Shown in pieces: positions 1 to 32,751 of a stretch of 32,751 bases of DNA. Within the stretch, counting starts at the first letter, position 1. The number at the start of each line of letters is the position of its first letter. The position numbers were made by a program, and so were the translations under genes. Under the pieces are notes generated by a model. That model worked only from the letters and a program-made list of their open reading frames with translations, was not told the DNA's origin and made no database searches. Source of the stretch: a virus; IMG/VR virus record IMGVR_UViG_3300042924_001040, positions 1 through 32,751 of that record. One strand, given 5' to 3'.

Positions 1-37
1 CAAGAATGGTAAACTGTTTGGGCATTGGATAAGACAT
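1..37 (-). CDS. Start of an unidentified protein, cut by the left edge
   Basis: An ATG at 35-37 on the minus strand opens a frame reading MSYPMPKQFTIL before the window ends. It is preceded by a sigma70-like promoter whose -10 overlaps a perfect T4-type late motif TATAAATA (59-66), so a gene start at this spot is well supported, although only twelve codons are visible. The product cannot be identified from this fragment. Confidence 0.5.
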   Translation of the reverse strand, partial: MSYPMPKQFTIL

Positions 38-60
38 TGTTTTCGACCTAAGTGTTTTTA

Positions 61-89
61 TTTATAAGACTTTTTTCTCAAAAAGTCAA
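61..89 (-). promoter_or_regulatory. Sigma70-like promoter overlapping a late-promoter motif
   Basis: On the minus strand TTGACT (84-89), a 17-nt spacer and TATAAA (61-66) match the bacterial sigma70 consensus in 10 of 12 positions. The -10 overlaps TATAAATA (59-66), the T4 late-promoter sequence, so this site could serve both early and late in infection. It points at the gene running off the left edge. Confidence 0.55.
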
Positions 90-91
90 GC

Positions 92-164
92 GTCTCAGGT
101 TGGATTCGAACCAACGACTAACCGCTTAGAAGGCGGATACTCTATTCCACTGAGTTACTGAGAC
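92..164 (-). tRNA. tRNA-Arg (anticodon TCT)
   Basis: The 73-nt reverse strand folds into a complete cloverleaf. The acceptor stem is GTCTCAG (164-158) with CTGAGAC (98-92), the T arm carries GTTCGAATC, and the anticodon stem CCGCC/GGCGG-like arm presents loop CTTCTAA with anticodon TCT, reading AGA/AGG. No CCA is encoded. AGA is heavily used in this AT-rich phage and is less favoured in many cyanobacterial hosts, so a codon-compensation role is plausible (inference). Confidence 0.95.
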
Positions 165-172
165 ATAAGACA

Positions 173-201
173 ATCATACCATTAAAAGGTTGGATTGTCA
201 A
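173..201 (-). promoter_or_regulatory. Sigma70-type promoter of tRNA-Arg
   Basis: On the minus strand TTGACA (196-201) is followed after exactly 17 nt by TATGAT (173-178). This is a full -35 and a 5/6 -10, ending 8 nt before the first base of tRNA-Arg, so transcription would start at or next to the tRNA 5' end. It matches the host housekeeping sigma consensus and implies early expression. Confidence 0.75.
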
Positions 202-202
202 C

Positions 203-288
203 GGAGAAAGAGGGATTCGAACCCTCGGTGAAGTTACCCCCACACAGACTTTCCAGGTCTGCACCTTAAGCCACTCGGTCATCTCTCC
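203..288 (-). tRNA. tRNA-Ser (anticodon GGA)
   Basis: The 86-nt reverse strand has the class II form expected of serine tRNA. The acceptor is GGAGAGA with TTTCTCC, the D arm follows, the anticodon loop is CTGGAAA in a GCAGAC/GTCTGT stem, a long variable arm follows, and the T arm has GGTTCGAATCCC. Anticodon GGA reads TCC/TCT. No CCA tail is encoded. It lies 38 nt upstream of tRNA-Arg, with a separate promoter. Confidence 0.95.
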
Positions 289-296
289 ATATTTAG

Positions 297-325
297 AGTA
301 TAGGGTGGGGGAGGAGTATTGTCAA
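297..325 (-). promoter_or_regulatory. Sigma70-type promoter of tRNA-Ser
   Basis: On the minus strand TTGACA (320-325), 17 nt, then TATACT (297-302): a full -35 and a 5/6 -10 immediately before tRNA-Ser. A CTAAATA motif (290-296), which resembles cyanophage late promoters, lies directly between the -10 and the tRNA. The site sits at the 3' side of the tail-lysozyme gene that ends at 349. Confidence 0.75.
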
Positions 326-348
326 CCCCTCCCTCCTATTCTATTGTA

Positions 349-1014
349 TCAAACTTCTACCGTGATCAGTCGGTTAGCATATTCATGAGCATAAGATGTG
401 CGAGCACCATGAATGCCCCAACCAATCCAACTATACGCATAGTCCATGTAACGATTGATAGATTTACCAGGAGTTTTCATCCTGTCTTCAATTCGTTTCC
501 ATTGAACTTCATTCGTAAGATAACGAAGTTGCGTTGGAAGTGTTGATGGAGAACCACCATACTTCTTAGCAAAATCACCCAATCCATAATAACGATCGGC
601 AGATGTCCATTGGATCAGACCATAACCACGACCGCAGTGATGGTACTGAGTCCTACTACCACCTTCACAAATATTAGGCACGAACATAGATTCCTGCTTA
701 ATATTACCTAGGATAGTAGCAAGGGCGTTTCTGTCTTTAATTCCTTGCTCTTGGAAATAATCCACAGCAAGTTGTTCATGTTCATTACACCCTTTACAAA
801 TAAGCCTTTTCTCTTTTGGCTTTGGTAATGCAACCTCGCGGATTGCTGTCTTCTGACCATTAACAAGATCAAATTCCTTAATAATGGAAAAGGGCGCTTG
901 TCCTGGGACAGGAGGCGGCGGCCCTTGCATCTTGTAATTCTGGAATGGCAGTGTTGCCGTTGTGGTTGTAACCGATGCCAGAAGGGGCAGGGCTACTGTA
1001 AAGAAATTTTGCAT
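349..1014 (-). CDS. Secreted phage tail lysozyme-like protein
   Basis: A 221-residue protein starting MQNFFTVALPLLAS, a short Sec-type signal sequence, followed by a Pro-rich stretch with PPPPVPG. The C-terminal ~135 residues match the phage tail lysozyme family (peptidoglycan hydrolase): the LATILGNIKQES segment carries the likely catalytic Glu and GRGYGLIQWTSADR forms the lysozyme-like core, ending in a Trp/Tyr-rich helix. The ATG at 1014 is chosen because GGAG precedes it; the frame extends nine codons upstream only to a TTG without a ribosome site. The role is presumably cell-wall penetration or lysis. A CTAAATA late motif lies at 1133-1139. The fold assignment is good; secretion versus virion location is not resolved. 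Confidence 0.72.
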   Translation of the reverse strand: MQNFFTVALPLLASVTTTTATLPFQNYKMQGPPPPVPGQAPFSIIKEFDLVNGQKTAIREVALPKPKEKRLICKGCNEHEQLAVDYFQEQGIKDRNALATILGNIKQESMFVPNICEGGSRTQYHHCGRGYGLIQWTSADRYYGLGDFAKKYGGSPSTLPTQLRYLTNEVQWKRIEDRMKTPGKSINRYMDYAYSWIGWGIHGARTSYAHEYANRLITVEV

Positions 1015-1132
1015 TAACTCCGATTGAACTCTACATCCCAATAGAAAGGGGGTACACCGCTCCTCTCGGAGGGCACTTTCCTGGGCTCTAATGTCACTTC
1101 AAAATCTCATGACGAAGATCATTATAAGTGAT

Positions 1133-1139
1133 TATTTAG
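1133..1139 (-). promoter_or_regulatory. Late-promoter-like motif CTAAATA
   Basis: The reverse strand reads CTAAATA about 120 nt upstream of the tail-lysozyme start. It lies in the loop of a 10-bp inverted repeat (1124-1133 with 1153-1162) at the stop codon of the preceding small gene. Assigned by resemblance to T4-type late promoters only. Confidence 0.35.
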
Positions 1140-1154
1140 TTTTGTTACTAACAA

Positions 1155-1301
1155 TCACTTATTTGCGTCTTGAATCGTTTCTCGAAACTCCTCATAAACT
1201 GCACAGGCATTAAGGTAATCCCCCATGTCTGCAAGATAATGAATTCGGTCAATGATACTATCTTTTAGATCTTCAACACTATCAATCAGTTGGTTTTCCA
1301 T
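1155..1301 (-). CDS. Small acidic protein of unknown function (48 aa)
   Basis: A 48-residue protein beginning MENQLIDSVEDLKDSI and predicted to be mostly helical and acidic. The ATG at 1301 is preferred over upstream in-frame codons because AAGGA lies 8 nt before it. The first 20 nt overlap the end of the GIY-YIG gene in another frame. A sigma70-like promoter lies just upstream (1342-1370) inside that gene, so it can be transcribed on its own. The family is not recognised. Confidence 0.6.
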   Translation of the reverse strand: MENQLIDSVEDLKDSIIDRIHYLADMGDYLNACAVYEEFRETIQDANK

Positions 1302-1719
1302 GAAAGTAATCCTTCCTGTAGTAACGACCAAGAACATTGCTATTGTAGTACTTGGGTTCTCCGTTGTCAAGGGCCTCAGTCAAAACATTGTTTAAGAACA
1401 GTTGTCTGGTTTCTTCGTAGTTACATTGTCCTTTTGTTCGATGGAGGCTAAGTATTGTTCTGTTGAAGGATGTTTTGCCCCAAAGGTCAACTTCGACTTT
1501 GAGCTCAGGACAGGAGCCGTAATACTTTTTCCAATCGGACTCCGACTTAACTTTTCTAGATTTTCCTCTTGGTGTGCGGAAAGACCAGAAATACTTTCGA
1601 CCAATATAACTACGACCAGTTTTATTGCAGTGAATATGATAAACAAAACCAAAATTATCTTGAATATCAGAAGACTCAAAAACCTCTCCATTGTAGAGCC
1701 AAGGGTTTTCATAGCTCAT
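1282..1719 (-). CDS. GIY-YIG domain endonuclease-like protein (SegE-like)
   Basis: A 145-residue protein with the two diagnostic strands of GIY-YIG nucleases, FVYHI (residues 25-29) and SYIGRK (37-42), with Arg41 in the catalytic arginine position and a downstream EE (102-103) as candidate metal-binding acid. The segments KSESDWKKYYGSC and the length fit the SegE-like family common in T4-type phages. Such proteins act in homing, recombination or host DNA attack, and which applies here cannot be told. It has a GATAAATA late motif at 1745 and a sigma70-like promoter at 1773. It overlaps the next small gene by 20 nt. Confidence 0.75.
   Translation of the reverse strand: MSYENPWLYNGEVFESSDIQDNFGFVYHIHCNKTGRSYIGRKYFWSFRTPRGKSRKVKSESDWKKYYGSCPELKVEVDLWGKTSFNRTILSLHRTKGQCNYEETRQLFLNNVLTEALDNGEPKYYNSNVLGRYYRKDYFHGKPTD
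1342..1370 (-). promoter_or_regulatory. Sigma70-like promoter inside the GIY-YIG gene
   Basis: On the minus strand TTGACA (1365-1370), 17 nt, TACAAT (1342-1347): 11 of 12 consensus positions. It sits within the 3' part of the GIY-YIG coding region and points at the 48-residue protein starting at 1301. Confidence 0.6.
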
Positions 1720-1744
1720 AAAGCTCTTAAAATTATATGAGCCT

Positions 1745-1752
1745 TATTTATC
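1745..1752 (-). promoter_or_regulatory. T4-type late promoter motif GATAAATA
   Basis: The reverse strand reads GATAAATA 26 nt upstream of the GIY-YIG start codon, in the short gap after the SGNH gene. Confidence 0.5.
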
Positions 1753-1772
1753 CCTTGAACCCTGACAGAGTT

Positions 1773-1802
1773 ATTTTATTGCACATCAAGTGGCTGTGTC
1801 AA
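1773..1802 (-). promoter_or_regulatory. Sigma70-like promoter before the GIY-YIG gene
   Basis: On the minus strand TTGACA (1797-1802), an 18-nt spacer and TAAAAT (1773-1778). The -35 lies in the last codons of the SGNH gene and the -10 in the gap, with the late motif just downstream, suggesting expression both early and late. Confidence 0.5.
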
Positions 1803-2541
1803 GTATTCCCCGTTCATCAATGAAGTTAATTAATAATTGAGCCCAAAACTTATGGTATTCTTCTGGATAGTGCATGGACCATCTTGAATCATATCTTAAA
1901 TTTTTCCAATCAGGATGATGAGTCGCTATTCCCCAATAAGAATAATTTGCATAACTTTTAAAAGATTCTTCTTGGTTATAAATTACTCTTTCGGTATCAT
2001 GATGACCAAAATAATTTTTTTTATTAATTAGTTGCCAATTTCCTTCATACCAATGAGTGCTTGTATGAAAAACATATGGTATACTGTATTGATCACATAT
2101 TGATTGTATTGTAAAAATTTGAGATAAAGATTTAAAATTTAAAAATTTGTCGGAGTTTGTTTCTATATAATTTTTATAAGGTCCAATAAAATCGGAATCA
2201 ATTAATAATTCTTTTTTAGTATTTTTGTCTTGTAATAAGTGTGAAGAAGTACAATGATGAAGTTTTCCTGGCAATTTAATATAAGTTCTTGAAGCCTCAC
2301 AAAAATTACAAAGAACAAAAACTTCTTGATTTTTCATCAAAGCATTTTGAATTCTTATCATAAATTGTCTGATCATCCAATCATTGCTGCCACCACAAGC
2401 AGAATAGTTTTCATAATCAAACCCATAATGTTTAGCTATGTGTGCAGGATAAGCCCTATCATGACACTCAGATGAATACTGTTCATCTATTTCAGCACCT
2501 CCTGTGTGACTATCACCAAAAGCAAGTAAAATTTTAGTCAT
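1786..2541 (-). CDS. SGNH/GDSL-type hydrolase-like protein
   Basis: A 251-residue protein with the SGNH nucleophile block AFGDSHTGG at residues 7-15 (Ser11 nucleophile, in the GDSH form), block II YSACGGSND (47-54; Gly and Asn for the oxyanion hole), and a C-terminal SRWSMHYPEEYHKFW stretch where the catalytic Asp/His would lie. SGNH enzymes add or remove acyl groups on sugars and lipids, or act as glycan O-acyl hydrolases. The ATG overlaps the stop of the carbamoyltransferase (ATGA), so the two are coupled and probably act on one substrate. A second SGNH-like gene (18956-19819) lies in the other accessory operon. The substrate is unknown. Confidence 0.7.
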   Translation of the reverse strand: MTKILLAFGDSHTGGAEIDEQYSSECHDRAYPAHIAKHYGFDYENYSACGGSNDWMIRQFMIRIQNALMKNQEVFVLCNFCEASRTYIKLPGKLHHCTSSHLLQDKNTKKELLIDSDFIGPYKNYIETNSDKFLNFKSLSQIFTIQSICDQYSIPYVFHTSTHWYEGNWQLINKKNYFGHHDTERVIYNQEESFKSYANYSYWGIATHHPDWKNLRYDSRWSMHYPEEYHKFWAQLLINFIDERGILDTAT

Positions 2542-3962
2542 GAAAACACCTTAACTCCGTAAGTCTCTTCCCATTCCTTACAATCTTTCTCATCATTTAC
2601 CATTGGTTTTCCTTTAACATTCAAACTGGTATTCAGTAACATAGGACAACCAGTTTTCTCGTTCCACAATTTCAAAAGATCATAGAGTTCTGCGTTTTGA
2701 TGTCTATTAATAGTTTGAACTCTGCTTGTCTTATCTATATGAACAATTGCAGGAAACTTTTTAGAGTATCTACATTTCACCGCATATTGCATATATGGTG
2801 AAGAACTTGTAGGCATTCTAAAGTACTGATGAACATATTCTTCCATAATCACAGGAGCGAATGGTCTAAACTGTTGTCTTTGTTTTATACGGTTGACCAT
2901 TGATTTAATCTTTTGATCTCTAGGATCAGCAAACAAACTTCGATTACCTAATGCTCTAGGACCAAACTCTGCACGACCTCTTGCAACTCCACAGAGACCA
3001 TGATCCATCAAGTGATTAACAATCTCTTCGTTTGATGCAACTGGTTTTATATGATAACCAAGATATGGACCATGCCAATCAATATGTTTCTTCTTATGTG
3101 CAAGTACAGCACCAATCGCAGATCCATTGTCTCCAGGTGCAGGCATAATCCACACATTATCAAAGTAATAATATGCAATTGGATTTGCAACACAGTTCAA
3201 TGCACATCCACCCATCAAGACCAAGTTCTTACTATCAACAATATTAGATGCTCTCTGTAAAATATCTCTAAATGTTGTTTCGTAGATACTTTGAGTTGCG
3301 GCAGCAATATCAAAAGTATTCTTAATATCTGGTCTCCAATCCTTACAACCTTTATGTAAGTTTTTATTAAATGTTGCCGTTCTCCATCCTATAAAATCAT
3401 CATAGATTGCATCCTCATAACGTCTCTTATCACCGTAAGCAGACATGCCCATGAGGATATATTCTTCTTCATTTGGTTTCAATCCACACCTTTGGGTCAT
3501 TGCAGAGTACCAAAGTCCGATGCTGTGCGGATATCTACGTTGAAATTTTAGTTTTAGGTTACTACCTTTCGCTTCCCAGATAGTAAGTGTTTGGAATTCA
3601 CCTATAGCGTCAATAACCACCACACAACATTCATCAAACTTGCTGGTGAAATAACCAGCACAAGCATGAGTATAATGGTGATCATAATACTTGATTGGAG
3701 CATCAACATACTTCTTGACGTTTTGGATCCATCCTTGACCCGCAAGAAGTTGTCTAAGTGTTTTCTTATACGGGTTCTCATACCAACAGACCAGTTCTGG
3801 TTTTCCAAACTTTAATGCATATTCAATTATACCATCATTTAATTGGTGATCATTCTTGACACCACTAAACCTCTCACTTTCACTAGCGAAAATGAGAGTG
3901 TCATTCATGAATACAGAAAGTGCAGCATTATGACTTTCGGAAGATATTCCCCAGGTAATCAC
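2538..3962 (-). CDS. Carbamoyltransferase (NodU/CmcH/TobZ family)
   Basis: A 474-residue protein carrying the whole set of family landmarks: N-terminal GISSESHNAALSV, the metal-binding YYDHHYTHACAGYF, MGMSAYG, the GGCALNCVANP and PGDNGSAIGA loops of the Kae1-like domain, then GRAEFGPRALGNRS and FRPFAPVIMEEYV of the YrdC-like carbamoyladenylate domain, and LLNTSLNVKGKPM near the end. These enzymes transfer a carbamoyl group from carbamoyl phosphate to hydroxyls of sugars, antibiotics or capsule units. Translation starts at GTG (3960-3962), which overlaps the TGA of the 34-residue peptide (GTGA), and its own stop overlaps the SGNH start. In a phage it may modify a surface glycan or DNA-linked group (inference). 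Confidence 0.9.
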   Translation of the reverse strand: MITWGISSESHNAALSVFMNDTLIFASESERFSGVKNDHQLNDGIIEYALKFGKPELVCWYENPYKKTLRQLLAGQGWIQNVKKYVDAPIKYYDHHYTHACAGYFTSKFDECCVVVIDAIGEFQTLTIWEAKGSNLKLKFQRRYPHSIGLWYSAMTQRCGLKPNEEEYILMGMSAYGDKRRYEDAIYDDFIGWRTATFNKNLHKGCKDWRPDIKNTFDIAAATQSIYETTFRDILQRASNIVDSKNLVLMGGCALNCVANPIAYYYFDNVWIMPAPGDNGSAIGAVLAHKKKHIDWHGPYLGYHIKPVASNEEIVNHLMDHGLCGVARGRAEFGPRALGNRSLFADPRDQKIKSMVNRIKQRQQFRPFAPVIMEEYVHQYFRMPTSSSPYMQYAVKCRYSKKFPAIVHIDKTSRVQTINRHQNAELYDLLKLWNEKTGCPMLLNTSLNVKGKPMVNDEKDCKEWEETYGVKVFS

Positions 3963-4063
3963 TTGTAAATAAACGGATCTCTTTTTTGAAGTTTTTTAAG
4001 TCTTTTAGTAAAATCTCTTTCTTTTTTCCAGTCAGAAATAAGATTCCAAAGTTTTCTAATCAT
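3959..4063 (-). CDS. 34-residue DPFIYK micropeptide (copy 1)
   Basis: An open frame of 34 codons from ATG (4061-4063) to TGA (3959-3961), missed by length cut-offs. It begins MIRKLWNLISDWKKERD, is strongly basic and amphipathic, and ends KLQKRDPFIYK. Its stop overlaps the GTG start of the carbamoyltransferase, so it looks like the coupled first gene of that operon. A second 34-codon frame at 19828-19932, at the head of the other accessory operon, has the same length and the same DPFIYK end although the rest differs, which is good evidence that both are translated. A GATAAATA late motif lies at 4090-4097. Function unknown. Confidence 0.7.
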   Translation of the reverse strand: MIRKLWNLISDWKKERDFTKRLKKLQKRDPFIYK

Positions 4064-4089
4064 TAAAAGTTTTTTGAATCACTTAGACT

Positions 4090-4097
4090 TATTTATC
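4090..4097 (-). promoter_or_regulatory. T4-type late promoter motif GATAAATA
   Basis: The reverse strand reads GATAAATA 26 nt upstream of the 34-residue peptide that heads the carbamoyltransferase-SGNH operon. It is placed just after the terminator of the upstream gene. Confidence 0.5.
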
Positions 4098-4105
4098 CGA
4101 ACATT

Positions 4106-4127
4106 AAAAAAGGGGGGATATCCCCCC
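4106..4127 (-). terminator. Rho-independent terminator
   Basis: On the minus strand a perfect 16-nt palindrome of six G, ATAT and six C (4112-4127) is followed by six T (4111-4106). It lies 21 nt downstream of the stop of the 421-residue protein and separates it from the micropeptide operon. Confidence 0.85.
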
Positions 4128-4148
4128 TGGGTTATATTTTAATTGTTC

Positions 4149-5414
4149 TCAACGAACATTAGCACGATACCACTTCTCAAAATCTTCTCTACGCTTATCA
4201 CCTCTTGGTGGCATAGGGGTCTTTTCTCCACGAACTTTTTCATACTTTTTCTTTTCTTCCTTATCATGATCTTCTGGGTTTTCACGAGCTCCTTGGGCTT
4301 CATCCATATATTCTTCTGAACGAAGTTTCTTTCTTCTTTGTTTCTCTACTTGTTTATCAGATAAGTGAGCACCCTTTCCACGATTAGCAGAAGCATCCCA
4401 TCTTGGTCCAGGTTCGAATGAAATTCCTTTCTTACCAGCAAACATTTTAATGCGTGCTCTTGTAGCATCATCTGTTTTTGATGATTCACCAAGTTCGACG
4501 TTATAAGACTCTAGAATAGACTCTCTCCACTCTTCACTCATATTGACCATGATGACCATTGCAGCGTCCTCAGAGTCCGCATAGCCCTCATCTAGAAGGT
4601 GACCTTTGACTAGATCGAAGATGTCTACACCAGCCTTTACTACCGTAGGAGTTTTTTCAGCAGCTGCGGTTCCTTTATCATAAAGAACTTTATTAACTTC
4701 CGCTCTTGAACCACCTTGTTGTCTAATTTTTTGAGCTTGAGCAAGTTTTGGATTTGCTTTTGCCCACTGGTCCATCGCAGACATGGGTTTAGCTGCAGGA
4801 GATGTTGGTGCAGAAGGTTTAGCAGCAGAAGTTGCAGCAGGTTTAGCAGCAGCTGCAGGAGCAGCAGGTTTAGCAGCAGGTTTAGCAGAAGCTGCAGGTG
4901 CAGCAGGTTTAGCAGCAGCTGCAGGAGCAGCAGGTTTAGCAGCAGGTTTAGCGGGTGTTGCTGGTTTAGCAGCAGGTTTGTTGGAACCACCAAAACCAAG
5001 TTTATTTGCTAACCAAGCTCTATTGGAAGCACCTCCATCTTGTTTTGCTCTTGCTTGTGCTCTACCAAGAGCTCCAGCAATACCACCTCTTTGGACAAAA
5101 CGGGATTGTGCATCAAAGAAACCTTTAACTTTATTTCCTAACCAAGCTCTATTGGAAGCACCTCCGTCTTGTTTTGCTCTTGCTTGTGCTCTACCAAGAG
5201 CTCCAGCAATACCACCTCTTTGGACAAATTCAGATCCAAATGCTTCATCAAGAGTTTCATCATAAGAAGAGTCCCAATCAAACTCACTTAAATCATATCC
5301 TTCTTCTACAAATGAATACATCCAATCTTCAAAAATTTGTTCGTCAGAAACCTCAGGGGTCTCATAAACATGCGAATATGCCTCCATGAGGCCCTTGACT
5401 TCTTCTGCTCTCAT
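4149..5414 (-). CDS. Lys-Pro-Ala-rich virion-type protein with internal duplication
   Basis: A 421-residue protein in four parts. An acidic head starts MRAEEVKGLMEAYSHVYE. Next come two near-identical basic segments (FVQRGGIAGALGRAQARAK, residues ~64-97 and ~107-140). Then a long KPAA/APAA low-complexity linker (~145-212). Finally there is a helical module with DIFDLVKGHLLDEGYAD and MVNMSEEWRESILE, a short motif that recurs in marine T4-like phage structural proteins, and a highly charged tail rich in Lys, Arg and Glu. It is probably a virion or head-associated protein, but no enzyme motif is seen and the role is not established. It has a late motif at 5450 and its own terminator at 4106. Confidence 0.65.
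   Translation of the reverse strand: MRAEEVKGLMEAYSHVYETPEVSDEQIFEDWMYSFVEEGYDLSEFDWDSSYDETLDEAFGSEFVQRGGIAGALGRAQARAKQDGGASNRAWLGNKVKGFFDAQSRFVQRGGIAGALGRAQARAKQDGGASNRAWLANKLGFGGSNKPAAKPATPAKPAAKPAAPAAAAKPAAPAASAKPAAKPAAPAAAAKPAATSAAKPSAPTSPAAKPMSAMDQWAKANPKLAQAQKIRQQGGSRAEVNKVLYDKGTAAAEKTPTVVKAGVDIFDLVKGHLLDEGYADSEDAAMVIMVNMSEEWRESILESYNVELGESSKTDDATRARIKMFAGKKGISFEPGPRWDASANRGKGAHLSDKQVEKQRRKKLRSEEYMDEAQGARENPEDHDKEEKKKYEKVRGEKTPMPPRGDKRREDFEKWYRANVR
4783..4990 (-). repeat. KPAA low-complexity coding repeat
   Basis: About 200 bp built from short GCAGC/AGGTTTAGCAGC-like units encoding Lys-Pro-Ala-Ala. Sequence of this kind changes length easily by slippage and produces long antisense open frames that are not genes. 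Confidence 0.8.
5001..5099 (-). repeat. 99-bp direct repeat, copy A
   Basis: This block is identical at 97 of 99 positions to 5130-5228, offset by 129 bp (43 codons). It encodes FVQRGGIAGALGRAQARAK and the following residues down to the WLANK end. The near-identity at DNA level points to a recent in-frame duplication. Confidence 0.95.
5130..5228 (-). repeat. 99-bp direct repeat, copy B
   Basis: Partner of 5001-5099 with two mismatches. It is the N-terminal of the two protein repeats, since the gene reads leftwards, and is joined to the next by a spacer of ten residues. Confidence 0.95.
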
Positions 5415-5448
5415 TTGTCTACGATAAAAAGTACTTTTATAATTCTAT

Positions 5449-5886
5449 TTATTTATCTTCAGGTTTCTGGGAACAATCCGTTCTCTCAAAAACTGGAGAA
5501 CACATTCTGATTGGTGGTGCAAGTTTTTTGCAATCCTCCGAGTAACATAAAGACTCATCGTTCTTCTCTTCAAGGTATCGTGGTTTATATTTTCTATCTG
5601 ACTCTGCAATAATCCTATCATATTCTTTTTCTACATCTCGTATAGCCTTATCAATATCTCTACCAACTCTACGATTTACTTTGTCTGGATCTTGAAGTAT
5701 AATGTCATTAAGAATAGTTTGTGGAAAATACTTTCTCTGAAGTTCATCCAATAAGTCCCAAAGTCTATTCTCAGAAACTCCCGAACACTGGGAGAGTGTT
5801 GCGATTATAGTTGATATTACAACTCCAACTATAATAAGTTGTTTTTTATCTGGTCTCTTTTTATCAAATTGAAAGTTGAATTGCAT
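5449..5886 (-). CDS. Membrane-anchored protein of unknown function
   Basis: A 145-residue protein. After a basic head (FDKKRPDKKQ) a single hydrophobic helix covers roughly residues 17-33 (IIVGVVISTIIATLSQC), followed by a charged helical region with many Arg/Lys/Glu and four Cys in the C-terminal third. The pattern is of a single-pass inner-membrane protein with a soluble tail, possibly disulfide-bonded. It diverges from the plus-strand fibre gene across a 72-nt gap. The family is not recognised beyond a general similarity to small cyanophage proteins. Confidence 0.6.
   Translation of the reverse strand: MQFNFQFDKKRPDKKQLIIVGVVISTIIATLSQCSGVSENRLWDLLDELQRKYFPQTILNDIILQDPDKVNRRVGRDIDKAIRDVEKEYDRIIAESDRKYKPRYLEEKNDESLCYSEDCKKLAPPIRMCSPVFERTDCSQKPEDK
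5450..5457 (-). promoter_or_regulatory. T4-type late promoter motif GATAAATA
   Basis: The reverse strand reads GATAAATA overlapping the stop codon of the membrane-anchored protein and 36 nt ahead of the 421-residue virion-type gene. Confidence 0.5.
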
Positions 5887-5921
5887 GACTGCAAATAATT
5901 CTATTACTAGTTATAAGCATC

Positions 5922-5929
5922 AATAAATA
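5922..5929 (+). promoter_or_regulatory. T4-type late promoter motif AATAAATA
   Basis: AATAAATA lies 30 nt before the fibre start codon, with GAGGA as ribosome site between them. It heads the only plus-strand block in the window. Confidence 0.5.
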
Positions 5930-5958
5930 TAAAAATAGGGAAAGACTGAGGAAAATTA

Positions 5959-8742
5959 ATGTCTAGACTCGGGATCAACACTGGTAGTAGTCCAAATGAT
6001 GGTCAGGGCGATCCATTAAGAATTGCAATGGGTAAAATCAATAGTAATTTTACCGAAATTTACAATACAATAGGAGATGGAAATAATTTAATAAGTTACG
6101 CAAGTACTGCAGGAATTTCTACACTTGCAAGAAATTTAACAGGATCCCCAAGAATAAACGTCAGTGGTATTTTAAACACCGGCATTACAACTACAGAACA
6201 CATTGAAGTAAGAAATATTACTTCTACTGGAGTAGTTACTGCAACTCAATTTGTGGGTGATGGATCTCAACTTACAAATGTTACAGCACTTGTAGGTGGT
6301 TTAGAAGTATTAGATGATAATGTCAGAAAAGGAGTAGCAAGAGAATTAAACTTTGGTGATAATATTGTATCCACTGGACCCGATGGAGTTGGAAGAGTAA
6401 CTATTTCAGTTGCTTCATCCATAACTGTCACTGGAATTGTTACTACCGCTTTATACGCGGACTCATCTGGAGTATCTGGAGTATCTACTTATGCAAATAC
6501 TGCTGGTATCTCTACAGTAGCTCAGGGACTTACTGGAACACCAAACCTTAATGTGGGAGTAGTCACAGCAACTCAATTCATTGGTGATGGATCTTTACTT
6601 ACTAATGTTCCTGGAAGTACTAATAGTGGATATGCAAACACTGCTGGTATCGCTACAGTAGCTCAAGGACTCACTGGAACACCAAGTATTGATGTATATA
6701 GAGTAGGTGTTACTTCTTCCATTAACGTTGGAGCGGCTTCAACATTTCAAAAATCTGTTCACTTTGAAAGTACTCTATTAATTGGAGATACCGATGAACT
6801 GCAAATTTTCCATGATGGTAACAATAGTTACATTGATAATGCAAGTCCAGGAAATTTAATTCTTAGAGATAGTGGTACTGGAATTCAATTAAAGAAAACA
6901 TCCGGTGCATTAATGGGTGTTTTCAATAATGACGCTGGAGTTGAACTTTATTATGATAGTGTTTTAAAGTTTCAAACTTTCCAAAACGGAGTTGCAATCA
7001 ATGATTCTGTAGGCATTGGAACTACTGCAGGCAACCCACCTTATAGATTGACTGTGAGTGGTATTGGTGCTACAATTACCCAAGGTCTTGTAAATGCCAT
7101 TGCAGATTTTACTTCAAGTGTCAATGGATATGGCCAGTTAAACGTAAGGAATTCTCTCTCAGGCACTAACGCATCTGGTGATATTGTTGTAACTACAGAT
7201 ACTGGTACAGATACTTCTAACTTCATTGATCTTGGTATTAATAATACTGGATTTACAACAACAAGTTGGACCATCAACGGTGCATTAGATGGATACTTAT
7301 ATACGTCTGATGGAAATCTATCAATAGGTGCAGCATCTGCAAGTAAATATCTTTCCCTATTTGCTGGGGGAACTCTTGCAGAAAATGAACAAGTAAGAGT
7401 TACTAATACTGGTGTCGGTATAGGAACCACAAATGTAACATCAAAACTTACTGTTGGTGGAGATGTAAGAGTTTCTGGTGTGATTACAGCAACTTCTTAT
7501 ATTGGTTCTGCATCCAGTTTAACTGGATTGACTGGAGCATCAGCAAACACTTATGGTAATGCAACTTCAGTACCTCAAATTGTTGTTGATTCAAATGGAA
7601 GAATTTCTTCCATCGCTAACGTTCTAATTTCTGGAGGTGGTGGTGGAGGTACATCTATCATTGTAAATGATGATAATTCTTTAGTTGGAAGTGCAGGAAC
7701 AATTAATTTTGGCACAGGAATTTCCGTAACACCTGAGTCTGTTGGTATAGTAACAGTAAATGTAAGTTACTCACCTATCGCTGGTTATTCTACTTCTGCT
7801 GGTATTGCAACTTCCGCAGGAATTTCTACAAGTGTCATAGGTGGAGTTGGTATTATTACACAACTTAGTGTTTCTGCTATCACAACAACAGCTAATCTGA
7901 ATGTAACTGGTATTGGTACTTTCTTAACTACTGGATTAAAAGTAAGAAACTCAGCAAATACTTTCCAGTACAATATCACTTCTGGAGCTATTACTGCGGA
8001 TAGAACTTTAAACTTACCTGTAATTACTGCTACTGATACTCTAGCAGTTCTTGGATTATCTCAGACTTTCACTGCAGTACAATCATTTTCAAATACATTA
8101 ACTGCATCTGCTACACTTGACTTAACTGGCAATACTACAGGAACACATGTATTTGGTAGCAATCAGACATCAGGGACCATAACACTTGGAGGATCTTCTG
8201 GTACTGGTGCAATTACATTTGGTCGTTCGACGGTTTCTCAAACAACAGATATCCAAGCAGGTGTTACTGCATCTGGAAGCACTAAAACAATTAACTTAGG
8301 TACTAACGGAGCATCTGGTTCATTTACAAGAATCAGTGTTGGTCCAACCGCAGGTGTTGGTACAGTTATTATTAACTCTGGATCTAATCTAGGCATTGGT
8401 TCTACACTACCAACTTCAAACATTGATGTTGTTGGTAGTGGTAAGTTTACGGGTATAGTTACTGCTTCAAGGTTTGATAGTGTAACTGCGGGAACACCAA
8501 TCATAGAATCAACAGACACTATAAGTATCAATACGCCAAGAGTTGCAATCAGCACTGACTTGACTATTGGTGGAAACACTGGCATAGGAACTACTATTGC
8601 AACATCAAGACTTACTGTTGTTGGTGATGCAAGAATTGGAATCAATACCTCTCAAGGCGTCATATTAACTTCTCCAAATGGTACTAAATATCGTTTGATT
8701 GTTGATGACTCTGGTGTTTTGAGTACCGTCTTAGTCCCATAA
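5959..8742 (+). CDS. Repetitive tail fibre-like protein
   Basis: A 927-residue protein. The N-terminal GINTGSSPNDGQGDPLRIAM and KINSNFTEIY segment is the attachment module seen in cyanophage fibres. The body is a low-complexity beta-rich array of units such as TAGISTVAQGLTGTP and VVTATQFIGDGSLLTNV, with a central region (about 270-500) of more regular non-repeated sequence (LQIFHDGNNSYIDN). The end GTKYRLIVDDSGVLSTV resembles the C-terminal cap of related fibres. The role is a trimeric distal or side fibre or whisker for host contact. The start is set by a GAGGA ribosome site. The subtilase-like gene follows after 20 nt, probably co-transcribed. Confidence 0.8.
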   Translation: MSRLGINTGSSPNDGQGDPLRIAMGKINSNFTEIYNTIGDGNNLISYASTAGISTLARNLTGSPRINVSGILNTGITTTEHIEVRNITSTGVVTATQFVGDGSQLTNVTALVGGLEVLDDNVRKGVARELNFGDNIVSTGPDGVGRVTISVASSITVTGIVTTALYADSSGVSGVSTYANTAGISTVAQGLTGTPNLNVGVVTATQFIGDGSLLTNVPGSTNSGYANTAGIATVAQGLTGTPSIDVYRVGVTSSINVGAASTFQKSVHFESTLLIGDTDELQIFHDGNNSYIDNASPGNLILRDSGTGIQLKKTSGALMGVFNNDAGVELYYDSVLKFQTFQNGVAINDSVGIGTTAGNPPYRLTVSGIGATITQGLVNAIADFTSSVNGYGQLNVRNSLSGTNASGDIVVTTDTGTDTSNFIDLGINNTGFTTTSWTINGALDGYLYTSDGNLSIGAASASKYLSLFAGGTLAENEQVRVTNTGVGIGTTNVTSKLTVGGDVRVSGVITATSYIGSASSLTGLTGASANTYGNATSVPQIVVDSNGRISSIANVLISGGGGGGTSIIVNDDNSLVGSAGTINFGTGISVTPESVGIVTVNVSYSPIAGYSTSAGIATSAGISTSVIGGVGIITQLSVSAITTTANLNVTGIGTFLTTGLKVRNSANTFQYNITSGAITADRTLNLPVITATDTLAVLGLSQTFTAVQSFSNTLTASATLDLTGNTTGTHVFGSNQTSGTITLGGSSGTGAITFGRSTVSQTTDIQAGVTASGSTKTINLGTNGASGSFTRISVGPTAGVGTVIINSGSNLGIGSTLPTSNIDVVGSGKFTGIVTASRFDSVTAGTPIIESTDTISINTPRVAISTDLTIGGNTGIGTTIATSRLTVVGDARIGINTSQGVILTSPNGTKYRLIVDDSGVLSTVLVP
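6490..6544 (+). repeat. 55-bp direct repeat in fibre gene, copy A
   Basis: It matches 6631-6685 at 51 of 55 positions with an offset of 141 bp (47 codons). It encodes YANTAGISTVAQGLTGTP. A looser repeat of the adjacent TATQFIGDGS unit also occurs near 6240 and 6566. Confidence 0.85.
6631..6685 (+). repeat. 55-bp direct repeat in fibre gene, copy B
   Basis: Second copy of the 6490-6544 unit. Repeats of this kind allow fibre length to change by in-frame recombination. Confidence 0.85.
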
Positions 8743-8762
8743 ATTTTTTAAATAATTAAAGA

Positions 8763-11426
8763 ATGGAAAACGAAATCAAAAAAGAATACGATCATCAAAT
8801 TGGATTAGGTATCGAGTATCCAACGGATCCAAATGCCAAAAAATTATATGCAGTTGGTTGTTATTCCTCAGAAGATTGGCAATATATCCATGAACTTTTG
8901 GTTCAAGATGGTACTTTAGAAGACAATATTCCTCATGAATGTTGCGATTGTGCAGACTTAAAAGAACATAGTGAAACTAGGGCTGTTTATCTATTGACAG
9001 ACCAAGAAGCAAATGAACTACTCAAACATCCAAGAGTAGAATATGTTCATGAAAATTATGAAAGTTATCCTTGCAAGTACAAACCAGATCCAGAAGAACT
9101 ACATGCGGGATATATAAAAAAAAATCGTTATAATACTGCAACAAGACAATATAGAAACTGGAGTGATAATAACCAACTTCCCGCAAGTCCTGGAGCAACA
9201 GAATTAAACAGAAGTGGATATCAACTCCTAAGATGCGTTAATAAATCCGATTCGTGGTATACGGGCATATCTACAGGATCAAATCAAATATTAACCAATG
9301 TAATTCCACAATATGGTGATGGAACAGATATTGATGTCATAGTTGGTGATGAAGGATGTTGGTTTGGTCATGTAGAATTTCAAACTAATGCAACAGGAAC
9401 TGGTCCAAGAGATTATAAAGGAAGAAATGCATTAGCGGTTGGATTTTCTACTTTAGCAACTTCTGCTACAAACGGGACATGTGATCTTTTAGATCTTGTT
9501 TTAGATGCTCCTTATTGGATTGATCCAGCATGGTTTGAAGCTGTGCCAGCTTCTAGATTAACATTACGGTGGGATGGAACTAGAGTTCCAGTAGAAAGTG
9601 TTGCTAGAACTTGGTGGTCAAACTCATCGCAGAGATCTGTAGGGTTTTCTACAATAGGTACGGTTACTGTAACATCCGCATACACGAGAGCTCGTTGTAA
9701 TGGTTCTTCTTCTGCTAGACCAACTATTACTACAACTCATGGTACTCAGTGTACAGCAAACGCTGTTGGCCGGACTCAAGGATGGGCATATAATGCAAAC
9801 AAATGGTCAGTAAATGCTTATGGAACTGATGGTACAGATTTTGAACCATATTTCACCATGATGAAATTGTTTCATCAAGCAAAAAGAATCAATCCAAGAT
9901 ATGGAAATAAAAATCCAACAATAAGTAGTAATAGTTGGGGATATAGATCAACATCTCATAGAACTACTGGATGGTATTTTTATCGTGGTCAAGGTATAGG
10001 AACCAGTTATACTATAAGTACATTGCCAGGATTCATGAATTATGTTGGAGTTTATGGTGATGGTAATAGAATGAAGGGTGAACATCTCCCAAACTCTGTA
10101 TTAACAGCAGGAAAAGAGATGATTGATGCCGGAGTTATTTTTATTGCTGCAGCAGGGAACTCCAACCAAAAACAAGTAAGTCAAACTCACCCAGATTTCA
10201 ATAATTATTGGAGTACTGTTGGAAGTGGAGCAACACTGGGAGAATCTACACATTCGGAATTTGGTGTTACTGCATATAATACGACTAACAGAAGAGGATA
10301 CCCACAACAATTGGGTATGTATACTGATGGTGGAGGTAATCTAATTTATCCTGTTATCAATATTGGAGCTCTTGATGATGCATTTAATCTAACTGGCAAA
10401 GAATGGAAAGTCAATTATAGTGATATGGGAAATGAAATTGATTGTTATGCACCAGCAGATGGAACTCTAAGTGCAACTAATCAAGTAAACCAACCAAGAC
10501 CTGATACTTATACTGGATCAGTGATTCCAAGTGATAGTGGACTCACTGGAATTGCCAGTGTCAGTGCAGAACTCAGTGGAACTAGTGGTTTCCGATTACT
10601 ATTAAATACGGGGAAAAGAATTACGACAAGTTCTGGTATTGGTACTGTTGTCGATTTAGAATTAAATTTATTGGGTGCTGTAGGATTAGCATCCACTGCA
10701 ACAACTCCAACTAATGGAACTAATGATGATGGATTTTGGACCTTAACTTTACCATTTACTATACAATTTGCTGGACTCAGTACAAACATCGTTTATCCAG
10801 GAACAAATACATACATTACTTTTGGTGGAGGATCAACTGCATTCAATGGATTAAGTTTTTCTAACCCAGCATTCAGAAAAATTATGATGTCTTGTGCAGA
10901 TAATTCTTGTCAAAGAATTTATTATGGTACAGAAGGTTCTTCTCCAAATAGAACATATAGAATTAGATGGGAAGGGACCAATAGTACTGGGGGAACACTT
11001 GGTTCTCCTACTATGGTTTATGAAGCAACTTTTTATGAAGCAAGTCCAAGTCAAATTGATATTCATTTTGGGGCTAATGCTAGAGTTTCTAATAGTGTAT
11101 TAACCTCATATGATGAAGCTTTTAGTGGCACAAGTTCCGCATGTCCAGTAGCAACGGGATTGATTGCAACTAAGTTACAATACAACCGTACTTGGACTTG
11201 GCAAGATGTGAGAACTTGGTTAAGGAACAGTGTTGGAACTGCAGATACATCTCAATTTTTTACTGGAGTAGAATCAACCAGTGCAAATGATGTAAACTGG
11301 GCAAATGTAAATAGTTTAGAAGGTGGAGATCCCATTGTTATTTGGGACGCATTAACTGGCAATGAACCATTTCAAGGAACATTAAGTATAAGTAATGTGT
11401 CTTTTAGGGGATTTCTCACAAAATAA
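8763..11426 (+). CDS. Subtilisin-like serine protease fused to adhesin-like domains
   Basis: An 887-residue protein with the S8 peptidase triad. Asp is in DVIVGDEGCWFGH (about residue 196), His326 is in TTHGTQCTANAVG, Asn466 of the oxyanion hole is in FIAAAGNSN, and Ser791 is in AFSGTSSACPVATG. Residues ~70-97 (VYLLTDQEANELLKHPRVEY) look like an inhibitor-I9-type propeptide. A ~75-residue insert follows the Asp block, and ~200 residues (about 585-785) are inserted before the Ser, containing DDGFWTLTLPFTIQF and RTYRIRWEG, a beta-rich domain of the kind found in phage fibre proteins. It lies between the fibre gene and secreted proteins, so a virion protease that processes fibres or cuts host surface protein is likely (inference). 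No strong ribosome site is visible. Confidence 0.8.
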   Translation: MENEIKKEYDHQIGLGIEYPTDPNAKKLYAVGCYSSEDWQYIHELLVQDGTLEDNIPHECCDCADLKEHSETRAVYLLTDQEANELLKHPRVEYVHENYESYPCKYKPDPEELHAGYIKKNRYNTATRQYRNWSDNNQLPASPGATELNRSGYQLLRCVNKSDSWYTGISTGSNQILTNVIPQYGDGTDIDVIVGDEGCWFGHVEFQTNATGTGPRDYKGRNALAVGFSTLATSATNGTCDLLDLVLDAPYWIDPAWFEAVPASRLTLRWDGTRVPVESVARTWWSNSSQRSVGFSTIGTVTVTSAYTRARCNGSSSARPTITTTHGTQCTANAVGRTQGWAYNANKWSVNAYGTDGTDFEPYFTMMKLFHQAKRINPRYGNKNPTISSNSWGYRSTSHRTTGWYFYRGQGIGTSYTISTLPGFMNYVGVYGDGNRMKGEHLPNSVLTAGKEMIDAGVIFIAAAGNSNQKQVSQTHPDFNNYWSTVGSGATLGESTHSEFGVTAYNTTNRRGYPQQLGMYTDGGGNLIYPVINIGALDDAFNLTGKEWKVNYSDMGNEIDCYAPADGTLSATNQVNQPRPDTYTGSVIPSDSGLTGIASVSAELSGTSGFRLLLNTGKRITTSSGIGTVVDLELNLLGAVGLASTATTPTNGTNDDGFWTLTLPFTIQFAGLSTNIVYPGTNTYITFGGGSTAFNGLSFSNPAFRKIMMSCADNSCQRIYYGTEGSSPNRTYRIRWEGTNSTGGTLGSPTMVYEATFYEASPSQIDIHFGANARVSNSVLTSYDEAFSGTSSACPVATGLIATKLQYNRTWTWQDVRTWLRNSVGTADTSQFFTGVESTSANDVNWANVNSLEGGDPIVIWDALTGNEPFQGTLSISNVSFRGFLTK

Positions 11427-11435
11427 TATAAAGTA

Positions 11436-11443
11436 GATAAATA
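11436..11443 (+). promoter_or_regulatory. T4-type late promoter motif GATAAATA
   Basis: GATAAATA is 24 nt before the first of the secreted small proteins at 11468, in the gap after the subtilase gene. Confidence 0.5.
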
Positions 11444-11467
11444 AGCTGCCAACTAATTCATAGAACA

Positions 11468-11929
11468 ATGAAAAGATTATTACTCGTCTTTTCGTTATTC
11501 TTAATCAATCCTGTTAGTGCTGCTGAAATTACATCAAAAATTACTGATTCCGTTCAATTGGGTGTACAGGGCGCAGCGGTTCAATCAACAAGAATTGGAG
11601 CATCTTATTCTGCTTCAGGAACAAATATTCAAGCAACTACATTCGGTGGCGTAAATGGTGCCGGAAGTTACAATATTAATACTCCAGGTCAAGCATTCAG
11701 TTTCTCAGAAACTTTCAATGCTGCTGATACACCAGTCACCACTCAGTCGGTCAGTGGTGGAGTTATTGCTTCTCCCAACCTTTATGGGGATAGTGTTACT
11801 CAGTTAGCAGGAGATAAAGGATCTCTCGCTGGTACATTATCGCCTACTGGTGTTCCTACTGTAACTGCTGGTGGTCCTGGAACTACTGCAACAGCTCAAA
11901 GAACAGTTGAGTTAAGCGTATTCAAATGA
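11468..11929 (+). CDS. Secreted protein, paralogue A of a tandem pair
   Basis: A 153-residue protein with a clear Sec signal peptide (MKRLLLVFSLFLINPVSA, cleavage near residue 19). The mature part is Gly/Ser/Thr-rich and beta-like, with YSASGTNI, YNINTPGQAFSFSETF and a terminal VELSVFK. The next gene repeats this layout (YTVTGTNI, NYSIMNQGAPFQFSETY, ISVFTQ), so the two are diverged tandem duplicates. They overlap by 4 nt (ATGA). Export from a phage-infected cell, or a periplasmic assembly role, is implied; the biochemical function is unknown. Confidence 0.7.
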   Translation: MKRLLLVFSLFLINPVSAAEITSKITDSVQLGVQGAAVQSTRIGASYSASGTNIQATTFGGVNGAGSYNINTPGQAFSFSETFNAADTPVTTQSVSGGVIASPNLYGDSVTQLAGDKGSLAGTLSPTGVPTVTAGGPGTTATAQRTVELSVFK

Positions 11930-12285
11930 GACATATCCTAGCGGGACTTCTCCTGCTAGGGTTTTCTTGTCCTGCCCTAGCGGAAAGTGTTGTACCTAAT
12001 TTTACTAGGGGTACAATCAACGCGACAACCGAATCAACTACAAAAGTTATAGAAACAATTCGCCAAGTTGAATATACAACTGGCACATCATACACTGTGA
12101 CTGGAACTAATATTAACATTCCTGGCACTCCTCAACAAGGAGCAAATTACAGTATTATGAATCAAGGTGCCCCTTTCCAGTTTAGTGAGACTTATCTCGG
12201 ACCTGGAGTGGCTAAAGAAACATGGATAGATCGAAGCACAGAAACACAATCAACAACTACATCTATATCTGTCTTTACGCAATAG
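11926..12285 (+). CDS. Secreted protein, paralogue B of a tandem pair
   Basis: A 119-residue protein with signal peptide MRHILAGLLLLGFSCPALA. The mature domain is Thr-rich and shares GTNI, a central Phe-x-Phe-Ser-Glu-Thr and an SVF ending with the preceding gene. It starts by ATGA overlap with that gene. Its last 64 nt overlap the longest reading of the next gene. Function unknown. Confidence 0.7.
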   Translation: MRHILAGLLLLGFSCPALAESVVPNFTRGTINATTESTTKVIETIRQVEYTTGTSYTVTGTNINIPGTPQQGANYSIMNQGAPFQFSETYLGPGVAKETWIDRSTETQSTTTSISVFTQ

Positions 12286-12791
12286 GAGTATTATGTCATG
12301 GTGCGGCTTATTCTCAATCTGCTCCTAGTAATACTAATATCGCTGGCCCTTCTGCTTCCGCTACAGGTAATGTTACTAACCAAGCTGTCCAAGTCTTACA
12401 AGGACCGTATGCAGTCAATACCTACGGCGGAGGAGTTAGTTGCCAAGGACCAACCATGAGTTTTTCTCCCTTTGTATTGGGGAGTATGAATGGCAGTCAA
12501 GACCCATCAACATTTCAATCACATAATGGTAACGCTGGTGTAAGTATGGGTTTCAACTTTCCTTTAGATGGAGGACTAACCGAACTCTGTAAGGAAAGAG
12601 CCCGTTCTGAAATCAAACGACAAAATGCAGAAGCAGACAAAGCAAGACTTGATTTTGAATTAGTCAGACTATTAAAGTGTGGCGAAGCAATCAAATCTGG
12701 TATTACATTTCACCCAGAAAGTCCATACTACAGAATCTGTGCCGATATAGTTGTGAGGTATCCAAATGGATCCAATACCGCCAATAAATAA
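12222..12791 (+). CDS. Secreted protein of unknown function, start uncertain
   Basis: A protein of up to 189 residues. Residues ~13-29 (YIYICLYAIGVLCHGAA) form a signal-peptide-like segment, followed by a Ser/Gly/Asn-rich part with VTNQAVQVLQGPYAVNTYGG and a C-terminal charged helix (ELCKERARSEIKRQNAEADK). The frame is well supported from about 12320 onward, but the only in-frame ATG (12222) lies inside the previous gene and lacks a good ribosome site. The good GGAG site at 12286 precedes ATGs in other frames. It overlaps the next gene by 26 nt. It is a likely phage structural or surface protein. Confidence 0.62.
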   Translation: MDRSKHRNTINNYIYICLYAIGVLCHGAAYSQSAPSNTNIAGPSASATGNVTNQAVQVLQGPYAVNTYGGGVSCQGPTMSFSPFVLGSMNGSQDPSTFQSHNGNAGVSMGFNFPLDGGLTELCKERARSEIKRQNAEADKARLDFELVRLLKCGEAIKSGITFHPESPYYRICADIVVRYPNGSNTANK

Positions 12792-13632
12792 TACCAATGG
12801 AATTGCCAACATACCAAATAATTCTAAGGTAATACCAAAAATTGGTATTGATGGTCCAAGTGTCATTTCAACAATAGAACAGCCAGTACTTCGTAGCGTA
12901 GAAGTTCCAATTGTTCGTGGAATGGCACTTCCCGTATTTGAAATGCCAGATACTTCCATTAAGTATCCAGTCATCAATGTTCCTACACAGGAAGAGTTTG
13001 ATGCTGCTGTGAGAGCGGATAAAGAAAAACAGGCACAAGAAGACGCAGCAAAAAATAGAGGACTTCCGGATTCAACCCCTCCACCTCAACTGCCTCAAGT
13101 TACTCAGACCCCCTCTGTCCAAGTTCCAGTTGCTGAGATACCAGCAGATAAACCTACTACTCCAACCTTTACTGTCGGTGGAATCGATATTAATTTACCT
13201 GATCCTTCTCTTGTTGCTACGGCTGGTGCTGTAGCAGTAGTTACCACTGCTGCTACTATAGCATCAACAACTGTTCTGAATGCCCTGAAAAACGCAGCAG
13301 AACCAATCATTAAGGAAGCAACTAAAAATAAATTTAAAATTAAAATTAAACAAGTCAAACCAGTTCTGCATTATGTTATGGCAGAAGGTGGACATATAGA
13401 TGTTTTTGAATATTCTGCAGAAGGAACTCGTTTAGTAGAACAAGTAACTAATGTAGAACAATACATTCGTGATCAAGTTGAAATCAATTCTCTCTATGAG
13501 ATTGATAATAAAATCATTATTGATGATGTTATCAAAGATAAGTTTACAAAAGAAGGCAAAGAAAGATTTAAGTCTCTCTTTGCCCCTGCTAAAAAAATTG
13601 CTAAGAAATTATCAGCTAGATTATCCTTCTGA
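12766..13632 (+). CDS. Structural-type protein with hydrophobic segment
   Basis: A 288-residue protein. The N-terminal half is rich in Pro and Val (MDPIPPINNTNG, a PPPQLPQ stretch near residue 106). A hydrophobic Ala/Val/Thr segment follows at about 150-175 (TAGAVAVVTTAATIASTTVL), then a basic C-terminal region with KNKFKIKIKQVK and KKIAKKLSARL. The layout suggests a membrane-crossing or membrane-associated protein. It closes the plus-strand block; its end overlaps the convergent 49-residue gene by 12 nt. Family not recognised with certainty. Confidence 0.62.
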   Translation: MDPIPPINNTNGIANIPNNSKVIPKIGIDGPSVISTIEQPVLRSVEVPIVRGMALPVFEMPDTSIKYPVINVPTQEEFDAAVRADKEKQAQEDAAKNRGLPDSTPPPQLPQVTQTPSVQVPVAEIPADKPTTPTFTVGGIDINLPDPSLVATAGAVAVVTTAATIASTTVLNALKNAAEPIIKEATKNKFKIKIKQVKPVLHYVMAEGGHIDVFEYSAEGTRLVEQVTNVEQYIRDQVEINSLYEIDNKIIIDDVIKDKFTKEGKERFKSLFAPAKKIAKKLSARLSF

Positions 13633-13770
13633 AGTAAACTGTGAGATAATCCACCCAATAGCTATAACTGGAAGTTGAATAAAAATATTAGAAAGAATTT
13701 CTAGAAAGATATTGTCCTTTCTTTCTTCTTTGTGTTCCTTTTCCTTTTTATCCGAGATTGTTTGCGTCAT
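13621..13770 (-). CDS. 49-residue membrane peptide at the end of the radical SAM operon
   Basis: A 50-codon frame from ATG (13768-13770) to TAA (13621-13623). The head MTQTISDKKEKEHKEERKD is highly charged; residues ~21-42 (FLEILSNIFIQLPVIAIGWI) form one membrane helix. It starts two bases after the radical SAM stop (TAAAAATG), so translation is probably coupled. Its 3' end overlaps the convergent plus-strand gene by 12 nt, with no room for a terminator. No known family; presence in the operon is suggestive of a membrane role. Confidence 0.6.
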   Translation of the reverse strand: MTQTISDKKEKEHKEERKDNIFLEILSNIFIQLPVIAIGWIISQFTSEG

Positions 13771-13772
13771 TT

Positions 13773-15017
13773 TTATAAAGTTTTAGGTTTAGTCTTAATG
13801 ACATTCCAGATCCTTTGAAACTCTGGAAATGTTTGAATAGTACTTTCATTTCGTAATTTATCAAACTTTCGCATTGATCTCAAGAAATCTGGGATCAAAT
13901 GTTGTTCCTGATACAAATCAATATATTTTATTAGACTTTCATAGAAGATTACTGATCTACTGGACTTATTAGGAATTAAAAAATTATCTATATGATCTCT
14001 TATGTTTGCTTTTGCAGCTTCTTTTGTCTGTTTATCCAAAATCCAAACTGACATTTCTCTTGGATTTTGCATAAAATTTAGAAAGAAGAAATCGATGTCT
14101 TTCATCAATCCACTAGTATAAAGATATTGGTGAAGTTTAACAACTTCAAAAATATTTAATGCTTGAACTGTACAATCAAAGTGTAATTGGTGAGTCTCTT
14201 CTTTGTCTTTAAATCTTTCTCTAAATTGTTGTGCATGAGAAACAAATCTATCCCATTTAAATCCTTTTCTAATTAATTCCCCTCTCGCACCAATACCATC
14301 AACGCTGATGTGAACTTGCAGATCTTCGTTGAATTGATCCCACATATCAAAGATATGTCTGCCTTTATAAACAAGATTACTAAAATTACTATTGTATGCC
14401 AAACTAACCTTATTATTTCTACCAAGTTCAATTAGTTTATCAAGTATTTTCCAATGTTCGTCTATAATTAAAGACTCACCTCCAGAAAAATATAAGTGAT
14501 TAACCATTCCGAGATATTGTTCGACTTCTTCATACGTTTTTTCAGAAGCATTCCATCTCCCAGAAATTTTTCCATTCTGTTCTAACTCAAAACTGGAACT
14601 TGAAGTCCAACTACACATTCTACATTTGAAATTGCATTTATTACTTAATTTCAAATCCCACCAAACGAAAGTAGGTTGACTTACTGTATAATCATCATTC
14701 GTTCCATATATTAATTTTTTATATTGTGAAAATAAATCACCAATGAAATCTTCTCTTAATGAACTTTTTCCAGCTGCTTGATTGTTATAACATACCTGAC
14801 AATGTTCGCTAGGTACATCATTTAACATATTTTCTCGAAGTTTTCTTATTGGTTCATCGTTCCAAATTTCCCATAAAGGTTTTTCCTTAATGTCACCATA
14901 AGTGTATTCAGAGACACAACATGGTTTTACTTCTCCATCCTGTCGAATATCTAAAGCTAACCAAGGTGCAACACAAAAAATTTTTCCGTTTACATTGACT
15001 TTATTTTTATTAATCAT
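13773..15017 (-). CDS. Radical SAM protein, twitch/SPASM type (paralogue 2)
   Basis: A 414-residue protein. Cys128, Cys132 and Cys135 in SNKCNFKCRMC form the CxxxCxxC site for the radical SAM 4Fe-4S cluster, and YFSGGES (~176-182) is the SAM-binding GGE motif. Ahead of this core are the SPASM-like cysteines CVAPW (15), PCC (33-34) and HCQVC (73, 76), normally found after the core, probably ligating an auxiliary cluster. It is paralogous to the gene just upstream and overlaps it by 8 nt. Such enzymes modify peptides, nucleotides or small molecules by radical chemistry. The substrate is unknown. Confidence 0.85.
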   Translation of the reverse strand: MINKNKVNVNGKIFCVAPWLALDIRQDGEVKPCCVSEYTYGDIKEKPLWEIWNDEPIRKLRENMLNDVPSEHCQVCYNNQAAGKSSLREDFIGDLFSQYKKLIYGTNDDYTVSQPTFVWWDLKLSNKCNFKCRMCSWTSSSSFELEQNGKISGRWNASEKTYEEVEQYLGMVNHLYFSGGESLIIDEHWKILDKLIELGRNNKVSLAYNSNFSNLVYKGRHIFDMWDQFNEDLQVHISVDGIGARGELIRKGFKWDRFVSHAQQFRERFKDKEETHQLHFDCTVQALNIFEVVKLHQYLYTSGLMKDIDFFFLNFMQNPREMSVWILDKQTKEAAKANIRDHIDNFLIPNKSSRSVIFYESLIKYIDLYQEQHLIPDFLRSMRKFDKLRNESTIQTFPEFQRIWNVIKTKPKTL

Positions 15018-16347
15018 CTCCTAAAATCCCCTCTAACTCAGGAAAAACTTCTAAAGAATTTTCATTTCTTATACAATCAAGTGCAGACATATAAGATTTA
15101 AAATACGGAACAAGATCTTTTCTTTCTTCACCGGACAAAAGTTTGAGAACTGACATGTATTGTTTAATTGATTCTTTAGCTTTTGCAGGCACGAGATAAT
15201 TTTCTATATGATATTTAATTTTTTGAGCCAATAAACGTCTAGATTCAAGATCATGAATTAAAACTGACATGTAATCGGGATTGTGCAATATGCACAAAGA
15301 AAAATCATCCCAACTATTAATGATACCTCTCATATAAAGTTCTTTATGGGCATCCATAGTATGGAAACAATTTATGGCTTGAAAGACATAGTTAATCTTT
15401 ACGTTTGTATGGGGGAACTTACTTCTAAATTGTTTGAAATTATCTAGGAACTTTTGCCAATCGAATCCTTTTCGAATTAATTCTCCCTTCTTACCAGTAC
15501 CATCAAAACTTACAGACAAATATAGATTTGGAAACTTTTTCCATAGTTCAAGAACATTATCATCCTTGTACTTTAAGGTACTAAAATTAGTATTATATGA
15601 TAATCTGACAGATGTATTTCTATTTTTTTCAATTAACTTGCGTAGAATTTTATAATGATGGTCTGTGATTAAAGGTTCTCCGCCGGCGAAGTAAACTTCT
15701 TCTACAATATCATACAACGGTTCAATATCTTGGTGAACCATATCTACATCAATTTTTGGGTATTCTCCTTCTATATTAAATTCCTTCCGCATTTCACGTT
15801 CCCAAGCACTACTGTATCCGGGACTGCACATTCTGCATTTAAAATTACAGACATTATTTAATCTAAAATCCCAATAGACAAGATTAAATCTTTCAAAGGT
15901 TCCATCTTCTTTTGTTTCTGAAACATACTTATAATGTTCTGCATAAGTCTGATTCATACTGCATCGTAAAGAACCATGACCTATTTCTTCTTCTTTGTAA
16001 CATGATGTGCAATAACTAGATTCTTTTCCCTCCATCATGTTTTTACGAAGTTCTCTCATTTTTTCGTTGTTCCAAATCTCTTTAAGAGATTCATTCATTA
16101 GAGAACCCATTTTAAAATCTCTAGGAGTACCAGCACATTCGGTAGCAACAATCTCCAAAGGATTTATTAATTGTTTATCATCTTCTTTTGTTTCATCAGT
16201 TGAATCAGTTGTTTCTTTTGTGTCCTCATCAATTCCCTCTGTTCCACATATAGGCATCATGCAACAGGGATAAACATCTCCGTTTGGTCCTATATTCATA
16301 TGAACCCAAGGAGCCATACAAAAAGTTTTACTGGATTTTATACTCAT
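15010..16347 (-). CDS. Radical SAM protein, twitch/SPASM type (paralogue 1)
   Basis: A 445-residue protein with core CNFKCRMC (Cys167, 171, 174), VYFAGGEPL (GGE motif) and N-terminal auxiliary cysteines at FCMAPW (10), PCC (28-29) and YCTSC (113, 116). Compared with its neighbour it has an extra acidic, Thr-rich loop (about 38-60, DTKETTDSTDETKEDD) between the first cysteine pairs. Two paralogous radical SAM enzymes in one operon usually work in sequence or as a pair; this is inference. It lies 43 nt after the DUF6356-like gene. Confidence 0.85.
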   Translation of the reverse strand: MSIKSSKTFCMAPWVHMNIGPNGDVYPCCMMPICGTEGIDEDTKETTDSTDETKEDDKQLINPLEIVATECAGTPRDFKMGSLMNESLKEIWNNEKMRELRKNMMEGKESSYCTSCYKEEEIGHGSLRCSMNQTYAEHYKYVSETKEDGTFERFNLVYWDFRLNNVCNFKCRMCSPGYSSAWEREMRKEFNIEGEYPKIDVDMVHQDIEPLYDIVEEVYFAGGEPLITDHHYKILRKLIEKNRNTSVRLSYNTNFSTLKYKDDNVLELWKKFPNLYLSVSFDGTGKKGELIRKGFDWQKFLDNFKQFRSKFPHTNVKINYVFQAINCFHTMDAHKELYMRGIINSWDDFSLCILHNPDYMSVLIHDLESRRLLAQKIKYHIENYLVPAKAKESIKQYMSVLKLLSGEERKDLVPYFKSYMSALDCIRNENSLEVFPELEGILGDD

Positions 16348-16390
16348 AACTAATTTTATTAATAAAGTTCAGATAGTATCATTATTCTAC

Positions 16391-16666
16391 TTATATATGC
16401 GATTGTTTGGCAATGTAATCTGCATATTCTTTATTTGGGTGATTAACCAATCTCTGGTGATAAAAATCTATGACCATTCTTGCTGCTGTGCCTGTGAATA
16501 AAGCCGGAACAATTCCATGAATCACACTGGAAATACCAACAAAGATCATTTTAAATCCAGCATAAGAAGCCCATAATAAATGACTTGTATAAGTTTCTTT
16601 ACTAGACTCCAAATGAATCAAACTTTTTTTTACTATGTTAAATTTAGTCATTATCTGTAAATGCAT
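16391..16666 (-). CDS. Small membrane protein, DUF6356-like
   Basis: A 91-residue protein (86 if the second Met, MTKFNIVKK at 16651, is the start; neither has a clear ribosome site). The sequence SSKETYTSHLLWASYAGFKM, followed by a hydrophobic stretch to about residue 64 and RMVIDFYHQRL, matches the layout of the DUF6356 family of small bacterial inner-membrane proteins as I recall it. It lies 12 nt after the AMP-ligase gene, inside the accessory operon. Function unknown. Confidence 0.6.
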   Translation of the reverse strand: MHLQIMTKFNIVKKSLIHLESSKETYTSHLLWASYAGFKMIFVGISSVIHGIVPALFTGTAARMVIDFYHQRLVNHPNKEYADYIAKQSHI

Positions 16667-16678
16667 TTTTTTAAGTTG

Positions 16679-18226
16679 TTATGGATCTAAGTCCAACCCT
16701 TCAAATTTTCTTAAATATTGTTCTTTATGTTCCAAAATAAATGTTGAAGGATTGGATTTTATCTCTACATGGGATCTAAAATAGTCTCGTAACAATTGAT
16801 CATCTATTTTAACTCCGGTAAAAAATAACTTAGGATCTAAAATTTCATATTTACTTATATGATGAACCAAACAAACATTTCCTATATTATTATTGATAAT
16901 CCTTATCAAAATATCTAAATTAGATTTTCCAGTTTCTTCAGAATTTCCTACTATAGAAGTTTTCCATATAGCTAAGTATATTTCATTTACTGCAGGATCG
17001 TATACAAATTTGGAATCTATGATAGGTTTAAATACTTTTAATATCTCATTGTAACTATTTACATCCACAACATGATCATTTATTCGTATTAAATCCGCTC
17101 TGCCATTATGATAAAATCCATCTGAATTAATTATGAATTGATCATTTGTGCAAACTTTTTGATTATAAATTGGAATATTTACTTCCAAAAGATTTCTTTC
17201 AGCAAAAGAAATTTTATAATAATCGTCTATTAAATTAAATTTGTTCTGAACAAAATTTTTATCACTTGCTTGATTTATGAATATTGGTCCACTAGTTTCC
17301 GAAGTTCCAAATAAACTTATAATATTTTTTATTTTGTTTTCTTTTACAAAAGATATCCATTCTTTTTTAATTGTAGATAGAGTGTAAATTGTTGTCTTTG
17401 ATGGAGGATTCTCAGGATCAATTCCAGACAAATATCCATCAATATCATAAGTATATGGAATCATAATGTGATCAAAAATGTTTTTATTTCTCATGAAATA
17501 TTTTTGATCATTGAAATCAGAACAATCTCCCCAATAATTGAATACATTTTTTACTTCTTTTGACATCAATGTTGGAATAAAATATGTAGCTGGACCGCTA
17601 CCATGACCCAAACATTTTTCATTTACGACATTTCCATAGAACATTTTAGAGTTTCTTTGACAAACATCAAACAAAAAATCATGACTATGTTCTATAATCT
17701 TTGGAGTTCCAGTAGTTCCACTGGATGTACATCTCATTGCAATTGATTTTGGATCAATTTTTATATCATAATTTATATTTTCATTGTACTGATGTTTTTT
17801 TATATTTGTAAAATAAATCGTGTTTAAACAATGTCTAGTAAGAACAGCAAACTTACTCCTAGGATGATTTTTTGCAATCACATCATCCTCACAAATAAAA
17901 TAATGTATGGGAGATAATAGTTTAGTTTTAGTAGCAGATTCTGGTGAGATTACTGTAATGTTGTAATCAATTATTGAAATGGAAAGTCCTAATTCTAGAC
18001 AAGCAAAAACACTGGCTACTTTACGTAAACAAGTTCCGTAATAACCAATTAAAACAGTTTCTCCTAATTTTATTTCGTAGTTAGAAAGAAAATAATTCTT
18101 TATTTGATCTACTAACCTTTCAAATTCTTTATAAGAATACTTTATAAGTTTTCCTTCTTCAGTAATATCGTAAAATGTTATATCTTTATTGATAACCGTT
18201 CTGTCTATTACCTTCGATTTATCCAT
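16679..18226 (-). CDS. AMP-forming acyl/aryl ligase-like protein (ANL superfamily)
   Basis: A 515-residue protein with the ATP-binding signature CTSSGTTGTPK (residues 166-176) and LFGTSETSGPIF for the A5 region, then DGFYHNGRADLIRIN where the YxTGD...GRxDDxIK region lies. The TGD is replaced by SDG and the C-terminal A10-type lysine region is not clear, so activity might be limited to adenylation or be altered. The reaction is expected to be ATP-driven activation of a carboxylate as acyl-AMP, then transfer to CoA, a carrier or another acceptor. It follows the sulfotransferase by 29 nt, with a CATAAATA motif in the gap. Confidence 0.8.
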   Translation of the reverse strand: MDKSKVIDRTVINKDITFYDITEEGKLIKYSYKEFERLVDQIKNYFLSNYEIKLGETVLIGYYGTCLRKVASVFACLELGLSISIIDYNITVISPESATKTKLLSPIHYFICEDDVIAKNHPRSKFAVLTRHCLNTIYFTNIKKHQYNENINYDIKIDPKSIAMRCTSSGTTGTPKIIEHSHDFLFDVCQRNSKMFYGNVVNEKCLGHGSGPATYFIPTLMSKEVKNVFNYWGDCSDFNDQKYFMRNKNIFDHIMIPYTYDIDGYLSGIDPENPPSKTTIYTLSTIKKEWISFVKENKIKNIISLFGTSETSGPIFINQASDKNFVQNKFNLIDDYYKISFAERNLLEVNIPIYNQKVCTNDQFIINSDGFYHNGRADLIRINDHVVDVNSYNEILKVFKPIIDSKFVYDPAVNEIYLAIWKTSIVGNSEETGKSNLDILIRIINNNIGNVCLVHHISKYEILDPKLFFTGVKIDDQLLRDYFRSHVEIKSNPSTFILEHKEQYLRKFEGLDLDP

Positions 18227-18244
18227 AATTTTATTTCATCAAAA

Positions 18245-18252
18245 TATTTATG
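18245..18252 (-). promoter_or_regulatory. Late-promoter-like motif CATAAATA
   Basis: The reverse strand reads CATAAATA 19 nt upstream of the AMP-ligase start, in the short gap after the sulfotransferase. It may give an internal late start in the operon. Confidence 0.4.
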
Positions 18253-18255
18253 ATT

Positions 18256-18972
18256 TTAGGAAGAATGATTATATAGATAAAAATCCATTTCATACAAATC
18301 CAAGAAGTGTTTATTTTTCATACAATACTCATTTAGAATATCTTGACAGAATTTGTAATTTTTTAATTTAAATTCAAATTTTTCAGATGTATTATCACGA
18401 GTTATTGTTATCTTTCTTTTTAAAATATCTGATATTTTTTCATTTAAATTTTCATCAAGCTTTAAAAAAGTTATATCAAGATCATATTTAAAACAAAATC
18501 TCATCCTCGAAACTTGTGGTTCCGTGTGTCCATCAAATATAAATTTATTATTTTTCAATTCCATTAAGAACTTATTACGAGATCCTTTCTTATCACCATC
18601 GAAATCAACTCCTTGATGGTGATAGATATTTAAAAATTCATTTATTCCGGATATCCATCTTTCTTTTGGGTCTCTAGTAACAACAAAATACTTATATCCA
18701 CTCCTATATTTTTCTGGAATGTCTATTAAAAATGGACAATCCAATTGTAAAGGAATTTTTATTGGAGTAAAATTTAAAGAATTTATAATCGAGGTCGAAG
18801 CATTTTTAGCTATCGATACATAGATTATTTTTTCCTCTTCCAATTCAAGTAAAGGTTCTACCATCATCCCAGGACGCAGATCCAATTCTTCTTTTGGATA
18901 ATATTGATAAGATATGGAATTGAATACGGAAGTATTATATTTTTCCCAATCTAGGTTATAAATGTCTTTCAC
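18256..18972 (-). CDS. Sulfotransferase-like protein (PAPS-dependent family)
   Basis: A 238-residue protein with the two PAPS-binding landmarks. IIYVSIAKNASTSIINSL (49-66) corresponds to the 5'-phosphosulfate loop that follows strand one in sulfotransferases, and YFVVTRDPKERWISGIN (95-111) to the 3'-phosphate region with Arg100 and Ser108. A C-terminal KYDLDITFLKLDENL fits the family. The reaction would move sulfate from PAPS to a hydroxyl on a glycan, lipid or protein. Its first 17 nt overlap the SGNH gene. Few phages carry sulfotransferases, so this is notable; the acceptor is unknown. Confidence 0.72.
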   Translation of the reverse strand: MKDIYNLDWEKYNTSVFNSISYQYYPKEELDLRPGMMVEPLLELEEEKIIYVSIAKNASTSIINSLNFTPIKIPLQLDCPFLIDIPEKYRSGYKYFVVTRDPKERWISGINEFLNIYHHQGVDFDGDKKGSRNKFLMELKNNKFIFDGHTEPQVSRMRFCFKYDLDITFLKLDENLNEKISDILKRKITITRDNTSEKFEFKLKNYKFCQDILNEYCMKNKHFLDLYEMDFYLYNHSS

Positions 18973-19819
18973 TTTTTAAATGGTTGTAAATTTTTTCAGC
19001 GAACAGTTTATTGGAATGTCTTCCATAATGAGCTAAATCTCTTCCATAATCTTTAGGTATTGGAGTATATAACTCACATCCTAATAACTTTGATGTTGTT
19101 GGAAATGTCGAAAATTCATATAATGGACACTTATCCTCCCATAAATTTTTAATCAACTCAACATTTACCATATTAAATGGAATCAAATGATCTAAAACTT
19201 TTGGTGCATTAACAGGTTTTAAAACAGATCCAGTTGATTCTTCAACTGCTGCAACTGCTTCTGGTGGATGTTCATAAATGTCTTCAAACTTTGTATTCAT
19301 CAAAACAAAATCTTTTTGATAGATAAGATGTCTAGTAATTCCTGTCCAACAATAGATAACTAATTTTGGTACTCCATATTTTTTATATAACATTAAAGAG
19401 TTATGAAGACAGAATTGTATTGAAGATCCTCCAGCGCCAAGATTTATAACTGGAATTCCAGTCTTCTGTTCTAAAAAGTAAGGGATAGTATGACTATCAT
19501 CATTTCCAGTTCCAAATACATGAGAACAACCAAACATTACGATTGAATTTTTCCAATCTATGTCTTCAAATTCTTTTGTTCTATATCCATAAGTATTCAC
19601 AGTGTACTTGATTTTATTATGTCGATAGTACCAGTCTTCAGGTTGTCTTTTTAAATTCTTTTTATAAAACTCATAAGTATCTATTCCATAGAAATCCCAA
19701 GACCCTACAACGGAAGGTCTCTGGATTACTTCAGGTTCTCCGTAATTATGCACAAATGTGCTTGGAAAAGGAATAAGATCATTATTCCTTATAGAATCAA
19801 TTGTGTTCAAATTAATCAT
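18956..19819 (-). CDS. SGNH hydrolase-like protein, second copy
   Basis: A 287-residue protein with block I IVMFGCSHVFGTG (Ser99 nucleophile), block II VINLGAGGSSIQ (125-135), block III YCWTGITR, and a C-terminal GRDLAHYGRHSN where Asp and His of the triad are expected. The N-terminal 90 residues (with NTYGYRTKEFE) form an extension common in marine SGNH proteins. It starts 8 nt after a 34-residue peptide, and heads a run of SGNH, sulfotransferase and ligase genes. Likely role: acyl or acetyl group handling on a glycan (inference). Confidence 0.7.
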   Translation of the reverse strand: MINLNTIDSIRNNDLIPFPSTFVHNYGEPEVIQRPSVVGSWDFYGIDTYEFYKKNLKRQPEDWYYRHNKIKYTVNTYGYRTKEFEDIDWKNSIVMFGCSHVFGTGNDDSHTIPYFLEQKTGIPVINLGAGGSSIQFCLHNSLMLYKKYGVPKLVIYCWTGITRHLIYQKDFVLMNTKFEDIYEHPPEAVAAVEESTGSVLKPVNAPKVLDHLIPFNMVNVELIKNLWEDKCPLYEFSTFPTTSKLLGCELYTPIPKDYGRDLAHYGRHSNKLFAEKIYNHLKSERHL

Positions 19820-19827
19820 AATATAAT

Positions 19828-19932
19828 TTATTTGTATATAAAAGGATCTTCTCTTTTAAGTTCTTTAATGAGTTTTTTAGTTTCAAAATGTTGGATTATT
19901 TTATTATAAGTTTTTTTAAAAAAATCCAACAT
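19828..19932 (-). CDS. 34-residue DPFIYK micropeptide (copy 2)
   Basis: A 34-codon frame from ATG (19930-19932) to TAA (19828-19830), beginning MLDFFKKTYNKIIQHFE and ending KELKREDPFIYK. Length, basic amphipathic character and the last six residues match copy 1 at 3959-4063; the rest is diverged (only scattered Lys and Leu are shared), so the DPFIYK tail is evidently conserved. It lies 8 nt upstream of the SGNH gene. A CATAAATA late motif is at 19961. The start codon sits in a strong hairpin (see repeat entry). No known family. Confidence 0.7.
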   Translation of the reverse strand: MLDFFKKTYNKIIQHFETKKLIKELKREDPFIYK

Positions 19933-19939
19933 CTCAAAA
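19881..19939 (-). promoter_or_regulatory. Hairpin that contains the start codon of micropeptide copy 2
   Basis: ATGTTGGATT (19932-19923 on the minus strand) and AATCCAACAT (19897-19888) are exact reverse complements; further A-U and G-U pairs extend the stem to 17 bp around a 25-nt loop. The start ATG is paired inside the stem, so translation may depend on opening it. Whether this is functional or a by-product of AT-rich coding sequence is open. Confidence 0.45.
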
Positions 19940-19960
19940 ACTCATTAACCTCTTTGAAGT

Positions 19961-19968
19961 TATTTATG
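19961..19968 (-). promoter_or_regulatory. Late-promoter-like motif CATAAATA
   Basis: The reverse strand reads CATAAATA directly after the metalloprotease stop and 29 nt before the micropeptide start that heads the accessory operon. Confidence 0.5.
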
Positions 19969-20715
19969 TTAATACTTTCCCTCTACACAATAATCTGATT
20001 TTTTATTTGGTGTGTATTCTTTATATCCTTCCTGTGCTTTCATCCATCCACAACCGATTAACCATTCCATCGTCATTGGTGTTGGACGAACCTGTTCCCA
20101 CAATGGACCTTTTGCACACATTTCTAGTTTCTGTGCTGTCACATTTGATTGTTCTTCTGCCCAATTTGCATCAGCTTCCCAAGGAACAGCACGACTTTGG
20201 CCCATAGATTCATAAGCAAGTCGTGTAGTTTTCATTACCCAAGATGGTATTTCTGCGTCCTGGTGAACTTGTGCCATGAAAGAGGTTTTCAGTCCACCAC
20301 CCATACAATCTTGAACAACGTGCCATCCTTCATGTCTCATTGTTCCTAGAAACTCTCTAGGGTCTTTGAGTAATTCTTCATTTACAAAGAACCGATTGTA
20401 TTCTGGTTTATATAATCCTACTGTTCTTGGAGTAAAATATCTTGATGGTGCAACATAAACTGGAACGCCGAGTTTATCAAGACCGACAAGAATTGATTTT
20501 ATCTCTTCTCTAAAAGTATCAAACTCTTTTCCAGAAATTATGGAAGATGTTGATGTAAGTTGTTCGACTCCTTCTGTGCATTCTAGCAGTATCATACAAC
20601 CCATCGCTGCAAGGCTGTATGCTGGAACTGTTGGTTGAGTCTTTATGACTTTTTCTGCATTAACTGGAAGAGTAAAGGTTAATAATAACCCAAGTGTTGT
20701 AATGACTTTTTTCAT
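19969..20715 (-). CDS. Secreted HEXXH zinc metalloprotease-like protein
   Basis: A 248-residue protein with signal peptide MKKVITTLGLLLTFTLPVNA. The catalytic motif TMRHEGWHVVQDC puts HEGWH at residues 128-132 (two His and Glu), with PWEADANWAE (179-187) as a candidate for the third zinc ligand in a following helix. Several Cys (40, 46, 137 and near the C-terminus) could form disulfides after export. Its start overlaps the stop of the 66-residue gene by 4 nt. Proposed role: extracellular or periplasmic proteolysis during infection. The fold beyond the motif is unassigned. Confidence 0.62.
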   Translation of the reverse strand: MKKVITTLGLLLTFTLPVNAEKVIKTQPTVPAYSLAAMGCMILLECTEGVEQLTSTSSIISGKEFDTFREEIKSILVGLDKLGVPVYVAPSRYFTPRTVGLYKPEYNRFFVNEELLKDPREFLGTMRHEGWHVVQDCMGGGLKTSFMAQVHQDAEIPSWVMKTTRLAYESMGQSRAVPWEADANWAEEQSNVTAQKLEMCAKGPLWEQVRPTPMTMEWLIGCGWMKAQEGYKEYTPNKKSDYCVEGKY

Positions 20716-20912
20716 TCATCCCACCATCCTTCTTGTTTATGAATCCAGACTTTCAAATTCATTACATAATTTCTCAAGATCTGGGCTTGTTCTTCATGCC
20801 AATAGTCACCCGTCTCCATGTGAAGACGGGTGTGATTATCTATTGCTTTGAGAATCTGATGTATAGGAGCATTCCAACACTCTCTTTTTGGAGTGTTCCA
20901 CTCTCGCGGCAT
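20712..20912 (-). CDS. Small Trp/His-rich protein (66 aa)
   Basis: A 66-residue helical protein starting MPREWNTPKRECWNAP and ending HKQEGWWDE, with six Trp and four His. A GAGG ribosome site lies 5 nt before the ATG. It is coupled by ATGA to the metalloprotease downstream and follows the basic 38-residue gene by 13 nt, so it belongs to that operon. Function unknown. Confidence 0.6.
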   Translation of the reverse strand: MPREWNTPKRECWNAPIHQILKAIDNHTRLHMETGDYWHEEQAQILRNYVMNLKVWIHKQEGWWDE

Positions 20913-20925
20913 AATACCTCATGAT

Positions 20926-21042
20926 TTACTTTTTCTTTCCGCCGTTCTTTGCCTTTTTAGCAGTAGCGTTTCCTTGATTCTGTTTGGAGTTCTTTTGACC
21001 TCCAGTAGAACCTTTCTTGCCTTTGTTTGCGGATTTACTCAT
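20926..21042 (-). CDS. 38-residue Lys/Gly-rich basic peptide
   Basis: A 39-codon frame from ATG (21040-21042) to TAA (20926-20928), below usual length limits. It begins MSKSANKGKKGSTGGQKN and ends AKKAKNGGKKK, about one third Lys with Gly, Asn and Ser filling the rest. The start overlaps the stop of the upstream membrane gene by one base (TAATG), so it is very probably translated by coupling. Such a composition suggests nucleic-acid or anionic-polymer binding and disorder. Family not recognised. Confidence 0.6.
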   Translation of the reverse strand: MSKSANKGKKGSTGGQKNSKQNQGNATAKKAKNGGKKK

Positions 21043-21383
21043 TAGGCCCCTGTGCGAGGTTGAACAAATCCTTCCTCTAGTGCTTCAACTCTTTCTTCAA
21101 GACTTGCAGCAGGTACTTCTGCTACTGGAGCAGGTGGTTCTGGTGGAGCTTCAACCACCACTTCTTCTCTCTTTGGCTCTTCTTTTTTATCATCATCATC
21201 TCCACCTTTCTTCATGGTATTAATTCCAAAAGTAGCCGCAGAGGCAGTAAAGACGGTTGCAATAAATGTTGGATCCATCTTAGCAAGCATACCAGCATAA
21301 GAAGCGGTAAGAAGTGCTGCAGACCAACTCAAAATTGCAATACGAATCACTTGTCCCATAGCTTTTTCCCTTTTGTTTTCCAT
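21042..21383 (-). CDS. Small membrane protein with acidic tail, holin-like layout
   Basis: A 113-residue protein; an in-frame second ATG at 21359 (MGQVIRIAILSW) is also possible and has AAGGG upstream. Two hydrophobic segments (about 12-32 and 39-56) are followed by MKKGGDDDDKKEEPKREE and a Pro/Glu/Val-rich tail ending in a short coiled-coil-like SLEERVEALEE. Two helices plus a charged cytoplasmic tail, within a region of wall hydrolases, is compatible with a holin or membrane scaffold, but no family match was recognised. A CTAAATA motif lies at 21409. Confidence 0.55.
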   Translation of the reverse strand: MENKREKAMGQVIRIAILSWSAALLTASYAGMLAKMDPTFIATVFTASAATFGINTMKKGGDDDDKKEEPKREEVVVEAPPEPPAPVAEVPAASLEERVEALEEGFVQPRTGA

Positions 21384-21408
21384 CAGTCCGTGTGATTGAT
21401 GTCCTTCT

Positions 21409-21415
21409 TATTTAG
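21409..21415 (-). promoter_or_regulatory. Late-promoter-like motif CTAAATA
   Basis: The reverse strand reads CTAAATA 25 nt upstream of the 113-residue membrane protein, in the gap after the beta-barrel gene. Confidence 0.45.
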
Positions 21416-21419
21416 GTTT

Positions 21420-23744
21420 TTAGAACCTAAACTTGACTTTTGCCGCAACAGAATTGTTAGTAACTCCATTGTTCACACCATGAGAACCCTCAACAAATAA
21501 CATTTCTTTATAATCCAGAGAAGCACTTACACCATAAGAACTATCAGTTCCATAAGAACCTTCTACACTGACTCCAAACAAGTCTTTCTTCTTACCACCA
21601 AAACGAGTTTCTAACTTAAGTCCCGCTTCACCAACGTGTGTGGTTTGATTAAACTCACCAACACTTCTTGCAGACTGAATAGAACCAGTTTCGTTGTAAG
21701 CATTTCTTCTTACATTCTGAACAGTATAACCAACAAATGGTTTTACTGATTTATTAAGATGCCAATAAAGTCTATTAGATATCCACCACTCAGTTCCAGT
21801 GGTTTCACCCGCATTATTAAAGACACCTTCTACATTTCTGTTGTACTTATAATTACTGTTCGCAATCGCAGCATTGGTATTCAGAGTAAGTGTATTACCT
21901 CTCAATTCACTGAATACGCCGAAGTGGTCTTTGTTCTGTTGTGTACTTGAGTCAACACCATTAAGGTTTATGTTAACTCTATTATACTGAGCACCAAGAG
22001 TCCAACCTTTGGTTACATCAAACTCAAACCCACCACCGAAGATTTTAGAATCAGCATTATAACCATCAGCATTATAAGACTGAACAAATCTGTTGTTCTC
22101 AAATACTCTCAATCTTTGCTTACCTGCGGTTGGTTCGTGATTCAGAAGTCCATTGATACCATCATTGATTCCATCAAGAACTTCTAACTGATCCACTCTA
22201 CCAAAGTAAAAATCATAAGAATCTGATACCGCAACATCATTAGAATAAGTATAAGAATATGATGGAGTTCCGTCGATTACTGTTGTTGTTCCATCAGCAT
22301 AAACAGTTGTGGTAACTGGAGTTGTGGTTGTGGTCGTAACCATTGGAGTGGTTACAGTCGTCACCGTTTGCTTTTTGATTTGCTGTTTTCCACTAGATTC
22401 ACTTGCTTCAAAATTATATGCTTTAGTTGTAACTGCTGGAAGTGTTTGTGATGCAGCAATTGCAGAAGAAACGGAAGGAGCAATTGTTGAAGTATAGTTC
22501 AGAACTGTTCCAGTTACTTGTGAACTTGATGTTCCGTTAGATGTGGATGTGGTTACAACTGGAGTTCCATTTGATGTGGTTGTAGAACCATCAGAATATG
22601 TGGTGGTCGTAACTGGTGTTGTGGTTGTAGTGGTTGTTGTAACTGGAGTTGTAGTTTCTACAGTATCAGTATAGTTCTGAACTACTCCATATCCATTACC
22701 GTCAAGATTGCTTACATTATAAGTAACCTGAGCTGTTACTACAACATTTGAAGTTGATGAAGATGTTGATACCTGATCTGTTGTAGATGTTCCAGTTACT
22801 GTTGGAGCAGCTGGTGGTGTTGGAGTTGGAGGTGTGGGTGGGGTTGGATTTACTGTGGGAGCATTTGGATTGTTGGGAGCAACAGCACCAAATGGTTGTC
22901 CATTTGCTAATGTAGTTCCTGGTTGACTATCAACTAAAAGAACTGGTGAAAGTGAAGTATCTCCAAGATTAAATACTGCAAATCCTAATAGGTAAGCACC
23001 AGTTACATCAACTTGATATGTTGAATTTTGCCATCCAGTAGAACCATAGGTTCCTGTTGAGTAATCTCCTGTTCCTGGATTGGTAAATCCAAGTAGAGCA
23101 TAGTTCTGAACATAGTTATTGACAGTTACGACTGGAGTAGAACCAGTTCCCTGATAAACAAGAGATGTGATAGAACCATCGTTAAATGGAACATAATCAG
23201 TTCCAATGTAGTTCCAAGACATCGTGTAAGTAGTTCCAGCATCAAGATTTACATTTTGAGTTATCCAAGCAGCATTAGTTGGATTGGGATTTCCTAGTCC
23301 CGATGCTTGTTGGTCTTGCTGAAGTTTTGTTTTGATTGCTTGATTTTCTGCAGATGTAAGACCTAATGCAGAAGTTGCTGCATCAAATGTTGTTGAACCT
23401 GTTGGTTGTAATGCAGCACCAGCAGTTCCATATGGAGAGAATGTCCAAGTTGTTGGTGTTGTTGCTGGGGCATGATATGGATTTGGCGATCCATCTTGAA
23501 GAGTAGGACTTCCTACCGCGCCATGAGAAGGAGCATTAAATGTTACTGAACCATTGATTGCGGTGACACCAGTTCCGTTACCAGTGATTGTTCCATTTGT
23601 TAGATTTCCTGGTTGAGATCCAACATTCCATCCAGATAGTGTTCCCCCCTCAAAATCTGTACCAGAAATCGTATCCGCAAATGCGGTTGGTGCTCCCATT
23701 AAAAGAGCAGACGCTACAGCAAGCGCCTTCTTAGCGTAAGACAT
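21420..23744 (-). CDS. Secreted autotransporter-like protein with C-terminal beta-barrel
   Basis: A 774-residue protein. Signal peptide MSYAKKALAVASALLMGAPTAFA is followed by a lectin-like domain opening with DFEGGTLSGWNV and holding Asn/Thr/Gly-rich beta sequence to about residue 270. A Pro/Thr hinge (PTPPTPPTPTPPAAP) leads to Thr/Val-rich repeats with two copies of a TTTPVTTT-x-Y-x-DG unit. The last ~230 residues alternate polar and hydrophobic residues in barrel-like strands (WTLGAQYNRVNIN, PFVGYTVQN) and finish VAAKVKFRF with the terminal Phe typical of outer-membrane barrels. This is a type V-like adhesin layout and suggests insertion in the host outer membrane. The AGAGGA ribosome site lies in a hairpin. 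Confidence 0.7.
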   Translation of the reverse strand: MSYAKKALAVASALLMGAPTAFADTISGTDFEGGTLSGWNVGSQPGNLTNGTITGNGTGVTAINGSVTFNAPSHGAVGSPTLQDGSPNPYHAPATTPTTWTFSPYGTAGAALQPTGSTTFDAATSALGLTSAENQAIKTKLQQDQQASGLGNPNPTNAAWITQNVNLDAGTTYTMSWNYIGTDYVPFNDGSITSLVYQGTGSTPVVTVNNYVQNYALLGFTNPGTGDYSTGTYGSTGWQNSTYQVDVTGAYLLGFAVFNLGDTSLSPVLLVDSQPGTTLANGQPFGAVAPNNPNAPTVNPTPPTPPTPTPPAAPTVTGTSTTDQVSTSSSTSNVVVTAQVTYNVSNLDGNGYGVVQNYTDTVETTTPVTTTTTTTTPVTTTTYSDGSTTTSNGTPVVTTSTSNGTSSSQVTGTVLNYTSTIAPSVSSAIAASQTLPAVTTKAYNFEASESSGKQQIKKQTVTTVTTPMVTTTTTTPVTTTVYADGTTTVIDGTPSYSYTYSNDVAVSDSYDFYFGRVDQLEVLDGINDGINGLLNHEPTAGKQRLRVFENNRFVQSYNADGYNADSKIFGGGFEFDVTKGWTLGAQYNRVNINLNGVDSSTQQNKDHFGVFSELRGNTLTLNTNAAIANSNYKYNRNVEGVFNNAGETTGTEWWISNRLYWHLNKSVKPFVGYTVQNVRRNAYNETGSIQSARSVGEFNQTTHVGEAGLKLETRFGGKKKDLFGVSVEGSYGTDSSYGVSASLDYKEMLFVEGSHGVNNGVTNNSVAAKVKFRF

Positions 23745-23748
23745 AAAA

Positions 23749-23830
23749 AGTCCTCTATGACTCAGTGTGTACTAAACGAAACAAACTAAAGTTGTTTAAA
23801 AGTAAAGTATTCACCAAGTCACAGAGGACT
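23749..23830 (-). promoter_or_regulatory. Hairpin sequestering the ribosome site of the beta-barrel gene
   Basis: In the minus-strand RNA AGUCCUCUGUGACU (23830-23817) pairs with AGUCAUAGAGGACU (23762-23749): 14 bp with a single G-U. The 3' arm includes the AGAGGA Shine-Dalgarno, which lies 6 nt before the ATG at 23744. The 54-nt loop holds a smaller AAACAA/TTGTTT hairpin. The leader is about 130 nt. This would block initiation unless opened by a protein, RNA or processing. The T4 lysozyme gene e is a known precedent for hairpin-masked ribosome sites. Confidence 0.7.
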
Positions 23831-23885
23831 CGGGGTATGTAGATTCAGACCAGTTAAGATCAAGAATCAGTTATGATTGTAACTA

Positions 23886-23893
23886 TTTATCCT
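23886..23893 (-). promoter_or_regulatory. Late-promoter-like motif GATAAATA region
   Basis: The reverse strand reads GGATAAATAG at the stop codon of the lysozyme gene. Used as a late promoter it would give the beta-barrel mRNA a leader of about 130 nt that includes the sequestering hairpin. Confidence 0.4.
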
Positions 23894-24555
23894 TTTTTCC
23901 ATGCTTCACCTTCCGCCTTTCTTCTACGCGCAAGTCCTGCTTCTACATTTGAACCAGGATTGCGGTAGAGATAAAGAGCATCAGGAACTAGGTCCCACTC
24001 TTTATTTTTCAGGCGTTTAGAAATAGTATTAAAGTTATCGCCACCGTAAAAACCGGCACCAAGATTATAAGCAAAGCTGAGCAAAGCTCCTCTTTTTCCA
24101 TCTGACATTTCACTCCAATGTGGGATTTTGCGAAGTGCAGGAAGAAACTGGTTCTTACACTGACTGATCAATAGTTCATCAGCTTCCTGTTGGGTAATTT
24201 GATCACCGAGTTTAAATGGAGATCCATCTTTCTTGCGGGTAGAACCCCAACCAATTGTGATTGGAAGATTACCTGTGAGAGGATCTGGATATGCAGATAA
24301 ATGACATCCTTCAAACTCTTTGATCAACTTAATGCCCATCATTGGGACATCATCACCACCAGTTACAGGAGCTGCAGCAGCGGTAGGGGCTGGTGCAGCA
24401 CTAGTCTTTTTTCCCCTATAAATCTCTGCCCACTCAACATTATCACCAAGATATTCTACGGGGAGATTGTCCTCTAGCCACTGAATTGCTTTAACGTGAT
24501 TAGGATTCTTTTCGTCGTAAAACTGAAAGAAGTTGTGTAAATCTACTCTTGCCAT
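23887..24555 (-). CDS. GH24 lysozyme (endolysin) with N-terminal accessory module
   Basis: A 222-residue protein. Residues 1-45 (DLHNFFQFYDEKNPNHVKAI) form a module also present at the start of the next gene upstream. An Ala/Pro linker (51-66) follows, then a GH24 muramidase domain: LIKEFEGCHLSAYPDP with Glu82 and Asp91, and TIGWGST with Thr106, corresponding to the T4-type Glu/Asp/Thr catalytic set; GKRGALLSFAYNLG and AGLARRRKAE complete the fold. It cleaves the N-acetylmuramic acid-N-acetylglucosamine bond of peptidoglycan. GGAG precedes the ATG. No signal peptide is seen, so release would need a holin. Confidence 0.88.
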   Translation of the reverse strand: MARVDLHNFFQFYDEKNPNHVKAIQWLEDNLPVEYLGDNVEWAEIYRGKKTSAAPAPTAAAAPVTGGDDVPMMGIKLIKEFEGCHLSAYPDPLTGNLPITIGWGSTRKKDGSPFKLGDQITQQEADELLISQCKNQFLPALRKIPHWSEMSDGKRGALLSFAYNLGAGFYGGDNFNTISKRLKNKEWDLVPDALYLYRNPGSNVEAGLARRRKAEGEAWKKG

Positions 24556-24574
24556 TGTTTTTCTCCTTTAGTAA

Positions 24575-25246
24575 TCAGTCAAAAATACGACCCCAACCAT
24601 CGTTGCCACCTGGGCACCAGCGATGCTTGAGAACTGCTTTGGTGTAAATGGTCTTTTTACCATTTGTAACTGGACCAGTATAGTTATCATTGAGAGAACC
24701 ATAAGGATCATTTACGAAATATCCCTTACCATCTGGGGTCTTGCCAATTACAACACACATGTGCCCACCAGTAGGAGCAGATAGAGAACCGCGATGCAGG
24801 ATACCAATAACAACAGGTTTCCCAGCATCAAGACTCTTATCAATATCAGCAAAAGAAAGATTGTAACTAAAGTGTGACTTAATTCCATAACCTGCGAGAA
24901 CTTTCGTCTGTACCGCGTGGTCAGTAGTGTCACCAATCGCAAATACTTTCTTAACATACTCGTCATCACCTTTAATGCTTCCTGGCTTGAGGAATGCAAG
25001 ACACATAGCACAAGACGAACTGTTACAAGTTCTATGTGCATCTCTGTAGTTATCTACTTGATTAAAATATGGAACTGCAAGAACTTCTGGAGTTGGTGGT
25101 TTAGTTCTGAAAATACCAATCCAATCAGTTTCTGCATCGTCTAGGAATTTTTCTGGAAGTTTGTCTTCCAACCACTGAACAGCAGCTACATGGTTTGCGT
25201 TCTTCTCATCATAAAACTTAAAAAAGTTATGAAGATCTAGGGTCAT
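24575..25246 (-). CDS. C39-like cysteine peptidase with shared N-terminal module
   Basis: A 223-residue protein. The first ~45 residues (DLHNFFKFYDEKNANHVAAV) repeat the module of the lysozyme next to it. The rest resembles papain-like C39_2 peptidases: VPYFNQVDNYRDAHRTCNSS with probable catalytic Cys74, GGHMCVVIG with His162 and FVNDPYG with Asp180. Probable substrate: peptide cross-links of peptidoglycan, or a virion protein. It lies 19 nt upstream of the lysozyme and shares its promoter region (CTAAATA at 25272). The shared module may target both to the cell wall or virion. Confidence 0.78.
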   Translation of the reverse strand: MTLDLHNFFKFYDEKNANHVAAVQWLEDKLPEKFLDDAETDWIGIFRTKPPTPEVLAVPYFNQVDNYRDAHRTCNSSSCAMCLAFLKPGSIKGDDEYVKKVFAIGDTTDHAVQTKVLAGYGIKSHFSYNLSFADIDKSLDAGKPVVIGILHRGSLSAPTGGHMCVVIGKTPDGKGYFVNDPYGSLNDNYTGPVTNGKKTIYTKAVLKHRWCPGGNDGWGRIFD

Positions 25247-25271
25247 AGTACTATTTTTTGCGACACCTTGC

Positions 25272-25278
25272 TATTTAG
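25272..25278 (-). promoter_or_regulatory. Late-promoter-like motif CTAAATA
   Basis: The reverse strand reads CTAAATA 25 nt upstream of the C39-like peptidase, which heads the peptidase-lysozyme pair. Confidence 0.5.
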
Positions 25279-25282
25279 GATT

Positions 25283-25849
25283 TTATGATCTGCCGCCCCA
25301 TTGAATGTCAGGATATGCATCCGAAACATTTTGTTTTGAAATATTATATTTTGTTTGCAACTTTTTATCTTTAACCAACATAAGGATCTCAGCTTCAAGA
25401 GGATGTAATCCTTCAAGAATACTAATGAACATTGTCTCCCTCTTCATACTGGAAAGACGATCATTGCCACCTTTTACAAAATTGTAAAAGTAAGTATACT
25501 CTTTGCGGATAGATGTTCTACCCTGATCTTGAGATCCAATAGAATTAGATCCCAAGTCACTCATCATTTCAACGGATCTTTGGATGTTATCACTTAAGTT
25601 TCCAGAACTAACATTTTGTTGACTTACACTTGCATAAGGAACCAATCCCTCTGGAAGCATGGATACAATCGTCTCATCAAAGTTCCAAATCAGAATAGTC
25701 TTTAGTGATAGATCTGAATATTTTTGGAGAATTTCTGATTTTTTTGCATTTGTCTTTTGTTTTGCAGCAAGTGCAAGAACTTCAAAAGAAAAAGGATTGG
25801 AGGGCAGATCTTCCGAAACTACCCTCGGAATTTTAGTTTGAGTAGCCAT
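25283..25849 (-). CDS. Conserved T4-type cyanophage protein, DUF6433-like
   Basis: A 188-residue helical protein starting MATQTKIPRVVSEDLPSNPF, with the segments KKSEILQKYSDLSLKTILIW and ILEGLHPLEAEILMLVKDKK. The C-terminus (NVSDAYPDIQWGGR) is typical of a family I recall as DUF6433, found in T4-like cyanophages beside nrdB. No enzyme motif; nucleic-acid binding is possible through the basic C-terminal part. A CTAAATA motif lies at 25879. Function unknown. Confidence 0.62.
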   Translation of the reverse strand: MATQTKIPRVVSEDLPSNPFSFEVLALAAKQKTNAKKSEILQKYSDLSLKTILIWNFDETIVSMLPEGLVPYASVSQQNVSSGNLSDNIQRSVEMMSDLGSNSIGSQDQGRTSIRKEYTYFYNFVKGGNDRLSSMKRETMFISILEGLHPLEAEILMLVKDKKLQTKYNISKQNVSDAYPDIQWGGRS

Positions 25850-25878
25850 AAAACTTATTTCAATTCAGTTGTTATTAA

Positions 25879-25885
25879 TATTTAG
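25879..25885 (-). promoter_or_regulatory. Late-promoter-like motif CTAAATA
   Basis: The reverse strand reads CTAAATA 29 nt upstream of the DUF6433-like gene, in the gap after nrdB. Confidence 0.45.
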
Positions 25886-25886
25886 A

Positions 25887-27032
25887 TCAGAGTTTGAAAC
25901 CAGCAAAAGTATCTTTTTTCACATCTTGTTTGATACCACCAACCACATAAGACTCAACTTCAGTTTCCTGAGGTGCAACCTGAAGACCCTTAGAACTAAT
26001 CCAATGTTCAGTCCAAGGAAGTGGATTATTCTTTGCAGGAATATCATAGAGTGATTTGAGTCCAATCGCTTTCATACGACGATTTGCAATCCACTCAACA
26101 TAGTTGTTAAGTAGTTTGTCATTCAAACCGATCATAGAACCATCCTTGAACAGATACTTAGCCCAAGACTTTTCTTCATTAACACAATTTTCAAATGCAG
26201 ATGTCACCCACCCCTCTTCTTCTTTAGCAATTTGTTGCATCTCTGGATCATCTCCTTCGCGCCACTTATTGAGGATGTTCTGAGTAATGACAAGGTGCTG
26301 ATTTTCGTCTCTTGCGATGAGAGAGATAATTTTAGCGGATCCTTCCATAAGCTTGAGTTCACCAAACGCAAAGCTGCAAGCGAACGAGACGTAAAACCGG
26401 ATACCTTCGAGAATATTGACATTTGCGATAGCACGATAAAGTTTTCTCTTTAATTCAATACGTTCATCCCTAGAATAACCCGCACCTTCTTGTGCAAACT
26501 TCCATGCATTGGAAATTCCATATTCTTGCGCTGAATTAATAAAGTCATCATATGCACCAGTAACGGTTGTTGCACGACTCATAATTTTTTCATCATCTAG
26601 AATCGTATCAAATACTTCCGTAGGATCGGAATAAACGTTTTTAATAATATATGTATATGAACGACTATGAATCATCTCCATAAATCCCCACACTTCCATG
26701 CAAGCCTCAAGTTCTGGAAGAGAACAATATGGAATGAATGCCATACCAGGACCACGACCCTGAACAGAGTCAAGCATGATCTGATACTTCAAGTTAGAAG
26801 TAAAAATGTGTTTTTGTTCTGGACGAAGAGATTGATAATCACCACGATCTTTTTGGAGGGAGACCTCCTCAGGTCTCCAGAAATAACCCAGTTGTTGTTG
26901 GGTCAGTTTATCAAATACTGGATACTTGTAGTGATCATAACGCTGCAAACCTAGTGGTTGACCAAAAAACATTGGTTGTTTGCGAGTATCAACATCAGTG
27001 CTGGTGTTGAATACGGTCATTCCTTTTACCAT
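25887..27032 (-). CDS. nrdB: Ribonucleotide reductase class Ia, beta subunit
   Basis: A 381-residue protein from ATG 27032, chosen because CAGGAG lies 6 nt before it; the frame runs upstream into nrdA. It carries the di-iron ligand helices of R2: LPELEACMEVWGFMEMIHSR (Glu and EMIHS), FGELKLMEGSAKI and ARDENQHL, with the nearby SYTYII region for the radical tyrosine. With NrdA it reduces ribonucleoside diphosphates to deoxy forms, supplying dNTPs for phage replication. The gene follows nrdA by 19 nt. The C-terminal end is the usual docking tail for NrdA. Complete. Confidence 0.93.
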   Translation of the reverse strand: MVKGMTVFNTSTDVDTRKQPMFFGQPLGLQRYDHYKYPVFDKLTQQQLGYFWRPEEVSLQKDRGDYQSLRPEQKHIFTSNLKYQIMLDSVQGRGPGMAFIPYCSLPELEACMEVWGFMEMIHSRSYTYIIKNVYSDPTEVFDTILDDEKIMSRATTVTGAYDDFINSAQEYGISNAWKFAQEGAGYSRDERIELKRKLYRAIANVNILEGIRFYVSFACSFAFGELKLMEGSAKIISLIARDENQHLVITQNILNKWREGDDPEMQQIAKEEEGWVTSAFENCVNEEKSWAKYLFKDGSMIGLNDKLLNNYVEWIANRRMKAIGLKSLYDIPAKNNPLPWTEHWISSKGLQVAPQETEVESYVVGGIKQDVKKDTFAGFKL

Positions 27033-27051
27033 TTGTAACTCCTGTTCTTTA

Positions 27052-29361
27052 CTAGATTTTGCAACTTTCACAATCTTCCTCACTAGAATTCATAATTTCG
27101 TCAAGTAATTTATCTAACTGTTGTTTTGTAGTGTCTTCTTTAATCTCGTCAGTCTTATGATCATAAGTATTTTGATAATAAGAAGTCTTCCATCCAAACT
27201 TATAGGTCCGTAGAAGATCCTGAGCCATTACTGAGACTGGAACTTCATTATCGGAATAGTTTTCTGGATTGTATGACCAGTTTCCGCTGATGGCTTGGTC
27301 AAAAAACTTTTGCATGACGGCAACGACGTTAATATAACCAGTGTTGTCAGGCATGTCCCATAGAAGAGTATAATTATTTTTGAGTGATCCATACTGAGGT
27401 ACAATCTGTTTGAGCGGTCCCTTCTTCGACTTCTTAACGGACAAGTATCCGCGAGGTGGTTCGATTCCGTTTGTTGCATTTGACACAACGGAACTGCTCT
27501 CCGATGGCATCTGTGCGGACAGTGTTGAGTGCCTGATGCCGTATTCCAAGATTGATGCTCTAAGACTTTCCCAATCATGAGTGTAAGGGATGGATGAAAT
27601 TTCGTCTACATCTTTTTTGTATGTATCAATTGGGAGAAGTCCCTCAAAATATTTTGTACGATTAAAATCAGTACAAGCACCCTTTTCTTTTGCGAGTTGA
27701 TTTGAAGACTTGAGTAGATAATACTGGAATGATTCAGTCAACTCATGAGTCATATCCCAAGCTTGTTGAGAATCGTACTTAACTCCATGTTTTGCAAAAT
27801 AATGTGCAAGTCCAATGTATCCAACACCAAGAGATCTACGAGCTTTAGTAGCAAGTTCTGCAGCATTAACTGGATACTCCTGATAATCAATCAATTCTTC
27901 AAGACTACGGACAGCAAGATCACAAAGTTCTTCGAGATCATCTAGTTCACGAATCTTACCAACATTAATTGCAGAAAGAATGCAAAGTGCAATCTCACCC
28001 GCAGAATCATCAATATGTTGAATAGGATCTGTAGGAAGGGTAATTTCTTGACAAAGATTACTCATCCATACCTTATCAATGAAAGAACTATGAGAATTGC
28101 AATGATCGATATTCATAATGTAAATACGACCCGTCTCTGCACGTTCCTTCAGAATACTCAGAATAAGTTCTTGAGCGCGGACAGTTTTTCTTGGAATAGA
28201 CTCATTTCGTTCTGCATCCAGGTAGAGATCATCAAACTCAGGAAGCCCGAAAGCATCAGAAACTGCCGGAACGTCATGAGGTGAGAAGAGGGACATTTCC
28301 TCGTCATTAATAAATCTTTCATAGAAAAGTCTAGAGAATTGAATCGAATAATCTAGTTTACGAACACGATTATCTTCGGTTCCTTTATTATTCTTAAGTA
28401 CAATAATATCTTCTATTTCTTTGTGCCAGATTGGGAAGTGTACTGTCGCGGATCCACCTCGTATGCCATTTTGCGTACAGCATCGGACAGTCGCTTCAAA
28501 CTTCTTGAGAAAAGGTACAACACCTGTATGTTGTACTTCTCCGCCTCTGATTTTACTGTTGATGCCACGGATTCGACCTGCATTGATACCAATTCCTGCT
28601 CTTTGTGCAACATAGCGACCAATTGCCATATCAGAGCTGAAGATGCTATCAAGGGTGTCATCAACATCAACAAGAACGCAACTTGCAAATTGGCGAAGTG
28701 GGGTTCTAACACCTGCCATGATTGGTGTAGGAATGTTGATTCTGTGTTTCGAGATTGCATTGTAGTACCTACGAATGTAGTCCAGTCTAGTCTCCTTTGG
28801 ATATTCTGCAAAAATTGTTGCAGAAATCAACATGTACATATACTGTGGAGTCTCATAAAGATTCCCAGAACTTCTGTCCTGCACAAGGTATTTGTCAACA
28901 ACTTGACGCAAACCTGCATAAGTGAATAAGAAGTCACGATCATGATCAATCCAAGAATTAATCTTATCCCATTCTTCCTCAGTATATTTTGAAGAAAGGA
29001 GTCTATCATAAATTCCACTACAAGCACCATGCATCAAGTGATTGTAGATATGAGGGAAACCCTGATTCCAAGATGGGCCAAACACCTGTTTGTAAAGTCC
29101 AAACAGAAGAAGTCTAGCCGCAACAAATTGGTAATTAGGGGTCTCAAGATCAATAAGATCGGATGCAGAACGAATTAGGATCTCCTGAATTTCTGCAGTG
29201 GTAATACCATCATAAAATTGGATACCTGATTGCATTTCCACTTGAGATGCAGAAACGCCAGCGAGACCGCTGCACGCTTCTTCTACCATCTTATGAATTT
29301 TGTCTAGGTTCAGGTTCTCAGTATTTCCGTTTCTTTTTACAACTTTGGTCCCGTTACTCAT
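27052..29361 (-). CDS. nrdA: Ribonucleotide reductase class Ia, alpha subunit
   Basis: A 769-residue protein. The ATG at 29361 is preferred: GGAAGAAG precedes it, and the codon overlaps the primase stop (ATGA). An N-terminal ATP-cone (KVVKRNGNTENLNLDKIHKM) is followed by the barrel with ASCVLVDVDDTL, the active-site SNLCQEITLPT (Asn, thiyl Cys, Glu) and the finger region ESSSVVSNATNGIEPPRG. The C-terminal redox pair is CESC at the end, closer together than the CxxxxC of E. coli NrdA. It catalyses ribonucleotide reduction with NrdB. Part of the primase-nrdA-nrdB run. Confidence 0.95.
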   Translation of the reverse strand: MSNGTKVVKRNGNTENLNLDKIHKMVEEACSGLAGVSASQVEMQSGIQFYDGITTAEIQEILIRSASDLIDLETPNYQFVAARLLLFGLYKQVFGPSWNQGFPHIYNHLMHGACSGIYDRLLSSKYTEEEWDKINSWIDHDRDFLFTYAGLRQVVDKYLVQDRSSGNLYETPQYMYMLISATIFAEYPKETRLDYIRRYYNAISKHRINIPTPIMAGVRTPLRQFASCVLVDVDDTLDSIFSSDMAIGRYVAQRAGIGINAGRIRGINSKIRGGEVQHTGVVPFLKKFEATVRCCTQNGIRGGSATVHFPIWHKEIEDIIVLKNNKGTEDNRVRKLDYSIQFSRLFYERFINDEEMSLFSPHDVPAVSDAFGLPEFDDLYLDAERNESIPRKTVRAQELILSILKERAETGRIYIMNIDHCNSHSSFIDKVWMSNLCQEITLPTDPIQHIDDSAGEIALCILSAINVGKIRELDDLEELCDLAVRSLEELIDYQEYPVNAAELATKARRSLGVGYIGLAHYFAKHGVKYDSQQAWDMTHELTESFQYYLLKSSNQLAKEKGACTDFNRTKYFEGLLPIDTYKKDVDEISSIPYTHDWESLRASILEYGIRHSTLSAQMPSESSSVVSNATNGIEPPRGYLSVKKSKKGPLKQIVPQYGSLKNNYTLLWDMPDNTGYINVVAVMQKFFDQAISGNWSYNPENYSDNEVPVSVMAQDLLRTYKFGWKTSYYQNTYDHKTDEIKEDTTKQQLDKLLDEIMNSSEEDCESCKI

Positions 29362-30362
29362 GTCTTCTTCCAACTAGTAAGTTTTGTTTTAGCTTGTAAT
29401 CCACTATAGACATTTGATTCTATCACAGACTGAACGTTAAGTCCAGATAAAATCATGTCGTTAATGTCTTTTTGTTGTATTGTGTCAGGCCAAATAACGA
29501 CTGGAAATTTCCAATCTATCGCCTTCTCCATTCTATCAACAATTTGTTTGTTTCGTTTTTCGTTATCATACACCATCACAAATTCTGTTTCAAAGTTTGA
29601 AACGAAAAACGTCTTGTCTATATCTGCACCGACCATTGCAATAGAATTATCAATGAACATACTATCAAAAGGGCCTTCTACAATATAAACTGTTTTATTC
29701 CAGTCAACCTTATCTAAACCGTAGATCTTGGGGTGGTGGTCATCCAAAATAATCGTAATGTACTTAAGTTTTGATTTTGGATTGAGCGATCTCCCCTGAA
29801 ACCCGAATATCTCTCCGTGATTCTTTAAGGGAATGATGATCCTTGGTTCATCATTATCTAGATTTTCAAATGTATATTTTTGAGTATTGGTCCATTCTTT
29901 GAACCTTTCGGCGAAGTAAAGTTCGCCCAGATACTTACTCGGGATTCTTCGGTTGTTTAAAAATTGTCTTGCGGGGTGTGTTGTATTTAGTTCTGAAATT
30001 TTTGGTAGGTCAAAATCCTTTTGAGTAAACACTGGTTTATCAAATTTAAACTCTACGGGTTTGGGGGTATTGGATCCGCGCCCTGTAGCCCCCACTTTAT
30101 ACCTCTCAAAGACGTATTGATCATGCAATGCGGGGTCAACATCCTTCAGGAAGTTTGTGAAGGTTCTGGAGACGCCACAGTTGTGACATTTGAAATTATG
30201 ATCGTTCTTCAGACGATACAAGTATCCCCTAGCCTTGTTTTTGTGTCTTTCTGAGTCACCACAATATGGGCAACGGAAGTTATAGAGACCCTCTTTCTTT
30301 TTTGCAAACTTTTGAAGTCTTACTGAAACTAGTCCAATATACTGAGAATCAATGAGGCTCAT
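29358..30362 (-). CDS. DNA primase, T4 gp61-like
   Basis: A 334-residue protein. The zinc finger CPYC (31, 34) with CHNC (59, 62) is followed by a basic region and a TOPRIM-type catalytic domain with TVYIVEGPFDSMFIDNSI (acidic Glu) and FVMVYDNEKRN (Asp). It makes RNA primers for lagging-strand synthesis together with the replicative helicase. The start overlaps the stop of the 142-residue gene and the stop overlaps nrdA, both ATGA, so translation is coupled. A sigma70-like promoter lies upstream (30390-30418). Confidence 0.88.
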   Translation of the reverse strand: MSLIDSQYIGLVSVRLQKFAKKKEGLYNFRCPYCGDSERHKNKARGYLYRLKNDHNFKCHNCGVSRTFTNFLKDVDPALHDQYVFERYKVGATGRGSNTPKPVEFKFDKPVFTQKDFDLPKISELNTTHPARQFLNNRRIPSKYLGELYFAERFKEWTNTQKYTFENLDNDEPRIIIPLKNHGEIFGFQGRSLNPKSKLKYITIILDDHHPKIYGLDKVDWNKTVYIVEGPFDSMFIDNSIAMVGADIDKTFFVSNFETEFVMVYDNEKRNKQIVDRMEKAIDWKFPVVIWPDTIQQKDINDMILSGLNVQSVIESNVYSGLQAKTKLTSWKKT

Positions 30363-30787
30363 TTAGAAAGGGTTGTATTAGCTCCCCCTAGTGTACTACC
30401 AGTATTCCCTGTTGTCAAGATGTTTCCGAAAAATCCTGCAGAACTGATTATGACTGCGGCGGTTGTAGCGATACCGACAGTTATCCATCTAAAAGTTGCA
30501 AGATCATTAACTCTAGTTTCTACGGTCTCAATTCTTTTTATGACCATTTGATGTTCTTTGGAGTTAGACTCCTTCATCTCCTCCATCATCTTAAGAATAA
30601 GTTCATCCGCTCTAATAGAATTTTCTAATCTCTCTTCGTGTCTAGCGAGAACTTGTGCTATTTGACTGTTTCCTTCCGATATTTTATCTACCGCTCTTTC
30701 GAGTTTATCTAACATCTCTTTTGAGAGATCTTCATAAATTCCCAGTTTACTTTCAAGAACCGCTAATTTTTGAAGACCGAAGGCCAT
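30359..30787 (-). CDS. Coiled-coil protein with C-terminal membrane helix
   Basis: A 142-residue protein. The first ~100 residues form a long charged helix (LSKEMLDKLERAVDKISEGN, then VIKRIETVETRVNDLATF), suggesting a coiled coil. A hydrophobic segment follows (WITVGIATTAAVIISSAGF, about 102-121) and a Gly/Thr-rich tail. This is a tail-anchored membrane protein, similar in layout to small conserved cyanophage proteins. It starts one base after the 72-residue gene and overlaps the primase by 4 nt. Function unknown. Confidence 0.65.
   Translation of the reverse strand: MAFGLQKLAVLESKLGIYEDLSKEMLDKLERAVDKISEGNSQIAQVLARHEERLENSIRADELILKMMEEMKESNSKEHQMVIKRIETVETRVNDLATFRWITVGIATTAAVIISSAGFFGNILTTGNTGSTLGGANTTLSK
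30390..30418 (-). promoter_or_regulatory. Sigma70-like promoter before primase-nrdA-nrdB
   Basis: On the minus strand TTGACA (30413-30418), 17 nt, TACACT (30390-30395): a full -35 and 4 of 6 in the -10. It lies in the last codons of the coiled-coil gene and would transcribe primase, nrdA and nrdB early in infection. Confidence 0.45.
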
Positions 30788-30788
30788 T

Positions 30789-31007
30789 TTACTTCCCTTT
30801 CTTCTTAGATGTTAATGATTTTCTATATTGAGGAGGCAATCTTCTCATCATTTTGGATCTTCCATCAAGTTTCATAACAGGATCGAATCCAGCAACTGGA
30901 CCTTTTGGATCTGCAGAACCAGTAAATCCTCCAGTACCAACAACCATACCCTCTTCCATGAGGTTACGAATAATACTAATTGCGTTTTGAAGAATGTGGT
31001 CTTTCAT
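30789..31007 (-). CDS. Small basic protein of unknown function (72 aa)
   Basis: A 72-residue protein starting MKDHILQNAISIIRNLMEEG, with a Gly-rich middle (GTGGFTGSADPKGPVAGFDP) and a strongly basic tail ending KSLTSKKKGK. The start overlaps the stop of the 123-residue gene by 4 nt (ATGA). Nucleic-acid or core interaction is possible from the tail but not shown. It resembles small proteins conserved in cyanophages near primase. Confidence 0.62.
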   Translation of the reverse strand: MKDHILQNAISIIRNLMEEGMVVGTGGFTGSADPKGPVAGFDPVMKLDGRSKMMRRLPPQYRKSLTSKKKGK

Positions 31008-31375
31008 ATTCTATTGAGATCTCTGAGACAATCTTCATCTAGTGGAATATCATGTAAGGTTGATCTTGGATATTCAGGAAGTCTTCCAAGATATACTACA
31101 AAACTTTTTATAACTGGCCACAAATCTCTGTCTATTTTAAAAAATAGCAGAGGGGTTGCAGCTTCTCCAAACACATTATAAAGAATAATAAAGTGATTCA
31201 TAAGTAAATGAGACTTTAAAATACCAGTAGTTTTATACCTTTTTAAAAGTCTTTTTATCCACTTAAATCTTTTTAGATCTTCATAAAAATCCTCTTGCGT
31301 TACCGCATGAGGATTCTCGTAATGTTTTATCGCAAACATTATATAATTATCTTCATTCAATTCATTAAATCTCAT
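31004..31375 (-). CDS. Conserved phage protein of unknown function (123 aa)
   Basis: A 123-residue helical protein with MFAIKHYENPHAVTQEDFYE, RFKWIKRLLKRYKTTGIL and HLLMNHFIILYNVFG, a composition rich in aromatic and basic residues seen in a family conserved in T4-like cyanophages. It sits at the head of a coupled chain of five genes ending in nrdA. No catalytic motif recognised. Confidence 0.65.
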   Translation of the reverse strand: MRFNELNEDNYIMFAIKHYENPHAVTQEDFYEDLKRFKWIKRLLKRYKTTGILKSHLLMNHFIILYNVFGEAATPLLFFKIDRDLWPVIKSFVVYLGRLPEYPRSTLHDIPLDEDCLRDLNRI

Positions 31376-31390
31376 AATCTATTCAAACTA

Positions 31391-31954
31391 TCAAGTGGTA
31401 GTAACGCCAACAGTAGTTGTAATTCCACTACCACCAGCACCAGTTACTTCAGTAGAAACAAAGATCTTATCGGAAGCAACAGATGTTGAAGTATCAGTAA
31501 TGATACCAGCGATTGTTTGACCAGGAATTACAAGAGTTTGTGCAGCAGCAGGAGTTGTAAATGCGAATCCAACTGTCTTATTTGCAGTAGTTGTGGTTGC
31601 ATAAGCAACTAAAGTACCAGCAATAGAAGCGGTTACATTAAGAGTAGCAGAAAGATTCTTAACGTCTACTTTTTCATTATACTGAACATAAACTGTTCCA
31701 GTAGAAGATGTTGAATATCCAGTTGCACCAAAGTATACACGGACAATAGTTGCATTACCCAAACCAGCAGTTGTTGAACCTGCACCAGCTAGTCCACCGA
31801 TTGCACAAAGAACCTCTTCGTTACCATCTGCATGTCTGATTACCCAACCTCTCTCATCAGCAAAACATTCGTTGAGATCATTAGCTGGTTTATCGCCTGC
31901 GCGTAACCACTTAGGTCTTGATTCGTCTGAAGTAGAATTTCCCCAAAGAGGCAT
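31391..31954 (-). CDS. Virion structural-type protein
   Basis: A 187-residue protein starting MPLWGNSTSDESRPKWL with the segment ERGWVIRHADGNEEVLCAIG, a start typical of small virion proteins in marine T4-like phages. The C-terminal 130 residues are Thr/Ala/Gly/Val-rich beta sequence ending GITTTVGVTTT. GGAG precedes the ATG, and a perfect TATAAATA late promoter lies at 31989. Late expression and composition fit a capsid or tail decoration protein; exact position in the virion is unknown. Confidence 0.65.
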   Translation of the reverse strand: MPLWGNSTSDESRPKWLRAGDKPANDLNECFADERGWVIRHADGNEEVLCAIGGLAGAGSTTAGLGNATIVRVYFGATGYSTSSTGTVYVQYNEKVDVKNLSATLNVTASIAGTLVAYATTTTANKTVGFAFTTPAAAQTLVIPGQTIAGIITDTSTSVASDKIFVSTEVTGAGGSGITTTVGVTTT

Positions 31955-31988
31955 TGGTTTTCTCCAAATTATTTTCTTATCTAAATCT

Positions 31989-31996
31989 TATTTATA
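31989..31996 (-). promoter_or_regulatory. T4 late promoter TATAAATA
   Basis: The reverse strand is an exact TATAAATA 35 nt upstream of the virion-type gene at 31954, immediately after the terminator of the preceding operon. Confidence 0.7.
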
Positions 31997-32023
31997 AAAA
32001 AATAGACCCTAGTTTTTAGGGCC
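31997..32023 (-). terminator. Rho-independent terminator, possibly bidirectional
   Basis: On the minus strand GGCCCTA (32023-32017) pairs with TAGGGTC (32011-32005) with one G-U, around an AAAAC loop, and is followed by ATT and a T run (to 31997). It overlaps the last codons of the 54-residue gene. Read on the plus strand the same stem, with one mismatch, is followed by six T (32024-32029). Confidence 0.7.
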
Positions 32024-32173
32024 TTTTTTGAGTACTGTACGCAAAAATAATGTTATAAAGTCTATAATACCATTCGCTTTCGTCCTTTTTGTTTTTGCTA
32101 ACCACTCTGAAAGAGAGAGGAGTAATCCAAGAACGATGGTTACTCCCCAATTGGTTACTAAACAAGTGATCAT
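32009..32173 (-). CDS. 54-residue small membrane protein
   Basis: A 55-codon frame from ATG (32171-32173) to TAG (32009-32011). Residues ~5-25 (LVTNWGVTIVLGLLLSLSEW) form a membrane helix, followed by a basic loop (AKTKRTKANG) and a second hydrophobic stretch (IIDFITLFLRTVL). The start overlaps the stop of the 57-residue gene (ATGA), and the terminator sits at its end. The alternative open frame across the same bases (32016-32228) has no such coupling. Function unknown. Confidence 0.62.
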   Translation of the reverse strand: MITCLVTNWGVTIVLGLLLSLSEWLAKTKRTKANGIIDFITLFLRTVLKKGPKN

Positions 32174-32343
32174 GCTTGTGGTTTAAAGAGTGCTTCTTTA
32201 ACTGTTGCAAAAAGTACATCATCAACACTATTATCAGTAGACTTTACATACTTTTCAAGAAGAGAAATAACAAGATTCTTAACTGCTGGACTTGTAGCCA
32301 GTTGCATTAAAAGTGGTTTTACTACAGCGACAACTGCTCCCAT
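32170..32343 (-). CDS. 57-residue helical protein
   Basis: A 58-codon frame from ATG (32341-32343) to TGA (32170-32172). It begins MGAVVAVVKPLLMQLATSPA and continues as an amphipathic helix with LVISLLEKYVKSTDN and ending FKPQA. An AGAGG ribosome site lies 7 nt upstream, and a CTAAATA motif at 32369 supplies a promoter. It is too short for ordinary length cut-offs but is coupled to the next gene. Function unknown; the first segment could associate with membrane. Confidence 0.62.
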   Translation of the reverse strand: MGAVVAVVKPLLMQLATSPAVKNLVISLLEKYVKSTDNSVDDVLFATVKEALFKPQA

Positions 32344-32368
32344 GATGACCTCTAAGTATAGGCAGCCG

Positions 32369-32375
32369 TATTTAG
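32369..32375 (-). promoter_or_regulatory. Late-promoter-like motif CTAAATA
   Basis: The reverse strand reads CTAAATA 25 nt before the 57-residue gene and overlaps the end of the nuclease gene. Confidence 0.5.
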
Positions 32376-32751
32376 GATTTCCTTCTACTTAAAAGTTGAT
32401 TGAAATCTTTTTTCTTTGTTCCCCCATCATATTCCCAAGCATATCCTTCAGAAACCATTTGATTGTTGATGGATGTATCCTCACCATTGATATACAAATG
32501 ACCAATGATACGACCATACTTCTCGGTACTATCAGGTAGTTCCGTTTTGATAAGAATATCTTTAGCAAATTCTAATCTGTGCTTGAGCCAGTCTTTAACT
32601 TCGAGACCAAGTTTCTTTTCATACGCATCAGTTGTCCTGCTCTCTGGGGTATCGATACCAGCAAGACGAATTCGCTTAGTAAGGGAGATATCAAAACCCA
32701 AATCAATGTCAGCGTCAATAGTGTCGCCATCTACTACCTTGTGAACTGATC
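32372..32751 (-). CDS. Staphylococcal-nuclease-like protein, cut by the right edge
   Basis: The frame is open to the window end and continues beyond it; a TTG at 32701 is not a real start because the conserved N-terminal part VHKVVDGDTIDADID lies upstream of it. Visible motifs are VVDGDTI (metal-binding Asp), KRIRLAGIDTPES (catalytic Arg and Glu) and EKYGRIIGHLYING (second Arg), the core of the SNase OB-fold family. It hydrolyses DNA or RNA, possibly degrading host nucleic acid. The N-terminus, including any signal peptide, lies outside the window. Confidence 0.85.
   Translation of the reverse strand, partial: SVHKVVDGDTIDADIDLGFDISLTKRIRLAGIDTPESRTTDAYEKKLGLEVKDWLKHRLEFAKDILIKTELPDSTEKYGRIIGHLYINGEDTSINNQMVSEGYAWEYDGGTKKKDFNQLLSRRKS

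Follow-up and report, generated by a model that had tools for sequence, protein, structure and literature searches.

The region 13773–19932 of the window, which is the whole 32,751-nt stretch of DNA analysed, consists of seven closely packed minus-strand genes in a marine bacterial virus (Table 1). This cassette is a mobile and exchangeable unit, and at the same site in other phages the tailoring genes are swapped around a constant pair of radical SAM enzymes (rSAM1 and rSAM2). It is tentatively explained as an exchangeable cassette for glycan-type tailoring in a marine T4-like phage, in which the micropeptide PEP would serve as a docking tag. Of all elements of the cassette, PEP shows the highest conservation and is the most unusual, and it was missed by the original prediction. 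With some reserve, we also suggest that the DPFIYK micropeptide organises a large undescribed system of marine viruses, as a docking tag or as the precursor of a peptide-derived cofactor. The composition of that system (carbamoyltransferase, tandem N-terminal-twitch rSAMs and swappable tailoring genes) is put forward in the same guarded way.

Table 1. Genes of the cassette, of the linked carbamoyltransferase module and of the adjoining backbone
Feature	Description	Position	Strand	Basis or remark
PEP	34-aa micropeptide, MLDFFKKTYNKIIQHFETKKLIKELKREDPFIYK	19828..19932	-	First cassette gene; iterated HMM family
SGNH-A	SGNH-type hydrolase/acyltransferase-like, 287 aa	18956..19819	-	Conserved residues, no Pfam match
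SULF	Sulfotransferase-like, 238 aa, GTG start	18256..18972	-	Sub-threshold Sulfotransfer_2 match and motifs
LIG	ANL-superfamily AMP-forming ligase, 515 aa	16679..18226	-	PF00501 1.8e-11
DUF6356	Small protein, 91 aa, probably membrane-bound	16391..16666	-	PF19883 2.7e-14
rSAM1	N-terminal-twitch radical SAM enzyme, 445 aa	15010..16347	-	NF033640 2.3e-107
rSAM2	rSAM1 paralogue, 414 aa	13773..15017	-	NF033640 3.9e-96
49-aa peptide	Backbone gene, outside the cassette	13621..13770	-	L012 context
Second PEP copy		3959..4063	-	4-nt overlap with CARB start
CARB	NodU/TobZ-like O-carbamoyltransferase, linked module	2538..3962	-	PF16861 2e-52, PF02543 3.7e-36
SGNH-B	Partner downstream of CARB	1786..2541	-	Weak Lipase_GDSL_2 and DUF6071 matches

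Gene content of the cassette

The original prediction described eight tightly packed minus-strand genes. All of the open reading frames are present, with the start of SULF overlapping the preceding SGNH-A gene by 17 nt and rSAM2 overlapping rSAM1 by 8 nt, and both overlaps were found again in contig L006. The eighth gene, which had been taken as a tail-anchored peptide of the operon, has to be removed from it. In contig L012 this 49-aa peptide gene (20639–20770) lies between 19969-type and 12766-type genes with no cassette intervening. Because it also adjoins the 12766–13632 gene in the absence of the cassette, it is a gene of the phage backbone. The GC content of the cassette is 0.29 (versus 0.384), and it is low in L006 and L007 too. 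The window shows no enrichment of HATAAATA, the T4-type signal of late promoters, and its frequency of sigma-70-like promoter sites does not exceed that of shuffled sequences. Single HATAAATA matches are nevertheless located a short way upstream of both PEP and LIG.

Both rSAMs match N_Twi_rSAM (NF033640) over their full length, with scores of 322.6 and 359.5 bits against a curated cut-off of 170, and both have SPASM and Radical_SAM Pfam matches. Among 325 rSAM relatives, the CX3CX2C motif (C167, C171 and C174) and the N-terminal cysteines C10, C28, C113 and C116, which correspond to one auxiliary cluster, are at least 99% conserved. rSAM2 directly follows rSAM1 in related loci and forms a separate clade, and the viral rSAM family hardly occurs in the cellular genomes that were sampled. 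The twitch-domain rSAM dehydrogenase BtrN also combines an rSAM core with a single four-Cys auxiliary cluster; in the NF033640 proteins, however, the auxiliary domain is N-terminal, and no PDB sequence match was obtained. A viperin-like defence function was considered and rejected, with pVip reaching 45.9 bits against a cut-off of 180 and the other pVip matches being weak.

The enzyme types named in the original prediction stand by domain matches for the rSAM pair, the ligase and the DUF6356 protein, whereas the sulfotransferase and the SGNH protein are assigned from motifs only. The AMP-binding match of LIG is above the cut-off. Its motifs SSGTTGTPK, FG(T/S)SETSG, GRxDLIRIN and C-terminal FTGxKxDxQLLR are kept in six homologues, in which the P-loop, A5, A8 and C-terminal Lys motifs of the ANL superfamily are invariant. 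The DUF6356 protein scores 53.5 bits (cut-off 24.4), and in phage C48C1 its homologue comes directly after a carbamoyltransferase. The match of SULF to Sulfotransfer_2 (E 0.014, 16.0 bits) is below the cut-off of 22; both PAPS-binding motifs, KNASTS for the 5'-phosphosulfate loop and RDPxxRxxS for the 3'-phosphate, are invariant. No Pfam model matches SGNH-A, and its residues S99, G128, N140, D261 and H264, which make up the S/G/N/H blocks and the DxxH motif, are invariant in 10 relatives. PDB sequence searches with LIG, SULF and rSAM1 gave no match, and the structure models built from shallow alignments reached a pLDDT of 38 for LIG and 32 for SULF, too low for use.

Recurrence, exchange and linked genes

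The gene order LIG-DUF6356-rSAM1-rSAM2 is shared by nine other viral contigs, which represent at least three genomic settings. L012 carries a copy of the cassette elsewhere in the contig and an empty site at the position of the window's cassette. In L268 and L269, the same site is occupied by other genes before rSAM1-rSAM2, several of them sulfotransferase-like. A second sulfotransferase-like family (f48), with PDB matches at chance level only, also adjoins the rSAM pair. A single fixed pathway is not established, for the set is modular and its tailoring genes are swapped.

The suggested link between the operon and the carbamoyltransferase-SGNH module was confirmed by L009, in which a carbamoyltransferase 94% identical to the window's CARB is located inside the operon. 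SGNH-B follows CARB in L006, L017 and L022. By sequence, CARB matches NovN-type enzymes, GdmN and TobZ in the PDB, and it resembles the O-carbamoyltransferases of sugars and polyketides.

The neighbours of 21 rSAM pair loci include NDP-sugar epimerases (8), 2OG oxygenases (8) and DegT aminotransferases (4), and several pair loci adjoin probable tail-fibre genes and 2OG oxygenases. At 50 array loci, UDP-sugar dehydrogenases (9) and APS-kinase-like genes (13) were found; the commonest array neighbours, families f1, f3 and f5, have no family match. Small membrane-type proteins, DUF6356 and DUF2061-like, accompany the modules. No glycosyltransferase was identified by Pfam beside the window's cassette. 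Marine T4-like phages devote several kilobases of sequence to this rSAM family, and one of them has about twenty such genes.

The DPFIYK micropeptide

The PEP family was found by iterated HMM at 46 places in rSAM loci, and it is essentially virus-only. Its members are mostly 28–50 aa long and carry D-P-F-I-Y-x at the C-terminus, always equally far from the stop. The DPFIYK end is almost unchanged across large marine viruses, and the conservation of DPFIY is at the protein level, with many synonymous codons used. DPFIY occurs once or twice per large virus contig (140–374 kb) and was absent from the control. The N-terminus of PEP is basic, and its first 15 residues are more amphipathic than shuffles; for the middle of the peptide, amphipathicity does not exceed that of shuffles.

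PEP lies upstream of 36 of 38 carbamoyltransferase genes. PEP genes mostly adjoin CARB or SGNH, and the next gene is an rSAM in 2 of 138 cases. All 20 peptide-bearing records tested contain a carbamoyltransferase. The viral rSAM family is present in 16 of these 20 records, versus none of nine carbamoyltransferase phages without the peptide; the remaining four, which may be fragments, have no viral rSAM over the cut-off. DPFIYK-type tails are also fused to rSAM, KbaZ-like and AdoMetDC proteins. The position of PEP and these three kinds of fusion are the basis of its proposed docking role. AdoMetDC has no obvious link to glycans.

The low-complexity filter of tblastn may mask the PEP query, which makes that search in cultured phages weak as a negative, and whole records were therefore searched directly for the pattern. 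The single match in HTVC008M is antisense and without an open reading frame. The possibility that DPFIYK is a sliding-clamp-binding tail was rejected, as the polymerase C-termini of related large viruses read TFQSLFEF or TFDSLFSWED. No description of why PEP accompanies the same kinds of enzymes was found in the literature searched.

Proposed function and alternatives

The cassette may represent one variant among the modules of a wider system that is specific to viruses, with N-terminal-twitch rSAMs, an O-carbamoyltransferase, SGNH proteins and the DPFIYK-ending micropeptide as its recurring members. The enzymes would synthesise a sugar-like molecule or attach groups to it. In this scheme the rSAM pair would catalyse oxidation or inversion at carbon centres, LIG would convert a carboxylate into its acyl-AMP, acyl groups would be transferred or cleaved off by the SGNH protein, and SULF and CARB would add sulfate and carbamate. 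As a docking tag, PEP would hold a surface or a partner through its basic amphipathic N-terminus and recruit enzymes through its invariant C-terminal tail. The target would most likely be a virion glycan, located on the tail fibre, or a surface glycan of the infected cell, and the outcome would be a fast-changing surface chemistry. The Nod-factor enzymes NodU/NolO, NodH and NodL place the same set of decorations, carbamate, sulfate and acyl, on one sugar backbone. In contrast, the cassette has no genes for a chitin-oligomer backbone, and has rSAMs and an AMP ligase instead.

It is unlikely that PEP is a RiPP precursor comparable to PqqA or MftA, with the rSAMs and the carbamoyl-, sulfo- and acyl-transferases turning its C-terminal Ile-Tyr into a viral cofactor or signal. 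The cluster does contain a short candidate precursor with an invariant core, given the length of PEP and its fixed terminal motif, and PEP is associated with rSAMs at the genome level. As in mycofactocin (MftA/MftC) and PQQ systems, a small peptide with an invariant C-terminus at or near Tyr is associated with auxiliary-cluster rSAMs and sugar enzymes; in the 31-aa precursor MftA, an rSAM converts the C-terminal Val-Tyr, and the product is glycosylated at a later stage (PMC7491314). However, PEP mostly adjoins the carbamoyltransferase or SGNH genes rather than rSAMs, its Tyr is penultimate, and its tail is also fused to other enzymes, the KbaZ-like and AdoMetDC proteins. A stretch of six residues also offers little for six different rSAMs, the median number, to act on, and four of the 20 peptide-bearing records, though perhaps fragments, showed no viral rSAM.

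A sub-variant of the glycan-tailoring explanation, in which the products act on the lipopolysaccharide or O-chain of the host and block the adsorption of competing phages, seems doubtful. The same role is proposed for pelagimyophage glycosyltransferases (PMC7029224), and the accompanying small membrane-type proteins would suit it, but several pair loci beside probable tail-fibre genes and 2OG oxygenases fit virion modification equally.

Modification of nucleic acid is quite improbable. Here CARB would carbamoylate 5-hydroxymethylcytosine, and the other enzymes would hypermodify the phage DNA against restriction. 5-Carbamoyloxymethylcytosine is made by a viral carbamoyltransferase that shares both Pfam families, PF02543 and PF16861, with CARB (PMC8670742), and in L100 and L114 a short CARB together with PEP is flanked by primase-like and helicase-like genes. 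Against this, no thymidylate synthase or dCMP hydroxymethylase was seen among the open reading frames scanned in the window, which is a fragment; sugar enzymes are among the cassette's neighbours; unmodified contigs had CARB beside glycosyltransferases (PMC8670742); and the DPFIYK tail is unlike polymerase C-termini. A chance string of unrelated imported genes, which the original prediction had named as its own refutation, fails because the block co-occurs in other contigs: the genes do come from several superfamilies and the set is not constant from phage to phage, but order and overlaps are conserved in three settings and genes are swapped around a constant rSAM pair, which leaves this explanation hardly any probability and already refutes it for LIG-DUF6356-rSAM1-rSAM2.

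Should the preferred glycan-tailoring explanation hold, a surface glycan as the product would be relevant to the ways in which phages that infect abundant ocean bacteria alter or protect surfaces; with a peptide-derived product, the pathway would be of a kind unusual for viruses. PEP itself offers a handle, as a short conserved sequence found once or twice per genome that marks the system and predicts its partners, and a synthetic version could act as a bait or as a substrate. The combination of genes in the cassette was not found in the literature searched, in agreement with the original remark that it was not recognised as a described phage pathway. In general terms, rSAM cassettes have already been reported for pelagimyophage host-recognition islands (PMC7029224). 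That cluster is likewise a variable island of T4-like marine phages in which rSAM cassettes are gained and lost, whereas the passages covered do not mention a ligase, a sulfotransferase, an rSAM pair, a link to a carbamoyltransferase or a micropeptide for its cassettes.

Gene content and conservation of the cassette

The eight minus-strand genes predicted for 13621-19932 were all confirmed at these coordinates. The cassette starts with the gene of a micropeptide with a DPFIYK tail (PEP), MLDFFKKTYNKIIQHFETKKLIKELKREDPFIYK. Two genes encode N-terminal-twitch radical SAM enzymes (NF033640; rSAM1 and rSAM2), one an ANL ligase (LIG) with intact motifs and one a DUF6356 protein. The SGNH protein has the SGNH residues and no Pfam match. 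The sulfotransferase-like protein (SULF), so named by its motifs, contains both PAPS motifs, yet its Pfam score is under the cut-off. Taken singly, these enzyme families are already known.

The gene-neighbourhood check proposed in the original prediction was run by searching viral contigs for matches to the ligase and to rSAM1 and then mapping the neighbourhoods. The order ligase-DUF6356-rSAM1-rSAM2 is kept in nine contigs besides the window, two of them nearly identical to it and the others with ligase identities of about 69-83%, in at least three genomic settings. This conserved order indicates a cassette rather than a chance string. In the window and in the related contig L006, PEP-SGNH-SULF lies upstream of the block. 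The order in contig L009 is PEP-CARB-SGNH-SULF-LIG-DUF6356-rSAM1-rSAM2, where CARB, a NodU/TobZ-like O-carbamoyltransferase, is 94% identical to the separate CARB of the window. Therefore the operon and the carbamoyltransferase-SGNH module belong together, as had been suggested.

Coordinates and settings of the features
Feature	Locus	Positions	Strand
Cassette	window	13773-19932	-
49-aa peptide	window	13621-13770	-
CARB	window	2538-3962	-
Second PEP copy	window	3959-4063	-
Subtilase-domain protein	window	8763-11426	+
Autotransporter-domain protein	window	21420-23744	-
Overlapping ORF	window	12222-12791	+
Its upstream neighbour	window	11926-12285	
Block setting 1	window, L007, L008	common site	
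Block setting 2	L006	downstream of 2,456-aa gene	
Block setting 3	L009, L010, L014, L051	another region	
f48 genes	L026	8728-9992	
rSAM ending in DPFIY	L046	9986-11248	
rSAM ending in DPFIY	L058	9995-11260	
rSAM ending in DPFIY	L071	6310-7575	
KbaZ-like aldolase ending in DPFIYK	L189	2958-4040	
AdoMet decarboxylase ending in DPFIYK	L129	6053-6541	
Short carbamoyltransferase with micropeptide	L100	7007-7969	
Short carbamoyltransferase with micropeptide	L114	8060-9082	
Short carbamoyltransferase with micropeptide	L103, L117, L127		
DUF6356 protein	L090	16473-16667	

Mobility and gene exchange

The GC content of the cassette is 0.29, compared with 0.384 elsewhere in the window, where no 2-kb stretch is below 0.338. 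On the L006/L012 contig the same operon sits at a different place, and the 49-aa peptide and the 19969-type gene, which flank the operon in the window, are only about 100 bases apart, an empty cassette site. The 49-aa peptide, counted as an operon member in the original prediction, is therefore a backbone gene. At the same site in L268 and L269, SULF, f94, f46, f47 and two f48 genes precede rSAM1-rSAM2 and replace LIG and DUF6356, which makes the rSAM pair the constant part and the remainder exchangeable. The block is a genuine, mobile and modular unit.

Proteins of the f48 family, encoded in tandem upstream of the rSAM pair in L026 and homologues, contain a TGPQGSGNH loop and may represent an additional sulfotransferase-like family; the single member tested had no Pfam or PHROG match.

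The radical SAM family

In the tree, rSAM1 and rSAM2 form separate clades (support 0.98, high, for rSAM2 and 0.16, low, for rSAM1) with nearly the same loci in both. At 50 other loci, more distant rSAM1 relatives are arranged in tandem, with four to eight paralogues per array (median six); a NodU/TobZ-like carbamoyltransferase accompanies them in 33 of these loci and an SGNH protein in 22. Across 325 paralogues, conservation reaches at least 99% at seven cysteines, of which three belong to the SAM cluster and the four N-terminal ones to a single auxiliary cluster. About twenty NF033640 matches were seen in one virus genome (L095, 342 kb, record G298). As far as sampled, the family is mostly viral, because no match above the cut-off came from the 14 well-known control genomes, and among 289 genomes from one class a single one had such a match, a marine assembly fetched for containing the micropeptide.

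Distribution of the micropeptide

A second copy, MIRKLWNLISDWKKERDFTKRLKKLQKRDPFIYK, absent from the original prediction, overlaps the CARB start by 4 nt. PEP relatives are present in many rSAM loci. Among 38 CARB genes from loci picked solely by rSAM or ligase similarity, 36 have PEP within 3 kb upstream, many with the 4-nt overlap. At the C-terminus of 40 distinct sequences, D, P, F and Y never vary and I hardly does. The codons used are diverse, with all four for Pro, three for Ile and numerous ones for Arg and Leu, indicating selection at the protein level. Neither Pfam nor PHROGs gave a significant match.

When all viral contigs were scanned with a DNA pattern, at least 119 stretches matched, and among the matches listed nearly all are such peptides. 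The same pattern gave 25 matches in 257 billion bases of cellular genomes; five were true members, all from marine assemblies also holding the viral rSAM family. In each of ten large virus contigs (139-374 kb) DPFIY is encoded exactly once or twice, and in the reversed control not at all.

All 20 peptide-bearing virus records, most picked because the peptide had no nearby rSAM, encode a carbamoyltransferase, and 16 have NF033640 above the cut-off, one of them with about twenty copies. In nine cultured or complete phages, found via the carbamoyltransferase with the peptide disregarded, the peptide was absent and the rSAM family did not exceed the cut-off (Fisher p 7e-5, uncorrected for relatedness). 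The genes for peptide, CARB and rSAM are consecutive in the single-cell virus AG-345-D19. Relatives of the rSAMs are present in Vibrio phages KVP40 and K566, which lack the peptide; the rSAMs can therefore exist independently of it. The pairing of viral micropeptide, carbamoyltransferase and twitch rSAM array was absent from the literature searched.

Several loci have a short carbamoyltransferase (320-340 aa) together with the micropeptide, flanked by a primase-like and a helicase-like gene; an 81-aa DUF2061-like protein is often present as well. In phage C48C1 (L090, a complete Kyanoviridae genome) a DUF6356 protein immediately follows the carbamoyltransferase.

Proposed chemistry and role of the peptide

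Beyond the observed parts list, conservation, mobility and association, family knowledge suggests that carbamate addition by CARB, together with sulfate, acyl and rSAM chemistry, would take place on a sugar-like scaffold. CARB matches decarbamoylnovobiocin carbamoyltransferase, GdmN and TobZ, and recurrent neighbours are nucleotide-sugar epimerases, UDP-sugar dehydrogenases, DegT aminotransferases, 2OG oxygenases and APS-kinase-like genes. PMC7029224 places glycosyltransferases and rSAM cassettes within pelagimyophage host-recognition islands. The target may lie on the virion or on the host surface, or may be a small molecule. DNA modification via CARB is possible and has a precedent in PMC8670742, but no hydroxymethylase was seen among the scanned ORFs of the window, probably a fragment.

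PEP is basic (mean net charge +8). It is amphipathic over its first 15 residues, where 77% of 116 sequences exceed shuffles by one standard deviation. The DPFIY tail is also the C-terminus of an rSAM enzyme in three arrays where no separate peptide was found, and DPFIYK ends two other enzymes. Because of these endings, a portable docking tail is favoured over a pure precursor. A precursor of a cofactor-type RiPP is a less likely alternative, which has a parallel in mycofactocin MftA, a 31-aa peptide whose C-terminal Val-Tyr is remade by an rSAM enzyme (PMC7491314). Comparison with polymerase C-termini makes a clamp-binding tail improbable.

The phage of the window

The window, a single virus record of 32,751 bases and probably a fragment, has the gene content of a marine T4-like phage (ribonucleotide reductase, SegE-type endonuclease, tail lysozyme, DUF6433 and DUF7201). 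It also encodes a large protein with a subtilase domain and another protein with an autotransporter domain. One ORF overlaps its upstream neighbour by 64 nt in a different frame, an arrangement retained in L007 and L020.
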